A DNA stretch of 64,000 nt from Candidatus Poseidoniaceae archaeon (lineage in GTDB: Archaea; Thermoplasmatota; Poseidoniia; Poseidoniales; Poseidoniaceae). Numbering within the stretch: the first letter of the stretch is position 1; each line of letters begins with the position of its first letter. Positions 1-64,000 of this stretch are shown here, one piece after another. The notes beneath the pieces were generated by a model. That model did no database searches. It had not been told where the DNA came from and saw only the letters and a program-made list of their open reading frames with translations. Position numbers and translations under genes: made by a program. Location: NCBI GenBank assembly GCA_938075675.1, contig CALJHE010000006.1, positions 62,001 through 126,000 of the forward strand, read 5' to 3'.

Positions 1-80
1 TGAGTTTCCTTTTCCATTGATTCTCCGCAGTGTCTCCGGATTGGGCTTGGGTATGTTTCAAATCGTTAGACCGCTACGGA

Positions 81-3000
81 ATGCTGATGTCGGCAGGGTA
101 TCGGTTAAAGTTGCTATGTTTTCTCATACTTTTTTTGATGTTGACCGGGCCACTGAGTACTTTTCTCGCATCCACTGCAGATACGGAAACTTCCGGTGAA
201 CTGCAAGAATCTTCGGTTTCGTTGGCATCCGGTGGTGACCCAGCCACACAGTTGTTCCTAGACGGCTCAAGCCTCTACAACGAAGAGTTGACCCTCGATG
301 TCCCTTCATCGCAACCCGTTACTGATGTTCATCTCTCAATGTCCCCCGGAATCGAGCCTTCATCGAACGGCTTGATGTGGAGCGGTACTTCTGCGTGGGG
401 TCATAGCGATGCAGTCAGTGACGGTGCAACAATTGACGCAGACGGCTTCTTGACGGGCTCCCGTGCAGGCACTCACTGGGATTTCAACAGCGGGCTACAA
501 GGTTGGACGGTGTCCAGTTCCTCTTATGTTGGCCTTTACACGAACACATGTGGTGTCAACGGGACTTCAGGAGGTTCAATCAAAACACAAGCACCCTCTG
601 CCTCATCCTCTGAGCACGCAACCTCTCCAACCATCAATTTAGCAGGTGCAAATGCCGTTCCGATTCACATATGGATTCGCCAAGGTACTTCCAGCTGCGG
701 AGAAGAACCGGACACCAACGAAGACCTTCAATTGCGATACAAAACCGCTTCAGGCTCTTGGACAACGCTCCAAACTTGGGCTGGCAGCACCTACAATCAA
801 CCTCCGCTGCAATGGTCTGGGACGTTGCCTGCAGCAGCATTGCATTCAAGCACTCAAATCCGTATGTTGCAAACCGGTGGTACAGGTTCGACCTATGATT
901 ATTGGTTCTTTGACGATGTACGTATCGCTTCTCCACCGGTCTCGAACTGGACAAGTCCGAGCATTGGCTGGTCCGCCTCGTCTTCTTTCCAAGTGGCGAA
1001 CACAATTTACGCACCGATGAACATTGACGCCTATGTACCTGCAGGTGCATCCCTCAACTGGACAGTCCTCGATGCCAACGGTGTTGAAATTCCCGGCTTT
1101 ACAGGCTCGAACACTTTCACTGTGCCGCTCCATCTGGTCGATGAGTCGGTGCATGATTCGATACGCATTCGCCTCTCCCTTTCGGCTGGATCAGATGGAA
1201 TACTTCCTCTCGTCTATTCGCTGACGGGTGATGGAACAATGTCGACAAGATACTCCGATTGGCAAAACCTCGGGAATTCTGAGTCGATGTGCGGGACAAA
1301 CGGCCAATTCGCTGCTTACGGCTCCGCAACAACAGTTGATGTTCTCGATCCCGGATGGGCTTACCTTGCTTCTTCTTCGGCCGCAACAACCAGTTCATAT
1401 GGCACCGGTTTAACCCTTCAAACCAGTCCCTTGCCTTACATTTTAAATGAAGTTGACGTGTTATCTGGCTTGACTTCTGTTGGTTCTCAGTACACCAGTA
1501 CCAGTAACGGTAGAGCGACCAGCGGTGGTAACGGGACTGGCCTCACTGTCTCTACGGTTGCCACCCCCATTACTTCAGGCATCGTGGACGGTTCAAGTCT
1601 TTCTGCAGGAGGTACAGGATACACTTCACAAATCATCTCACCAAACGGCGGAAGTGGTTCGGGTCTACAGATCCAGACGACAGCTTCGCCAATCACCGGT
1701 TCTGGCGCAGTATCTCTCTATACCTCTTTGAACGGCGGTTCAGGATACACTTCCTCAAACGACGTCGCATTGAGCGGCGGCAACGGTAGCGGTTTGAAAA
1801 TAGACTACACCGCCAGCCCGATTATCACCGGAATTCCGACCGGTTATTCACTTCTTAACGGCGGAACGAATTACTCGACGACGAGCTTTGCTTTCACAAG
1901 CGGCGGTTCAGGTTCGGGTCTGCGCGTCAGCATAGATTCAGTTTCTGGTGGCTCAATCAATTCAATAACCATCATTAGTGGCGGTTCAGGTTACGGTTTC
2001 TTCGATAAACTCTACATCTCAGGTGGGGACGCTGACGCTTACTTTTACACGACTGGACTCACTGAAACCGGTGGCGGAATCACTTCGATATCATTCAGTA
2101 CACCTGGGCTCAATTACAACGTTGGTGATACTTTGAACATTCCTGGAGGAGACAGCAATGCAAACTTCACCGTGCTCGATACAAACCGCCAAGGCGGTAC
2201 CATCACTGGTTATACCATCCTCAACAACGCCTCAGGGTATGCGGTGAACGACCTCATTACTCTCTCGGGGGGAGACTCCAACGGTCGAATTGAAATCGAT
2301 TCAGTCTACGCTATTGGTGGTAACCTGACTTCTGTGTCGATTGTTGGTCGGGGCTCAGGATATTCCGTGGGTGATCAAATTACTGTATCTGGAGGGACCG
2401 GTGGAATGTTTACGGTTCAAGGCGTACGGAACTGGGGTGGAGAACTCCTTTCTCCTCTCGTTCAAAACGGTGGGCAATTGTATTCCATTGGCGACGAGGT
2501 GACAGTGATTGGAGGTGCACAAAACGCAACAGTTGTCGTCACCGATATCGATATTGAAGGCTACCGAGGAGATTCTACTTGCTCCGTAACAATGGATTCT
2601 CGACAATTGGTGGCACCTGCATCACGAGTCACCGGTAGCGTCACCGGAACCAATGTTGAACTCCAGATGTGGGATGCAGTGAATGCATCTTGGACGGTCG
2701 TGGCAAACATGGGTGCTTTCGATATTTCTTCATCGACACCAATGTATGAACTTCAGTTCCGATTGGTTCCGTTGAATTCAGGCCTTGGATATTGGACCGT
2801 TGAATCGTTTGAGACCCTTGTCCACTACGGTGAAGTCGCAAGCAACCCACGATTTGATTTCAACGATGACGGCGACTTTGAGTGGGGTGCTGATTTCTCA
2901 AACATCGGCACCTGGGGCTGGCAGGACGTTTTCTCAAACGGTAACACAAGTATTTCAGAAACGGTTGGCTCGTCTGGATATGCAACGACCAAAATCCTCG

Positions 3001-6000
3001 TACCCCTAACTGATCTTCACTCTTTTTCGTTTGGAGTTACGGACGCTGATTCATCGATTACCGGCTATACCCTGCTGTATCAGTCACAGATTCTTGCATC
3101 TGGTACGATGAATGAAACTTCGCTCATGCATGTTGAACTGAACCAAACGACTCGTGACAACATCGAGCAATCAATTTCTGGCCAAGGCGGTTTGAATCAT
3201 CTCGGAACACGGTTTGTGGAAGTTGACATTGAAGTCTATGCGTCATCAACCGTTGAGTTTGGCGGTCTCTTAGTCACCTATTCCGCTCAAGCATCACAAC
3301 TATTTGAGTCGGATTCTACCTTTGTACTCAGCCTCAACGATGCCAGAAGATTGCTGCCTTTGGTCGGTGGTATGCATGAGATTCCGTTGCCCCTCACCTC
3401 TACTCAAAAGGGTGGTCTTACCGTTGAAGTTCTCGGCCTCAATTCATCGGCAGTTGTTGTTTTGAACACCGCTACCATTGACCCAGAAGTGGATGTCCTC
3501 ACGCCAAGCCAACGATGGAGGACCATCAGTATGTCGTACTCGGTGATTGGTGTTGCTCCAAGTTCCATCCGGCTTGATGTTCTTGATGATGATTACCACG
3601 CAACGTGGACTGTTCCAGTCTCTGGAGCAACGCCGTTTGGAGCAGGTGATTTTGAGTTCATTGAACTGCATCCAACGGAGTCAATCTCGTTCAACCAATC
3701 TGGCACGAGTGTTCTCGTCGATGTGAAATTCCGAATTTTACCGCTATGGGACGATACTGATACCATGAAAATAACGACACGGCTTCAACTTTCAAACACC
3801 GTGTATTCCATGCCGAGTACCTTCACATACGGCGTTTTCGGCAACCAAGCCTATGAGAATGATTTGACACTGAACATTATGACTTTTACGAACGCTGACG
3901 AAAACCTCATCTTGGGCTCGTCGGATTACTACCTTCTCCCGTACACCAAACTCAACATCTCTGCCTTTGTCGGATTCGAAAACGTCTCTACTATTGACGC
4001 TTTCATGGACGGAGAAGGAATGCTTTCGCTTTACAGAGGTGATGTCCTTGTAGCCAACACAACAACACTGGATGAGAACACCTGGGACTATCAGGATACG
4101 GTACCGTTCACCTTCGGACCCTTGACATGGCGTATCGAACTTACCTCCGAAAACGGTTCAGTCCATCCGGATTTCGGCTCTCTTGAGCGAACGTTCCACA
4201 TCGATACCATCTCTCCGCGAGTGCTTGAGGTCAACATGGACCGCTACGACCATCGTATGCCGTCAACGACTCAAACGGTTCAAATTCAGATATCGGACCA
4301 ACCAATTCTTCCAACCAACATTCAAGCCATGGTTTGGCGAGAATGGTTCGATGATGCCAATTCAAACCAGTGGCCAGATGAGGGCGAATACCAGCCCATG
4401 TCGCTGTTTACCCCGAACGATTTGAGCCCTCTCATTGGCCAGTACACCTTCATGATGGATGATACTGGAGGCAGTCTGGGACAGAAGGTTTCAGTGTATT
4501 TGACCGGCACTGATGACGCAGGCCATCCATTGGAGTTTGGTGGCTCAGATGCAGTCGATAAGCATCTGTTCATGTATCAGTTAGCGGTTGATGGTGCTCC
4601 AAATGTGGCTCCGAATGCCTATTCATATTCCGACGGAAAGAACCCTTGGCTTCACCCTCAAATGCCTTACACCTTTGATGTTGAAATCACTGAACCAAAC
4701 GGCGGTTCTGACCTCACGACAGTCATCGTTGAACTTGCATCAAACCAAGGCAGCGACCCGTTGCCGATTCGTTGGGATTTTGCGACTGGAAATTGTACGA
4801 CAACCAGCCCTCACGTTTTGATTGAAGATTGTCAAATGTTAGGCGCTGATGGTCCAGCAGACCCTTACGAAACCGCTTTGACGCTCAATGTCGATTTCAA
4901 GCTCGCTTGGACGACTCCTGACCTCGGTGAGACACGCCGAGAGCCTGGAATCCGTATGGTTGACCGGGCAGGACAGGAAGTATTCCGTGCATTCCCCGAA
5001 CATCGATGGCGTTTCTCCGCTGCTCTTGAAGTTCCAGAAGAAAGCGTTTCGCTCATTCTCTCGCAGGGTGCATTACTCGGCGATGGTGCTCGAATAGCGC
5101 CAAGCAGCCCATTCGAAATTGCAGGAAATGTCGTTTTCTCGGAAACGGGAACTGTTCCTGACTTTGATTGCCAAATCGACCTCTTGTTCTCCGGCTCTTC
5201 TTCTTCAGCCAGTTCACTTGATGGAATTTGGTCTGTAGCATTGCAAGCACCATCGACAACGCAGACCATTCCACTCACCTGGAAAGTTGGATGTCTTGAA
5301 GGTCAAGGCATCGACTCCACCGACCTTACCAACGCTGTACGCTGGATTATTGTGGATGGCACAGGACCTCAACCGGTAGAAGTCTCGAATCCTCGACCGT
5401 TCTCAGTTCTCGAACCGGAGTCTCACGAAGTAAAAATCCTGATGTCAGAAGCCGGAGGTTTGGACGTCGAATCTCTTGAACTCGTTTGGTGGGTTGAAGA
5501 GAAAGCGACCGGCGACCGTCTCCGGAATGGGGTTGAACCACTGAACTTACTCGGCACAGATCTTTCCGGTTTGAGGCTCGAAGTTGTCGGCTCTTTTGAT
5601 CTCAGCGAAATTACCAATGAAATGCTTGAGAACAGACTTTCAGTGCATATGTATGTCTCCGGCCGTGACCTTGCAGGAAACGAAGTCCTCGGTCTTGAAG
5701 GTGCTGAACCTGGTTCTCCAGTTGCGGTCTGGGACATGGTTTGGCTCAAGCCTGAGTTTGAATTGCAGAGTACCTCCATCACGTATTCACGCTATTTAGT
5801 TGAACTCGGACAAACATCCATTGTTACTGCCTATGTTGAAAATACAGGTACACTCGATGGATCGGTTGAGGTGATTTTCACCGAAGTTCAAGCCACAGGT
5901 GAACGCTCAAATCTACAACGTATCACCGTTGAAGTGCCTCTCGGAGGAATTGTTCCGGTTGCTACGGATTGGAACCCTTCACAAACTGGTTTGCAGTGGG

Positions 6001-6476
6001 TCGAAGTCAAGATTGACGGTGATGCAAGTGCGATTGGTCCATCCATCGATGTTCGCCCGACGCGTGAAGTCTCTTTCTCCGAGCAACTCTTTGGCGATGT
6101 CCATCCATTGCTTGGTAGTTTAGCGGCGTTACTGTTCGTTTCCATCATCACGACTGGTCTTCTCTGGGCTCGTCGAAAGACCCTCAACCGCGGCTCAAAA
6201 TCCGAATACGATTGGGATGAATACTCCTCTGAATTCGAATATGAAGACGAAGAGGAAGTGGAAGGGGATGAGGACGTCGCTGATGACAACACTGTTTCGG
6301 AATCAGTGGCTAAGGCTGCAGCAGCAACCGGCGCAGTAAGCGAAGACACACCTTCTTCAAACACCGAGAACACAGATTGGGTGATGGGCTCTGATGGTTA
6401 TTGGTGGTACCATGACAAAGAAGCCAATGAATGGTGGTACAAGAACGCTGATGGCGAAATTGTACAGCACAAGTGA
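81..6476 (+). CDS. Giant secreted surface protein with Gly-rich repeats, C-terminal membrane anchor and aromatic cytoplasmic motif
   Basis: About 2130 residues. The open frame extends up to a GTG at 30, but the ATG at 81 puts a hydrophobic signal segment (KLLCFLILFLMLTG) close to the N terminus, so I prefer it. The ectodomain is Ser/Thr/Asn-rich and looks like serial beta-sandwich modules. Roughly residues 480-860 hold Gly-rich repeats of the SGGSGYT...GD.I.ISGG type, and a CARDB-like module with VENTG lies near residue 1930. A membrane helix (LLGSLAALLFVSIITTGLLW) is followed by a basic stop-transfer RRK, an acidic tail, and a final motif with GYWWY and EWWY. The predicted topology is an outside ectodomain with a tail of about 100 residues in the cytoplasm. 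No enzymatic motif was recognised. nadE follows 16 bases later on the same strand. Confidence 0.8.
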   Translation: MLMSAGYRLKLLCFLILFLMLTGPLSTFLASTADTETSGELQESSVSLASGGDPATQLFLDGSSLYNEELTLDVPSSQPVTDVHLSMSPGIEPSSNGLMWSGTSAWGHSDAVSDGATIDADGFLTGSRAGTHWDFNSGLQGWTVSSSSYVGLYTNTCGVNGTSGGSIKTQAPSASSSEHATSPTINLAGANAVPIHIWIRQGTSSCGEEPDTNEDLQLRYKTASGSWTTLQTWAGSTYNQPPLQWSGTLPAAALHSSTQIRMLQTGGTGSTYDYWFFDDVRIASPPVSNWTSPSIGWSASSSFQVANTIYAPMNIDAYVPAGASLNWTVLDANGVEIPGFTGSNTFTVPLHLVDESVHDSIRIRLSLSAGSDGILPLVYSLTGDGTMSTRYSDWQNLGNSESMCGTNGQFAAYGSATTVDVLDPGWAYLASSSAATTSSYGTGLTLQTSPLPYILNEVDVLSGLTSVGSQYTSTSNGRATSGGNGTGLTVSTVATPITSGIVDGSSLSAGGTGYTSQIISPNGGSGSGLQIQTTASPITGSGAVSLYTSLNGGSGYTSSNDVALSGGNGSGLKIDYTASPIITGIPTGYSLLNGGTNYSTTSFAFTSGGSGSGLRVSIDSVSGGSINSITIISGGSGYGFFDKLYISGGDADAYFYTTGLTETGGGITSISFSTPGLNYNVGDTLNIPGGDSNANFTVLDTNRQGGTITGYTILNNASGYAVNDLITLSGGDSNGRIEIDSVYAIGGNLTSVSIVGRGSGYSVGDQITVSGGTGGMFTVQGVRNWGGELLSPLVQNGGQLYSIGDEVTVIGGAQNATVVVTDIDIEGYRGDSTCSVTMDSRQLVAPASRVTGSVTGTNVELQMWDAVNASWTVVANMGAFDISSSTPMYELQFRLVPLNSGLGYWTVESFETLVHYGEVASNPRFDFNDDGDFEWGADFSNIGTWGWQDVFSNGNTSISETVGSSGYATTKILVPLTDLHSFSFGVTDADSSITGYTLLYQSQILASGTMNETSLMHVELNQTTRDNIEQSISGQGGLNHLGTRFVEVDIEVYASSTVEFGGLLVTYSAQASQLFESDSTFVLSLNDARRLLPLVGGMHEIPLPLTSTQKGGLTVEVLGLNSSAVVVLNTATIDPEVDVLTPSQRWRTISMSYSVIGVAPSSIRLDVLDDDYHATWTVPVSGATPFGAGDFEFIELHPTESISFNQSGTSVLVDVKFRILPLWDDTDTMKITTRLQLSNTVYSMPSTFTYGVFGNQAYENDLTLNIMTFTNADENLILGSSDYYLLPYTKLNISAFVGFENVSTIDAFMDGEGMLSLYRGDVLVANTTTLDENTWDYQDTVPFTFGPLTWRIELTSENGSVHPDFGSLERTFHIDTISPRVLEVNMDRYDHRMPSTTQTVQIQISDQPILPTNIQAMVWREWFDDANSNQWPDEGEYQPMSLFTPNDLSPLIGQYTFMMDDTGGSLGQKVSVYLTGTDDAGHPLEFGGSDAVDKHLFMYQLAVDGAPNVAPNAYSYSDGKNPWLHPQMPYTFDVEITEPNGGSDLTTVIVELASNQGSDPLPIRWDFATGNCTTTSPHVLIEDCQMLGADGPADPYETALTLNVDFKLAWTTPDLGETRREPGIRMVDRAGQEVFRAFPEHRWRFSAALEVPEESVSLILSQGALLGDGARIAPSSPFEIAGNVVFSETGTVPDFDCQIDLLFSGSSSSASSLDGIWSVALQAPSTTQTIPLTWKVGCLEGQGIDSTDLTNAVRWIIVDGTGPQPVEVSNPRPFSVLEPESHEVKILMSEAGGLDVESLELVWWVEEKATGDRLRNGVEPLNLLGTDLSGLRLEVVGSFDLSEITNEMLENRLSVHMYVSGRDLAGNEVLGLEGAEPGSPVAVWDMVWLKPEFELQSTSITYSRYLVELGQTSIVTAYVENTGTLDGSVEVIFTEVQATGERSNLQRITVEVPLGGIVPVATDWNPSQTGLQWVEVKIDGDASAIGPSIDVRPTREVSFSEQLFGDVHPLLGSLAALLFVSIITTGLLWARRKTLNRGSKSEYDWDEYSSEFEYEDEEEVEGDEDVADDNTVSESVAKAAAATGAVSEDTPSSNTENTDWVMGSDGYWWYHDKEANEWWYKNADGEIVQHK

Positions 6477-6492
6477 CGACCTTGGTGATACG

Positions 6493-8259
6493 ATGAGTCG
6501 ATGGATTGGCCTTTTGCAAGTTGACCCTACGGTTGGTGACTTGACGGGTAATGCTGCTCGACTCGAACACCTTGCGTCACTCGCTTCCAGTCAGGGTGCA
6601 CATGTCGCTGTAACAACGGAACTCGCCATCTCGGGGTACCCTCCGCGTGATTTACTGTTGCAAGAGGAATTTATTTCTCTGGCACAAAAAACTGCAAGCT
6701 CATTGCGTGTTGAGATTCCAGTTCTGGTTGGGACGCCGATTTTACCTCAAGCCAAAAGACAACTCCCTGCGAACGGTGTTGTTCGAGCCGGTTCATCCGG
6801 TGCTCACCCCAGTGGTGAAGGAAATTCTCATGTCGTAGCAAGAAAGCAACTTCTTCCAACCTACGATGTCTTCGATGAAGCACGCTACTTCCAACCGGAC
6901 AATCGCTCCGGAATCGCTCGCACAATTGCCAATCTCAACCTCGGCGTTACGGTTTGCGAAGACGCATGGCAAACGGCAGGTCTTACGCCTTCGACGTACT
7001 CAGCAGACCCCATCGAACATTTGGCTGAATGGGGTCGGCAAGGCGTTCTACTCGACGCAACAGTCAATCTCTCAGCGTCACCGTACCACGCCGATAAATT
7101 GAGTTCTCGTATTCATGTATGTCGAACCGCAGCAGCCGTTCTTGGACATCCCTTCCTGCTGGCAAACCAAGTTGGAGGCAACGATGATTTGTTGTTTGAC
7201 GGCAATTCACTTGTTGCTTGGCCTGATGGTCGAGTTGTTGTCGCACCAGCGTGGCAAGAGGGCGTATTGATGGTCGATATCGATGGTGCTGAAAGATGCC
7301 ACTGGATTCCTTCACAATCACCCGATGCACTGAACATCGGATCCGATGCTTTACGGCATATCTCTGCCGATGATGACGGTCGAGAATACGACAAAGACTT
7401 GCTTGAAGACCTCACCGATGCTGTCGTGACCGGTCTTTCCGATTACTGCCGTAAATCCGGTATCAATTCTATTGTTCTGGGCCTCTCCGGCGGAATTGAT
7501 TCTGCCGTTGCAGCGTGTGTTGCAGCAGCAGCCGTTGGTCCACAGAACGTAACAGGAATCGCCATGCCAAGCCGTCATTCATCCCAGCATTCCATTGACG
7601 ATGCGAGACATACTGCTGAATCCCTTGGACTTGTGTTCGATACCATCGAAATCGATTCATTCCATGCTTCCGTTGAAGCCTCAATTGGAGGCATGCTTCG
7701 CGATGGACATCCAGTGGCTTCTGAAAATCTCCAAGCCCGTCTCCGGGGATTGATTGTTATGGCCCACGCGAATGCTCAAGGCCGAATGGCCATTGCTACT
7801 GGTAACAAATCCGAAATTGCTCAAGGTTACTGCACACTGTATGGTGATATGGCTGGTGGTTACGCACCGCTTGGCGACCTCTACAAAATGCAAGTCTACG
7901 GGCTTGCCGATGTGCTTAATGCTCGCGCTGAACAAGCCGGAAGAACTCCGCCAATCAATGCCTCTTCCCGAACCAAGCCGCCGTCCGCAGAATTAGCCCC
8001 TGACCAGAAAGATGAGGATTCATTGCCTCCATACCCGACCCTCGATGCGATTTTGCATTGCCACATCGAGGAAGGTCTCGATGCAGATGATATCGCCGCC
8101 AAGGGTTTTGAACGGAGCCAGGTGGTCGAAGTTCTCACTCGACTGGAACGCAGTGAACACAAACGCTGGCAGATGTCACCGGCGCCTCGCGTTTCAACTC
8201 GAGCCTTCGGGCAAGGATGGCGTCGTCCACTTGCTTCTCGTCACGATTGGCGATATTGA
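6493..8259 (+). CDS. nadE: Glutamine-dependent NAD+ synthetase
   Basis: 588 residues. It makes NAD+ from deamido-NAD+ (NaAD) and ATP, using ammonia released from glutamine. The N-terminal nitrilase-fold amidase domain shows the Glu-Lys-Cys triad in TELAISGYPPRD, ARKQLLPTYDVF and GVTVCEDAW. The C-terminal synthetase domain carries the PP-loop SGGIDSAVAACVAAAA and the downstream ATGNKSEIAQGY motif. The length fits two-domain NadE enzymes. The start was set at the ATG at 6493, where family homology begins (MSRWIGLLQVDP); the open frame extends further upstream, but that part overlaps the preceding gene. trhO begins 7 bases after the stop, so the two are probably cotranscribed. Confidence 0.95.
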   Translation: MSRWIGLLQVDPTVGDLTGNAARLEHLASLASSQGAHVAVTTELAISGYPPRDLLLQEEFISLAQKTASSLRVEIPVLVGTPILPQAKRQLPANGVVRAGSSGAHPSGEGNSHVVARKQLLPTYDVFDEARYFQPDNRSGIARTIANLNLGVTVCEDAWQTAGLTPSTYSADPIEHLAEWGRQGVLLDATVNLSASPYHADKLSSRIHVCRTAAAVLGHPFLLANQVGGNDDLLFDGNSLVAWPDGRVVVAPAWQEGVLMVDIDGAERCHWIPSQSPDALNIGSDALRHISADDDGREYDKDLLEDLTDAVVTGLSDYCRKSGINSIVLGLSGGIDSAVAACVAAAAVGPQNVTGIAMPSRHSSQHSIDDARHTAESLGLVFDTIEIDSFHASVEASIGGMLRDGHPVASENLQARLRGLIVMAHANAQGRMAIATGNKSEIAQGYCTLYGDMAGGYAPLGDLYKMQVYGLADVLNARAEQAGRTPPINASSRTKPPSAELAPDQKDEDSLPPYPTLDAILHCHIEEGLDADDIAAKGFERSQVVEVLTRLERSEHKRWQMSPAPRVSTRAFGQGWRRPLASRHDWRY

Positions 8260-8266
8260 GTTCGGA

Positions 8267-9124
8267 ATGAGTCAAAAGGCCGAGTCTTATGAGCCCACCA
8301 TGGCGGAACAGGTTTCGAACATTGCAGGATATCGCTTTGTCGATTTGCCTGACCGAGACCACCTTCGGCAACCTTTCCTTGAAAAATGTCAGGAAGCGGG
8401 ATTGCGTGGCACCGTTCTACTCTCACACGAGGGAATCAATTTCTTTCTCGCAGGTGCAAAGCAAGGCATCGATGCCTACATTGATTTCTTGAATGAGGAT
8501 TCCCGATTTGCTGATATGACGCTCAAGTACTCTTTTACGGACTATCAACCGTTCAACAGAATGAATGTTCGACTGAAAAAGGAAATCATTTCGTTGGGCA
8601 TGGATAACGTCAAACCTGCCCAAAGAACCGGAGATGAAATTACACCAACAGAGTTCAAACAGTGGCTTGACGAAGGTCGAGAAGTGGCAATCATCGATAC
8701 TCGAAACGATTACGAGATTCGATTGGGCACGTTCCAAAATGCAGTCGACTTGGACATCAAATCGTTTCGAGCATTTCCAGAAGCAGTCAAGAATTTACCA
8801 GTGGAAATGAAAGACACGCCGGTAGTGATGTTCTGTACGGGCGGAATCCGTTGTGAGAAAGCGAGTGTCGTGATGATGGATGCTGGTTTTTCCAATGTTA
8901 AACAACTCAAAGGCGGGATACTCGGATACTTCGAAGAGGTAGGCGGCGAGTATTGGGACGGCGATTGTTTTGTATTCGATCATCGCGTTGCATTGCGACC
9001 GGATTTGGAACAAAGCGATGTTGTGCAATGTTTTGCGTGTCGGCAACCGTTAACGGTTGAAGAGCAACAATCACCAGAGTATGTGGTTGAGGAATCTTGC
9101 CCACACTGCATTCATCTTCGGTAA
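8267..9124 (+). CDS. trhO: tRNA uridine(34) hydroxylase, rhodanese family (TrhO/YceA-like)
   Basis: 285 residues. TrhO-family proteins hydroxylate U34 of certain tRNAs to 5-hydroxyuridine, the step before cmo5U/mo5U wobble modification in bacteria. The N-terminal acylphosphatase-like domain includes RGTVLLSHEGINFFLAG. The rhodanese domain carries the predicted catalytic cysteine in CTGGIRCEKAS. The C terminus holds paired cysteines (CFAC and CPHC), a likely zinc site. The start ATG at 8267 lies 7 bases after nadE. The family is mainly bacterial, so this copy may have been acquired by transfer; that is inference. The stop abuts the stop of the convergent gene (9124/9125). Confidence 0.88.
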   Translation: MSQKAESYEPTMAEQVSNIAGYRFVDLPDRDHLRQPFLEKCQEAGLRGTVLLSHEGINFFLAGAKQGIDAYIDFLNEDSRFADMTLKYSFTDYQPFNRMNVRLKKEIISLGMDNVKPAQRTGDEITPTEFKQWLDEGREVAIIDTRNDYEIRLGTFQNAVDLDIKSFRAFPEAVKNLPVEMKDTPVVMFCTGGIRCEKASVVMMDAGFSNVKQLKGGILGYFEEVGGEYWDGDCFVFDHRVALRPDLEQSDVVQCFACRQPLTVEEQQSPEYVVEESCPHCIHLR

Positions 9125-11347
9125 CTACCAAATCAGCCAATCTTCGGTGACTTGACCGTGACTCCATGCATGGATTTCATGCCCTCGCACACCGTCATGT
9201 GATGCGAACACGAGGTGGTGTTCAGTAAGCACAAGCCCTCCATAGGTTCCAGATGCGGAATGGTTGTTCACTCCGGGCCATGGGTCATAGGCTGGCGAGA
9301 TGTCTTCACCTGAGGCCTGCCAAAGGATTGAACCAGTTTCAACGCCATTTATTTCTCCTGAAGCAAGGAAAAACAGCACGTCATCATGGCAAGCGAATGC
9401 GACAACGTTTGAGCCAGTTAAGCCCTGGTTCAGGTCCGCTTCAATACGAGTTCCAGAAGCCGTTCCATCCGTTGAACAGATTTCGTGACCCACTTGAGGG
9501 GCAACGCAATCAAACCACACTCGCTGATTATGGATGATTCCACCTGCTGATTCCCCAGGTGAGGCAACGATGCTGGACAGGATTTGTGTCGTTCCAGATG
9601 CAAGGTCATGACTCCACAACTGCGTGTCGACGCCTGAGGTTAATGCATCGAAAATGAGTTTACCTTGGAGTAAATGGATTCCAAGATTTTCTGCGACCTG
9701 GCTTGTAGGTTGGCCTGCTCCTTGATTTTGCATTGAGGTCAGCCAATTGCTGTTCCCGTCGTCCAGTAAGTGGACCAACTGGCGACCGTATTCAGCTTCA
9801 CCAACCATGACGACTCCACCTTCAATTACCAATGGCGAACTTGGGTGACTCGAACCTTGAGCGTTGAGATTCCACGAGATGAATTGTCCGGATGCAGTCA
9901 ACATATGCGGTTCAACATCGGCGTTTGATTCTGCGGAGAACCAAAGTCGAGAGTCGTTTGCGTGCAACAGTTCTTGGCCTAAGTTGCTCAAATTGTTGGT
10001 TGCAACAGCCAGCGATTGTTGTTGCTCAACCGTGAACATCGGATGTTCAAACAAGGAATAGATGGACGTTGCGTCAGACCAGTATACTTGCCCTGATGCA
10101 TCAATCAAGACCAACCCATCCATCCATTGGACCGCTTGTGCTGTGCTTGAGAGTGAGACGCTTTGAGCAGCGTCAACCACCCGATGCGTCCCTTCTTCAC
10201 TGCCGTCGCTCACCCACAACTCTCTTCCATTGACTCCATCATCTGCATCGAAGAACATCCGTTCACCTTCGGCTGTTTGAACGGTCTGCATGCCGAGGTA
10301 TTGACCGGGTAAAGAATCTCCAGATGGATTGATGTCAAGCAGGAGTTGAGTTGAAGATTCAGTACCGCTGCTCAGCCATAATTCACAACCATCAATTCCG
10401 TTCACTCCTGCCATCAACACTTTTTGCTGTTGCTCCATCCATGCTAATGCATCGCAGTTTGTTGTGACTCCATTCGCAGCACCGCTTGCGAAGTCCGAAA
10501 TTGGCCCGTATTCCAAGGGCGAGTTGCAGATTTTGAGTGAAGTTCGTATTTCATCATCGTGGAGTATACCGTCGAACTCGACTCCATTAAGCCGTCCATC
10601 ATCGATTCCAAAGTTGAGTATGAGTCCGGAAGAACACACAGATTCAGGAGGTCGATGCTGTTCAACCAGTGCTGGTGCACCCATTGCTCCGTCCGCACCG
10701 TCCGTACCAATCGAACCGTCGTTGCCGTTGCTTCCGACCAATCCATCGCAAACGGGCACGCTTGTTGTTCGCTCGTTTTCGTCCAAGATGCCGTTTGAAT
10801 CGATATCCGTACCGCTGTGAATCATGACGCCACTTTGTGAACAATAGATGGTTCCGAAATCGAGAACTTCAGTTTCAATCAAACCGGTGGTTGAACCTCC
10901 GGATGCGCCCGGTGCGCCTTGTGGGCCAGAGAGCCCTTCTTTTCCGTGGCAGACTTTCGTCGAAGATGTCACTTCTTCATCGTCAAGGTAACCGTTTTCG
11001 TTGAGATCGTTTCCAAGGAATATTTCAGCGCCGCCTTCAGTACAAATTGAATCTGCACTTCGACCTTCGGTACGCACGAGCATCTCGCTGGCGTTTTTGC
11101 CATCGCTTCCAACTTCCATATCCATTGAATCCAAGGAAGCGTACGAATAGGTCGATAGTGAAAGGGCAAGAACCAACATCAACGTTTGAACGACAGTAAG
11201 CACCGTTTTTCGCCGTGATTGGGGTTGTGGAGGGGCGCTTTTTGCCTTGTGAGCTGCAGGTGATGGTTGCAGATGATGAGGCTTTGTATTCGGCACAGGT
11301 TCTCCTGAAATAGCGGCGTCGACATTCATCGTTGGGGGGGATGACAT
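9125..11347 (-). CDS. Membrane-anchored surface protein with EF-like modules, collagen-like spacers and ELWVSDG repeats
   Basis: About 740 residues from the ATG at 11347; a TTG lies 10 codons further out. A Pro-rich basic N-terminal segment precedes a membrane helix (VVQTLMLVLALSLSTYSYAS), giving a probable type II or uncleaved-signal topology. Three modules follow, with the pattern C..GG....G.D.N.NG.LD.DE....VC, resembling calcium-binding loops bracketed by two cysteines. They are separated by Gly-X-X stretches (GKEGLSGPQGAPGASGG and GSNGNDGSIGTDGADGAMG). The C-terminal two thirds contain repeats such as GRELWVSDGSEEGT and CELWLSSGTESST, a signature of propeller-like extracellular proteins. 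No catalytic residues were identified. It is transcribed divergently from the aconitase X gene. Confidence 0.78.
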   Translation of the reverse strand: MSSPPTMNVDAAISGEPVPNTKPHHLQPSPAAHKAKSAPPQPQSRRKTVLTVVQTLMLVLALSLSTYSYASLDSMDMEVGSDGKNASEMLVRTEGRSADSICTEGGAEIFLGNDLNENGYLDDEEVTSSTKVCHGKEGLSGPQGAPGASGGSTTGLIETEVLDFGTIYCSQSGVMIHSGTDIDSNGILDENERTTSVPVCDGLVGSNGNDGSIGTDGADGAMGAPALVEQHRPPESVCSSGLILNFGIDDGRLNGVEFDGILHDDEIRTSLKICNSPLEYGPISDFASGAANGVTTNCDALAWMEQQQKVLMAGVNGIDGCELWLSSGTESSTQLLLDINPSGDSLPGQYLGMQTVQTAEGERMFFDADDGVNGRELWVSDGSEEGTHRVVDAAQSVSLSSTAQAVQWMDGLVLIDASGQVYWSDATSIYSLFEHPMFTVEQQQSLAVATNNLSNLGQELLHANDSRLWFSAESNADVEPHMLTASGQFISWNLNAQGSSHPSSPLVIEGGVVMVGEAEYGRQLVHLLDDGNSNWLTSMQNQGAGQPTSQVAENLGIHLLQGKLIFDALTSGVDTQLWSHDLASGTTQILSSIVASPGESAGGIIHNQRVWFDCVAPQVGHEICSTDGTASGTRIEADLNQGLTGSNVVAFACHDDVLFFLASGEINGVETGSILWQASGEDISPAYDPWPGVNNHSASGTYGGLVLTEHHLVFASHDGVRGHEIHAWSHGQVTEDWLIW

Positions 11348-11445
11348 GTTTACAGCAAATCTCGTCAAAGGTATCAAAACCTTCGGTCATTGGCAAATTT
11401 CTCATATTCTGTCTTAATGGGTGACGCGAAGTAAGGGGTGAGTTC

Positions 11446-13245
11446 ATGAGCGTCCTTGAACTGCACAAAGGTATGGAACTCCCAAAACGTCTCGCATCCC
11501 AGTTGGCAGGGGAAGAAGGTCCAACCCGTCAGAAAGCGGCTCGATTGGTTGTTGACCTTGCGGGTACGGCTGGAGCCAGTGGCTTTGTTGAAGTCGACCA
11601 CGCTCACGTCTCAGGCGTTTCAGTCATTACAGGTGGCCATGGTCTTCGTCGTTTCTTATCCGACCTTTCAAGTTCCGGAGATGGCAAAGTAACAATTCCT
11701 ACTACGCTCAATTCAGCAGGTTGCGACAAAGAAAAAATGAAGGAAATGGACATTGATTGGCCCGATTTCCTTGAACAGCAATTCGAAATTGTTGAGGCTT
11801 ATTCGGAACTTGGCATTCAAGCGACGCTGTCGTGCACACCCTACGACCGTGGAGTTGACGATGAAAGCGGCATTGCCTCATGGGCAGAGTCCAATGCAGT
11901 ATGTTTCTCGAACACGTGGACATCCCTCATTACAAACCGTGAATCCGGCCTTTCGGCTTTAGCGACTGCACTCACGGGATATGCCCCGCGTTGGGGACTT
12001 CACTTGCAAGAGAATCGAATTCCAAATATCCTTGTTCGCATCGATTGCGAACTTGAAACGCTTTCCGATTGGTCGATTCTTGGAGATTGGATTGGAAAGC
12101 AAGTCCGACCAGACTGGGATGTGCCGTGGGGTCCCATGCCCTTCATCCAAGGCCTTCCGTCTCGTGCCAGTTTCGCTCGGAAAAAGGCTCTTACTGCGGC
12201 AGCAGCGAATTACGGAACTCCAATGTTATGGGCAGAAGGCCTGTCTGCAGAACCTCCACTTTTGAAAGACGAGCAAGGCAATTGGATGGCTCCAGATGCT
12301 GGGTGGCAGGGTGAACTGGTGTTTACCCAAGCCGATCTCGATGCTCGTTATGCTGACCTTGCACCCACTGGGCAAGTTGATTTGGTCGTCATTGGCTGCC
12401 CTCAAGCAAGTTTAGAGGAAATTAGAATCACGGCTGCAGCCGTTCGCTCGCATGCAGAGATGGGTGCCAAAATTCCCAATCAGCGACTGTGGGTCTTCAC
12501 CAGCGGTGAAAACTACGAACTCGCTTTGGCCGATGGTAGCATTGACCTTCTGGAAAGTGCGGGCGCTGTACTTTTGCAAGACACATGTCCTGAAGTCACA
12601 CCGTACAACCGTGCACATTACAACCATTTACTCACCAATTCCCTCAAGGCCGAACACTACCTTACCAGTGGTCTCAACCGGCTGCCAACAAGCGTGATGT
12701 CAATTCATGACTGTGTGTCCCATGCCTTTGATGCATCCCTTTCAGCAGGCCCTCGGCCCGTACTGGAAGCGAAGTCACAACCTCAACATGCCAGTGCCAA
12801 AACCGTTCAAACCGGCGATGCAGTGCTCACAGGTTCTCCACTTGAGAGTCAGGGAGACTTTTATTTGAAAGGCCCGGCAATGGTTACCGATGTCCCTATT
12901 ACCTATCTCGGCTATGTTCATCGAGACACCGGTGTCATCGAAGAAACCGGTCACCCGCTCGACGGACGAGCCATTGAGAATTCGATTCTCATCTATCCTA
13001 AGGGTTCGGGCTCAACGGTAGCTCCGTATGTCCTGATGGGTTTACTGTACACGGGAAAGGGTCCGAAGGCCATCATCAACCGAGACGTATGTCCACTCAC
13101 TCTTCCCGCGTGTTCATTGTTGGATTTGCCCTATGGACACGGGTTTGACTTGGACCCATGCATGGAAGTCAATGATGGCGATATTGTCGAATTGAAATCG
13201 GAACAAGGAGTGGTGACTCTCACCGTCCTTGAGCGCAGCAAATGA
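11446..13245 (+). CDS. Aconitase X family hydro-lyase, large and small domains in one chain
   Basis: 599 residues. The catalytic AcnX domain (about 1-430) has HVSGVSVITGG, the TLNSAGCD motif and several candidate Fe-S cysteines (AGCD, LSCTPYD, IGCPQ, DTCPEVTPYN). The last 150 residues match the swivelling small subunit (DUF126-like), with IYPKGSGSTVAPYVLMGLL. Known AcnX proteins are the archaeal mevalonate 5-phosphate dehydratase (two subunits) and cis-3-hydroxy-L-proline dehydratase (fused or split). The fused form leaves both options open. The lack of proline-catabolism genes nearby gives weak support for the isoprenoid role. The start is an ATG preceded by AAGGGGTG. An SDR gene follows 9 bases downstream. 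Confidence 0.85.
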   Translation: MSVLELHKGMELPKRLASQLAGEEGPTRQKAARLVVDLAGTAGASGFVEVDHAHVSGVSVITGGHGLRRFLSDLSSSGDGKVTIPTTLNSAGCDKEKMKEMDIDWPDFLEQQFEIVEAYSELGIQATLSCTPYDRGVDDESGIASWAESNAVCFSNTWTSLITNRESGLSALATALTGYAPRWGLHLQENRIPNILVRIDCELETLSDWSILGDWIGKQVRPDWDVPWGPMPFIQGLPSRASFARKKALTAAAANYGTPMLWAEGLSAEPPLLKDEQGNWMAPDAGWQGELVFTQADLDARYADLAPTGQVDLVVIGCPQASLEEIRITAAAVRSHAEMGAKIPNQRLWVFTSGENYELALADGSIDLLESAGAVLLQDTCPEVTPYNRAHYNHLLTNSLKAEHYLTSGLNRLPTSVMSIHDCVSHAFDASLSAGPRPVLEAKSQPQHASAKTVQTGDAVLTGSPLESQGDFYLKGPAMVTDVPITYLGYVHRDTGVIEETGHPLDGRAIENSILIYPKGSGSTVAPYVLMGLLYTGKGPKAIINRDVCPLTLPACSLLDLPYGHGFDLDPCMEVNDGDIVELKSEQGVVTLTVLERSK

Positions 13246-13254
13246 GGTGTCGTT

Positions 13255-14253
13255 ATGGCCTTGCAACGAATTCTTGTCACCGGTGGTGCCGGATTCATCG
13301 GCTCTTCATTGTGCGAGAGATTGATTGAAGAGGGTCATACTGTTCTTGCATACGACTCACTTTTCAGAGGAAAGAAGTCGAATCTGGCTTCGATTGAAGG
13401 GAACTCTCGTTTTCACTTTATGCAAGGCGATGTTCGTGATGTCGACCGCCTTGACGATGCACTGGAGGTCTTAGGCGGCGTGGATATTGTGTACCATTTG
13501 GCGGCAGTAAACGGTACAAAATGGTTTCATGAGGCTGCACATTCGGTGATCGATGTAAACATCAATGGAACACTGAGAACGCTGGAATTGGCGATGTCCT
13601 GCGAGGCAAGATATGTTCTTGCTTCATCTCCTGAAGCCTTTGGCGAAGCCAAACAACAACCGATTCAAAACGGCAATGAAATGACGTTTACCGACCCTTC
13701 ACTTCATCAGAGGCACTCCTATGGTGCCAGCAAATATCTTGATGAAATTGCTTGTCAACACGCTGCGCGTGACGGCTTAGATGTTCGAATTGTTCGGCCG
13801 TTTAACGCCTATGGACCGCGTCTGCTCGGTGACGAATACGGTCAAGTTGTTGCCATGTTTTTCTCTTCAGTCCTCAACAATACGCCTCTCAAAATGCATA
13901 ACGGTGGTAAACAAACACGATCCTTCACCTGGATTACGGACACTGTAGACGGTTTTTACCGCGCAGGTCTCATGGATGCTGCATTGGATGGTACGCCGCT
14001 TACCGGTGGCGCTTTCAACATTGGTTCGACAGAAGAGGTCTCTATTCAATCGCTTCAACAGGCAGTTTTTGAAGCCGTAGCGGCCGATTCGACTTGGAGT
14101 CAGGCAATGCCAGAAGTCCAACATGAAGACGGATATCATGGAGATGTAAGCCGGCGATTACCAAATTGTTCCGAGGCAGAGGCTCGACTTGGTTGGAAAC
14201 CCACGACCTCACTCAATCAAGGATTGACAATGATGTGGAATTCGTTACGATAG
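13255..14253 (+). CDS. NAD-dependent epimerase/dehydratase, extended SDR
   Basis: 332 residues. The Rossmann NAD-binding motif GGAGFIGSSLCERL lies at the N terminus. The catalytic Tyr-Lys pair is in YGASKYLDE, followed by the RPFNAYGPR motif typical of UDP-glucose 4-epimerase and dTDP-glucose dehydratase relatives. The product probably epimerises or dehydrates a nucleotide sugar for surface glycans or glycolipids; the exact substrate cannot be told. GAGGTG at 13244-13249 sits 5 bases before the ATG, overlapping the stop of the AcnX gene. The last 9 bases overlap the convergent flavin reductase-like gene. Confidence 0.88.
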   Translation: MALQRILVTGGAGFIGSSLCERLIEEGHTVLAYDSLFRGKKSNLASIEGNSRFHFMQGDVRDVDRLDDALEVLGGVDIVYHLAAVNGTKWFHEAAHSVIDVNINGTLRTLELAMSCEARYVLASSPEAFGEAKQQPIQNGNEMTFTDPSLHQRHSYGASKYLDEIACQHAARDGLDVRIVRPFNAYGPRLLGDEYGQVVAMFFSSVLNNTPLKMHNGGKQTRSFTWITDTVDGFYRAGLMDAALDGTPLTGGAFNIGSTEEVSIQSLQQAVFEAVAADSTWSQAMPEVQHEDGYHGDVSRRLPNCSEAEARLGWKPTTSLNQGLTMMWNSLR

Positions 14254-15063
14254 TTTACGTCCACCGTAGTGCTTGACGACCTTCTCGCCCCAATCGCTTG
14301 GAGCAGGAGAGAGGCGGTCGTGACCGTGCTGACACAGTATGTCCAGTCCGTTTGGTGGAATCGTTGATTCAGAAGTCCATAACCCTGTAACTCGCAGGAC
14401 TGCAAGCCGTGCTACCGCATCCGGCAGCGATCTATCTTCGATGTATTCGACTTCGAGTGCTGCAACCGCTTCGTTGATGAGCAGCGGGTCAAGAGGACTT
14501 TCAGTAAGTCCAGAGAGGTTCCACTCGCTTTCGCCTTGTGGCAATGGTGCTGCAGTTTCATCAATCGCTTTCACCATCTCTATGCTACTCGGCATCAGAT
14601 GGAGAATGGCTCGTTTAGTTGAGCGAAGGTTGTGGAGTGTGTCTCGATATCGACCTTCACGGTTGCAACTAAACGATGCAACCAGCAAAGGTGGCCCGGT
14701 TGATACAGCCATCACGGATGTGTAAGGTGCAAGATTCCTGTTGCCGTCTTCGTCTTGAGTCGAAGCAAGAACCAGAGGTCTTGGCGAAAGCAGTCCGGAC
14801 AACCATCCAGCACGTTGAGCATGTTCAATCGATTCGGCGTCCATTCGCCTTGCATGGTCCATGTTGGTCGTCGGCATTGGTGAAAACCATTTGTTGAGTG
14901 TGCCGTTTTGGATTTCTTCGATAGCGTGATTGTTGAACTCAATGTAGGACTTCCATGACGATGTCTCCTCTTCCTCCCCGCGTTCGAGTTTACGGGCAAT
15001 GGATTTTTCAGCGTATGAGTTGCATTTCTTTAGATAATCGAGAACCACTGCTTTTCTGTCCAT
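14245..15063 (-). CDS. Flavin reductase-like FMN-binding split-barrel protein
   Basis: 272 residues. After an N-terminal helical region of about 90 residues comes a split-barrel domain with SPRPLVLASTQDEDGNRNLA, then APYTSVMAVS and LLVASFSCN. These resemble the flavoprotein reductase family that binds FMN as a homodimer, in which substitutions often yield unknown oxidoreductase roles. The basic, Lys/Glu-rich N-terminal extension is unusual for the family. It is the last gene of a tightly spaced reverse-strand trio; its ATG lies directly after the stop of the acyltransferase gene. The product is probably cytoplasmic. Confidence 0.72.
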   Translation of the reverse strand: MDRKAVVLDYLKKCNSYAEKSIARKLERGEEEETSSWKSYIEFNNHAIEEIQNGTLNKWFSPMPTTNMDHARRMDAESIEHAQRAGWLSGLLSPRPLVLASTQDEDGNRNLAPYTSVMAVSTGPPLLVASFSCNREGRYRDTLHNLRSTKRAILHLMPSSIEMVKAIDETAAPLPQGESEWNLSGLTESPLDPLLINEAVAALEVEYIEDRSLPDAVARLAVLRVTGLWTSESTIPPNGLDILCQHGHDRLSPAPSDWGEKVVKHYGGRKLS

Positions 15064-15585
15064 TCAATCGCCTCCTGTGCCTAATTCGTGTTTGAGCTGC
15101 TGTTGTTTTTCATCGTATGCTTTTCGCATCATGAGATACGCTGCAGGCTGGCCTGCCCACACTTGGTTTTCCGGTAAATGCTTGGTGAGGGTAGAACCTG
15201 CACCGAGCACCGCTCCTTCACCAACATGACACCCGGGTAAGACCGTTGCACCTCCTCCTATGACAGCATTTTTCCCAACATTAATCGACTGCCATTGTTG
15301 TGGATTCTGTGAAGGTGGATATTTATCGTTTAACAGAGTTGCATTCGGTCCGATGAATACGCCATCGGCAAGATTGCAACCGTCGGCGATGTAAGCGCCA
15401 CCCTGTATTCGGCATCCGTCGCCGAGTGTGACGTTTCGACCGATATGGGCCAACGAGCCGATCGAGCAGGATGAACCAATTTCTGTGCCTTTGCCGATGT
15501 GGCAGGGAGACCAAGCCACTGATTCGTTACCCAAATCGATTCGGGTTCCGCTCAATGTGGCCTCAATTGGCATCGAATCCCTCAT
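15064..15585 (-). CDS. Hexapeptide-repeat acyltransferase
   Basis: 173 residues from an ATG that shares an ATGA overlap with the peroxiredoxin stop. The whole protein is left-handed beta-helix repeats of the [LIV]-G-x4 type (IGKGTEIGSSCSIGSLAHIG, VGEGAVLGAGSTLT), ending in the trimer-typical VWAGQPAAYLMM. Family members acetylate sugars or aminosugars on nucleotide carriers using acetyl-CoA; the acceptor here is unknown. The open frame reaches back to 15699, but that part overlaps the peroxiredoxin and lacks hexapeptide pattern. Together with the upstream SDR it could serve surface-glycan synthesis, which is inference. Confidence 0.85.
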   Translation of the reverse strand: MRDSMPIEATLSGTRIDLGNESVAWSPCHIGKGTEIGSSCSIGSLAHIGRNVTLGDGCRIQGGAYIADGCNLADGVFIGPNATLLNDKYPPSQNPQQWQSINVGKNAVIGGGATVLPGCHVGEGAVLGAGSTLTKHLPENQVWAGQPAAYLMMRKAYDEKQQQLKHELGTGGD

Positions 15586-16067
15586 TCTCCGAGACCGAGT
15601 TCTCTCATGAGCATACCAACGTGCCCCTTGGCCTTGACATTGTATCGAAGCCAAGCGAACGTTCCATCGGGTGAGACAACAAATGTCGAGCGAGAACATC
15701 CCATGTACTCTCGGCCGTAGTTCTTTTTCAATCGCCAGGTTCCGAACTTTTCATGCAGTTCACCGTCACGATCCATGAGGAGTGGGAAATTCAGTTCTTG
15801 TTTTGAAATGAACTTTTCATGTGAGCCTTCTGAGTCTTTAGAGACGCCAAGGACGACGTAACCTTCTGTCGTTAAACGCGCAAGATTGTCTCGAAAGTCA
15901 CATGCCTGTGTTGTGCAACCCGGAGTGGAATCACGAGGGTAGAAGTACAGAATGACTGTTTTTCCGTCCGCTTGATAGGAAGCAGAACTGTGGACATTAC
16001 CACTGGAATCTTGACATTCAAATGCAGGTGCTGGGTTGCCGACTTCGTGCGTTATTGCGTCGCTCAT
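15582..16067 (-). CDS. bcp: Thioredoxin-dependent peroxiredoxin, BCP/PrxQ type
   Basis: About 161 residues. It reduces hydrogen peroxide and organic peroxides. The active-site segment is YFYPRDSTPGCTTQACDF: the peroxidatic cysteine is in PGCT and a second cysteine follows five residues later, the PrxQ arrangement. The fold continues with VVLGVSKDSEGSHEKF and a GVSPDGTFAW-like end. The ATG at 16067 begins the family-typical part (MSDAITHEVGNPAPAF). An in-frame ATG at 16094 would add nine residues, and neither start has a clear ribosome-binding site. It is the first gene of the trio with the acyltransferase and flavin reductase-like genes. Confidence 0.88.
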   Translation of the reverse strand: MSDAITHEVGNPAPAFECQDSSGNVHSSASYQADGKTVILYFYPRDSTPGCTTQACDFRDNLARLTTEGYVVLGVSKDSEGSHEKFISKQELNFPLLMDRDGELHEKFGTWRLKKNYGREYMGCSRSTFVVSPDGTFAWLRYNVKAKGHVGMLMRELGLGE

Positions 16068-16170
16068 GGGGCAGCGGTGCGGCTCACAGGACATGAAACA
16101 TTGCTTTTCTCCATGTCCCTGAACGCGTATCTTTCAAATCCCGAAGTGACATGAAGTATGACACAGTCTC

Positions 16171-16181
16171 CTTTTTATGCG
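16171..16181 (-). promoter_or_regulatory. Candidate TATA box for the peroxiredoxin operon
   Basis: On the reverse strand this reads GCATAAAAAGG, an archaeal TATA-like element. It lies about 80 bases upstream of the candidate peroxiredoxin starts in the short divergent intergenic region. Placement was by eye only. Confidence 0.4.
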
Positions 16182-16265
16182 TAATGGGTAGAAATTCCTT
16201 CACTTTGGGTTGATGAGGGTGTGGTGACCGATTCTTTCAATAACCGGCAGGTAACAAGGAGTTGC

Positions 16266-16697
16266 ATGGTGGCGGTCCGATTGTCTCGTAGGAGCCGCCG
16301 TTATTCCAAACGAATACAGCGTACTAACACTCGATTTGATTTGCAAACCATCGCTAGCGCAGTCCAAACAGACTTGGACAAGCGGGACATTACCTATGAC
16401 GAAGCCCTCACCCTCGGCAACCTCATTCAAAACCGAGCGGACCAACTCCCTGGAGATACTATTGTTTACGCTGTATCTGACCGTGATGCATATCGTCGTA
16501 CGCTGGAATTGTATCTCCGAGACGCCCTTCTTACGAAGACGGAACAAATGCTCCTCTGGGAGGAACGCCGCCGGCTTGGCATCTCAGACATCGATCACGA
16601 ACGCCTTCTTGAACAACTTCTGATGCAGTGGCGTCGTCAAGGTAAGAAGGTCACCATCGCTCGTTTCGATTCACCAGGAGGTGACCCTTCTGCGTGA
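16266..16697 (+). CDS. Uncharacterised basic, helical protein at the head of the archaellum region
   Basis: 143 residues from an ATG with AAGGAG a few bases upstream; the open frame extends further to a GTG at 16221. The N terminus is strongly basic (RLSRRSRRYSKRIQR), and the rest is predicted helical and charged, with no membrane segment. I recognise no family. It ends inside the start region of the next, very large gene, so translation of the two is probably coupled. It is the first co-directional gene of the block that leads into the archaellum operon. A role in expression or assembly of the neighbouring surface protein is possible but only contextual. Confidence 0.68.
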   Translation: MVAVRLSRRSRRYSKRIQRTNTRFDLQTIASAVQTDLDKRDITYDEALTLGNLIQNRADQLPGDTIVYAVSDRDAYRRTLELYLRDALLTKTEQMLLWEERRRLGISDIDHERLLEQLLMQWRRQGKKVTIARFDSPGGDPSA

Positions 16698-16701
16698 ATC
16701 T

Positions 16702-19700
16702 GTGAGCCGTCAATCCTTGTTGGCAGCGTTGCTTGTGGCACTGTTTGTGTTGCCAATGTACTTGCCATTCGCCAATGCAGAGGATTCCAACAACTCATCG
16801 AGCACATCCGGACGTGCAACGCTTGACTTTTACTTCCGAAACCCACTGCAACTCAGCAATTCCGGTTCCGCTGTGATCGGTTCGAGCCTTTTCCTTGAAC
16901 CAGGTGAACACGTCGTCACTGCAAACATTTCAGCAGTTGGTTCCGGTAACGATGAGCTTTGGTTGGTCTTGCAGCACAAAGGCTCTCCATCCCTTGGATT
17001 TACGGATGTCGATAGCATCGCCATGGGCAGCGTGAGCGGTGCATCAGGGCAAGTTGACCTCACACCCATCTCGTTTTCATGGACTGCAACGAACGGTGCG
17101 GGGCAAGAACTTCGAATTAAATTGGTCTCCACCAAGGAGTCAGGAAACGACCTCCTCAACAACATTCAAGATGTTGGGTTTGCTTTCTCTGTCGAGAATA
17201 AGCACCTTGGAGAAGCAATGGGCAATACATTCCCTGCTGACTCCCCCTCTACCAACAGAATGGCACTGCCCAACGCTATTTCAACGCTCAACACATCGGT
17301 TACCAATTCTGGAGTCAAGCCAATCTCTGCTACGATGACGATTGTCCTTACCGACAACTCGACACCGACTCCCACAGTTATCACCTTCACTTCGGGCACA
17401 GTTACACTCCAACCAGGATCATACCCTGCCTCATCAGGGACTCTCCAGGAATCTGGTGTTCTAAGCGCTGATGTCGATGGCACCACTCTCACTGGCGTTT
17501 GGAATATCTCCGCAACGGTAAAGTTCGATGGTACATCTTGGACTGAAACCGTTGTCGTTCGCGAATCATGGGTGAAGTTTTCTGATTACAATGCAATCGT
17601 CATTGAACCAGCGACACTTGTTGTCGAACCGGGTGACACGACTGCAATCACGTTCGTTGTCAAAAACACCGGTGTCGAAACCGACCTCTTCACAATTTCA
17701 GTTACACAAAACAAGCCATGGGCTGACGTTACTTCCGCTTCTTTTGGCGCCACGCTTCCTGCGGGGTCCATACGCCTCGTTACCCTCGATGTCAATGTTC
17801 CAGCGAATGCAGTTCGTTCGGAAACGGACAAAATTACCATTACGTTCACCTCAGTTAACTCTCCAGACAATTACCAAATTTCGGGAGTAGGCCGTGTGAT
17901 GGTTGGTGATTTCTTCAAAGGCAATGTCACTCTGATCGAAGATTCTACAATCAAGACCATCAATCCGGGTGGCCAAGCTCAGTACATCGCTCAAATCACA
18001 AACAATGGAAGTGTCACAACGACCTACACGTTGACGACTGGGTTATCGGTTGCGACACTCAACTGGACTTGGGAGGTCAGCCCTTCCATCACACCTCCAG
18101 TTGCATCCGGCGCTACAACCCAAGTCGTGGTGACGCTGACCGCTCCTGCAATCCAAAACCCAATCGTTACCAGCGAGTACAACATGGCGGGCGATGAACT
18201 CGATGTCTGGATTCAATGCCAACCTATTGGTGGCGGTGTACCTTCGCAAGATACCGCCCCGATCAAAGTATCACCCGTAATCGTTGTTGACCCAGGTCTG
18301 GATACTGAACCGCAACACCTCTCGGTCGAAGAAATTGAGCAAACACTCACCGGCTCTCAACTTGTTCAAAACATCGATTTGAATTTGCGTGTGATTCACA
18401 ACCTTCCAACATTGCTCACTGAGACCTTGGATGCGACACTCACGACTTCAAAGACCTTCACGGCGTTGAATGAAGGTGGCTTTGGAGAGGCTGACCGTTG
18501 GTCGGTTTCCGTATCAAACCCGCTCTATTCCGGCCTCCTGCCCGGCGACAGTATGAACACCACCTTGGACATTATCGGCCCTCAAGCGAATCAATATCCG
18601 GTTGCCGGCACCTTTGCCGCTTCATTGACCATCACGCCTACACTCAGCGCAGCACTGGTTGGTAGTGGCGTGAATGCAGTCCCTCTTACTCGGAATTACA
18701 CACTTATCATTCCGCAGGTCATCGATGGCGATTTCCTTGACTCAGGTCCATACGATGTACCTGTTGGAGTCGATTATTCGATTCCAATGCGTTTTGCTAA
18801 CACCGGCAACGATGTGGGTTCATATCGCTTGCGAGTCGTAGATAATCTACCTGAAAACTGGACTGCGAACTTCTCTGAAAACGACCAAAATATTTCCAAT
18901 TTGACCGCTGACATTGCAGACGGTACGCTCGATGGCTCCTCAGGTAACGCCGCACACATCCAAGTCGTGACGTTTAACATCCGAACCGACCCTCTCGCAC
19001 CTGCAGGATTAAACCAACCTATAACGGTGCGAATTGAAGATCCAGTTTCAGGCCAACTGATCGGCAGCGAACACGTGTTCTATGTGGTCGTAGGGCAGAT
19101 TTTCAACGGCAGCCTCACACCAACAAATCAGTCACTTGAACTCGACGTCACAGATTCGACCTTTACTTCTATTGTTGTCAAAAACACGGGCAATGCGCCT
19201 GCCGATTACGAGATTTGGTTGGATAATTCCCTGGCCGGCGATGTCGATTTCAACATCGAATCTCCAACATCTTCGAGTCTCTTCATAGCAGCAGGATATG
19301 AAGAAACAATCCGAATCGAGATGAATGCTAACGATAATGCTGACTCCGACGGATTCTACATGACCACTGTATGGGTCTCGACCAACAACGGTCAAATCCT
19401 CCTTTCCTCAAATGTAGTGGCCAACATCACTGAAAACCATTCGATTGGAATAACCGCGCCTGAGCAGATGGCAGTAACTCCTGGTCAAATGGAACAAGTC
19501 GATTTTGACATCATCAATTACGGCAACCTCAAGGAAACAGTCAAAGTCACGTTGGCCGTTGAAGGCAATCTTACACTCTCAATGACGGAACTCACGGAAG
19601 TACTCTCCATCGACCAAACTTATTCTGACAGCGTAAATGTTGCTATCCCAAGCCTTGGCGGAACCGATACGCTTGTCCAGGGCTCAGTTTACAATCTTAC

Positions 19701-21687
19701 CATTACGGCCGTTAATTCGACGACCGGTATTGTCTACAGTACGCACATAGTTCAATTGTTGATACAGCCACTTTTCATCGTTGAATCTTCGGATTGGCCT
19801 GATGTTATGGAGTTCCAACCAAAATCCACTCGCACTTGGGAAGTCACGCTCTTGAACACAGGTAACAAGGATGTCACTGTCAATGCCGTATATGCAATAA
19901 CTCGGCCCGGCCTCTCCAATCTCTCAACCGATTGGGAAATGGTGACTCAACCGTCTTTGATTGTTCTTCCAATCAACACGCCTGTTGTTCACTCGTTCAC
20001 TGCCGTCGGAACCGTCGACCTGCCGCTTCTTTCACTGACTGCAGATTTGACACTGTTCCTTGACCCTACTGAAACTGAAGTGGAAGGCAGCGGTCAATTC
20101 ACAACACAACTGGTTATGTCTCGATTCTTTTCGACGGGCGATATTGGTATTGAACCTGACATTAACAGCGACTTTGTCGATGTTTTCCTTCCGTACACAA
20201 ACATCCCAACTGGGAACGGCAGTGAAGTGGCCTACATGATTGAACTTTGTAACTCCGAACGTCTGTTGAATCTCGAATCGATGGGCCTTTCCGAGTTCGA
20301 GTATTCTTGGAACTTCACGCTCTATGTCGACAAATTTGACGGAACTTCCGATGCCCATCCTCTAAACCTCGACCAAGAATGTGGCCCGACTTCACTTGGC
20401 CCGACTTCGAGATACAACTTGGTAGAGCTTGAAGCATGGAACCCTTCCACCATTCGAATTCAAGCTGAGACGCCTACGAAAGGATTTATTCTTCCCGGCG
20501 ACGGTTGGGACTTGACGTTTAGACTCTACCACCCCGATGAAAACAACGGCTACTCGGTGTATGATGAGGAAACATTCTCGCTGGTTTTGGCAGTGTTTGC
20601 CGATCCAATGATTAAGAGTATCTCTTCGGACGAGGGCCAATTCCAAGAAGGCACTCAAAGCACGATTACAGTCGTTGTCCAAAACGTTGGTTCCGCTACG
20701 GCCCTTGATGTAGTCGTTGACCTGCAATGCGAGGGCCTCACCGTCTCAACCTTGCCTTCAGAAACTCCAACCATGTTAAATCGCTCAGTCAATTCCGGGC
20801 TCAATTACTCAATGATTCCGTTCTTCTTCGCTACTCAAGAACGAACGCTCACATGGGTGGTCACTGCCGATTCTATCGATTGGTGGACTCAGCGCTCTGA
20901 AGCATCATGTGTAGCGTCACTCGATGCTTCATTTATGGAAAACAACGTCGTTTTAAACGATAAAAAGACCTTGAAGGAAGACGTCATTTCATGGTCACCA
21001 GGTGTTTCAGCCAGCTTCGTAGCAGCAGTTACATGCTTACTCGTTTCGATTATCCTCTTCCGCTTAACTTCTCAAAACGATAATTTCCGACTCTTAGCAG
21101 TCTATGCTGGTGTTGTTGGTTTCGGTTTCTCCTTCCACGTATTCCAATTTGCTTGGTGGGGCTTTGTTGTTCTCACACTGGCTGCGTTATGGATTTGGAG
21201 AATGACGTGGAAGAGCACCGACGAATTCCGTCTCCTCCACGAAGACTATCAACGCGCTCGCCGAGGTATTTCGACACTGTATGCAGACCATTTCGAAGAA
21301 CTTGCCAGCAGCCGTCGCCAACTCCGCACAATTCTTGGCATGCCGGTACTTGGTATGCTTGCTATCATTCTGGGCATCCCTCCAATGCTCACCGAGGATC
21401 GGACGAATGTCGTCAGTATAGCGGCCTATGTCATCGTGGTCATGGCAGGTGTTTGGTTCTTGATTAACCGTGCAAACAACATGTACGGCGCTCTTTACGG
21501 TCGTCTCACGGACATCGAGGTGAAGGCCATTCGAATCGAGCGTGACTTGAGCGACCCAGCTCGGTTGTTCAATGAACTCGCAGGAGATGGACTCAACCTT
21601 GAGGACATCTTCGGTTCTGCTGAAGCCTCACAAGCCTTGAATCCTGAGAACTTATTTTCAAACGAGGAGGTGAACGATGATGCTTGA
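16702..21687 (+). CDS. Giant envelope protein with Ig-like (NEW3/CARDB-like) ectodomain and five C-terminal membrane helices
   Basis: About 1660 residues. A signal peptide (LLAALLVALFVLPMYLPFA, ending ANA) precedes some 1400 residues of Thr/Asn-rich Ig-like repeats, recognised by recurring VVKNTG-type strands (FVVKNTGVETDLF, DFDIINYGNLKET, VVVQNVGSATALD). Potential N-glycosylation sequons are abundant. The C-terminal 240 residues are unlike other surface proteins here: five membrane helices, with a charged soluble segment of about 45 residues between helices three and four and an acidic tail. In-frame starts are GTG 16681 (inside the ribosome-binding site), CTG 16690 and GTG 16702. It overlaps the next gene by 11 bases, so it is translationally linked to the archaellum cassette. 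Its function is unknown. Confidence 0.8.
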   Translation: MSRQSLLAALLVALFVLPMYLPFANAEDSNNSSSTSGRATLDFYFRNPLQLSNSGSAVIGSSLFLEPGEHVVTANISAVGSGNDELWLVLQHKGSPSLGFTDVDSIAMGSVSGASGQVDLTPISFSWTATNGAGQELRIKLVSTKESGNDLLNNIQDVGFAFSVENKHLGEAMGNTFPADSPSTNRMALPNAISTLNTSVTNSGVKPISATMTIVLTDNSTPTPTVITFTSGTVTLQPGSYPASSGTLQESGVLSADVDGTTLTGVWNISATVKFDGTSWTETVVVRESWVKFSDYNAIVIEPATLVVEPGDTTAITFVVKNTGVETDLFTISVTQNKPWADVTSASFGATLPAGSIRLVTLDVNVPANAVRSETDKITITFTSVNSPDNYQISGVGRVMVGDFFKGNVTLIEDSTIKTINPGGQAQYIAQITNNGSVTTTYTLTTGLSVATLNWTWEVSPSITPPVASGATTQVVVTLTAPAIQNPIVTSEYNMAGDELDVWIQCQPIGGGVPSQDTAPIKVSPVIVVDPGLDTEPQHLSVEEIEQTLTGSQLVQNIDLNLRVIHNLPTLLTETLDATLTTSKTFTALNEGGFGEADRWSVSVSNPLYSGLLPGDSMNTTLDIIGPQANQYPVAGTFAASLTITPTLSAALVGSGVNAVPLTRNYTLIIPQVIDGDFLDSGPYDVPVGVDYSIPMRFANTGNDVGSYRLRVVDNLPENWTANFSENDQNISNLTADIADGTLDGSSGNAAHIQVVTFNIRTDPLAPAGLNQPITVRIEDPVSGQLIGSEHVFYVVVGQIFNGSLTPTNQSLELDVTDSTFTSIVVKNTGNAPADYEIWLDNSLAGDVDFNIESPTSSSLFIAAGYEETIRIEMNANDNADSDGFYMTTVWVSTNNGQILLSSNVVANITENHSIGITAPEQMAVTPGQMEQVDFDIINYGNLKETVKVTLAVEGNLTLSMTELTEVLSIDQTYSDSVNVAIPSLGGTDTLVQGSVYNLTITAVNSTTGIVYSTHIVQLLIQPLFIVESSDWPDVMEFQPKSTRTWEVTLLNTGNKDVTVNAVYAITRPGLSNLSTDWEMVTQPSLIVLPINTPVVHSFTAVGTVDLPLLSLTADLTLFLDPTETEVEGSGQFTTQLVMSRFFSTGDIGIEPDINSDFVDVFLPYTNIPTGNGSEVAYMIELCNSERLLNLESMGLSEFEYSWNFTLYVDKFDGTSDAHPLNLDQECGPTSLGPTSRYNLVELEAWNPSTIRIQAETPTKGFILPGDGWDLTFRLYHPDENNGYSVYDEETFSLVLAVFADPMIKSISSDEGQFQEGTQSTITVVVQNVGSATALDVVVDLQCEGLTVSTLPSETPTMLNRSVNSGLNYSMIPFFFATQERTLTWVVTADSIDWWTQRSEASCVASLDASFMENNVVLNDKKTLKEDVISWSPGVSASFVAAVTCLLVSIILFRLTSQNDNFRLLAVYAGVVGFGFSFHVFQFAWWGFVVLTLAALWIWRMTWKSTDEFRLLHEDYQRARRGISTLYADHFEELASSRRQLRTILGMPVLGMLAIILGIPPMLTEDRTNVVSIAAYVIVVMAGVWFLINRANNMYGALYGRLTDIEVKAIRIERDLSDPARLFNELAGDGLNLEDIFGSAEASQALNPENLFSNEEVNDDA

Positions 21688-22732
21688 TGAAGAACTCATC
21701 GACCCCTCAGTTGAGGAAAAAACCCTTGATGAAATGCCTCAGTTTGAGGATGAAGTCACCGGTCAATCCTCGAATGCCGCTCCCGTTGACGGGCAAGCAG
21801 ACGTTGGCGAGGAAATACCTCCGTTCCCACCAATGCCTTCGACATCGAGTCCAGAGCGGCCTCTTCCTCGAGATTTAGAGACGATGGTTCTCGGAATTGC
21901 TCAGGACGATACAAATTCACTTGCCGGTACTGAACTTGAAATCAGTGAAGCAAAGAGTTTCTTGCAAACGCACAAGCTACGCCGTGCTCTGTCAAGTGTC
22001 GATAAGGCGGAGTCATCGCTTGCTGTTTTGGAAGAAGACGTGCTGTATTTACGCAGAAACATCGCTATGCTCCACCGTTTACTCAATGAAAAGAAAATCA
22101 GCGAGAACGATATTGAAACTATTCTCCTTCGATTGAGGAGCGCAACAGGTGCAGCAGAAATCGGAGATGTGGGTGGCGCTGCGGGTGAAGTTGAATACCT
22201 TGTAGACGATTTAATCGGTGGAAACACATCGACGCTTAACCCGTTCTTGTTCCGTCATTTCTGGATGGGCCTTGAAACACGATGGCCCGCTGGAGGCGAC
22301 GAAGGTGTCTTGGTCGTCCGCATCATCAACGATGGCCCCGTGGCAATGCCGCCAATGCGGCTCTCTCCACCGGTGCCAGAGGGCTGGGTTTCTACGCCTT
22401 CATCGGTTGACCTGCCAACAATTGCTCCAGGTGGAAACTTGCCAGTTCGATTCAATGTGTCTGCCAACCGCCGTTACGGTGCAGACGAAATACCGTTGTC
22501 ACGTAAATTGGCGATTACGACAGGTTATGAAATCCGTACTGGGGAAGTATTTGTCACCATACGTGCACAAAACCGCTCGATGGAGCCCCTTGCTGATATC
22601 CTTCTCTCGCCTTGGTTCCCGCCAGGCTATACCGCTGACGCAGTTCCATTTGTGGAACGCCTCGCTCCCGACGAAGTGGCAATCATTCGAATCCCACTTC
22701 GCATCACAATGAGTTCTGGAGGTTCTTCCTAA
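21677..22732 (+). CDS. Uncharacterised cytoplasmic protein: acidic linker, coiled coil, beta-sandwich
   Basis: 351 residues, with no signal peptide or membrane helix. The first 75 residues are acidic and Pro-rich (disordered). About 80-180 is helical with heptad character (TELEISEAKSFLQTHKLRRA, SLAVLEEDVLYLRRN). The last 160 residues look like a beta-sandwich (VLVVRIINDGPVAMPPMRL, with later APGGNLPVRFNVSANRRYG). GAGGTG at 21667-21672 precedes tandem ATGs at 21677 and 21680. It overlaps the 3' end of the giant membrane protein gene and lies directly before the archaellins. A cytoplasmic partner of the multi-spanning protein or of the archaellum base is an attractive but unproven guess. Confidence 0.75.
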   Translation: MMLDEELIDPSVEEKTLDEMPQFEDEVTGQSSNAAPVDGQADVGEEIPPFPPMPSTSSPERPLPRDLETMVLGIAQDDTNSLAGTELEISEAKSFLQTHKLRRALSSVDKAESSLAVLEEDVLYLRRNIAMLHRLLNEKKISENDIETILLRLRSATGAAEIGDVGGAAGEVEYLVDDLIGGNTSTLNPFLFRHFWMGLETRWPAGGDEGVLVVRIINDGPVAMPPMRLSPPVPEGWVSTPSSVDLPTIAPGGNLPVRFNVSANRRYGADEIPLSRKLAITTGYEIRTGEVFVTIRAQNRSMEPLADILLSPWFPPGYTADAVPFVERLAPDEVAIIRIPLRITMSSGGSS

Positions 22733-22786
22733 CTCAATCCTTTTCCACCCTACATGGGGGATAAAAATTAAAAAATGGTGAAAAAT

Positions 22787-23326
22787 ATGAAAGAAAATAC
22801 GAACGAAAAAAGCGATAATATCGCTGCTATTGGTATTGGTGCAATGATTGTATTCATTGCATTGATTCTGGTTGCAGCGGTTGCAGCAGCAGTTATTATT
22901 CAAACTGCTGAAAAGTTGCAACAGAATGCACAAACAACCGGTGAAGAAACGACTTCCTTGCTGTCCTCGAAAGTGGTCATCAAGAACGTCATGATTCCTA
23001 CTGCTGGTGAATTGTACATTACCTACGAACTGGCTCCAGGATCGGATACAATCAACCCAGCAAACATTGACTGGAACATTGTCTGTACTGGTGGTGTAGA
23101 TGCTGGAGACTTTACGTCTTCAAGCCTCGTTGGAGTGGCTACTTTGAGTGCCACTCTTGTTCCAGGTTCAACGTACGATGTTACACTTCCAACTGCAACA
23201 CTCGATGACTGTGCTCCTGCGGCAAACGCAGACCACACATTGATTATCCAATCTGGCGCTGGAGGTTTCACGTTTGAAACCTTGAATTATGGTGCTGATG
23301 TTCAACCGGGGGCGAAAGTCATATGA
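22787..23326 (+). CDS. arlB1: Archaellin 1 (major filament protein)
   Basis: 179 residues. Archaellins carry a short class III signal peptide removed by a prepilin-like peptidase, then a hydrophobic helix that forms the filament core. Here the core begins IAAIGIGAMIVFIALILV and runs to the NAQTTG turn, after which a beta-rich exposed domain follows. An ATG at 22775 is also in frame, but starting at 22787 (MKENT) aligns with archaellin 2 (MKSNT) and gives equal leader lengths. An A/T-rich TATA-like stretch lies at 22760-22770. The stop overlaps the start of archaellin 2. The first gene of an archaellum operon is usually the most strongly expressed. Confidence 0.93.
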   Translation: MKENTNEKSDNIAAIGIGAMIVFIALILVAAVAAAVIIQTAEKLQQNAQTTGEETTSLLSSKVVIKNVMIPTAGELYITYELAPGSDTINPANIDWNIVCTGGVDAGDFTSSSLVGVATLSATLVPGSTYDVTLPTATLDDCAPAANADHTLIIQSGAGGFTFETLNYGADVQPGAKVI

Positions 23327-23979
23327 AGTCAAATACTCGTAACGATATTCAAGAAGACAAAATCGCTGCTATCGGTATCGGTGCAATGATTGTCTTTATT
23401 GCTTTGATTTTGGTTGCTGCAGTCGCTGCAGCTGTCATCATTCAAACAGCAGAAAAACTCCAACAAAATGCTCAAACCACTGGTGATGACACTGCCGACA
23501 ACATGGCAGGAAAGGTCCTCATTTCAGCTGGCTTTGTTGCAAACGGAGGTGCCGGAAACGACGTCGATAATGCTTTCTCATTAACTGAAGCATACATGTT
23601 CCACGTCCGTCTCGCTCCTGGTAGCGAACCTGCACCTCTCGACGAAATTTCGTTCCAGTTCTTCTGTGACGATGGTGTTGTTGAAGGATTCATTGGAGAC
23701 CCTGATGGTGCTGGAGTTGCGTTCACCGCAAGCGGTGCTGTTGCTGATATGGACGAAGATGAGCCAGATAACAATGCTTTAGATTCCGCAACTGGAATCA
23801 TGAATCCAGGGACTGGATACACTATGTGGATCGATGCTAACGACAACGCAAACGCTGTTGATTGCAGTGCTGCAGGCGGAGATTCGACGGTTCAACTTTA
23901 CCTTCACGTCGGTAGCGGCGGTACAACCTTCCAAACCTTGGACATCGGAAACACAGCTGCTGGAAGCGAAGTCATCTGA
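23323..23979 (+). CDS. arlB2: Archaellin 2
   Basis: 218 residues, starting with an ATGA overlap on archaellin 1. The leader MKSNTRNDIQEDK is followed by the same core helix as archaellin 1, identical from IAAIG to NAQTTG at protein level. The outer domain differs: it is longer and more acidic, with Ala/Asp/Asn-rich loops such as VADMDEDEPDNNALD. Paired archaellins of this kind can form mixed filaments or separate segments. A hairpin lies just after the stop and may set the archaellin-to-motor transcript ratio. Confidence 0.93.
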   Translation: MKSNTRNDIQEDKIAAIGIGAMIVFIALILVAAVAAAVIIQTAEKLQQNAQTTGDDTADNMAGKVLISAGFVANGGAGNDVDNAFSLTEAYMFHVRLAPGSEPAPLDEISFQFFCDDGVVEGFIGDPDGAGVAFTASGAVADMDEDEPDNNALDSATGIMNPGTGYTMWIDANDNANAVDCSAAGGDSTVQLYLHVGSGGTTFQTLDIGNTAAGSEVI

Positions 23980-23987
23980 TTGCATCT

Positions 23988-24021
23988 AAGGGCGCCAATG
24001 CTGAAAGGCGTTACAGCCCTT
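23988..24021 (+). terminator. Intra-operon hairpin after the archaellins
   Basis: AAGGGC at 23988-23993 pairs with GCCCTT at 24016-24021, with a possible inner GCC/GGC stem. It sits between the second archaellin and the next gene, where partial termination or processing would keep archaellin mRNA in excess over motor mRNA. There is no T tract, so a processing or stability role is as likely as termination. Confidence 0.4.
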
Positions 24022-24034
24022 GGGAGGATTTATC

Positions 24035-24883
24035 ATGGCATGGCCATTTAGCGGTAACGCAGATAAAAACAGAGATGCAGATGCAGACCTTACGGAGGAA
24101 CGACTGAAGATTATGGCGAACATCGCCATTGAACAAGTCCCTCTTCCCGAAGAAGGAGAGCTCAGCGAAGACGATGCATGGACAATCAGTCCAAGTCCGA
24201 CTCGAGCTCGTATGAACAGCGTTGGGAGTGTTCCAACAGTAGCGGCAACTCTTGCCCCTTCATCACCTGTTCCAACGAGCACAACCGTCGACACTTCTGG
24301 ATTAGAACGTCTCATCAGCAGTCGCCTCGACATGGTCGAGGACGTTCTGAGGATGGTGGAAGTTCGGTTGGATACCCCGCAAGCAACCCCTACTGTGGAT
24401 GCTGAAGGAAATCCAGTCGCCATGTCTGAACTGGCTAGAGATGAATCCATGATGAGCGGAGACACCATTGTCACTGCAAGTGGCGAAGTCATCTCTGCGG
24501 CCGGCATGGACCGTCTCAAGAGCGTTGATGAAGCCCCATTGGTCGAATTGTATGAAGCACAAGCACTCGCTGCAAATCCATTCTTGCACGCCCCCTCAAC
24601 CGGTGCGACAGCGAATGCGAACCAAGTCGGTGCGCCAACCGTTTCAGCCTTACTTCTTGACAGTATGTCGGGAATGGCTGCGGTTAGTTTTGCTCAGAAA
24701 GCAATGTCTTCCGGTATGTTGACTGAACAGGAAGGGCGTGCAGTCCTTGCTATTGTTCAATTGGCAGAACCTGGTGAATCAGAAGCAGCGTTAGACGACC
24801 ATTTGTCGCACAAGGAATTGCTGGTCTTTTCGTCATTGATTAGTTCATGGCGTCAAGTTCAGTCGCTTCGAGGTGAACTCTGA
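24035..24883 (+). CDS. Uncharacterised archaellum-operon protein in the ArlC/D/E position
   Basis: 282 residues from an ATG with GGGAGG seven bases upstream. It has no membrane helix. The N-terminal part is acidic, followed by a Thr/Pro/Ser linker, a short amphipathic helix pair (DTSGLERLISSRLDMVEDVL), and a helical C-terminal domain of about 110 residues (APTVSALLLDSMSGMAAVSF). In other Euryarchaeota the genes between archaellins and ArlF encode ArlC, ArlD and ArlE, which form the cytosolic ring coupling the motor to CheF. I see no clear ArlE signature, so it is a positional equivalent at best. It ends one base before the arlF start codon. Confidence 0.72.
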   Translation: MAWPFSGNADKNRDADADLTEERLKIMANIAIEQVPLPEEGELSEDDAWTISPSPTRARMNSVGSVPTVAATLAPSSPVPTSTTVDTSGLERLISSRLDMVEDVLRMVEVRLDTPQATPTVDAEGNPVAMSELARDESMMSGDTIVTASGEVISAAGMDRLKSVDEAPLVELYEAQALAANPFLHAPSTGATANANQVGAPTVSALLLDSMSGMAAVSFAQKAMSSGMLTEQEGRAVLAIVQLAEPGESEAALDDHLSHKELLVFSSLISSWRQVQSLRGEL

Positions 24884-24884
24884 T

Positions 24885-25589
24885 ATGGGCGCTTCGGTCG
24901 GAATTGGAGGTCTCATTGTTGGGATCTCAATGCTGGTGGTCTTTTCAATGGCCATTTCAGCTTTGGACGCACAGGTTGCAACCGGTTTGGATGCAATCGA
25001 AAGCGCCTCAGTTCCAGACCCAAGTTTTACCATTGACGATGTGAACATTGCTCAGCATGTCATACACGAAGTGTCAATGTCTGCAGGCAACCAAGGAACT
25101 GGATACTTTGACGGGATTTTGAAAGCAAATGTTGGTTCGGATGAATGCGGCGGATTTTCTGCTACATTCACGACAACAGGTGGCGAGATTGATGTAGGAA
25201 ACGTGGTTATCACCAACCACGGTTTCTGCCCAAGTTCTTCTACCCCAACATGGACAATATACAACATGTCCAATGTGATTCAAACACCGACAACTCCTGC
25301 TACTTTCGATGCACCTGTCTTCCATCAATACATCTATGCGAACATAACGAACCAAGGCTCTGAAACGCTGAAAAGTGATGAAGTGTGGGTGTTTTATGAC
25401 GGCGAAGAGCCAGAAACACTTACCGAATCACAAGACTCTCCACAATCAATTCTTGCAGGAGTCAATACCAATTGGTATTCTGGTGAAACATTGCAGTTGT
25501 TTTGGAACGACGAACTCAGTACAAATACCGAATACGAACGTTTGGCAATGACAGTTGGTCCCACGACTTTGGTGCGGTCAACATCTTGA
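24885..25589 (+). CDS. arlF: Archaellar protein ArlF-like (predicted stator/periplasmic subunit)
   Basis: 234 residues. It has a single N-terminal membrane helix preceded by almost no cytoplasmic sequence (MGASVGIGGLIVGISMLVVF), then an extracytoplasmic beta-rich domain with two cysteines (DECGGF, HGFCPSS) that could pair. This is the ArlF/ArlG architecture, in which the ectodomain binds the S-layer and anchors the rotor. The preceding frame opens at a GTG at 24873, but that lies inside the GAGGTG ribosome-binding site, so the ATG at 24885 is the start. The assignment of F rather than G rests on gene order. Confidence 0.78.
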   Translation: MGASVGIGGLIVGISMLVVFSMAISALDAQVATGLDAIESASVPDPSFTIDDVNIAQHVIHEVSMSAGNQGTGYFDGILKANVGSDECGGFSATFTTTGGEIDVGNVVITNHGFCPSSSTPTWTIYNMSNVIQTPTTPATFDAPVFHQYIYANITNQGSETLKSDEVWVFYDGEEPETLTESQDSPQSILAGVNTNWYSGETLQLFWNDELSTNTEYERLAMTVGPTTLVRSTS

Positions 25590-25598
25590 GGTGTTACT

Positions 25599-26105
25599 AT
25601 GGCAGACGGAGGAGCTTCGACATACATTATGCTCATCAGCGCCTTGCTGATTTCGAGTTCTGCCAGTGCAGTCTTGATTCAAGAATGGTCGTCGACTTCT
25701 CAAGTTATCCAAAAACAACAAAGAGGTTTACAACTTTCAGAAGAAGTCGCTATTGATTTTGCAGGTGACCCCATGAACGTCCACATTGACAGGTCTGGAA
25801 CGGACCATGAAATCACCTTTTACATCCTCAACACTGGAGAACATCCAATGGATGAAACCAAAATGCAAGTTCTCATTGACGGCCTTTCTGTGCCTGCTAC
25901 AGGCGTTACTACCTCGTTTTTGGGAACACCCACGCCTACGGTTTGGAATCCCAATGTTTTGCTTGAAGTGGCTGTATCGAACAACACGTTCAACTCATAT
26001 GCAGATAACACCGACATCAGTGTGTTCGTGACCGTTACCTCAGAATATGTCTCCGGACTTACTTCAAGTGCGAGTTTCAATCAAGAGGTGCGTATCAATG
26101 GATGA
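25599..26105 (+). CDS. arlG: Archaellar protein ArlG-like
   Basis: 168 residues. An N-terminal membrane helix (STYIMLISALLISSSASAVL) is followed by a compact beta-sandwich containing FYILNTGEHPMDE, close to the ILNTG/VKNTG strand of the ArlG family. ArlG caps ArlF at the S-layer in Sulfolobus; the equivalent role here is by homology of architecture. GAGGTG at 25588-25593 lies five bases before the ATG. The last eight bases overlap the arlH start, so the two are translationally coupled. Confidence 0.78.
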   Translation: MADGGASTYIMLISALLISSSASAVLIQEWSSTSQVIQKQQRGLQLSEEVAIDFAGDPMNVHIDRSGTDHEITFYILNTGEHPMDETKMQVLIDGLSVPATGVTTSFLGTPTPTVWNPNVLLEVAVSNNTFNSYADNTDISVFVTVTSEYVSGLTSSASFNQEVRING

Positions 26106-26838
26106 GCATGTCAAGGATGACCCTTTTACTGCGGCACACAAGCCAAAGGAAGACGGATTCCCATACGAATTGGAAACCGACTCTCTTGCAGACTCGATGG
26201 GGCTTCGAATGCCGAACCGCTCTCTGTATGTGTTGCAAGGTACTGTCGGTGGCGGAAAGTCACTCATATCTCAACGTCTTGCTTACGGGCTTGCTGAAAA
26301 TGGAGTCAAAGTTCTGGTCATCACGACTGAATTAACAACCCGTGGATGGGTTGAGCAAATGGAATCTCTTGGCTATGGCGTTACTGACGCCATTCGAGAA
26401 GGACGCCTCTTGGTGTTCAGCCGATTTGGAACAATTGCTGAATCATTGCCGGATGTCGGACTCGAAGAAGTTCTTCAATCCGAAGCAATAGAACTCGCAG
26501 ATGTTGTTATCGTCGACTCTGCCAGCTCGATTATGCCAAGTGATCTGGACGATACGAGTCGATTCCAACTCATGCAGCGGCTACGGCAGGTGTGTTCAAA
26601 AGGTCGTTCGTTAATGCTTTGCGTAGATCCAGAAGAAATGGACCACAAACTGATGCACACATTGCGTGCCTCTGCTGAAGTCGTTCTCGACTTGCAAACG
26701 GCAATGATTGGTGGCGAGATTAAGCGAAACATCGTCATCACTCGGTTTTTGAGAGCAGCCGGTCCTATTCAAACATCCATTGGATGGCGAGTTGAACCAG
26801 GAATGGGCTTCATCGTTGACATTACGGCGGTTAGCTGA
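26098..26838 (+). CDS. arlH: Archaellum ATP-binding protein ArlH
   Basis: 246 residues. This is a KaiC/RecA-like fold with Walker A GTVGGGKS and a Walker B region LADVVIVDSASS. ArlH binds ATP and docks on ArlI inside the cytosolic ring, gating filament assembly. GAGGTG at 26085-26090 precedes the ATG by seven bases, and the start is inside the end of arlG. The open frame reaches 26047, but that upstream part is arlG sequence. The length is normal for the family. Confidence 0.93.
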   Translation: MDEHVKDDPFTAAHKPKEDGFPYELETDSLADSMGLRMPNRSLYVLQGTVGGGKSLISQRLAYGLAENGVKVLVITTELTTRGWVEQMESLGYGVTDAIREGRLLVFSRFGTIAESLPDVGLEEVLQSEAIELADVVIVDSASSIMPSDLDDTSRFQLMQRLRQVCSKGRSLMLCVDPEEMDHKLMHTLRASAEVVLDLQTAMIGGEIKRNIVITRFLRAAGPIQTSIGWRVEPGMGFIVDITAVS

Positions 26839-26850
26839 TGAGGTGTTATG

Positions 26851-28569
26851 ATGGTCGATGAAGAACTCAAGTTTGCTCGTGGCGACCTCAACGGGGTCAT
26901 GAATGCACATCCTCACGTCGCTGAATGGGTGCGTGACTTTGAATCAAGCCATGGTTCACGCCCAATTTATTACGGTCCTTTGGACCGCGGGGCGAAAAAA
27001 GAACGGCCATACAATCTCATTTATATCACCAAAGAACCAATTTTTGTACACATTTACGAACCTCCGGCAGATGAAGAAGGTGGAGGTCAGATTCTTTGGT
27101 TTGGGCTCGAACCTCAACTTTCCGAAGAAGAAGAAAACATCCGCCGTGGTCTAATTGAAACACTACTCCAAGAGGCTCCAACCGCGCCTTCATTCACTAC
27201 CGATGACGAATTCGAAAACATACTCTCTCAGATGATTGAACGATACACGCTCCTCGATACTGAAGCACTTACCAATGTACGCCGCCAAGGGCGCTTCTGG
27301 GAAATGCTGGGTATGGATGACAAGCGTCTCATTGTCACTGAAGCCCAACGAGAACGACTACGCTACATTGTCGTTCGAGATTTAATCCGTAACGGCCCAC
27401 TTGAACCACTTCTCTCCGATGAGATGCTGGAAGATATTCACTCGATTGGATTGAAGCACGTACACATGGACCACAAAGTGTTTGGAATGGTAACATCCAA
27501 CATTCGGTTCCGTGATCGAGAACTTCTTTCCCGCTTTTTACGCGCAATGTCTGAAAGAATTGGGCGACCTGTTTCAGACAACAAACCGATTATTGATGGT
27601 GCACTGCTCGACGGTTCACGTATAAACATTATTTTCTCTGACGACGTTTCAATGCTCGGTCCGTCGTTTACTATCCGTAAGTTCGCTGAAGAAACCATCT
27701 CGATTACACAACTCATTGCTTGGGGTACATTATCTTCACAGGTTGCTGCTTACATTTGGATTTGCCTTGAATACGGTATGTCTGTACTTGTGTCTGGAGA
27801 AACAGCATCCGGTAAAACCACTACACTCAATGCTATTCTGCCGTTCATAGACCACAACGTTAAGATTTACTCTGCAGAAGATACGCCTGAAGTGAAGGTG
27901 CGACACAAGATTTGGCAACGACTCGTTACTCGTTCATCGAAGAACGAGGAATCTCGTGTCGAAATGTTCGATTTGCTCAAGGCAGCTCTACGTAGCCGCC
28001 CACGGTACATCATCATCGGTGAAATTCGTGGTGTTGAAGGTGCAACTGCTTTCCAGGCTATGCAGACAGGCCACCCAGTTATTGCAACATTCCACGCTTC
28101 ATCCATTGTCAAAATGATTCAAAGATTTACTGGTGACCCGATTAACGTTCCAATTCGCTTTTTCGACAACCTGAACTTTGCAATTTTCCAAGAAGTTGTT
28201 GAAGCACCTGGTGGCGGAATTGCTCGACGTGTTACTGGAATCGACGAGGTTATCGGTTACAACAAGCACAGCGATGGTGTACTCACCCGTGGAATGTTCG
28301 AATGGGATCCTGTCAAGGACAAGCACTATTTCCGTGGTATGTTCCAAAGCCACCTGCTGGAAAATAAAATTGCAGCAATGGCTGGGTTCTCGAACAAGCG
28401 TGACATTTACGATGAAATGCTGAAGAGAGCCGCTGCACTTGACAGAATGGTGGAACGAGAATTGACGCATTATGATGACGTCTTCGATTTGATTGGCATC
28501 TACTACAACAACGGATGGGAACACTTTGACAAAGCCGTAGATACATGGACTGGAGTAAACCATACGTGA
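26851..28569 (+). CDS. arlI: Archaellum motor ATPase ArlI
   Basis: 572 residues. This is a type II/IV secretion superfamily hexameric ATPase that drives both archaellum assembly and rotation. Walker A is GETASGKTTTLNA, the Asp-box region follows at IYSAEDTPEVKV, and the Walker B/His-box region reads IIIGEIRGVEGATAFQAM then GHPVIATFHASS. The N-terminal 200 residues form the usual variable domain. Tandem ATGs lie at 26848 and 26851; the second has the five-base spacing to GAGGTG (26840-26845) seen in neighbouring genes. It lies 9-12 bases after arlH and 11 before arlJ. Confidence 0.95.
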   Translation: MVDEELKFARGDLNGVMNAHPHVAEWVRDFESSHGSRPIYYGPLDRGAKKERPYNLIYITKEPIFVHIYEPPADEEGGGQILWFGLEPQLSEEEENIRRGLIETLLQEAPTAPSFTTDDEFENILSQMIERYTLLDTEALTNVRRQGRFWEMLGMDDKRLIVTEAQRERLRYIVVRDLIRNGPLEPLLSDEMLEDIHSIGLKHVHMDHKVFGMVTSNIRFRDRELLSRFLRAMSERIGRPVSDNKPIIDGALLDGSRINIIFSDDVSMLGPSFTIRKFAEETISITQLIAWGTLSSQVAAYIWICLEYGMSVLVSGETASGKTTTLNAILPFIDHNVKIYSAEDTPEVKVRHKIWQRLVTRSSKNEESRVEMFDLLKAALRSRPRYIIIGEIRGVEGATAFQAMQTGHPVIATFHASSIVKMIQRFTGDPINVPIRFFDNLNFAIFQEVVEAPGGGIARRVTGIDEVIGYNKHSDGVLTRGMFEWDPVKDKHYFRGMFQSHLLENKIAAMAGFSNKRDIYDEMLKRAAALDRMVERELTHYDDVFDLIGIYYNNGWEHFDKAVDTWTGVNHT

Positions 28570-28580
28570 GGTGATGTCGA

Positions 28581-30383
28581 ATGCAGCGAATGTCTTACTG
28601 GCAAATCGCCCTTCGTCGCGTTGAGATTCCTGTCGGTCAATTCCTTCTCTTTTACGTCGGTGGCGCAGCCATTGCCGGATTCTTGTTTTCTTTCCTTCTT
28701 ATTTTCCTCACCGGTGGTCTTGCAGAAGGTGCACTGTTTTCTGGTGCTGCTGGAATTCTTCTCATTCTTCTTTTACCCATTCTGGCAGGTGGTGCAGCAG
28801 CAGCATATCCATTGCTCGATGTTCAACGGTCTGCAACCTTGATTGAGAAAGAGATGCACATGTTCATCACTCGAATGGGTATTTTATCGCTCGGTGAAGT
28901 AGGTGCTCAATCTATTTTCGATATTCTCAAACAAATGAGTGATTACGGTGAGTTGGCGAATGAAGTCAAACGAATTGAAACACTTGTTGACAAATGGCAC
29001 ACTTCTCTCCCAGAGGCATCTCGTATTGTGGCACAACAAAGCCCTAGTCCGCTATGGGCAGATTTCCTCGATAGGATGGCGTTTTCCATTGAAGCAGGCC
29101 AAGCCATCGATGAGTTCATGCGTTCTGAGCAAGAGACCGTCGCTGAACAATACACCACTCTCTACGATACTCGCCTTGAATCTGTAGATACCATGAAGGA
29201 AATCTACGTTTCATTGGTTTCAGCAGGATTGTTTGGGCTCGTTATTGCCGGAATCCACTTGGTCCTGTTCGAAGTTGGCTCAGCCACTGATACTCCGATT
29301 ATGGTGGCCAGTCGACTGAGATTCATTCTTTTGGCATCACTCGTCTTTACGATTATCCAAGTCGCTGCAGTCTTTGCGTTTAGAGCGACAGTACCCGAAG
29401 ATCCAACTTTTGCTCGTGATGAAATGGATACGCCGTTCCGACTTAATTTCTTCCGAGCACTTGTCGGAGCCAGTATTCTCACCAGTTTCTTAACCGTCAT
29501 TATGGTCATCCTACTTGCTGCATCGTGGGAGGCAGTTACCAATCAATGGGACCGATACGGTCTCATTTTCATAGCCGCCCCTCTTTCACCCATGCTGATT
29601 CCAGCTATTATGATTGGAAGAGAAGAACGCCAAGTGCTGCGAAGAGACGAGACGTATCCCGACTTTATTCGGGCCTTGGGTGGTACGGCACAGGCTCGTT
29701 CATCTGAACCATCAGCCACCATCAAAGCCTTGCGAGGGATTGACTTTGGTATGCTCGACCGTTCTATCGACCGATTGGAAAAGCGTCTGTCCACTCGTAT
29801 TGATTCCGATCGAGCTTGGGACTACTTCAACGCAGATACCAATTCTGCTGTTATCTCCCGCTACACACGCATCTACATCGAAGGTTCACAATCGTCAGGT
29901 AAGCCAGCAGACACCGCTGAGATGGTTTCCCGCTCAGTAGGAAGTTTGCTTTCATTACGAAGGAGAAGGTCCCTCTCAGCCAATACCATGCGCGGTGTCG
30001 CACTTGGTCTGCTCATTGCTTCAGTGACCAGTCTCAACGTTACCATTGCTATTGTCCTCAAGCTCGGCGATTCTATTGCAGGTGTTGCTGAAAACTTCAC
30101 TGATACGGATGTCAGTGCTTTGGCTGAATTCGGCGCCGGGTTGGCTCTTCCAGTCATGGAAGATGCTTCAGGAGTTGGAGAAAATATTCGAATGTTCAAG
30201 GTTATCGTTTCCATTCTCATCCTCTTCCAAGTTATCGCAGTCTCCATTATTTCGAATCGGTTGCGAGGAGGAATCTGGACAACCGCTATGGGTCAAGGAA
30301 TTCAACTGCTTTGGGTTGCAGGCATCACTTCATACATCACTTCTATGGTGCTGGAAGCCGCATCTGCTGTGTTTGGCGTTTAA
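28581..30383 (+). CDS. arlJ: Archaellum membrane platform protein ArlJ
   Basis: 600 residues. This is a TadC/GspF-related integral membrane platform that receives torque and archaellin subunits from ArlI. Membrane helices cluster in three groups: near the N terminus (two helices, IAGFLFSFLLIFLTGGLAEG), in the middle (about residues 210-350), and at the C terminus. Two cytoplasmic helical domains lie between them, including DILKQMSDYGELANEVKRI, which is typical of the family. GAGGTG at 28568-28573 precedes the ATG by seven bases. The length fits archaeal ArlJ. Confidence 0.94.
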   Translation: MQRMSYWQIALRRVEIPVGQFLLFYVGGAAIAGFLFSFLLIFLTGGLAEGALFSGAAGILLILLLPILAGGAAAAYPLLDVQRSATLIEKEMHMFITRMGILSLGEVGAQSIFDILKQMSDYGELANEVKRIETLVDKWHTSLPEASRIVAQQSPSPLWADFLDRMAFSIEAGQAIDEFMRSEQETVAEQYTTLYDTRLESVDTMKEIYVSLVSAGLFGLVIAGIHLVLFEVGSATDTPIMVASRLRFILLASLVFTIIQVAAVFAFRATVPEDPTFARDEMDTPFRLNFFRALVGASILTSFLTVIMVILLAASWEAVTNQWDRYGLIFIAAPLSPMLIPAIMIGREERQVLRRDETYPDFIRALGGTAQARSSEPSATIKALRGIDFGMLDRSIDRLEKRLSTRIDSDRAWDYFNADTNSAVISRYTRIYIEGSQSSGKPADTAEMVSRSVGSLLSLRRRRSLSANTMRGVALGLLIASVTSLNVTIAIVLKLGDSIAGVAENFTDTDVSALAEFGAGLALPVMEDASGVGENIRMFKVIVSILILFQVIAVSIISNRLRGGIWTTAMGQGIQLLWVAGITSYITSMVLEAASAVFGV

Positions 30384-30422
30384 CGACCCAACAATCATAA
30401 TCCCAGTCAGTGATTGGTTGCC

Positions 30423-30872
30423 ATGCAAGCCCCGCCTCCACCTGCTGCATCCGCTGCTCAGAACCCTCCTGCACCCTCGCCGTACCTGCCTGCTGCCGGG
30501 TTTCAAACCTCACCGCTGAGTTATTCATTCCACCGCTGGTTGATGCTCGGCGTCATTTTGATACTCGCATCTGTTGCTTTTGTCGAAATCGTCGAAATGT
30601 TTGGTCCTCCATCGGTCGTCGATTATGACCTTGAAGCGGAAGGTGTTACAGAAAAAATAGCCGAAGACACAGAAGCGCACAATGACCTAAATCGAGTTAT
30701 TGGTTCAGTTGGAACCATACTTCAGTCCTTTGGATTAGGTTTGATCGGCTATGCTATGCTGCGCGAATCGTATGATGAAAAATACGATCATACTGCACTT
30801 CGAGTGACTGCGGTTATCATCGGTGTGCTTGTATTGCTGAATGTCGCATCCCGTAGCATCTCAATCGTTTGA
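30423..30872 (+). CDS. Small membrane protein closing the archaellum operon
   Basis: 149 residues. An Ala/Pro-rich N-terminal tail (MQAPPPPAASAAQNPPAPSP) precedes three predicted membrane helices: about residues 40-60, 95-115 and 125-145. I recognise no family. It follows arlJ by 39 bases on the same strand and ends two bases before the convergent nth gene, so it is probably in the archaellum transcript, though no ribosome-binding site is obvious. The Pro-rich tail could be a cytoplasmic interaction segment. Confidence 0.65.
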   Translation: MQAPPPPAASAAQNPPAPSPYLPAAGFQTSPLSYSFHRWLMLGVILILASVAFVEIVEMFGPPSVVDYDLEAEGVTEKIAEDTEAHNDLNRVIGSVGTILQSFGLGLIGYAMLRESYDEKYDHTALRVTAVIIGVLVLLNVASRSISIV

Positions 30873-30874
30873 TT

Positions 30875-31525
30875 TCAGCGTTTCTTTTCCTGCGCAATAC
30901 GTTTCTTCGTGGCTGCCCAAGAACAGATTGGGCATTGTTCAAGGTCATGGTTGCGTGCAGGACAGTATTCTCTTCCAAAGAAGATGATTTGCAAGTGTAA
31001 CTTGTTCCACAAATTCTTTGGGAATATGGCTTTCAAGTCCCGCTCAGTTCGTTGAACAGTGGTATCATTGGACAGGCCCCACCGTGCGGCAAGTCGATGG
31101 ATATGAGTGTCTATTGGAAATGCGGGTACGCCAAAGGATTGTGCCATGACCACTCCAGCAGTCTTGTGTCCTACACCAGGTAACGCTTCAAGTTCCTCAA
31201 ATGTTTGAGGTATTGTACCTCCATGCCGTTCGATAACCAGTTCGGAAAGGCGATGTATGTTCTTTGCTTTCGTGGGAGCAAGTCCAACTTGCCGGATATC
31301 ATTGAGTATGGTTTCGACGCTCAATTGTGCCATGGTTTCAGCAGTTGGAGCTTTTGCAAACAAAGCAGGGGTCACTTCATTCACTTTGAGGTCTGTTGTT
31401 TGAGCGCTCATGAGAACAGCGATGAGTAATTGGAAATCGTTCTCGTGGTCGAGAGGTACTGGAGTTTCCGGATAGTATTCCTCAAGCATGGCGGCGATTT
31501 TTATTGCCTTGTCTTTGCGTTTCAT
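30875..31525 (-). CDS. nth: Endonuclease III-like DNA glycosylase/AP lyase with incomplete Fe-S motif
   Basis: 216 residues. It removes oxidised pyrimidines and cleaves at AP sites. The helix-hairpin-helix is LEALPGVGHKTAGVVMAQS, carrying the catalytic Lys, and the catalytic Asp is in AFPIDTHIHRLAARWGL. The usual C-terminal 4Fe-4S ligands (C-x6-C-x2-C-x5-C) are altered: I see only C-x9-C-x2-C (YCPARNHDLEQCPIC) with no fourth cysteine before the stop. The start is ATG in an ATGA overlap with the upstream small gene. Confidence 0.9.
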   Translation of the reverse strand: MKRKDKAIKIAAMLEEYYPETPVPLDHENDFQLLIAVLMSAQTTDLKVNEVTPALFAKAPTAETMAQLSVETILNDIRQVGLAPTKAKNIHRLSELVIERHGGTIPQTFEELEALPGVGHKTAGVVMAQSFGVPAFPIDTHIHRLAARWGLSNDTTVQRTERDLKAIFPKNLWNKLHLQIIFFGREYCPARNHDLEQCPICSWAATKKRIAQEKKR

Positions 31526-31836
31526 TCATCTCTCTCCGTTACGATTAATTGGGTTGGAATCTGATAGATGTATTCAAGACCCTTGCCAATAAAGGTGATA
31601 CGGTGCGGTTCGGTTTGAAAATCCACTGTTTCTACCTTTGACTCGATACCGTGAAGCGGCATATTTGCACCGAATGTACCGTCCCGAAACAAATGGAGAC
31701 TGGTTTCGACCAAAGTTACTGGGGATTTGAATCGAATGCTGTCTCCAGTTTGTTCGATATTGCCAGACACATGTCTGAAAAAGGATGTAAAGAACGTGCT
31801 CAACTCATCCCATTGATTGATATTGAAACGGGGCAT
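31522..31836 (-). CDS. Uncharacterised small protein
   Basis: 104 residues, ATG start, with its stop overlapping the nth start. It is predicted to be a single alpha/beta or beta-barrel domain with alternating strands (DSIRFKSPVTLVETSLHLFR, then HRITFIGKGLEYIYQIPTQL), and has no membrane helix or metal motif. No family was recognised. Translational coupling to nth suggests coexpression, not necessarily shared function. Confidence 0.62.
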   Translation of the reverse strand: MPRFNINQWDELSTFFTSFFRHVSGNIEQTGDSIRFKSPVTLVETSLHLFRDGTFGANMPLHGIESKVETVDFQTEPHRITFIGKGLEYIYQIPTQLIVTERDE

Positions 31837-31845
31837 ACAACCGCC

Positions 31846-32100
31846 TCAAGACTCCATTTTGACGGAGTATGCTTCTCCAGTTACCCAACCAAAGAACAGA
31901 CCAAAGGAGACTGAAAACAGAGGAATGCCGTTACAGATTAACGATTCCATCGGTTCTGTTGATGGTTGACCCATGATGTACCAAACGATCATCGCTAACA
32001 ACAGTCCGGGAATCAACATGACTCCTCCCATAATCAAGGTCCGTAGCAGACGCATGGTAAACCGAGTGGGGGGGATGTCATGAATGTGTGGTTTCTTCAC
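31846..32100 (-). CDS. Small two-helix membrane protein
   Basis: 84 residues if the GTG at 32100 is used, or 69 from the ATG at 32055. It has two predicted membrane helices (LIMGGVMLIPGLLLAMIVWY and LFSVSFGLFFGWVTG). It begins 2 bases after the polX stop and ends 9 bases before the next gene, within a four-gene reverse-strand cluster. Function unknown. Confidence 0.55.
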   Translation of the reverse strand: MKKPHIHDIPPTRFTMRLLRTLIMGGVMLIPGLLLAMIVWYIMGQPSTEPMESLICNGIPLFSVSFGLFFGWVTGEAYSVKMES

Positions 32101-32102
32101 GC

Positions 32103-34040
32103 TTACGAAAGACGGCGTTCGAGTTCTTCACCACTGAGCGAGTTGAGAACATCATGTGGCTCAATCCAACCTTTACGTGCTGCCATGACACCGTAACTGA
32201 TATCGGCAAGTCCTCGAATTGAATGTGCATCAGGATTTATGATGACCGGTACGCCCAGACCTTTCGCATGCTTGCACAATCTCCAGTCCAAATCGAGTCT
32301 GTAAGGGCTTGCATTCAACTCGACCGCTTTGAGTCGACCATCTTCGTTGTGTTCTGCCATGTGTTCAAGCACTGCAAACAAGTCAACATCGTATCCATCC
32401 CTTCCTTGTAGAATACGACCGGTAGGATGCCCGAGAACGGTTGTTGACGGATGGTCAATGCATTGCATTAATTCCTCGGTGTTTTGCAACTCATCACGAG
32501 CTTTCCATTTGGAGAGTGCGTGTACGGAGGCTACCGTGTAATCAAGTTGGGACAAAACCTCATCGGGGTGGTCGAGTTTGCCACCTTCAAGGATATCCGA
32601 TTCGACACCGTGGAAGAGTCGGAAGTCTGTGCCTTCTTTTGCCCATGCTGAATTGTAGCGTTGGATTGTTTCTCCCTGTTCCAATAAATCTGCAGCACTT
32701 GCTCCATTTGCGATTTTAAGCGTCGGTGAATGGTCAGCGATTCCCAACCAATTCCAACCCATTTTCCGCGCTGTATCAGCCATCTCTTCCAGCGTGGCTT
32801 CACCATCTGAAAGTGTAGTGTGGTTATGCAGTGCGCCACGAATGTCTTGTCCCGACAGTAACTGGGGAAGGCTGGATGACTCTGCAGCAACGATTTCACC
32901 GGTGTCTTCACGAAGTTCTGGCGTAACCCAATCGAGTTCTAAGTGACGGTAGATGTCTTCTTCAGTGGATGCTTTGAGGGAGAACTTGGCTGCAGCCATA
33001 CCTTTCAAATCGCCAGCTTTTGCATCCGGAATGAGTCCGAACTCGTTCAATTTCAATCCACGGTCTATGGCTCGTTGCCGCATGGCAATATTGTGTTCCT
33101 TACTTCCGGTGAAGTAGGCTAAGGTGAATGGGAAGACTTCTGGAGTGACGAGCCGTACTTGAGCATCGATTGTTCCACCGCTCTCAAGTTGTTCGTAATC
33201 ATCTCCACCGATTGCATCCAACACGTTTTGGTCGATGTGTCCCACGGTAAATCCACCATCGAAAATGCTGGTGTCAAGAATGAGACTAATCTTTGAATCT
33301 CCTGCACCTTTCACATCAGCGATTCCTGGTAGCGATAGAATGGCTTGTGCCACGTTTTCATGGTGCTCATCCTCAACAGCAACAACGAGATCTAAGTCGC
33401 CTATGGTTTCTTTTCGTCGGCGAGCACTTCCGGCCAATTGCGCCTTAATTACACCATCAATGGAGGCAATCTTCGATTGGAATGCTTCTCCGTACATCAG
33501 GCCAACATCCAATCTCCGACGAGCTCTGAATCGTGCCAACAGTTCGATTCCGTCAAGCATTCGTTGCTGAGATTTCTTGCCAAATCCTTTCATTGGCGCA
33601 ATTAATCCATCCATTGCCGCTTCCTTTAGGGATGCGACAGAATCAACTCCAAGTTCTTCGTTCATCAGTTTGATGCGCTTCGGTCCGAGTCCAGGGATTC
33701 CGAGCATCTCAATGAGACCTTGAGGTGTCGTGTTATGCAACTCCACCCAATCGCTCGGCCACTCACCATCCATGATTGCTTGAGTAAGTGCTGAACCCAA
33801 GCCCTTGCCGATTCCTTTCATCTCGAATAGCCTCCCGGTAGAAACCAATTCACCGAGGTCTTCGGTCAAGCCGCCGAGCATTCGACTGGCATTTTGATAC
33901 GAGCGGACACGAAACACATTGGCACCGTTCAGTTCCAGGAGAACAGCCACTTGATGCATGACTGAAGCGATTTGGTTGCGAGAGAAATACGGTGGGCCGC
34001 TCGGTCGTGCCTTTGGTAGTGTGAATCCTCCGCCTGCCAT
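32103..34040 (-). CDS. polX: DNA polymerase X family protein with PHP domain
   Basis: 645 residues. It fills gaps in base-excision repair; the PHP domain gives 3'-5' exonuclease and AP-endonuclease activity in characterised bacterial PolX. The helix-hairpin-helix region (KGIGKGLGSALTQAIMDG, GIPGLGPKRIKLMNEELG) comes first. The palm follows, with GSARRRKETIGDLDLVVAVE supplying two metal-binding Asp. The PHP metal ligands are in GALHNHTTLSDGE, GIADHS, HGVESDI, VLGHPTGR and INPDAH. All nine-ligand positions seem present, so both activities are likely. The ATG lies in a CCATGG shared head-to-head with the divergent membrane gene. Confidence 0.92.
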   Translation of the reverse strand: MAGGGFTLPKARPSGPPYFSRNQIASVMHQVAVLLELNGANVFRVRSYQNASRMLGGLTEDLGELVSTGRLFEMKGIGKGLGSALTQAIMDGEWPSDWVELHNTTPQGLIEMLGIPGLGPKRIKLMNEELGVDSVASLKEAAMDGLIAPMKGFGKKSQQRMLDGIELLARFRARRRLDVGLMYGEAFQSKIASIDGVIKAQLAGSARRRKETIGDLDLVVAVEDEHHENVAQAILSLPGIADVKGAGDSKISLILDTSIFDGGFTVGHIDQNVLDAIGGDDYEQLESGGTIDAQVRLVTPEVFPFTLAYFTGSKEHNIAMRQRAIDRGLKLNEFGLIPDAKAGDLKGMAAAKFSLKASTEEDIYRHLELDWVTPELREDTGEIVAAESSSLPQLLSGQDIRGALHNHTTLSDGEATLEEMADTARKMGWNWLGIADHSPTLKIANGASAADLLEQGETIQRYNSAWAKEGTDFRLFHGVESDILEGGKLDHPDEVLSQLDYTVASVHALSKWKARDELQNTEELMQCIDHPSTTVLGHPTGRILQGRDGYDVDLFAVLEHMAEHNEDGRLKAVELNASPYRLDLDWRLCKHAKGLGVPVIINPDAHSIRGLADISYGVMAARKGWIEPHDVLNSLSGEELERRLS

Positions 34041-34458
34041 GGTTCGTGATGACGGCGACCCTTCTCAAACGTTGCTCTTGCCCTTACCGTTCGGACTTCA
34101 TGTTGAAGAACCACGGCCTGTAGCATTGTTCATGGTCAGCGTGATCTTCATCGAACATCTCGCCGAAGCACTGTGTGGTATTTCGGCAGTATTGTTCACG
34201 TTTATTGCGACTTTTTCCCGCTCACCTCGGGCTGAACACATTGTTCAGAACATTATTGCCATCGTCTTAATCGCCGCTGCAGGCGTACTTTGGTGGCTTT
34301 CGCTATCAGGTGGGATGCTTTGGGGATCGAATTACCTCCCAAAACCTCTCTCATTGGTTTGCATCGTAATTGCCATTGCAGCTCGGATGAACATAAAGGG
34401 CGAAAATGTTTCATTTGGAGCCAACCCTCATACGATCGGTAAGAATGAGGCAGAGTAA
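34039..34458 (+). CDS. Uncharacterised membrane protein
   Basis: 139 residues from the ATG at 34039, which overlaps the polX start codon on the other strand; an alternative ATG is at 34132. Two or three predicted helices are visible (VALFMVSVIFIEHLAEALCG, IIAIVLIAAAGVLWWLSLSG, LSLVCIVIAIAARM), with a basic loop between the first two. No family was recognised. It ends exactly against the convergent nfu gene. The shared start site implies overlapping divergent promoters, or that the downstream ATG is used. Confidence 0.6.
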   Translation: MVRDDGDPSQTLLLPLPFGLHVEEPRPVALFMVSVIFIEHLAEALCGISAVLFTFIATFSRSPRAEHIVQNIIAIVLIAAAGVLWWLSLSGGMLWGSNYLPKPLSLVCIVIAIAARMNIKGENVSFGANPHTIGKNEAE

Positions 34459-34794
34459 TCAAACAATTTCGCCACGAGGTTGACTTGTTTCTTCTGCTGC
34501 TGTTGCAGGCTGGGCTGCTTCCTTTGCCATTTTTTGGTCAATGAATGTACGCATGTATTCTGGAAGTTCGCCGTTCACGAAAATGACATCGTGGATGTGG
34601 TCGAGTTTTTTGAGGGAATAGTAGATTTGCATTGCAGTCATTGGAGTGGATGAACAGCCGTTGCATCCGCCATCAAGTGAGAGCATGATGTTGCCGTCTG
34701 TTGTATCAAGGACATTCACGACCCCATCGTGCTCATCCAGTATCTCTTGAACTGGTCCAATCTCTGCCAAGATCTCCTCGGCGGTGATGCTCAT
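34459..34794 (-). CDS. NifU C-terminal-domain Fe-S scaffold protein
   Basis: 111 residues. The Nfu domain has the cluster-binding C-x2-C in [20 protein letters not shown]. Nfu proteins dimerise to hold a 4Fe-4S cluster and deliver it to target enzymes. The C-terminal tail of about 25 residues is Ala/Glu/Gln-rich. It has an ATG start with no neighbour in the same operon. Likely clients in this window are Fe-S proteins such as aconitase X. Confidence 0.82.
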
Positions 34795-34880
34795 GCTACT
34801 ACCCTGCAGGCCTCTCCTCTTTCAACAATTGCTTGAACAGTTGCACCGATGATATTGCGTTGAATACCGCTCAGTTCTCA

Positions 34881-34897
34881 TTAAAGGCCTATAAGAG
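34881..34897 (+). promoter_or_regulatory. Candidate promoter for the membrane pyrophosphatase
   Basis: TTAAAGGCCTATAAGAG contains a TATA-like CCTATAAG about 70 bases before the hppA ATG. A closely similar CCTATAAGG precedes the last gene of the window. Identified by eye. Confidence 0.4.
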
Positions 34898-34961
34898 GTG
34901 TTTTTCCGAGGGAACTCCTTATGAGGGGTTCTTTGGTCGCCGAGGGTACAGGTGTTCTATA

Positions 34962-37085
34962 ATGATGGATAATATACCAATGATTGCCGCTGCAGCAGGT
35001 CTTGTCGGACTTATTGTGGCTTTTTTGCTGTATCAACAAGTAAACAAAGTGAAAATTGACAACGAAAAGGTTGCCAGTATCACTGAAGAAATTCAAAAAG
35101 GCGCTATGGCGTTCCTCTTTGCAGAATACCGAGTACTTGCCATTTTCGTAGTGGTTGTCGGAGCAGCTCTTTCACAACTCAATGATACGAACACCGCCAT
35201 TGCTTTCTTCGCAGGTGCACTTGCATCTGTGGCTGCAGGATTCTCCGGAATGCGTGCTGCAACCTCGGCCAACGGCCGAACCACCATGGCTGCTAAGAAC
35301 GACGGTAAGGCCGGCGCTCTTGCAGTTTCATACAACGGTGGTGCAGTCATGGGCCTTTCCGTTGGTGGCCTTGGTCTTCTCGGCATCTCTCTTATTGCAT
35401 ACTGGCTAGGAGCAGGCGATGCAAATCCAGACCTTTCTGCTGCTGCAGGATTCGGAATGGGTGCATCTTCCATTGCTCTCTTCGCTCGTGTTGGTGGCGG
35501 TATCTACACCAAGGCTGCTGACGTCGGTGCTGATCTTGTTGGTAAAGTCGAAGCAGGTATCCCTGAAGACGACCCTCGTAATCCAGGTGTTATCGCAGAT
35601 AACGTCGGAGACAATGTCGGTGACGTTGCAGGAATGGGTGCAGACATCTTCGAATCCTTTGTGGGTTCAATCATTGCAGCAATGATTATCGCAAGTTCAG
35701 ATGACTTTGGCGGTGAAGGTTTCACTGGGGCTTCAAACTACATCATGATGCCAATTATGCTTGGCCTCATTGGTTATGTTGCATCCATTGTTGGTGTTTT
35801 CTCAATGTTCGTTCTCAAGAACGGCAAAGACGCAGCAGCAGCACTTCGTAACACGACATTCATTGCCGCACTTCTGTTTTGGGCAGGTGGGTACCTTTCC
35901 ATCCAGCAAGGCCTTATTGATGTTGAAATGGGTGTTATGCACTCAGTTGTACTGGGTAGTGTTGTTGGAATCGCAATCGGCCTCATTACAGAATACTACA
36001 CCGGTATTGAACCCGTCTTTGGAATCCCTACCAAGGCCATCCCTCACATCGGTGAAATGTCCAAGACTGGACCAGCAACCAATGCTATTGCCGGACTTTC
36101 AGTTGGAATGATGTCAACATTCATTCCGATTCTTTTGATTGCTGCAGGAATCTTTGGAGCAAATCACTTTGGTGGAGACGACTTTGGTCTCTATTGCATT
36201 GCAATGGCGGCAATGGGCATGCTTGCTACAGTCGGTGTGACCATGACTGTCGATGCTTACGGGCCAGTTGCTGACAACGCAGGCGGAATTGCAGAGATGA
36301 GCGGACTTGGCTCTGATGTTCGAGCAATTACCGATGAACTTGATTCAATCGGAAACACAACTGCTGCAGTTGGAAAAGGATTTGCAATCGGCTCCGCAGC
36401 TTTGACAGCCCTTGCTCTCTTCGCAGCGTACACAGCAGCAGTTCCTGGCGAACTTGATTTGACTCTAACCAATCCTGTTGTCGTTATCGGCCTTCTCATA
36501 GGTGGCAGTCTACCGTTCGTTGTTGCTGCTATGACCATGACTTCTGTCGGCAAGGCTGCTGGTGACATGGTTGTCGAAATCCGACGACAATTTGCTATCA
36601 TGCGAGAAGCTTTGTCAAATGATAAATCGTTTGATGGCGATCTTGAAGACGCCACGACATGGCCAGAAAAGGTCGTTGCAGGAGACATGACGTATCCAGA
36701 TTCCCAAACCTGTGTTGACATTTCAACAAAGGCTGCCCTACGAGAGATGGTTGGTCCCGGTGTTGTTGCAGTTGTGGCTCCAGTCGCAGTTGGACTCGCA
36801 CTTGGTGCAGATGCTCTCGGCGGACTTCTAGCAGGTTCTCTTGTCACCGGTGTTCTCATGGCTCTGTTCATGGCAAATGCTGGCGGTGCATGGGACAACG
36901 CCAAGAAAGCAATTGAACAAGGTCACATTGAAGGCGCCAAGAAAGGCGACGATGCTCATGAAGCAGCCGTCATTGGCGACACCATTGGAGACCCGTTCAA
37001 GGACACATCCGGTCCATCACTCAACATCCTCATCAAGTTGATGTCCATTGTTGCAGTTGTCTTGGCTGGTACAGGACAACTCTGA
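34962..37085 (+). CDS. hppA: Membrane-bound ion-pumping pyrophosphatase, K+-dependent type
   Basis: 707 residues, about 16 membrane helices. It couples hydrolysis of PPi to H+ (or Na+) export. The PPi-binding motif [20 protein letters not shown] is complete, followed by [19 protein letters not shown]. The stretch [10 protein letters not shown] has Ala and Gly where K+-independent enzymes have Lys and Thr, pointing to the K+-dependent class. The ORF extends upstream to 34833, but the leading part has no membrane character; ATGs at 34962 and 34965 begin the first helix ([20 protein letters not shown]). Whether it pumps H+ or Na+ cannot be settled by eye. Confidence 0.95.
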
Positions 37086-37134
37086 GTCCACTCCAAGCGT
37101 TAGGCTCTTGAACAGAGTCATGTTGGACAACATC

Positions 37135-38100
37135 ATGAGCAAGGTGTTCGAAGCTGCAACAATGCTGTTGCTGCTGCTGTGCACCAGCATTTTGGCAGGA
37201 TGCACAACCAGTTCCATCGACTCGAACGATTCCGATTCAACGACCGTTGAACAGACCTTACTTCCCGAATGGGAAGTTGGCGATCAGTGGCTCTACACCT
37301 TCATTACACCACAATTTGGCGAAGATAGTGCACGATTGGTCGTTGCAGAAATTGACGATGAAGAAGGCGTATACCAAGTTGGAATTTCTTCTGAGCGTGA
37401 AGCACAGCGCCACGCAGTCATCAATCACAATCCATTCCTCGGTCGAATGACTCTGGATGGATTGTCCGTGTATGAAAACGGAGAACCGCAATCCGTATTT
37501 TCGTTCCCTTGGACGGTCGGTGACACTTGGACATTCACTTTGTTCGGGCAAGATTGGACTGCGACTACCGATTCGATCAACAATGGAAACGCCCGCGTTT
37601 CGGCGACTTCTGCAGAAGGGCACGAGATATCCTATACCTTCAGTGGTGACAAAGAATTCATGGAAAACTTTGTTTGGCGTGATGGTGAAGGCGTACGGCA
37701 GTTACGAATGGACCTCAACTCCGCCCGTGATGGTTATTCCGGAGATGTTTTCTTCTATCGAGCACGTGATTTACTGGATAACCGCTACGAGAACAGCGAC
37801 CAAGAAGTGTACGACACCTTCCTTGATGAAGGGCATCCATCTGAGGGCGATTGGAACACTCTTGTTTGGTATCTCGATGTCGAGATAAGCCAAGGAGGTT
37901 CAGGCTCTCTCACAATGAAAGACCATGCTGGAGCCTCCCCTCTCACCCGTGCCTGGGGCTCCGGTGCAACTGAAAAAGGAGCAATTGGAACGATTCCTTC
38001 GAACACCGGTGAATACTCGTTGACGGCAACAGTTCGAGGGCCGGATTCCTTCATTCACTTGCGTGTTGCTGGCGCACTCGTGTTCCAGTGGGAATTGTGA
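37135..38100 (+). CDS. Predicted lipoprotein of unknown function
   Basis: 321 residues. The signal peptide ends in a lipobox, TSILAGC, so the cysteine is probably lipidated and the protein tethered outside the membrane. The mature part is beta-rich (VGDQWLYTFITPQFGED, VGDTWTFTLFGQDWTA) with repeating VGD.W strands, possibly two related barrels or sandwiches. In-frame ATGs lie at 37120, 37135 and 37162. It is located 49 bases after hppA on the same strand and 9 before the hydrolase, so it may be read through from hppA. No ligand motif was recognised. Confidence 0.75.
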   Translation: MSKVFEAATMLLLLLCTSILAGCTTSSIDSNDSDSTTVEQTLLPEWEVGDQWLYTFITPQFGEDSARLVVAEIDDEEGVYQVGISSEREAQRHAVINHNPFLGRMTLDGLSVYENGEPQSVFSFPWTVGDTWTFTLFGQDWTATTDSINNGNARVSATSAEGHEISYTFSGDKEFMENFVWRDGEGVRQLRMDLNSARDGYSGDVFFYRARDLLDNRYENSDQEVYDTFLDEGHPSEGDWNTLVWYLDVEISQGGSGSLTMKDHAGASPLTRAWGSGATEKGAIGTIPSNTGEYSLTATVRGPDSFIHLRVAGALVFQWEL

Positions 38101-38109
38101 GGAATTTTT

Positions 38110-38724
38110 TTGCCGACGCTCGTCATGATGCATGGGATGACTGGTGATGCCAGTATGATGCGTCCTTTTGCCGAAAAGATACTTCCAGAAGGTTGGACGC
38201 TCATTGTCCCTGAGGCCCGCTATGCGCATCCTCGACGTGGACGTACATGGTGGAGATACGAGGACGAAGATGCTGATGCAACTCGGCGAATGACGCTTTC
38301 TCGGAGAGAACTCATCGATGTAGATTCCTCTCTTTCACAATTGGAACAGCTTATATCTGAACAAGCGCCACTTGGTCCGCTTGTTGTCGGAGGTTTTTCT
38401 CAAGGTGGCGCAATGGCTCAAGAGATGCTACAACTTCCACTTGCTGACCGAATCGTCGGTGTTGTGGCCATGGGTACTCGTCTGGTTCGAGAGATGGAAC
38501 TTAGGCTTCGTTTAGCTGAGTTAGAGCCAAAGCATCTTTTTTGGATGCATGGAGAAAGAGATTTGAGAGTTTCCATCCAAGATGGCTGGGCAGTAGCCCA
38601 TGTTTTTGAATCGGCGGGTTGGGCCATGGAGTTGATTGAACATCCGAAGGGGCATATGATCCCAATGGAGCACCACGACTCGTTGAAAGAGTGGTTAACT
38701 GCTCTGTCGCAGATAAGGTTGTAA
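38110..38724 (+). CDS. Alpha/beta hydrolase, carboxylesterase/phospholipase-like
   Basis: 204 residues. The nucleophile elbow is VVGGFSQGGAMAQ, with the catalytic Ser in GFSQG. The acid is probably the Asp of HGERDLRV, and the His is in PKGHMIPMEHH. This is the pattern of the phospholipase/carboxylesterase family. Translation begins at a TTG (38110) with GAGGAA just upstream; starting at the next ATG would cut off the first beta strand (PTLVMMHGMTG). The protein is cytoplasmic with unknown substrate. Its last 30 bases overlap the convergent glutaredoxin gene. Confidence 0.85.
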   Translation: MPTLVMMHGMTGDASMMRPFAEKILPEGWTLIVPEARYAHPRRGRTWWRYEDEDADATRRMTLSRRELIDVDSSLSQLEQLISEQAPLGPLVVGGFSQGGAMAQEMLQLPLADRIVGVVAMGTRLVREMELRLRLAELEPKHLFWMHGERDLRVSIQDGWAVAHVFESAGWAMELIEHPKGHMIPMEHHDSLKEWLTALSQIRL

Positions 38725-38979
38725 CTGGTCAAAACCACCAACGAAGACGGGTTGTTCTCCTCTGATATCGAGAATTACGGGCACAGTTCGGTGTCCTGTT
38801 GCTTCAACAACAGGCTTTCTCATGTCGGGTTGTTCGTCAAAGCTGATTTCAGTGAAAGTGAGTTTCTTGCTGTTGAGCAAACGCTTGGCGGCAGAGCAAT
38901 ATCCACAAAATTGGCCGGTGTACATGAGAAAGTCGGTGGAGTGAGTTTTCGCGTGCTCAAGCAGAATCTCTTCGGACAT
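38695..38979 (-). CDS. Glutaredoxin-like protein
   Basis: 94 residues. A thioredoxin fold with active site GQFCGYCSAAKRLL (CGYC rather than the common CPYC), the cis-Pro motif HRTVPVILDI and a C-terminal GGFDQL, as in glutaredoxins. It reduces disulfides using a low-molecular-weight thiol or a flavin reductase. Its 3' end overlaps the hydrolase gene by 30 bases in convergent orientation. Confidence 0.85.
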   Translation of the reverse strand: MSEEILLEHAKTHSTDFLMYTGQFCGYCSAAKRLLNSKKLTFTEISFDEQPDMRKPVVEATGHRTVPVILDIRGEQPVFVGGFDQLQPYLRQSS

Positions 38980-39009
38980 AGCGTGAACTTTTCAGCGTCC
39001 TACTTGAAC

Positions 39010-39495
39010 CTATATATCAAGCCGAATCACTTGATACATTTCGTCGGTATCCAATGTTTGTATGGCGTGCTGAACAGCGTTACATACTGCATCATCTGAT
39101 GTTCCGGCGTGCTTCACAATCCGAGTGATAGCGCCTTTCTTCGCAGCCAGGCGGCCCAACACTTCAACGGTTAGAGCACCAAATCCATGAACGCCATCGG
39201 GTCTTGTCCCTTGTTCTGAGCCGTCCGGAACATTGGGCCTTTTCTTCCCATTTTCAGCCGATTGGTCGGTTAGAGCGACGAACAATTTTACATTACCTGC
39301 CTCGACGATGTCCAATGCCGATCTCATGAGTGCAACGGTTCCTTCGAGTCGCTGCAGGTGCTGTGCACTTTGGTTGTCGAATGTGTCGACAATGATTGCA
39401 TCTACTTCCTCATCGTTCTCTGCGATGTCCCAGCCCAATGTTTCGATGTATTGAGAAACAATTTGGTTACGGCCGAAGTACCGCAGTTTGGCCAT
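39010..39495 (-). CDS. Uncharacterised protein resembling a minimal SDR fold
   Basis: 161 residues. It starts MAKLRYFGRNQIVSQYIETL, then alternates strands and helices as in a Rossmann protein (EVDAIIVDTFDNQSA, GNVKLFVALTDQSA, HGFGALTVEVLGRLAAKKGA). This resembles a shortened epimerase-type SDR. Missing are the N-terminal GxxGxxG and the catalytic YxxxK, where HGFGALT appears instead, so it is unlikely to act as a normal dehydrogenase. Located 30 bases upstream of the glutaredoxin gene on the same strand. Confidence 0.65.
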   Translation of the reverse strand: MAKLRYFGRNQIVSQYIETLGWDIAENDEEVDAIIVDTFDNQSAQHLQRLEGTVALMRSALDIVEAGNVKLFVALTDQSAENGKKRPNVPDGSEQGTRPDGVHGFGALTVEVLGRLAAKKGAITRIVKHAGTSDDAVCNAVQHAIQTLDTDEMYQVIRLDI

Positions 39496-39591
39496 GTAAC
39501 TCCCAGGAGATTCTTCATCATGTTCTTTCCCCTTCTTTCCTTAGGACAAACCGTCAATAGAATTAATTCATAAAGGGTACATAATTGATGT

Positions 39592-42500
39592 ATGGGCTCC
39601 GATTTGGAGGGTTTTGAACGGAAGGATAAAAAGACCGGAGGCGTACAACGAATTATGCTAGCGGAGCGTATGAGCAGATTCGGTGCTTTCGCCGCGCTGC
39701 TGATGTTTTTCTTCGCTTCGGTATCAACTTCACAACTGATGTTCTTGGAACTCGAGAACAGCAGTGAATTTTCAGCATTGTATTCATCTTCACGTTTTAC
39801 GGATTCTGACTCCGATGGAATACCCGATGCCGATGATGCTTGCGCCACTGGAAATACGGGATGGACGTCCAATTCCACCACTGATCACGACTCCGATGGC
39901 TGTCAAGACTCGAACGAAGATACCGATGACGATAACGACACAATTGCTGATAATTTCGATGATTGTTCTACCGGGGCAATAGGGTGGACTCCGACATCAA
40001 TCAATGATTACGATTCGGATGGATGTCTCGATTCAACCGAGGATGATGATGATGACAACGATGGTGTCATTGACACATTAGATACATGCCAACTGGGAGA
40101 TAAGGGTTGGAGTTCAACAAGTCTCAACGACTATGATTCAGATGGCTGCCAAGATATTTCTGAAGATAATGACGACGACAATGATTTAATTTTAGACAAC
40201 TCCGATTCGTGCCAATTTGGCGATTTGGGTTGGACTTCTTCTGCGTTAACCGACGTTGATAGCGATGGATGCCGAGATTCTACTGAAGACAGCGATGATG
40301 ACGGCGATGGAGTTGAAGATGGCGATGATGATTGTCCAACGGGTGATACTGGGTGGACCTCGACATCCGCAACAGACCACGATTCAGACGGTTGTCAAGA
40401 CGCTTCAAGTGAAGATGTTGATGATGATAACGATGGCATTAGTGATTCTGCCGATTCTTGCCAATTTGGCAACATGGGCTGGACGCCTGATTCATCGACT
40501 GATTACGATTCAGACGGTTGCCAAGATTCTGTCGAAGACACTGATGACGATGATGATCTCGTTCTTGATACCTCGGATGACTGCCAGTTCGGTAATCTTG
40601 GCTGGACTTCAACATCCATCACAGACCATGACTCAGACGGTTGCCAGGATGCTTCAAATGAAGACACTGATGACGATAACGATGGTGTTTCGGATACAGC
40701 TGATGATTGTTCAACAGGTGATCTTGGCTGGACTTCTGCAGCCATCTCAACCGATTATGATTCCGATGGTTGCCAAGATTCCTTAGAAGACCTTGACGAC
40801 GATAACGACGGAGTTGCCGACTTGGCGCCTGACCTCTGTCAAAAGGGTGATATGGGCTGGACCTCTTCCCCATCTACAGATTTTGATGGCGATGGTTGCC
40901 GTGATTCAACAGAAGATTTTGACTCCGATAACGACGGTATTCTCGATAACAACGATGACTGTGTTAATGGCAACACTGGCTGGCTTTCGAGTTCCACCAC
41001 AGACCACGATACAGACGGTTGCCAAGATGCATCGACCGAAGATAACGACGATGACAACGATGGCATCAATGACCTTCTTGACACCTGCCAAACAGGTGTA
41101 ATCGGATGGTCTCCATCTTCGATTACCGACTACGATTCTGATGGATGTCGTGATTCGGACGAAGATTTGGATGACGACAACGACGGAGTCGGCGATGGCT
41201 CTGATTCCTGCCAAACCGGCGACTTGGGCTGGATTTCCAGTTCCAGTAATGATTACGACAGCGACGGATGTAAAGATTCGACTGAAGATTCAGACCGAGA
41301 TAATGACCTTGTTCTCGATGGATTCGATGCCTGCCCTCAAGGTGACCTTGGATGGATTTCTGGAACCTCGACAGACCATGATTCTGACGGTTGCCAAGAT
41401 TCTCTCGAAGATCCCGACGATGACAACGATGGGGTTTTTGATTTATCAGATACATGTCAAACAGGTTCACTCGGTTGGACCTCTTCATCCGCAACAGACC
41501 GAGATGGAGATGGCTGCCGAGACTCAGATGAGGACTCGGATGACGATAACGACAGTATTGCAGATTCGATTGATTCGTGCCCGAACGGAGACATGGGTTG
41601 GACCTCATCTCCGACAACCGACCATGATTCCGACGGTTGCCGAGATGCATCCACGGAAGATACCGATGATGACAACGATTCGGTCCTCGATGCCTCGGAT
41701 ACATGCCAGATAGGTGCCATTGGATGGACTCCGACTACGCTGACGGATTACGATTCTGATGGATGCAAAGACAATGTTGAAGACAACGATGATGACAACG
41801 ACGGCATTATTGATTCGAATGACGCCTGTGCTACAGGAGATTTAGGATGGACTTCCACCATCCTTAACGACAACGACCAAGACGGTTGCCGGGATGCAAC
41901 CGAGGATTTTGATTCAGACAATGACGGAGTCACAGATGACCTTGACTCATGCCCTCAAGGCATTACTGGTTGGTCATCGACCTCCTCTACAGACTACGAC
42001 AGCGATGGTTGCAAGGACTTGTCGGCTGAAGACGTCGATGATGACAACGATGGAATTACCGACGGGAACGATTTGTGCCCTACTGGGACAATAGGCTGGA
42101 CTCCAAATGCAAACAATGATTATGATTCTGACGGATGTAAGGACGACACACTGTTTGACATCGACGATGACAACGACGGCGTAGTTGATGCATTCGATGA
42201 TTGTCAAATTGGAGACCTTAACTGGACTTCCAGTTCCAGCACTGACCACGATAGTGACGGTTGTCAAGATTCTCTTGAAGATATGGATGATGACAACGAT
42301 TCTGTTACCGATTTACATCCAGATGCCTGTCAATTCGGTCTCACTGATTGGACCTCTACCCCCTCCACAGATTCAGATAACGATGGCTGCAAGGATGATT
42401 CTTCAGAGGATTTGGATGATGACAACGATGGAGTCGCAGACGGTCTTGATGACTGTCAGTTTGGCGAAGGTGCATGGACGCCGTCGCCCTCGACCGACTA

Positions 42501-45500
42501 TGACTCGGACGGTTGCCGTGATTCAACTGAAGATCTCGACGATGATAACGATGGAGTAGAGGACTTAGAACCCGATTTGTGTCATTTTGGAGACATGGGA
42601 TGGACTTCAACCAGTGCCACTGACAACGATGGGGATGGCTGCCAAGACAGTTCAACCGAAGATCCAGACGATGACAACGATGGAATCATGGACGGTCTTG
42701 ACGATTGCCAAGCTGGAGATGTTGGTTGGTCTCCTTCTTCATCAACCGATTACGACTCTGATGGTTGCCAGGATTCTAACGAAGACCTTGATGATGATAA
42801 CGATGGCGTTAACGACGACCACCCAGATGTTTGCGATAAAGGCGAGTTGGGCTGGATTTCGACTCCTTCAAACGATTATGATGGCGATGGTTGTCGAGAC
42901 TCGACCGAAGATTCGGATACCGATAACGATGGTATCAACGATGCATCTGACGATTGTAATTTCATGGAGACAGGATGGATTTCATCCTCCACCACTGATC
43001 ATGATTCTGATGGTTGCAAGGACGATTCTACCGAAGACCTTGACGATGATAACGACGGAATTCCCGATTTAGCCCCTGACCAATGCCCCACTGGGATTAT
43101 TGGTTGGGTACCCACGTCAGCAAACGATTACGATTCTGACGGTTGCCGTGATGCTGACGAGGATATTGACGATGATAACGACGGTGTTGGCGATTCAAGT
43201 GACACCTGTGATACAGGTAATCTCGGTTGGATTTCTGACAGCACAACAGACTTTGATGGCGACGGTTGCCGTGATTCAACTGAAGACATCGATGATGATA
43301 ACGACGGAATAACCGATACCTCGGACAATTGCCAACTTACAGTGAATACCGGGCAAGAAAATCACGATTCAGATTCAGAAGGCGATGCTTGCGATGACGA
43401 TGACGATAACGATGGAATCAATGATGACGCACCGGATAACTGTATCCGTGGTGCCATTGGGTGGACATCCACGTTGGCTAACGACCTCGATGCAGACGGT
43501 TGTAGAGATGCGGATGAGGATGCCGATGACGATGGAGATGGTATATCTGACACATCCGACGACTGTACGCCCGGCCAAACTGGCTGGATATCGAACGGTT
43601 TCACCGACCACGATGGTGATGGTTGCCAAGATAGCCTGCCTTCTCCGGGAGTAGGCGAGGACCTCGACGATGACAACGACGGTCTTGCCGACAATGCACC
43701 TGATTCCTGCCGGATTGGCGATTTAGGATGGATTTCATCGCCGACGACCGACTATGATGGCGACGGTTGCCGTGATGCCGGTGAAGACAACGACGATGAT
43801 GGAGATACCGTCGCAGATTCAGCAGACAGTTGCCTAACAAGCACGGTAGGCTGGATTTCTAATCCTACGACCGATAATGATGGCGACGGTTGTGAAGACG
43901 GTGTGAACGATCCTGACGACGATAACGATGGAGTCGCTGATAACATTGACAATTGCCAACTCACTCCGAATGCGGACCAGGCCAACTATGATGGCGACTC
44001 TGAAGGTGATGTCTGTGATGACGATGATGACAATGACGGTGTCAACGACCCTGACGACAGTTGTTTCCAGGGTGACAAAGGCTGGACTTCAACGAGTTTT
44101 ACTGACCACGACGGCGATGGATGTCAAGATTCTACTTCGGAAGACGTTGATGATGATAACGATACAGTGCCAGATGTTGGTGATGCCTGCCAACTCGGCC
44201 TTGTAGGTTGGGTTTCAAACCCTACTTCGGATTACGATGGCGATGGTTGCCAAGACCTTGGTGAGGACATCGATGACGATAACGATGGTGTTCCTGATGT
44301 CAATGACCGCTGTCAAACTGGAGAGATGGGCTGGACACCGACTCTTCTTACAGACTACGACTCCGATGGTTGCAGGGATATTTCCGAAGATCCAGATGAT
44401 GATAACGACGGAATTATTGATTCCATAGATGTCCTCTGCCAAAAGGGTGACCTTGGATGGATTTCAGGCCCTGCAACAGACCACGATGCCGATGGATGTC
44501 GTGATGCAGGAGAAGACCTTGATGACGACAATGACACCAGAGCAGATGTAGATGATGATTGCAGAATCGGCGAATTGGGTTGGATTTCAAACGCAACGAC
44601 CGATTATGATTCTGATGGTTGCCGCGACTTAACTGAAGACCTCGATGATGACAATGACCTCATTTTGGATGACGATGATCAATGCTGGCCTGCAGATTTA
44701 GGATGGATCTCAGATTCCACAACCGATTGGGATGCAGATGGGTGCAATGATTTCTCCGAAGACAATGACGACGATAATGACGGCGTACCTGACAATCTCG
44801 ATGCATGTCCAACCGGTGATGTAGGTTGGATTTCGGTATTCACTTCCACTGTTGACCAAACTCTGATCACTGATTGGGACGGTGACGGTTGCCGGGATGT
44901 TGGTGAGGACTTTGATGATGATAACGACGGTGTCCATGACGGTTCCGATTCATGTCCGAAGTACGGCCATCATTGGAATTGGTCATCGACAAACTTTGGC
45001 GACCATGACGGCGATGGATGCATGGACGATTTCTACAACAATGGATTCTTCAGTCTTGAGGAAGATTTGGATGATGACAATGACGGTGTTTTAGACGTTG
45101 ATGATGACTGCCAGGTGGGTGACCTCGGTTGGATTTCAGAGCCAATATCGGATAACGATGGTGACGGTTGTCGAGACTCGAATGAAGATTCTGATGATGA
45201 TAACGATGGTATTGAAGACATTGATGATAATTGTCCGCGAGGAGAGTTTGGCTGGATTCCCTCCAACCTCACAGACTACGACAGCGACGGTTGCCTTGAC
45301 GTGTCCGAGGATTTGGACGATGATAACGACGGAGTGATTGATTTTGCTGATTTGTGTCAGACGGGAGAATTAGGATGGACCTCCTCCGGTTCTGAAGATT
45401 ACGACAGCGATGGCTGCCGAGACTCATCTGAAGATGATGATGACGATAACGACAACGTACTCGACGATGTCGACAACTGCTCAACTGGGCGCATGGGGTG

Positions 45501-46779
45501 GAGCGCACCATCTGAAAACATCGACTATGATTTCGATGGATGCTATGACGGAACTGAAGACAAAGATGACGATAACGACGGTGTCTTGGACGTTCAAGAT
45601 ATTTGCAACCGTGGAACTCGTAACTGGACATCTCTTCCATCAAACGACTATGATTCCGACGGTTGTCAGGATTCAAGCGAAGACAGTGATGATGACAACG
45701 ACAAGATTAGTGATTGGCAAGACGATTGTCCGGTTGGCGAATTAAGTTGGTTTTCCAGTGTGCTAACGGACTACGATGGCGATGGTTGCCGTGATTTCTC
45801 TGAGGATGATGATGACGATAACGATAACCGTCTTGACACCGATGACGAGTGTCCTCTGGGAGAATCAAATTGGGATTCTACAAATCCACTTCAAGATCTC
45901 GATGAAAACGGTTGTAAAGATTTCACATCTGAAGACTCTGATTCTGATGGCGATGGAATTGTGGATGCAGAAGATGCGTGTGCTATTGGTGCAACCGGCT
46001 GGACTTCGAGTTCATCAACCGATTACGACGGTGACGGATGCCAGGACAGCTCTGAGGACCTCGATGATGACAACGACAGAGTCTTGGATGTTAACGACCA
46101 ATGCCCGACAGGTGAACTCCTATGGTCATCCACGAAATCCAAAGATCACGATATTGACGGCTGCCGTGATTCCTCCGAAGACGAGGATGACGACAACGAT
46201 GGTGTGAAAGACATCGACGACTTGTGTTCAACCGGTGAACTGGATTGGTTGACTTCACCGTCAACTGATTACGATGGTGATGGCTGCAGAGATGAGTCGA
46301 TTGAAGACCCTGACGATGATAACGATGGCCTACTTGACGGTCCCGATGATTGCAATCGAGGACTTCTCGATTGGATTTCGGATGAAGTGAATGATTACGA
46401 TCAAGATGGTTGCCTTGATTCCAGTGAAGACCTCGATGATGATGAAGACGGTGTGAGTGACCTTCTCGATACCTGCCCGCTCGGTGAGAAGCATTGGATT
46501 TCTGCTCCGAATACAGACTCAGATGCCGACGGTTGCCGAGATGGTTTCGAAGATACAGACTACATACTTGTCGAGGATGATGACACAGATACGGAGGAGG
46601 ACTCCATATGCAACCCAATGCTGCAAAATTGTGAGAATGAAGAAGCAGAAGACAAAGTCAACACTGTTGATGCACAATCTGAGACTGAAGTCAAACAATT
46701 GTTACTGACTATTCTTGCTTTAGCCATCATTCCAACAGTCATTGGTGTGCTTTACATTGCGTATCGGATGAAATGGTAG
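39592..46779 (+). CDS. Giant secreted protein of 54 thrombospondin-3-like calcium-binding units with C-terminal anchor
   Basis: Up to 2395 residues. A polar N-terminal stretch precedes a signal segment (FGAFAALLMFFFASVSTSQL); in-frame ATGs at 39655 and 39670 are likelier starts. From about residue 82 to 2323 the chain is 54 tandem units, each carrying DSDGC and DDDNDG calcium-loop motifs plus a Trp. A short acidic linker leads to one membrane helix (LLLTILALAIIPTVIGVLYI) and a three- to five-residue basic tail (YRMKW). The protein is extremely acidic and must bind very many divalent ions. It probably forms a long rigid surface stalk or adhesin; no enzymatic domain is present. No co-directional partner lies immediately next to it. 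Confidence 0.9.
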   Translation: MGSDLEGFERKDKKTGGVQRIMLAERMSRFGAFAALLMFFFASVSTSQLMFLELENSSEFSALYSSSRFTDSDSDGIPDADDACATGNTGWTSNSTTDHDSDGCQDSNEDTDDDNDTIADNFDDCSTGAIGWTPTSINDYDSDGCLDSTEDDDDDNDGVIDTLDTCQLGDKGWSSTSLNDYDSDGCQDISEDNDDDNDLILDNSDSCQFGDLGWTSSALTDVDSDGCRDSTEDSDDDGDGVEDGDDDCPTGDTGWTSTSATDHDSDGCQDASSEDVDDDNDGISDSADSCQFGNMGWTPDSSTDYDSDGCQDSVEDTDDDDDLVLDTSDDCQFGNLGWTSTSITDHDSDGCQDASNEDTDDDNDGVSDTADDCSTGDLGWTSAAISTDYDSDGCQDSLEDLDDDNDGVADLAPDLCQKGDMGWTSSPSTDFDGDGCRDSTEDFDSDNDGILDNNDDCVNGNTGWLSSSTTDHDTDGCQDASTEDNDDDNDGINDLLDTCQTGVIGWSPSSITDYDSDGCRDSDEDLDDDNDGVGDGSDSCQTGDLGWISSSSNDYDSDGCKDSTEDSDRDNDLVLDGFDACPQGDLGWISGTSTDHDSDGCQDSLEDPDDDNDGVFDLSDTCQTGSLGWTSSSATDRDGDGCRDSDEDSDDDNDSIADSIDSCPNGDMGWTSSPTTDHDSDGCRDASTEDTDDDNDSVLDASDTCQIGAIGWTPTTLTDYDSDGCKDNVEDNDDDNDGIIDSNDACATGDLGWTSTILNDNDQDGCRDATEDFDSDNDGVTDDLDSCPQGITGWSSTSSTDYDSDGCKDLSAEDVDDDNDGITDGNDLCPTGTIGWTPNANNDYDSDGCKDDTLFDIDDDNDGVVDAFDDCQIGDLNWTSSSSTDHDSDGCQDSLEDMDDDNDSVTDLHPDACQFGLTDWTSTPSTDSDNDGCKDDSSEDLDDDNDGVADGLDDCQFGEGAWTPSPSTDYDSDGCRDSTEDLDDDNDGVEDLEPDLCHFGDMGWTSTSATDNDGDGCQDSSTEDPDDDNDGIMDGLDDCQAGDVGWSPSSSTDYDSDGCQDSNEDLDDDNDGVNDDHPDVCDKGELGWISTPSNDYDGDGCRDSTEDSDTDNDGINDASDDCNFMETGWISSSTTDHDSDGCKDDSTEDLDDDNDGIPDLAPDQCPTGIIGWVPTSANDYDSDGCRDADEDIDDDNDGVGDSSDTCDTGNLGWISDSTTDFDGDGCRDSTEDIDDDNDGITDTSDNCQLTVNTGQENHDSDSEGDACDDDDDNDGINDDAPDNCIRGAIGWTSTLANDLDADGCRDADEDADDDGDGISDTSDDCTPGQTGWISNGFTDHDGDGCQDSLPSPGVGEDLDDDNDGLADNAPDSCRIGDLGWISSPTTDYDGDGCRDAGEDNDDDGDTVADSADSCLTSTVGWISNPTTDNDGDGCEDGVNDPDDDNDGVADNIDNCQLTPNADQANYDGDSEGDVCDDDDDNDGVNDPDDSCFQGDKGWTSTSFTDHDGDGCQDSTSEDVDDDNDTVPDVGDACQLGLVGWVSNPTSDYDGDGCQDLGEDIDDDNDGVPDVNDRCQTGEMGWTPTLLTDYDSDGCRDISEDPDDDNDGIIDSIDVLCQKGDLGWISGPATDHDADGCRDAGEDLDDDNDTRADVDDDCRIGELGWISNATTDYDSDGCRDLTEDLDDDNDLILDDDDQCWPADLGWISDSTTDWDADGCNDFSEDNDDDNDGVPDNLDACPTGDVGWISVFTSTVDQTLITDWDGDGCRDVGEDFDDDNDGVHDGSDSCPKYGHHWNWSSTNFGDHDGDGCMDDFYNNGFFSLEEDLDDDNDGVLDVDDDCQVGDLGWISEPISDNDGDGCRDSNEDSDDDNDGIEDIDDNCPRGEFGWIPSNLTDYDSDGCLDVSEDLDDDNDGVIDFADLCQTGELGWTSSGSEDYDSDGCRDSSEDDDDDNDNVLDDVDNCSTGRMGWSAPSENIDYDFDGCYDGTEDKDDDNDGVLDVQDICNRGTRNWTSLPSNDYDSDGCQDSSEDSDDDNDKISDWQDDCPVGELSWFSSVLTDYDGDGCRDFSEDDDDDNDNRLDTDDECPLGESNWDSTNPLQDLDENGCKDFTSEDSDSDGDGIVDAEDACAIGATGWTSSSSTDYDGDGCQDSSEDLDDDNDRVLDVNDQCPTGELLWSSTKSKDHDIDGCRDSSEDEDDDNDGVKDIDDLCSTGELDWLTSPSTDYDGDGCRDESIEDPDDDNDGLLDGPDDCNRGLLDWISDEVNDYDQDGCLDSSEDLDDDEDGVSDLLDTCPLGEKHWISAPNTDSDADGCRDGFEDTDYILVEDDDTDTEEDSICNPMLQNCENEEAEDKVNTVDAQSETEVKQLLLTILALAIIPTVIGVLYIAYRMKW
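39835..46560 (+). repeat. 54-unit tandem array, mostly 41-residue (123-bp) long-form TSP3-like units
   Basis: Consensus by eye: D-x-C-x-x-G-x-x-G-W-x-S-x-x-x-x-D-Y-D-S-D-G-C then x-D-S-x-E-D-x-D-D-D-N-D-G-x-x-D. I counted 54 units. Units 29 and 34 are compact and lack the Trp segment, matching classical thrombospondin type 3 repeats. Nearly every unit has two cysteines and one Trp. Codon choice varies strongly between units although the protein pattern is kept. Confidence 0.9.
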
Positions 46780-46830
46780 TCTCTACGGAGAGACTCATAG
46801 GTTGAAAGAGTATGCCCTCCTCAGACAAAT

Positions 46831-47328
46831 GTGTCTCGTGTTCTTATTCTCGCAGCATCGACTGGTAAGAACCTTCAACTTGCCGTATCGTTTAAGGAAT
46901 CCTTGGAGGAATTAGGGCACAAAGGTACAGTGCTTGACCTGTGTTCTCTCAACGCTCCAATGTACACTCCACAAGCAGAGAAAGAATTGACTGACCTTTC
47001 TCAGGTGGAACAGGTGATGGAACTTGTTCTCGAGTGCGATGCAATGATTGTTTGCGCACCAGAATACAACGGCTTAATTCCACCGGTTTTGAATAACATT
47101 ATTGCATGGATGTCTGTTCAATCGAAGAACTTCCGAATGCTCTTCAATCAGAGGAAAGTTGGCCTCGCCTCTGTGAGTGGTGGCGGTGGTCATTATGCTG
47201 TGATGAGCATGCGAATGCAATTTTCTTACCTCGGTTCAAATGTCATTGGCCGACCTGTAATCATCAACAAATCTAATCCATTCAAACAATCCTCGATTGA
47301 CGTTCTCATCCAGCAGGTGGTACAATGA
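46831..47328 (+). CDS. NADPH-dependent FMN reductase-like flavoprotein
   Basis: 165 residues. A flavodoxin-like fold beginning SRVLILAASTGKNLQLAVSF, with the flavin-contact loop CAPEYNGLIPPVLNNIIAWM and SVSGGGGHYAVMSMR, as in the ArsH/SsuE/azoreductase family. Translation probably starts at GTG (46831); no in-frame ATG lies upstream in a better place. It ends in an ATGA overlap with the pirin gene, so the two are cotranslated. Confidence 0.85.
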   Translation: MSRVLILAASTGKNLQLAVSFKESLEELGHKGTVLDLCSLNAPMYTPQAEKELTDLSQVEQVMELVLECDAMIVCAPEYNGLIPPVLNNIIAWMSVQSKNFRMLFNQRKVGLASVSGGGGHYAVMSMRMQFSYLGSNVIGRPVIINKSNPFKQSSIDVLIQQVVQ

Positions 47329-48170
47329 AACAAGAACGAACCTTGAAAATGACAGCTCCAACTCACACCGTACTCGAAGGTGGAGGGTTTCCAGTACGAC
47401 GTCCCTCCGCCATGGGTACCTTGATGAGTCCGTTTTTGCTTCTTGACGAAATGGGACCAGTTCATTGGGATCCAGGGCAAGCGATTGGGGCACCAGCACA
47501 TCCACACCGAGGTTTTGAAACCGTTACGTACATGATTCAAGGAGCCATGCAACACGAAGACAGTGCTGGCAATAAGGGCGACTTGAATCCTGGAGACGTG
47601 CAATGGATGACTGCAGGTCGGGGAATCATTCATTCAGAATTACCACAAGACGAGTTCTTGAAAACGGGTGGGGTCTCCCACGGATTCCAAATTTGGGTAA
47701 ACCTCCCAGCCAAGGATAAAATGATGATGCCTCGGTATCAGGACATTGATTCATCAAAAATTCCGAAAGTAACCTCCCAGGATGGCAAAGTTTGGGCGAA
47801 CGTCATCGCAGGATCAACACTAGGTGTTAACGCCGTAATCGACACCGTGATACCGATCACTTACATTCACATGAAAATTCAACGAGGTGGCGTTCACAAG
47901 CAACCGATTGAATCCGGTCTCAATGGAATGGTCTACGTCTTTGGTGGCACGCTCCATCTTGGTGGGAAGCCTGTCCAGGATGGGCAACTTGGGCTGATGA
48001 ACGACGGCGATGAAGTCGTCTTGGAAGCCGTTGAAGAGGATGCAGAATTCTTGATTCTAGCCGGCCCCGAATTAAACGAGCCTATCGCGCGTTATGGGCC
48101 ATTTGTAATGAACACACGAGAAGAAATCCACCAAGCACTCCTTGACTATCAAAACGGTACGCTTGCTTGA
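47325..48170 (+). CDS. Pirin-family protein
   Basis: 281 residues. A bicupin with metal ligands in the N-terminal cupin: APAHPHRGFETVTYMI and the following HSELP. Pirins bind Fe or other metals; some oxidise quercetin-like flavonols, others act as redox-sensing regulators. The conserved GDVQWMTAGRGIIHSE segment is present. The ATGA overlap with the flavin reductase-like gene suggests a redox pair, which is inference from position. Confidence 0.88.
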   Translation: MKQERTLKMTAPTHTVLEGGGFPVRRPSAMGTLMSPFLLLDEMGPVHWDPGQAIGAPAHPHRGFETVTYMIQGAMQHEDSAGNKGDLNPGDVQWMTAGRGIIHSELPQDEFLKTGGVSHGFQIWVNLPAKDKMMMPRYQDIDSSKIPKVTSQDGKVWANVIAGSTLGVNAVIDTVIPITYIHMKIQRGGVHKQPIESGLNGMVYVFGGTLHLGGKPVQDGQLGLMNDGDEVVLEAVEEDAEFLILAGPELNEPIARYGPFVMNTREEIHQALLDYQNGTLA

Positions 48171-48218
48171 TTATTCGTCAATTGAGACCAAGACATGAAC
48201 ATGTAGTCCTTCTCTCGC

Positions 48219-48818
48219 TCAACTGAAAGACGAGTCAGTGGCTTGCTTCGACCATGAATTGATGATGGAACCTTCTGCCGATTGAAGGTGCTCAGCGACT
48301 GTCCCCTGACGAATTCCAAGCGCGTCTGCTATGTCTCGCTGAGTACACCCGCGAGGGGTTGAGTAGTATCCTAATTCAACAGCCTTTTTCATGACTTCGT
48401 GTCGGCGTGGGGGGAGTCGAGGTGCGCTAATCCAATCTGAAGCCACCGTTTTACTAATTCGCATCTTCAGGTCACCTGGTACGATTTTCACGAGTAAATC
48501 TCGTGCTTTTTTTAGTCCGAGAGGGGTTCCTTGAACCGTCCATAACAAACCATTTTCGAGCGATAAAGAAGTCGGTGCAGTAAACCAACAACCCTTGACA
48601 CCTTGAACCAATGAACCCAACGGACCAGGCAATTTAGCGACGATATAGGCATGTGATTCGTGTTGGATCAAAATTTCATCGATTTGAAAACTTAGATCAA
48701 GGTTCATTCCTTTGTCAAATACTCCCGGGTTCTCAAACTCGACAAGGAATACATAACTTGCAGGTATCTTGGATGTGTTCACCGTGCTGATGTATTCTAC
48801 TTTTGTGAAGTAATTCAT
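48219..48818 (-). CDS. HTH-10 (bacterio-opsin activator type) transcription regulator
   Basis: 199 residues from the ATG at 48818, which has CCGGAG eight bases upstream; an ATG at 48893 would add 25 residues and sits closer to the predicted promoter. The N-terminal 135 residues form a sensor-like domain of unknown ligand. The C-terminal HTH-10 domain reads RRHEVMKKAVELGYYSTPRG then CTQRDIADALGIRQGTVAEH. This family is widespread in Euryarchaeota as one-component regulators. It lies divergent from mscS and convergent with pirin. Confidence 0.85.
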   Translation of the reverse strand: MNYFTKVEYISTVNTSKIPASYVFLVEFENPGVFDKGMNLDLSFQIDEILIQHESHAYIVAKLPGPLGSLVQGVKGCWFTAPTSLSLENGLLWTVQGTPLGLKKARDLLVKIVPGDLKMRISKTVASDWISAPRLPPRRHEVMKKAVELGYYSTPRGCTQRDIADALGIRQGTVAEHLQSAEGSIINSWSKQATDSSFS

Positions 48819-48929
48819 GATACTTACTCCGGGGAGATGAGAGCCCCTTTCGAGGGACATTTGGAGTTGGAAAAATTTCAGTCCGTCCACCATCTATACC
48901 CCGTTATGACAGGACTCACGGTCTGCAGA

Positions 48930-48941
48930 TATAGTTTATAC
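48930..48941 (-). promoter_or_regulatory. Candidate TATA box for the HTH-10 gene
   Basis: On the reverse strand this reads GTATAAACTATA, a good archaeal TATA match about 40 bases upstream of the ATG at 48893 and 115 upstream of the one at 48818. It lies in the divergent intergenic region shared with mscS. Confidence 0.45.
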
Positions 48942-49016
48942 CATTCTTGATAGCATATCGATGAGTCCTCTTGGGGTAGTTTTGTAAAGGGCTCGCCAAC
49001 CAACGGACTGAGTGAC

Positions 49017-50324
49017 ATGTCCACCATAGACGAGTATCTTGAGCAAATTGATGCATTGGAAACGCTTCCTAAGGTTGGCATCTGTGTAGGATTATTGTTT
49101 TTTGGACTTGCTTTTTGCAAGTATTTTATCGTACGTCCTTTTCGTAATCTCGTCACTCGTTCAAAAGCGCAATGGGATGATGCCCTCATTCAACCTTTGT
49201 CAAATCGACTCTACTTTTTCGTTATCGTTGCTGGACTGCAGCTATCCGGAGCTTGGGTGACGGATTCTGATTCCGAATTACTTGAGTCAATGTATCCGTA
49301 CTTCAGCGTGATTTACATTATGACGACAACATCAATCTTGAGCACCGGTATCAAACATCTTGTGCCAGTAATACTTGGACGATTTACTGCAAAATCAAGC
49401 GTTACAGTATCTGGTGGTAATCCTCTCATTGTATTCCTTTTACGCGCAGTTACCTATTTTGTCGGCCTCAACCTTGCACTAAATGAACTCAATATCGAAC
49501 TGCTCGGTCTTTTTGCTTCATTGGCCGTATTCTCCCTCATTATCGGGCTCGCTGTTCAGCAAACCCTCGGGAATATTGTTAATTCGTTCATGCTTGCAGT
49601 AGACCGGCCGTTTGAAGTTGGAGACCGTATCGAAGTGGAAGGGATGATTGGAACGGTCATCTCCATGGGCATCCTCTCAACCAAGGTTTTGGATCGAGAT
49701 GAGAAGTTGGTCGTGATTCCAAACAATTCACTTATTTCCTCAACACTGGTAAATCACGCTCGTGGTGGCGGTGATGGTCTAGCAAGAAGAATTTCGGTAG
49801 TTGTTGACATTGGTGTCGATTACCGCGAGAGTATCGACCACGTCAAGGTAACAATGCTCCAATTAGCTCGAGACTGTCCGTACACCATTGATTCACCAGA
49901 ACCTCGTGTTCTCCTTGTCGAACTCGGGGACTTCGCTAAGATTCTCCGCTTGTATACTTGGGTCGCTGATTACAGCGATGAATGGGTGACTCGTGACTGG
50001 TTGCTTAAGTCGTTAGATGAACGGTTTGAGCAAGAGCACATCCGCATACCGTTCCCAACGGCGGTCGAACTCTCAGGAGAAGATGATGAGATGCTCACAG
50101 GTGACGCCCGCTCCAAGGAGAGCCGTCAGCGTGCTGCTAAGCGCCAGATGACTCGTGAAGACAGAAACCTTCGTAAGCAACGTGATGATGCTCGAGAGGA
50201 ACTTGAAGGCATCCAAGAAATGCTACGTGATACTGGACTCAGCAAGGATGAGCGTGCTGAACTGGATAACCGAGCAATCGAGTTGTCGAAGACGCTTACA
50301 ATGTTTGACACCGATGATGATTGA
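49017..50324 (+). CDS. mscS: Small-conductance mechanosensitive channel (MscS family)
   Basis: 435 residues. It releases osmolytes on hypo-osmotic shock. Several N-terminal helices precede the pore helix and beta domain: LAVQQTLGNIVNSFMLAVDR, then PFEVGDRIEVEGMIGTVISM and LVVIPNNSLISSTLVNHARG, all hallmarks of MscS. The C-terminal 95 residues form a highly charged helical extension (predicted coiled coil) absent from E. coli MscS. The start is ATG. It is divergent from the HTH-10 regulator, whose ligand is unknown. Confidence 0.9.
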   Translation: MSTIDEYLEQIDALETLPKVGICVGLLFFGLAFCKYFIVRPFRNLVTRSKAQWDDALIQPLSNRLYFFVIVAGLQLSGAWVTDSDSELLESMYPYFSVIYIMTTTSILSTGIKHLVPVILGRFTAKSSVTVSGGNPLIVFLLRAVTYFVGLNLALNELNIELLGLFASLAVFSLIIGLAVQQTLGNIVNSFMLAVDRPFEVGDRIEVEGMIGTVISMGILSTKVLDRDEKLVVIPNNSLISSTLVNHARGGGDGLARRISVVVDIGVDYRESIDHVKVTMLQLARDCPYTIDSPEPRVLLVELGDFAKILRLYTWVADYSDEWVTRDWLLKSLDERFEQEHIRIPFPTAVELSGEDDEMLTGDARSKESRQRAAKRQMTREDRNLRKQRDDAREELEGIQEMLRDTGLSKDERAELDNRAIELSKTLTMFDTDDD

Positions 50325-50402
50325 GCAAAGCAGCAATTACTTTGCTCCATACTCAGGACGCTGCCAGGTTTCGGTTCTGTTACACAGTGCTTTGGCTATG
50401 AT

Positions 50403-50531
50403 TTGACCTCTAGAGGCATTGTCTTGAACAGTTTTTGGCGTTGCCCTTACTGTAGTGTTCGAAAGAGGCTCGTACTTGGGTTCAAACCCTTTCGGTCTAA
50501 GTGTGCTCAGCACCCGAACCTAGCAATTTAG
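50403..50531 (+). CDS. Possible small zinc-finger protein
   Basis: 42 codons from a TTG (or 35 from the TTG at 50424). The sequence contains WRCPYC, then GFKPFRSKCAQHP; spacing is C-x2-C-x16-C-x2-H, consistent with one zinc site. No clear ribosome-binding site, ATG or GTG start is visible, so it may be a chance ORF. It lies in the 280-base gap between mscS and the tRNA, where I see no other gene. Confidence 0.35.
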   Translation: MTSRGIVLNSFWRCPYCSVRKRLVLGFKPFRSKCAQHPNLAI

Positions 50532-50605
50532 AGAGGTTTTGACGGCAGATTCTGTCTTCGCCAGATGCTGTGAACGCCTTGCTGCAGCCCATAAAATCTG
50601 TAAAG

Positions 50606-50680
50606 TGCTCGTGCCGGGATTCGAACCCGGGTCGGCGGGATGAAAACCCACTATGATGGACCTAGCTACACCACACGAGC
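50606..50680 (-). tRNA. tRNA-Glu (UUC anticodon)
   Basis: 75 bases on the reverse strand. The 7-bp acceptor stem is GCTCGTG with CACGAGC; the anticodon stem GTGGG/CCCGC encloses loop TTTTCAT, giving anticodon TTC (Glu); the T arm is CCGGG-TTCGAAT-CCCGG. The D-arm start GTGTAG is typical of archaeal tRNA-Glu. The discriminator is A and no CCA is encoded. No intron is visible. Confidence 0.92.
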
Positions 50681-50740
50681 GACAGCCTGCCCACCGACCA
50701 CCCCTTGATAATGATTCGCACCATGAAAAGTGGCAATGTT

Positions 50741-51364
50741 TCACTCCACGGAGTCAGAATCGGTGTGAATTGATTCTAGTTCAATTCCTGCCCACCATTT
50801 CCAGATGTACCACATAGGAATTGCAGAGAGTATCATGCCCACTCCGAGAACGATTTCGTTGTCGAGAAACCAATTGATCGAATCAATTGCAGCATTGCCG
50901 TAAATTCCGATCAAAATGGCTTCAAGTCCAAAACGCAGTCCTCTGCCGAGCAATCCGGCGATGAGAAAAGGTTTCTTTTCCATTTCACCCATTCCTGCAA
51001 CCCACCCAAACACCTTGTATGGTATAGGTGAAAAGGCTGCAATGAATATTCCCCATTTTCCGTAACGAATGGTGAGAGCCTCTATTTTATTGAGGTGAGA
51101 CTGTTTCGAGAACTTCCCTATGAATAAGCGTCCCCATCGCTTTCCAATCCAGTACCCTACAAGCGAGCCTGCAACTGATGAAAGGGTGACGGTGAGCCAC
51201 AACCACACGACAAGTGGTGTGTCGCCGATGGCATCTGCAAGCATTGGGATATACAACAAATCAGGTGGTATTGGCTGAACTATGGATTCGGTAAAAGAGA
51301 GTACAGCCAAACTCGCAGGGCCAAAGATGTCGAAGAAGTCGAGTATTGACTGCTTCCATGACAT
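50741..51364 (-). CDS. DedA/VTT-family membrane protein (YqaA-like)
   Basis: 207 residues. The VTT domain includes FTESIVQPIPPDLLYIPMLA, SVAGSLVGYWIGKRWG and the re-entrant FSPIPYKVFGWVAGMGEME. Four or five helices are predicted. DedA proteins act in lipid scrambling and proton-motive-force homeostasis; the archaeal role is not defined. ATG start; its 3' end lies 60 bases from the tRNA gene on the same strand. Confidence 0.85.
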   Translation of the reverse strand: MSWKQSILDFFDIFGPASLAVLSFTESIVQPIPPDLLYIPMLADAIGDTPLVVWLWLTVTLSSVAGSLVGYWIGKRWGRLFIGKFSKQSHLNKIEALTIRYGKWGIFIAAFSPIPYKVFGWVAGMGEMEKKPFLIAGLLGRGLRFGLEAILIGIYGNAAIDSINWFLDNEIVLGVGMILSAIPMWYIWKWWAGIELESIHTDSDSVE

Positions 51365-51444
51365 GTCGTTCGCTTCACACTCATAGCCATGAAGGTGTGG
51401 GTGTGCGGTGACTTCAAGGAGTACATTCGTCGGTATTGGCTGTG

Positions 51445-51936
51445 ATGCGAGTACTCGATACAGCCGCTTTACTTCACTGGCCGGCTGATGAATTGAACGG
51501 CAACATTTGTTCGGTTGCTCAACAGGCGGAACTGGAACGCGTAAGCCCTCAAAGGTGGATGTTGGTTCAAGCCTTGGATATCGATTGGCGTGATGCTGAT
51601 GCTGCTTGGATTGCGCGTGCCAAGGAATGTGCGGCTCAAAGCGGTGATTTACCCCGACTTTCGGATGTTGATTTAGAAGTCTTAGCGTTGGCTCTTGGTC
51701 TCAAGTTGCCGCTTGTTACGGACGATTATCGTCTTCAAAACACCATGAAATTTTCAGGTTATCAATCCAGTTCTGTTGATACCAAAGGGGCGCAGCAGGT
51801 ATGGACTTGGATTCGACGATGTACGGGTTGCAGGCACACAACAGAAGTTCCAGAAGACGTGGCTCGTTCGAAAAAGGGCGATGTCGGTGACTGCGACCGA
51901 TGTGGTGCAGCGCTTGTTCTCAAGAGAAAACGCTGA
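51445..51936 (+). CDS. nob1: Nob1-type PIN endonuclease with zinc ribbon
   Basis: 163 residues. Nob1 cleaves the 3' end of pre-16S rRNA. The PIN domain has catalytic Asp residues in MRVLDTAALLHW and in LSDVDLEVLALA and VTDDYRLQNT. The C-terminal zinc ribbon has C-x2-C pairs RCTGC and CDRCG, then a basic tail (KRKR). The ORF opens at a TTG (51436), but the ATG at 51445 starts the first strand. Stop codons of nob1 and tatA are adjacent and convergent. Confidence 0.9.
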   Translation: MRVLDTAALLHWPADELNGNICSVAQQAELERVSPQRWMLVQALDIDWRDADAAWIARAKECAAQSGDLPRLSDVDLEVLALALGLKLPLVTDDYRLQNTMKFSGYQSSSVDTKGAQQVWTWIRRCTGCRHTTEVPEDVARSKKGDVGDCDRCGAALVLKRKR

Positions 51937-52239
51937 TTATTCTTCACTACCGGAGTTGAGTTTCTCAAGTGCAGAAGTCTTGCGTTCCAGTTCTTCAATA
52001 TCCATTCCTGCTGGGTCAATGCCAACTGCACGAGCCCTTTCGCTGAGGATTTGGTTTGGAGTCTTACCTCCTGCTTCCAGGTCGGTTATAGTTCGAGATG
52101 TGTCTGTTAGTCCTTTTTGGAACTCACCCTTAGAGCGCCCGAGTGCGTTTGCCATTTTCGGCAACCGTTCTGCACCAAACAGTACGAAGAACAAGCCGAC
52201 TAAAATCGTCAGTTCAAGTGGTCCCAAGCCGCCAATCAT
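51937..52239 (-). CDS. tatA: Twin-arginine translocase subunit TatA/TatB-like
   Basis: 100 residues. An N-terminal membrane helix (LELTILVGLFFVLFGAERLP) with the Phe-Gly hinge is followed by an amphipathic helix (KMANALGRSKGEFQKGL), the defining TatA layout. The C-terminal 50 residues are charged. It exports folded proteins with TatC, which is not in this window. ATG start. Confidence 0.88.
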   Translation of the reverse strand: MIGGLGPLELTILVGLFFVLFGAERLPKMANALGRSKGEFQKGLTDTSRTITDLEAGGKTPNQILSERARAVGIDPAGMDIEELERKTSALEKLNSGSEE

Positions 52240-52310
52240 GCTTCTTCCTCAGTCTGTGCACAACGGGGATAGTGTTGAACTCTTCGGCCAAACATTCCCG
52301 TTTTCCCCCA

Positions 52311-52562
52311 TTATCCGCCAGATACAGGAGGTAGTAATGCTAATTCATCTCCTGATTGTAGTTTTACATCGCTTGTACACTGTAAGCCATTCACGGCAAA
52401 AAGAAGCCCTTTCTGCTGGATTGAAGTAAGCCCGATTGATTCTACCACTTCAGAAACCGATGCGTGTTGTCGAACCGAGTGCTTCTTTCTTTTCCAACCG
52501 AGTTTTTCTGCAAGCGGGCCAAAGGTGAGAACGGTGATGCTGAGTGGCTCTTCATCGTTCAT
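52311..52562 (-). CDS. MoaD/ThiS-family ubiquitin-like sulfur carrier
   Basis: 83 residues from the ATG at 52562; the ORF continues to 52610. The beta-grasp fold ends in the required Gly-Gly tail (ELALLPPVSGG), which is thiocarboxylated by an E1-like enzyme. The family supplies sulfur for molybdopterin or tRNA thiolation, or acts as a SAMP-like modifier in archaea. No MoaE or E1 is nearby, so the pathway cannot be assigned. Confidence 0.8.
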   Translation of the reverse strand: MNDEEPLSITVLTFGPLAEKLGWKRKKHSVRQHASVSEVVESIGLTSIQQKGLLFAVNGLQCTSDVKLQSGDELALLPPVSGG

Positions 52563-52613
52563 GTTGATGCTTTGAAGCGGTAGTTTATCAACGCATTCGG
52601 TTGTCCTCAATGT

Positions 52614-53309
52614 ATGGGCCCCGTGATGAAAGCGACAGGTGTTTGGAAAATCTATCCATCAGGGGAGTCTACTGTTCAGGCTGTAAAAGGTGTAGATGTC
52701 AGTATTGATGCCGGTGAGATGGTAGCAATCATGGGCGCTTCGGGTTGCGGTAAAACAACCCTTCTCAACATTCTATCCGGAATCGATGAACCTAATTCGG
52801 GTGATGTGCATGTCAACGGAGAACCTCTGTTCGGAATCTCAGACAACAAGCGCACCCGCATGAGGGCAGAATATCTGGGCTTCATTTTTCAAGACTTCAA
52901 TCTGCTACCAGTTCTTTCCGCCGTTGAAAATGTCGAGTTGCCTCTCCTCTTACTCGGGAAATCTGCTTCTGAGGCGCGTAAAGGGGCACTTGAGGCACTC
53001 CAATCGGTTGGTCTCTCCCAAAGGTCGGAACACCTCCCTTCGGAACTTTCAGGCGGTCAACAACAACGAGTTGCAGTAGCACGTGCGCTTGTCCACAACC
53101 CAACGGTAATTCTCTGTGATGAGCCCACCGGTAATCTTGACTCTGTTACCTCCGCAGAAGTTCTTGAGTTGCTCCACAAATTGAACCGTGAACGCAACAC
53201 GACTTTCCTTATCGTGACTCACGATGCGATGATTGCAAAACGATGCACTCGAACTTTGCAGATGTTGGACGGGACGATCGTTGAAGATCGTCGCAATGAG
53301 GAGGAATGA
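52614..53309 (+). CDS. ABC transporter ATPase, LolD/MacB type
   Basis: 231 residues. Walker A GASGCGKTT, Q-loop FIFQDFNLLPVLSAVENVEL, signature LSGGQQQRVAVARALV and Walker B VILCDEPTGNLDS are complete. This is the ATPase class that works with FtsX/MacB permeases to drive extracytoplasmic work. Its stop overlaps the start of the permease gene (ATGA), making one transporter. Confidence 0.93.
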   Translation: MGPVMKATGVWKIYPSGESTVQAVKGVDVSIDAGEMVAIMGASGCGKTTLLNILSGIDEPNSGDVHVNGEPLFGISDNKRTRMRAEYLGFIFQDFNLLPVLSAVENVELPLLLLGKSASEARKGALEALQSVGLSQRSEHLPSELSGGQQQRVAVARALVHNPTVILCDEPTGNLDSVTSAEVLELLHKLNRERNTTFLIVTHDAMIAKRCTRTLQMLDGTIVEDRRNEEE

Positions 53310-56300
53310 CACTGTTTCTTGAATTGCTTTCACTTTTTGTCATGGTTGGTCTGTTGAGTGCAGTATCGACTTTTGGTATCGGAAGATGGAAGCAACTTGG
53401 GGCATTGAAAGTACTTTTGCTCATTGTCGGGCCGATTGTCGATGCCTACATCGCTTACTATTTCCTTAACTGGATTTCTGTGTCAGGCGCCACACTGTGG
53501 GCGGGTTCGCTCGCACTCGGTCTGATGAGCCATATCTTGCTTCAGCCTTTGTTGGTTCCTCAAAGGCTGGTGGTCTGGAGGTTGGCAACCAAGAACATCG
53601 TTCGCCGTAAACGCCAAGCAGCATTACTGATGGTTGGATTAATCGTTGCTTCGGCCATCATTACTTCATCGATGATTGTTGGCGATTCATTGGACGCTAC
53701 TGTACGAAACGAGGTCGAAGGTGCATGGGGCCAAACCGACATAACCGTTTCAGGTTTTGACCTTTCGAAAGGTGAGAGAGTCACCCTTTCTGAAGTATTA
53801 GCCAATGAGGTTTGGGATGGGATACAATCGAACGATGTTCTTGCTTCATCAGTTGAAGCTCAGCAACAAGGTATTGTCGCCTCCGTAAGTACTTCATCAA
53901 GTGATTCATCTCTTACCGGAGTAACTTGGATGGCAATGAACAGTTCGATAGATTCTCTCGAGTACTGGCCCAAAATAGGCACATCCGCAGATGGTATTCG
54001 ATATTCAACCCTCAATGAAGCCAACTTTTTTTCTCAACAATACCAAGTCGCTGTCAATCAAGTTCTCGCAGATGAATTGAATCTAGAGAAAGGTGACCGT
54101 TTTGATTTGGGATGGTATGTGACTGACGACGGGCAACGCAAACGTATTGACGCACAAGTGGAAGTCCATTCAGTCGTCGCCAATCAGGGACAAGGTGCAT
54201 CGGCTGGAACTCAAGCACCGGCTCTTTTTACCGACTTAGAAACAGCACAATCCATGCAGAAAATGGTTGGGAAAATCAACACCATTTACTACGCCGTTGA
54301 TGACAAACACGAACAGGCAGAGCAGATTCAACCGGTGCTTGATGAACTGCAAACAGTATTGGACCAATACATCCGTTCCGAGGATGTAGGCCTTTCATTG
54401 GACCTTGATACCTCCAGCAATTCGATGACACTTTCATCTTCACAAGGCCTAGGCCGGCTTTCTGGTGAGTTGGTTCGAGGTCTCCGTGAGAACATGACTG
54501 CCCTTTCACCGAACGCCTCGATGATGGAAGTTCTCCAAGTACCGATGGTTGAAATGGAACACGAAAATCAACAAATTCTTACACTTGCCGATTCCGAAAT
54601 CACAGAACTTTGGTCTGGGCAACGCGGGCTTTGGCATTTCACGCCAAGCGGTGCTGGTTTCCAGATTGAAGGCGACGGTGCAGCGTGGGTCTGGCGTGTC
54701 ACTGGTTCTGGAATTGCCAACGATTTCACTCTTGATCATACTGGTCAGTACGGCCTCATTGCGACCGACGGAGAACTCATCGTCGGTTATGAAGGTGAAC
54801 TTGATGACGAGGAATGGGCATCCTATTCATCAACGGGTAACTTCCTTTCTGTTGCTCAGGCCAGCGAAGGCTGGTGGGCCTTAGAAGAAAACAATGCAAG
54901 TCTCATTCTTCATTCATTTAATCTTGATTTGAGCCTTCATGACAGTACTGTTCTTAATATTGATTTGCCGTCAACCATCCTTTCAACTCAACTCCTCAGT
55001 GGCGATTCTTTGTTTCTTGAAGTCGAAGGGTTGCTTTCATCCTCTCGATACACCTCTCCGATTCCAACCGTTCAATTCACTGAAGTTGATTCAAATTCAT
55101 CGTGGCCAGGAGAAGCCTCTTCTGATGCAGATGTCGATTTGCACCCAATGTGTAACGGTGTGGCATCAGTGACACTGTTTTCTCCATCTGAGCACTGGTG
55201 CTCTGTACCAGAGGGGCTCATCCGATGGGATTCTACGAACAACAACGTTCTCTCACTTCGCATCCCTATTGTGTCGACTGCGGGTGGTTTTGGCGTACTC
55301 CCTCAGTTGTATCTCGCCTTTGGCGGCGGCAATTCTCCTTTGATGGTTGAGCCGGGTGAGGTTTTGCTCAGTCAGAGATTATCGGCGTTATCTCTTGAGG
55401 CAAATCAAAGTGAGTTTTGGGTGAAGGGCCTTATTCCCTACGCATTTGGCGATGATACTGCCCACCAACTCGCCTATTCAGGCTCGTATGCTGACATCGA
55501 TGGATTTGAGACCCTTTCTGAACTTGATTCAGTTGTTCTTGGCCTGGTTTCCCTCGAAGACGGTGAAATGCTTGCTTCTGGCGGTGAAGATGAACGTTCT
55601 CTGGTCGTTCTTTCCCAAGATGGGAGTTTGAACGAATCCTCAGACAACATCATTCAGTGGCTCGATGATTATGCTAACGCAACGGTCGCTAACCTCGATA
55701 TTCGGGCGGTTAAAGTGGAAGCGGCAGCAATTGCTGAGGAATCATCGGGAGTCTTAGCTGCCATGTTCTTGGTGTTTGGAACATTTACAATTGTTGCAGG
55801 TATTCTCCTTGTATTGACCATTGTAATGATGCTTGCAGAATCGCGGCGATCAGAACTCGGAACCATGCGTGCACTCGGCGTATCTCAATCCGATGCAAGA
55901 GCGCTTGCAGTGCAAGAAGGGGTTCTTCTTTCAGCACTCGCCAGCGCGGTTGGAAGTTTGGTTGGAATCGTTTTAGCATGGTTCATCAGTATCGGTTTCA
56001 AGAACATGTTTGCATCGGTTGGTTCGAACCAATTCAGTTTCGCATGGGAATGGAATTCCTTGTTTTCAGGCGCTGTTTGGGGATTCCTTTTGGCTTTGAC
56101 AACACTTTGGTTTTCTGCTCTTTGGACTTCACGATTGAATATTCTCCTCGCGCTCAAGGGTGGTAAAGTACCTCGCAGTGAAGGTATTCCAATGTCCCTT
56201 GTACTGATTCAAATTTTCGCACTCGGAGGAGGTTTGCTCACCCTTTCTTTGTTACTGATTTTTGGTTTTGATTCTTCAATGTCATATTTTCTTTGGATGC

Positions 56301-57916
56301 TTACAGGAGTGTTCGTTCTCGTATGTGTCGTTCCAATTCTCACATGGGAGCTACCGGTTTTCTTACGTGGAAAAAATCGTTTATGGAAAGGTCTATGGAG
56401 GCACGCAAACAGAAATACACTGGCTTGGCTCGGCATCTCGCTGCTGATCTGGACAGTTGGGCTTGCAAGTATTGATCCCGTACGGAAGGGTATGGAGCCT
56501 GATGAGGTTTCTTTCATTGCTTTGGGATTGGTTGAAGTCTTCGCTGGCGTGCTTTTACTGACAAGTGCTGCGCCGATGGTTGTTCGACGGTTGGGCAAAT
56601 CAAAACTGCTCACCAAAAGGTGGGGTCCTGTTCTCCCGGTCTCTCTCGCTTATCCTCTTGCAACTCCAGTTCGAACTGCTGTTGTCATGGGTATGTTTTC
56701 TATCACGGTATTTTCTGTCATCGTTCTTGGAGGGTATGCTGAACAATTTGACAACTACACAAGTTCGTTTGTTGAAGAGGCGGAAGGTGAGTATGAATTG
56801 CTGCTCACTGGTTCACGCTCGAGTCCAATCGTTTTATCTGAAAATGTAACGGAATGGAATCTCTCTTCAAACCTTGAATCACAGATTGATTCTGTCGCTC
56901 GTGTACATCGAGGTGAAGTCTTCCTTGAAGACGATTCTGGTGAGCGAATGCCATACGTTGTTCGTGGCTTTGACGAAGCCTTCTCAACTCACGGTGGATT
57001 GCCACTTTACATCTGGGATTCTTCACTGGGTTCGAGTGAAACGGAAGTATGGACAACGGTTGGAAGTCGCGATGATTTGGTTATCCTCGATGCATCATTT
57101 GGGCTTGAATCTATAACCGATGGCAGCGGTATTTCGATGTTAAGTTTTTCAATTGGAGATTCGATTTCGCTAATTGATATTTCCAATCCAGGAAATACTC
57201 GAAATGTGCAAGTTGCGGGATTCCTTGAACAATCTTCATATTTGTTTTCAGCGGGTGTTTGGATGAGCGACGATGTCGTGATCGACCAATTCGATGGGAG
57301 ACTTACTCGGATGTATGTTAGCGTCTCCGATGATGCCCAACCATCTGCCGAATTTGATGGTGAAAGCATCGCCGATTTCTCACCTGCTGGCAAGAGCCGG
57401 GATGTGCGTTTGGCTGCAGCTGAAATGGAATCTGAAATGACACCCATCTTAAACGGCAAAGGCGTTCAAGTTTCTGTCATATCGGACGAAGTGTTGGTTC
57501 TCCAGTCGCTTGTTCTGGCATTGTTGGGAATTTTCGAAGGATATCTTGCGCTCGGCCTCATCGTGGGAATTGCAGGCATTGGGGTGGTGACGGTGCGCTC
57601 AGTGTCAGAACGCAGCACCTCAATCGGTATACTCAGGGCTCTTGGTTACCGGAAAAGCATGGTGTTTCTATCGTTCTTCATTGAAGTCTCCTGGGTGAGC
57701 GTTCTTGGCATGGTCAATGGAATTCTCGTTGCGATTGGTTTTCACCGTGCGCTCTACACGGCGTTTTGGAAAGACCAAGGCGCCAGCTTCACCCTGCCTG
57801 TTGATTCCATCCTCATGGTCTTCATAGGGGGTTGGTTCTTGGTTCTCTTGGCTACGTATCTACCGATACGCAAGGCTTCAAACGTACCTGCCTCGGCTTC
57901 TCTTCGTGCGGTGTAG
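53306..57916 (+). CDS. Giant FtsX/MacB-like ABC permease with large extracytoplasmic insertion
   Basis: 1536 residues. Three extra N-terminal helices come before the first FtsX helix (AALLMVGLIVASAIITSSMI). A large extracellular segment of about 650 residues follows, partly like MacB periplasmic domain (residues 120-400) and partly like a WD-type propeller (about 410-630, recurring LWHFTPSG-type strands). The first FtsX core (FLVFGTFTIVAGILLVLTIV) is followed by more helices and a second periplasmic domain. The second FtsX core (ALGLIVGIAGIGVVTVRSVS) ends at the C terminus. It therefore looks like two permease halves in one chain. The product probably remodels the envelope or exports a lipophilic substrate, powered by the neighbouring ATPase. 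Confidence 0.9.
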   Translation: MTLFLELLSLFVMVGLLSAVSTFGIGRWKQLGALKVLLLIVGPIVDAYIAYYFLNWISVSGATLWAGSLALGLMSHILLQPLLVPQRLVVWRLATKNIVRRKRQAALLMVGLIVASAIITSSMIVGDSLDATVRNEVEGAWGQTDITVSGFDLSKGERVTLSEVLANEVWDGIQSNDVLASSVEAQQQGIVASVSTSSSDSSLTGVTWMAMNSSIDSLEYWPKIGTSADGIRYSTLNEANFFSQQYQVAVNQVLADELNLEKGDRFDLGWYVTDDGQRKRIDAQVEVHSVVANQGQGASAGTQAPALFTDLETAQSMQKMVGKINTIYYAVDDKHEQAEQIQPVLDELQTVLDQYIRSEDVGLSLDLDTSSNSMTLSSSQGLGRLSGELVRGLRENMTALSPNASMMEVLQVPMVEMEHENQQILTLADSEITELWSGQRGLWHFTPSGAGFQIEGDGAAWVWRVTGSGIANDFTLDHTGQYGLIATDGELIVGYEGELDDEEWASYSSTGNFLSVAQASEGWWALEENNASLILHSFNLDLSLHDSTVLNIDLPSTILSTQLLSGDSLFLEVEGLLSSSRYTSPIPTVQFTEVDSNSSWPGEASSDADVDLHPMCNGVASVTLFSPSEHWCSVPEGLIRWDSTNNNVLSLRIPIVSTAGGFGVLPQLYLAFGGGNSPLMVEPGEVLLSQRLSALSLEANQSEFWVKGLIPYAFGDDTAHQLAYSGSYADIDGFETLSELDSVVLGLVSLEDGEMLASGGEDERSLVVLSQDGSLNESSDNIIQWLDDYANATVANLDIRAVKVEAAAIAEESSGVLAAMFLVFGTFTIVAGILLVLTIVMMLAESRRSELGTMRALGVSQSDARALAVQEGVLLSALASAVGSLVGIVLAWFISIGFKNMFASVGSNQFSFAWEWNSLFSGAVWGFLLALTTLWFSALWTSRLNILLALKGGKVPRSEGIPMSLVLIQIFALGGGLLTLSLLLIFGFDSSMSYFLWMLTGVFVLVCVVPILTWELPVFLRGKNRLWKGLWRHANRNTLAWLGISLLIWTVGLASIDPVRKGMEPDEVSFIALGLVEVFAGVLLLTSAAPMVVRRLGKSKLLTKRWGPVLPVSLAYPLATPVRTAVVMGMFSITVFSVIVLGGYAEQFDNYTSSFVEEAEGEYELLLTGSRSSPIVLSENVTEWNLSSNLESQIDSVARVHRGEVFLEDDSGERMPYVVRGFDEAFSTHGGLPLYIWDSSLGSSETEVWTTVGSRDDLVILDASFGLESITDGSGISMLSFSIGDSISLIDISNPGNTRNVQVAGFLEQSSYLFSAGVWMSDDVVIDQFDGRLTRMYVSVSDDAQPSAEFDGESIADFSPAGKSRDVRLAAAEMESEMTPILNGKGVQVSVISDEVLVLQSLVLALLGIFEGYLALGLIVGIAGIGVVTVRSVSERSTSIGILRALGYRKSMVFLSFFIEVSWVSVLGMVNGILVAIGFHRALYTAFWKDQGASFTLPVDSILMVFIGGWFLVLLATYLPIRKASNVPASASLRAV

Positions 57917-57929
57917 ATTGTAACATTGT

Positions 57930-57957
57930 TCAAACTGCAGTTTGAGATGTTCGTTTT
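57930..57957 (+). terminator. Palindrome and T-tract after the permease gene
   Basis: TCAAACTGCAGTTTGA at 57930-57945 is a perfect 16-bp palindrome, able to form a six-bp stem with a TGCA loop, followed by GTTCGTTTTT. It lies 14 bases past the stop. An operator site is an alternative reading. Confidence 0.45.
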
Positions 57958-58084
57958 TAACCTAAAATAAGCAGTTTTACAAACAAGACACTCCAGTCGT
58001 ATCTAATTCGGTTCACTGCGAGCCTCTAACTCGATAAATAGGTCTATTCCTTTATAAAAAACTCATACTTTGGTTCTCCTATAG

Positions 58085-58092
58085 TATAAATA
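58085..58092 (+). promoter_or_regulatory. TATA box of the 1012-residue surface protein gene
   Basis: TATAAATA at 58085-58092 is a canonical archaeal TATA box. GGAGGT at 58127-58132 then sits 6 bases before the ATG at 58139. The layout implies a short 5' leader and strong expression. Confidence 0.65.
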
Positions 58093-58138
58093 CGACGCTT
58101 TCCGTGGTGAGTAATACCGAACCATCGGAGGTATAGAT

Positions 58139-61100
58139 ATGCGAAAAACAACCCCTATGATTCTCGTCATGTTGATGCTTGTGAGTGCTCTCTCAAGTTT
58201 TGACTTCGCCGAGTTAGAAGATAATGAAGTAATTGAAGACACAGGCGCCCGTGCTGGCGCTGATGCAGACTTGGTTGCTATCACCACACCAAAAGAAACC
58301 GTTTGCCCTCTTGGGGCAGAATGCCGAAATGTCCTGAAAGTGGGCGATGAGACTACATTCTCCGCTTACATCAAGAACAGCGGCGATGCAGACATCACTG
58401 AGATGGCCTACACTGTAAATGTCTGGCTTTCTGACGCGAATGGCAACCCGAGCATGCTTGCTAAGGATGCCTCTGGCAATGATCTTTCTTGGACGAACAA
58501 TGATGTCATGTGCGCATCTGTCTCAGTCTGCGACTTCCAGTCTCTGTCTGCTGGAGCCGTCCTTGGTGGCGGAAAGCACACGATGTCTGTTAATGGCAAC
58601 CCAATTACCTGGACTCCTGCAAAAGGGCTTTACGTCGTTGAAATGGTTGTCAACGCAAACCCAGATGATGACGTTGGGAACGATGTTGAACAGATATTTG
58701 TGACCGTCGAAGATTGGTACGATATTGATGTCGCACTCGTCTGGGACAGTGGCAACGAAATGGAAAGTGGTTCCGGTACAAAAGACTGGACACTCACTGT
58801 CAACGCTACAGGATCTGACACTTTCGATCCACGTGAAGTTCGAGTTCGTCTCCAAACCACCGGTGAAGTCAGTGCTGCTCAAACAACCGACGGCACAACC
58901 ATCGACAGTTCAGGAACAAATGTATTTACTGCAGGAACATCAACAACTGTTGACGTTTACGAAAACCTTTCACAAGAACCTTCGGTTGTTACAACTGACA
59001 CCCGTACTGTACTCTCAACATGGACGCTCTCCGGAAGTCTCACAGTCGATGTCGATAATACTGACTCAGCGTCGTATGGTTTGAAAGCCTCCTTGATAGA
59101 TTATGTTCAATACGACCAATGGACAAGCTGTGTTTACGTTGATGCAGACAACAACTCTTTCGACAACTTCTGTGAGGAAACATTCACTCGGGACGCATAC
59201 CCTGCGACTGATTCCAGCACTGTTGAAGGATTTGCGAGCGTCTTTAACGACATTCGAATCTCTCAGATGACTGTGGTCCAAGGCTACAATGCTGACGGAA
59301 CCGGGCAAGGCACCTCCTTCTACACTAACGCAGATACCGGCGACTTGAACGTTGGTACTTCATACCTTCACGTCGAAGTAGAACATCGTGGAAGCGAGGC
59401 TGAATCGACTTATAATTGGTCAGTCAACTTCCAAATTACCGATCCAGACGGTGGAGTCGTTGATGTTATCGATTCCACTACATGTGAGGAAGTCGAGCCA
59501 TCATACCCAATGTATGCTCCTCTCGGAGTCGGACAAGGAATGTCGATGACCGGGTATGCTTGCACAATGGTTTCCCTGTCTATGGACGGCGAATACACAT
59601 TCTCTGCAGAGCTTATCAATGATTCAAAGATGTCAGATGCAAAACCATCGAACAACGATATGAGCATGACCTTGAATGTTCGAAACAATGCCCCATTGAT
59701 TATCGCTTTGGACTTGTTGAACGAAGGTGATCTTTACATGGGTCAAGATGACCTCATTTCGATGGCTGTTCAAGTCTTCGATGTTGACGACCCAAGTTCT
59801 TCAAACCTCGAAATTGAATGGATGTACAACGGCGTTGCGCTACCGGGTTGCGAGCGTGCTAACATGCTCACAGTCTGCTCGGTTCTTGTACAGGCGGACT
59901 ATGTGACAAACTTCCCGATCTCTGTGAACGTTTACGACGCTAACGGTGGAGAAACCTCGAAAGAATTGATGCTTCAAGTTTGGAACGATGGAAGTTATTT
60001 CGCTTCAACCACAAGCGGTCTAGGACTCAATTATGACCTTCTCTACTGGGGAACAACTCCATTCACCGTTACCGCTACCGACGGAGACGCTCTGACAAAT
60101 CTGGAACTTCCAGGTTTCACCGGCCGATACGACTCAGTAGGTGTCATTGACTATTCTCCTTCGACAACTTACTCTGCAAACGATGTATTGCAACAATCAA
60201 TGAGTATTCAATACGCTAAGAGTTTGGGTGCCACGTCTCTCTGGTATGTGAATGGTGCATCTTGGACAATGCTCAGTGATGCTCCAACCGATGTTGATGC
60301 AACAACAGGGCAATTTGCCTACACTTTCCCAGCGAACTCGCCGATTCTATCGAACGGACAACTTGTACTCATGGGAGGCTCTCTCGCTCAAGCAGAGGTG
60401 CCGTCTGCAAGTATCACTGGATTCAACGCGGCAGCCGCAAAGGGTGGAGCAATCCAGATCAACTGGAACGTCGACGGGACCATGCTTTCCGGAGACAGTA
60501 TTGATGTCACCGTTTGTGAAACCGTAGACTGCACAACAGCATTTGAGATCTCTCTTGGAGCAGGTAACACCTCTTACCCATACTCTGGACAATCGACGAC
60601 CCATGGTGTAGAGTACACCGTTACTGTTGCCGTTTGCAATGAAGTTGGATGCAGCAGCCCAGTCGGAACTGGCACAGTCGTTGCAGACAGTGCAGTTGAT
60701 GGTGAAGCAGCAGCAACAGACCTCACAATTGCAGCAGTTGAGAACACATGGACAGTTTCATGGACAGCTGCAGGTGCTCAAGACGATGTCGCATCTTGGA
60801 AGGTTTGCTACCAACGTGGCTCCTTTGATGCAGCAAACATGCCTGAGACATGTCTTGACGCAACCGGTACCACACTCGATGTCGATATCTCGACATGGTC
60901 TGCAGGAACGTACACCTATCATTTCACTGCAGTACCAGTGGATGCTCTGGGCAACTCCATGGCAGCAGCTTCGATGAACAGTATCGATTACCAGCGAGAT
61001 TCCGACAACACCAACACTGATGACGGAACTACAATCATTGGCGATGATGTTGAAGGCGGTGTGCCTACTTGGACTTGGGGCGTCATTGGTGGCGTCGTTG

Positions 61101-61177
61101 TCGTAGCATTCATCGTTGGTGCATTCATCCTCTCCCGTGGTGGAGAAGGCGACGAAGGCAAAGATTGGGATTACTGA
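58139..61177 (+). CDS. Large secreted surface protein with CARDB and Fn3-like domains and C-terminal anchor
   Basis: 1012 residues. The signal peptide is MRKTTPMILVMLMLVSALSS. The ectodomain begins with a CARDB-like module (TFSAYIKNSGDADITEMAY) and contains further Ig-like repeats with paired cysteines (CPLGAECRN, CASVSVCDF). Two fibronectin-III-like domains at about residues 750-960 have typical strands (LTIAAVENTWTVSWTAAG). One C-terminal helix (WTWGVIGGVVVVAFIVGAFI) and a short acidic tail ending DWDY complete it. Strong TATA and GGAGGT elements upstream and a strong double hairpin downstream suggest an abundant monocistronic surface protein, perhaps the S-layer or a major glycoprotein; that is inference. 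Confidence 0.85.
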   Translation: MRKTTPMILVMLMLVSALSSFDFAELEDNEVIEDTGARAGADADLVAITTPKETVCPLGAECRNVLKVGDETTFSAYIKNSGDADITEMAYTVNVWLSDANGNPSMLAKDASGNDLSWTNNDVMCASVSVCDFQSLSAGAVLGGGKHTMSVNGNPITWTPAKGLYVVEMVVNANPDDDVGNDVEQIFVTVEDWYDIDVALVWDSGNEMESGSGTKDWTLTVNATGSDTFDPREVRVRLQTTGEVSAAQTTDGTTIDSSGTNVFTAGTSTTVDVYENLSQEPSVVTTDTRTVLSTWTLSGSLTVDVDNTDSASYGLKASLIDYVQYDQWTSCVYVDADNNSFDNFCEETFTRDAYPATDSSTVEGFASVFNDIRISQMTVVQGYNADGTGQGTSFYTNADTGDLNVGTSYLHVEVEHRGSEAESTYNWSVNFQITDPDGGVVDVIDSTTCEEVEPSYPMYAPLGVGQGMSMTGYACTMVSLSMDGEYTFSAELINDSKMSDAKPSNNDMSMTLNVRNNAPLIIALDLLNEGDLYMGQDDLISMAVQVFDVDDPSSSNLEIEWMYNGVALPGCERANMLTVCSVLVQADYVTNFPISVNVYDANGGETSKELMLQVWNDGSYFASTTSGLGLNYDLLYWGTTPFTVTATDGDALTNLELPGFTGRYDSVGVIDYSPSTTYSANDVLQQSMSIQYAKSLGATSLWYVNGASWTMLSDAPTDVDATTGQFAYTFPANSPILSNGQLVLMGGSLAQAEVPSASITGFNAAAAKGGAIQINWNVDGTMLSGDSIDVTVCETVDCTTAFEISLGAGNTSYPYSGQSTTHGVEYTVTVAVCNEVGCSSPVGTGTVVADSAVDGEAAATDLTIAAVENTWTVSWTAAGAQDDVASWKVCYQRGSFDAANMPETCLDATGTTLDVDISTWSAGTYTYHFTAVPVDALGNSMAAASMNSIDYQRDSDNTNTDDGTTIIGDDVEGGVPTWTWGVIGGVVVVAFIVGAFILSRGGEGDEGKDWDY

Positions 61178-61202
61178 TTTTTCCTTTGACGGTGATGAAA
61201 CA

Positions 61203-61220
61203 TCCCTCTTGCGAGAGGGA
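61203..61220 (+). terminator. First of two tandem hairpins after the surface protein gene
   Basis: A 7-bp stem: TCCCTCT pairs with AGAGGGA around the loop TGCG. It lies 25 bases after the stop codon and 6 bases before a larger hairpin. No T run follows directly. Confidence 0.6.
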
Positions 61221-61226
61221 AGAGCC

Positions 61227-61258
61227 GCTGAGAGGGCCGTTTCGACGGCCCTCTCGGC
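61227..61258 (+). terminator. Strong GC-rich hairpin with TTCG tetraloop
   Basis: An 11-bp perfect stem (GAGAGGGCCGT with ACGGCCCTCTC), extendable by three further pairs, closed by a TTCG tetraloop. CCTTACTCTTTT follows within a few bases. Hairpins this strong are uncommon at archaeal gene ends and may protect the mRNA 3' end rather than terminate transcription. Confidence 0.7.
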
Positions 61259-61553
61259 CTCCTTACTCTTTTACAAATCTACGCGACATGCCAAGTTATG
61301 TTGATGGTAGAAATCCGAAAATTTTTGCTTCGATTTCAGTGGTCAAACCTCACAATATCTCAGGTATGATCTTGTAAGATTTCAGAAGTGTTACTTTTAC
61401 AAATCGTTTGCACCATTCTCGGAGACTATATCCATTCAATACTCCATATGGCGCAACATTTTCAACTGTGGAAATCAAACATTTTGCACCCCAACTCCTA
61501 TAAGGGGAGCAAGGCGTGGGATGCTTTGCATACAATCCGTATAGGTGAATGAC
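61259..61553 (+). other. Intergenic region between two surface protein genes with repeated CTTTTACAAATC
   Basis: No gene seen in these 295 bases. The 12-mer CTTTTACAAATC occurs twice, at 61268-61279 and 61394-61405. A related GTTTTACAAA occurs at about 57973, upstream of the previous surface protein gene. They may be binding sites for a shared regulator, or chance in AT-rich DNA. Confidence 0.35.
61497..61504 (+). promoter_or_regulatory. Candidate TATA box of the last gene
   Basis: CCTATAAG lies about 50 bases before the ATG at 61554, with GGTGA about five bases before the ATG. It matches the element before hppA. Confidence 0.45.
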
Positions 61554-64000
61554 ATGTTGGGAATAAAGAATACCAAGAAAGCATCTGTCTTTAACGGAAT
61601 TGGCATAGCACTGTTGTTGTGCGCATTGATGGCCCTCATGCCTATGGCTGGGTTCGTCGATAACAACGCAGGCGATGTGGAGTTTGTAGCTACAAACGAC
61701 ACAGCAGGGGATGACCTCCTCGCTTTGCCAACTTCGAAAGAGACAGGTATTGAATACGAATACGAACCATCCGATGAACTCATCGGCATGAGAGACCAAA
61801 CGAGCAAGACCTTCGTCCTTGATGACGGCAAATTCGTGCAACTTCTGCACGATGCGCCAGTTCACTACATGGGCGAGAATGGAGAATGGGCAGACATCGA
61901 TCTCAACGTTGTCGCTACTGCCAATGGTTGGGAAGTGGCTGATAACACATACACGACTCAATTCGCTCCTGAAACAGCAAATGGTGTGGCTATTCAAGTC
62001 AACCCATCGGTCGACCCAATCGTCATGGGAATGAATCCAATGTTGATTACTCTCGATGAAACAATGACGACTCCTGAAATCTACGATGCTGCTCCATCAA
62101 CCGATGAAGTGCAAGTAGGTGGGAACATGGTTCGCTATCCTGTCGCAGAAGGGTTTTCTCTCGACTATACTGTTCAGAGCAACCAACTCAAGCAGAATTT
62201 GATTGTCAATGAACGTCCAATTCTCAAGGAAACCGATGCTTGGTTTGGATTCTCGGAACTGGTGCAACTTCCTTCTGGATTCGCACTCTTCCTCGGAGAA
62301 ACAATGCTTGGGGAAGAAATGACTCAAACACAAGAACCTCTTGACATTCGAAACACTGAAACTGGACAATTGCTCGCACAAATCCCAGTTCCAGTTGTTG
62401 TAGAAGAAGGCAATGCAGCTGAGCCATATACGGCAACATACTTCATTCAAGTCATTGATTCGCAAATTATCATTTCCACTCTCGTTGAGTCGGACTGGAT
62501 TATGTCTGATGACCGCGCATTCCCGCTGGCCATTGACCCAACCATTCAAGTCTCTAACGTAAACAGTGGTTACTGTTACAAGAACTACAACCGATGTTAC
62601 ATGGCTCGTACGACCACATACCTACAAAAGGGACAATCTTCATGGTCGTCTTACAACGCCAACGTTAACTACTACCTGCCGTTCAATTCGTTTACATTTA
62701 CGACCTCAAACCAACTGCCAAACCAGGCAGTCGTTGAGTCGATTTCACATTACCAGACATGGACGTACCAAACAGGTGCGACTACGGCAAACTCCGTTGC
62801 TGCAACAGTTCTACAAGACTGTGGCTCTCCGACCTCCTCCGGTATGCCTTACGGCTGGACTATGCCTGCGGCACCTACAAACGGTTGTTCAAACACCCTT
62901 GCATCCAGTGCTTACGCATCTACCAGTACAATGTACAACAACGGCAACTCACGAAAACTCATCGCTTCGATGTGGAACAGTGATTCCTTTGATACAGTGA
63001 CTCCAGCATACTACTCGTCAACTACTGCTGACGTTTGTACTACGAACGCTACATGTGCTACAAGCACTCAAGCAAGTTACATCACAGATGCGCAGAACGG
63101 TAGTTCAACCATTGCTATTGGATACAAAGTCCCAGGAAACACTGGTTATACTCGCGCATACCACTCCAATGGAGGAACCACGAACTCTTACCTAAGTATC
63201 ACCTACTCTGGTGGAGTTGACACTGATGCACCGTCTTCAGATTTCATTCCTTACCACAACGTCACCTCGTACATCGAAGGTTCACGAACCTTCTTCACCA
63301 CGCTGTCTGACCTGTCAAACATCGATACGACTGCAAACAACAAACCTACGCTCAATTACGCACTCAATAACGGTTCGTTCACGAGCGTGAGTGCAACAAG
63401 CATTGGAACATGTTCAACAACTGACGCGACCTGTCAGTTCCGAGCAACAACTCCGACGATATCTGCAGGCGACTACGTCGAATATTACTGGAAGTTCCAA
63501 GACCTAAACTCCAATCCGAACATTGGATTCGATCCGGCATTGAGCGGCGCACAAACGGTCCCAACACCGTACAACTTCACCGTCGAAGATGTCGAAGATG
63601 CAGGAGATGACAAAAAACTCACAGTGCTCATGACTGATGTTCACGCAGGCAGTTATTCGAGCCCATCAGCAAATCAACTCATCGATCGACAATTCACACA
63701 CTTTGACGGAAGCGATGAATTCTACTTTGAATTCGATGTTTCTACTTGTGGAACTGGGTCCAGTCAGTGTTTCTTCACTGGTTCAAACTGGGATGCTCCT
63801 AACTACTACTTCTACAACAACTGGATGGGTCAACACGCAACTGTTGCTGGTTCAGGGTCAAACGGAATGGGTTCATCTTCAACCCGCTCGAACACCTTTG
63901 AGCACATGACTAACGACGGCGGATATCTAACAATCTCTGCTGACAAAGGGCCAGGCATGAACTTGCTTTACCTCTATGATTCAGGTAAGAATGCCTTTGC
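61554..64000 (+). CDS. Large secreted surface protein with DNRLRE-like module, 3' end beyond window
   Basis: At least 815 residues, still open at the window edge. The signal peptide is in SVFNGIGIALLLCALMALMP. Next comes a segment like the start of RHS/DNRLRE wall proteins: FVLDDGKFVQLLHDAPVHYM, then GENGEWADIDLNVV. A FPLAIDPTIQV strand then leads into a DNRLRE-like beta-sandwich (NYYLPFNSFTFTTSNQLPNQ) with several cysteines. Further Ig-like domains follow after about residue 560 (DAPSSDFIPYHNVTSY). No catalytic motif is visible in the part present. The gene has its own predicted promoter. Confidence 0.85.
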   Translation, partial: MLGIKNTKKASVFNGIGIALLLCALMALMPMAGFVDNNAGDVEFVATNDTAGDDLLALPTSKETGIEYEYEPSDELIGMRDQTSKTFVLDDGKFVQLLHDAPVHYMGENGEWADIDLNVVATANGWEVADNTYTTQFAPETANGVAIQVNPSVDPIVMGMNPMLITLDETMTTPEIYDAAPSTDEVQVGGNMVRYPVAEGFSLDYTVQSNQLKQNLIVNERPILKETDAWFGFSELVQLPSGFALFLGETMLGEEMTQTQEPLDIRNTETGQLLAQIPVPVVVEEGNAAEPYTATYFIQVIDSQIIISTLVESDWIMSDDRAFPLAIDPTIQVSNVNSGYCYKNYNRCYMARTTTYLQKGQSSWSSYNANVNYYLPFNSFTFTTSNQLPNQAVVESISHYQTWTYQTGATTANSVAATVLQDCGSPTSSGMPYGWTMPAAPTNGCSNTLASSAYASTSTMYNNGNSRKLIASMWNSDSFDTVTPAYYSSTTADVCTTNATCATSTQASYITDAQNGSSTIAIGYKVPGNTGYTRAYHSNGGTTNSYLSITYSGGVDTDAPSSDFIPYHNVTSYIEGSRTFFTTLSDLSNIDTTANNKPTLNYALNNGSFTSVSATSIGTCSTTDATCQFRATTPTISAGDYVEYYWKFQDLNSNPNIGFDPALSGAQTVPTPYNFTVEDVEDAGDDKKLTVLMTDVHAGSYSSPSANQLIDRQFTHFDGSDEFYFEFDVSTCGTGSSQCFFTGSNWDAPNYYFYNNWMGQHATVAGSGSNGMGSSSTRSNTFEHMTNDGGYLTISADKGPGMNLLYLYDSGKNAF

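Follow-up and report, generated by a model that had tools for sequence, protein, structure and literature searches.

Do the three unnamed genes at the head of an archaellum operon in a Poseidoniales (Marine Group II) genome belong to the archaellum, and what might they do there? They lie in a window of 64,000 nt, the whole stretch of DNA analyzed, taken from contig C6; the genome measures 1.89 Mb at 90% completeness, and the nearest named relatives of its archaellum locus come from Candidatus Poseidoniales MAGs. All three are read from the plus strand: a 143-aa soluble protein without family assignment (16266..16697, from an ATG at 16266; a longer GTG form starts at 16221), a 1,668-aa protein that we call the giant (16681..21687), and a 351-aa protein that we call the partner (21677..22732), the last two together being the pair. 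None of them gets a name in an NCBIfam search. The open reading frames agree with a sequence-only reading of this DNA, which had described three co-directional genes leading into the operon and overlapping each other; the overlaps are 17 nt between the first two, if the giant starts at the GTG at 16681, and 11 nt between the giant and partner frames. The large gene is real, although its length, put there at 1660 residues, hinges on the choice of start and is 1,668 aa here, and the 54-base gap to arlB1 stands if that gene begins at the ATG at 22787 but becomes 42 nt with the ATG at 22775. The three frames are not a product of chance, since each is kept as a protein across the order Poseidoniales.

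The operon downstream is that of an archaellum, with arlB, arlH, arlI, and arlJ all present in addition to ArlF- and ArlG-like genes. Reading on along the plus strand, the partner is followed by the archaellin genes arlB1 (22775..23326, start possibly 22787; PF01917, E 9.5e-19) and arlB2 (23323..23979; PF01917, E 3e-20), a 287-aa gene (24020..24883), genes for ArlF-like (24873..25589; NF052590, E 6.5e-6) and ArlG-like (25599..26105; NF052591, E 2.7e-16) stator proteins, both scoring below cut-off, arlH (KaiC-like; 26047..26838), the ATPase gene arlI (26848..28569), the platform gene arlJ (28581..30383; NF004704, E 1e-117), and a 152-aa two-helix gene. The succession of F and then G is that of the euryarchaeal operon type. 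The 287-aa gene has no Pfam hit and is placed only by its ArlC/D/E position and an LYExxxxxNPF motif, which it has in common with the ArlC-ArlD/E fusion found at the same position in other families (motif-level profile match, E 0.009); on position and motif, it probably encodes a strongly diverged ArlC-ArlD/E protein. This candidate stands in an order reported to be without chemotaxis genes. On the minus strand nearby (15064-15699) is a hexapeptide-repeat, gamma-carbonic-anhydrase-like gene, a relative of which adjoins arlB in four Thermoplasmatales-like loci (L184, L185, L186, and L202), so that this gene and the archaellum possibly form an old common neighborhood.

Within Poseidoniales, the pair and the archaellum come and go together. 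The same 194 genomes were searched for the partner (120 positive), archaellin (126), and the giant C-terminus (120). Set against archaellin, partner and giant each gave the same table, with 118 genomes having both, 2 and 8 discordant, and 66 having neither (Fisher p 5e-40, a statistic that ignores relatedness). Discordance is mostly due to assembly breaks: contigs end beside or inside the operon in G013, G025, G043, and G139 and stop inside the giant in G005 and G138, while arlI is present in G086 and G177. G087 and G154 each gave a single archaellin match and no ArlI. We therefore rejected archaellin without partner as a real condition, most such exceptions being contig ends; a weak partner match in G155 was also discarded because it falls in an unrelated gene. 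The order giant, partner, arlB recurs in all Poseidoniales loci in which the region is covered (15 genomes, 12 genera), and where contigs continue, the 287-aa gene, ArlF, ArlG, H, I, and J follow arlB. Overlap of the giant and partner frames is nearly universal among the loci read, and in all archaellum-linked loci measured the two are overlapping or at most 14 nt apart. The conserved synteny with arl genes and the absence from archaellum-less relatives, which the sequence-only reading had offered as checks, are thus borne out for giant and partner within the order.

They are borne out in part for the 143-aa gene. Strong matches to it occur in 106 Poseidoniales genomes, 103 of them with archaellin, and it is missing from the archaellum-bearing genera g13 and g20; it is therefore an archaellum-associated but dispensable accessory. 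In genus g14, an extra gene of 1,054-1,082 aa sits between it and the giant, encoding a single-helix protein with no Pfam match (L053:2580-5828, L054:13992-17156). Elsewhere in the genome under study, on contig C14 (L075:2692-3717), an MreB/salactin-like actin gene lies beside a gene for a zinc-ribbon protein whose C-terminal stretch is common with the 143-aa protein.

A search of 293 Thermoplasmatota genomes with Poseidoniales profiles returned weak relatives outside the order, and reading those loci revealed the giant-partner pair (f-numbers are working family labels). In f11 (L163, L164, L166, L167, L203, and L210) and f28 (L169 and L209), it stands directly before arlB, with a giant of about 1,500 aa that, wherever the gene is whole, has a signal and five helices, with a 320-420-aa partner, and, downstream of arlB, with a Pfam-confirmed ArlC-ArlD/E fusion and then other arl genes. 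In f12, the giant-partner-arlB arrangement is split over two contigs (L073 and L211). The synteny accordingly holds in three further families, and the pair lies upstream of arlB in four lineages, Poseidoniales included. Genome G241 has two differing archaellum loci: in L169 the pair precedes arlB, and in L170 it does not.

Three other archaellum-bearing families, f8, f18, and f26, carry the pair away from the arl genes. It is followed by coiled-coil/zinc-finger genes in f8 and f18 and, in f26, by an opposing gene that by eye reads as enoyl-CoA-hydratase-like, where the contig ends. The coiled-coil genes behind the unlinked pair start with MIKVI(S/D) (L074:6013-11183, L204:5145-8976), and some have DnaJ-like zinc-finger ends by weak Pfam matches; this cluster may be a second system using the pair. 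Outside Poseidoniales, a full-length partner occurs in 13 genomes, and every one of them has archaellum genes: 11 have an ArlI match with E below 1e-139, and in the remaining two, arl genes adjoin the pair. Neither the Poseidoniales nor the Thermoplasmatota search found a full-length partner in a genome lacking archaellum genes, and in the archaellum-less sister group f3 (20 genomes), there was no ArlI and no match to the pair in sampled members.

Outside Poseidoniales, the implication runs one way, in that the pair implies an archaellum. Archaellated families f7, f22, and f25 have only a solitary Ig-domain relative of the partner, and the pair does not precede arlB in the archaellum loci of f8, f15, f17, f19, f22, f24, f25, f30, f32, f34, f38, and f43 or of f27, which is of the Thermoplasmatales type. 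A general archaellum part, present before arlB throughout the phylum, is ruled out by these loci. Association of the pair with the archaellum is strongly supported, and because many other Thermoplasmatota archaella do without it, the pair is a lineage-specific component and not a core one. Tandem ArlI-like ATPase genes within one operon were also seen in this survey (L183, L195, and other f16, f31, and f34 loci).

The architecture of the giant suggests how it is placed in the envelope. A hydrophobic, signal-like N-terminus precedes an exterior part of about 1,400 residues with Ig-like NEW3/CARDB similarity, a class assignment that holds because one NEW3 domain (PF10633; 17623..17823, plus strand) scores above the curated Pfam cut-off (E 5.2e-7, 30.2 bits versus 24.4). 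Sequons of the N-glycosylation type number 27, counted over the whole protein. At about 100 residues per domain, the ectodomain has room for a dozen or more Ig domains, which would form a rod of tens of nanometers. At the end comes a membrane domain (21004..21468, plus strand) that AlphaFold2 models from 39 sequences (mean pLDDT 78) as three helices, a basic loop, and two helices, the last running on into the C-terminal tail; a plain hydropathy scan detects four of the five. Given a cleaved signal, five helices, and the positive-inside rule, the loop and the tail are predicted to face the cytoplasm. The best-conserved 60 residues of the giant (1501-1560; 21181..21360, plus strand) include this loop, with a mean pairwise identity of 0.62 versus 0.31-0.48 in other parts, and the ectodomain diverges faster than the loop.

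The NEW3 hit and the model agree with the Ig-like ectodomain and five C-terminal helices proposed from the sequence. The accompanying statement that the other giant proteins of the window have single-helix anchors is correct for those of 2,148, 2,395, and 1,012 aa, each with one C-terminal helix, but not for a 1,536-aa open reading frame at 53306-57916, which is likewise polytopic. Known families do not account for the membrane domain: Foldseek gave no significant match (best PDB E 0.12), and a Pfam scan found no PF00482 match that would mark an ArlJ/T2SSF protein. The giant also differs from an ArlF/ArlG stator protein, which would show a pilin-like N-terminal helix and a single beta-sandwich.

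The partner has neither signal nor membrane helix. Its AlphaFold2 model (40 sequences, pLDDT 75) comprises a disordered N-terminus, a four-helix TPR-like domain, and two beta-sandwich (Ig/NEW3-like) domains. Of the cytoplasmic coiled-coil partner first proposed, the soluble helical part therefore remains, and the description as merely a coiled coil gives way to a multidomain protein. A Pfam scan detected neither FlaC_arch (PF05377) nor Arch_fla_DE (PF04659) at E <= 1; kinship with ArlC was rejected because ArlC profile matches reflect coiled coil only, and searching the PDB by sequence and by fold for relatives that would hint at a function yielded just generic Ig-fold or helical matches (Ig-fold only for the partner in Foldseek).

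The partners of different lineages are related, and the giants probably are as well. In hhalign, the partner profile of Poseidoniales matches that of f11/f28 across 244 columns (probability 96, E 3e-9). For the giant C-termini of Poseidoniales and f11, the alignment is confined to the last Ig domain and the first helix (E 2e-4, probability 48), with bridging matches in f12 and f18. In an ArlHIJ tree, f11, f28, f12, and f26 fall together and are joined next by f18 and f8; the partner tree has much the same branching save for the fragmentary f12 sequence, which is placed differently. Poseidoniales stand apart in both trees. Since neither tree joins them to the f11 group in particular, a single old linkage followed by losses and two separate recruitments would fit equally well.

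What, then, could the pair do for the archaellum? According to recent reviews, an anchor has to join motor and stator, and how this is achieved where the envelope has no S-layer is an open question (PMC12024892, PMC12448462, PMC13319060). Because the pair accompanies the archaellum in all motile relatives examined and in several distant families, it is probably an overlooked part of motor anchoring. Our preferred reading, held tentatively and at a little under an even chance, is that of a dedicated, lineage-specific component that acts as a static, envelope-spanning anchor or bushing, tying the motor ring in the cytoplasm to the surface of the cell. Copies of the giant would surround the motor, its rod would stiffen or anchor the ArlF/ArlG stator in the outer surface as a bushing or scaffold, and its loop, with the partner, would dock on a static cytoplasmic ring (ArlC/D/E-like) or on ArlJ; such docking and bracing would keep torque from being lost to the motor spinning in the membrane. 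The concentration of conservation in the predicted cytoplasmic loop is in favor of an anchor, and the separation of the pair from arl genes in f8, f18, and f26 is against it. Lack of an S-layer does not by itself require the pair, because S-layer-less Thermoplasmatales swim (PMC12448462) and f27 loci are without it. The wider proposition, that an unrecognized structural anchor module arose early in Thermoplasmatota, was kept in Poseidoniales and several families, and was replaced or lost elsewhere, is possible on a more doubtful footing.

That same conserved loop, with a soluble multidomain partner that would suit an adaptor, also fits a sensory or switch input, in which the giant would serve at the surface as a receptor or a sensor of load and, through its loop and the partner, would influence ArlC/D/E or ArlH. 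The two proteins would then stand in for the chemotaxis system that Poseidoniales lack, these archaea having archaella and no identifiable chemotaxis genes (PMC6461757, PMC6864105). Pfam and NCBIfam, however, detect neither a kinase nor a HAMP, response-regulator, or methyl-accepting domain in giant or partner, and we regard this role as unlikely, although it is the chief competitor of the anchor reading.

The position of the pair immediately upstream of arlB in four lineages would suit an assembly factor that, alongside ArlJ, assists archaellins or stator pilins as they are inserted, held, or exported while the filament is built. Ig-fold proteins are able to serve as pilin chaperones. But the many Thermoplasmatota archaellum loci without the pair and the dissimilarity of the giant membrane domain to ArlJ (T2SSF) make such a function quite improbable.

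Marginally less credible still is that the giant is an adhesin at the archaellum base. For Poseidoniales archaella, adhesion or motility has been proposed (PMC6461757, PMC6336850), flaJ is enriched in particle fractions (PMC6461757), and an adhesin would match the proposed particle attachment; CARDB/NEW3-type Ig repeats are common in adhesins, and the ectodomain is the faster-changing part of the giant. An adhesin, however, has no need of five membrane helices or of a conserved cytoplasmic partner encoded in an overlapping frame, and the giants of the window that have a single helix already resemble surface proteins. Finally, a general cell-surface pair merely cotranscribed with or near archaellum genes would explain its separation from them in f8, f18, and f26 but is very improbable in view of the near-perfect presence/absence match with archaellin in Poseidoniales, the identical order in four lineages, and the restriction of full-length partners to genomes with archaellum genes.

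The anchor reading bears on points left open in recent papers, namely, which part of the archaellum motor is static and what withstands its torque in envelopes possibly lacking an S-layer (PMC12024892, PMC12448462, PMC13319060). The pair belongs to a known machine and is not a new kind of system; it supplies named candidate genes for motor anchoring, predicted to encode a long rod on the exterior, a domain that crosses the membrane several times, and a partner on the cytoplasmic side. It enlarges the archaellum parts list of the phylum Thermoplasmatota, in which Poseidoniales are among the most abundant surface-ocean archaea, and gives two extra marker genes for locating divergent archaellum loci.

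The giant ectodomain falls into the broad class of NEW3/CARDB multi-Ig archaeal surface proteins. A single C-terminal anchor is usual in that class, as in the single-helix giants of the window, whereas the giant ends in a five-helix domain coupled to a cytoplasmic partner. Archaellum synteny of these genes is partly known already, because Fig. 4 of Tully 2019 (PMC6336850), which depicts the motility operon of Marine Group II, includes conserved, syntenic, unannotated genes, very likely the present ones among them; as far as that figure goes, the genes are given no architecture, family assignment, or function and no distribution beyond Marine Group II. The openly searchable literature yielded no account of how the pair is built, of its presence beyond Poseidoniales, or of a role proposed for it. 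VARTIG modules of Thermococcales (PMC8416519) resemble the pair in being operons headed by a large secreted Ig/CARDB protein, but they are hypervariable, recombining, and not described as archaellum linked, whereas the pair is syntenic and slowly varying; we therefore rejected it as a VARTIG module. ArlX and the ArlC/D/E ring, both considered static, are like the partner in having helical cytoplasmic domains encoded in the archaellum operon; the partner has no Pfam match to ArlX, FlaC, or Arch_fla_DE, and in f11 and f28 it occurs alongside an ArlC-ArlD/E fusion. A close counterpart of the giant is the ArlF/ArlG stator, likewise an extracellular beta-sandwich from the archaellum operon and proposed to be a static link between motor and surface (PMC12024892). 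ArlF and ArlG are pilin derived, with one N-terminal helix, and the giant, with its long Ig array and five C-terminal helices, is unrelated to them; it is encoded in addition to the ArlF/G-like genes, not in their place.
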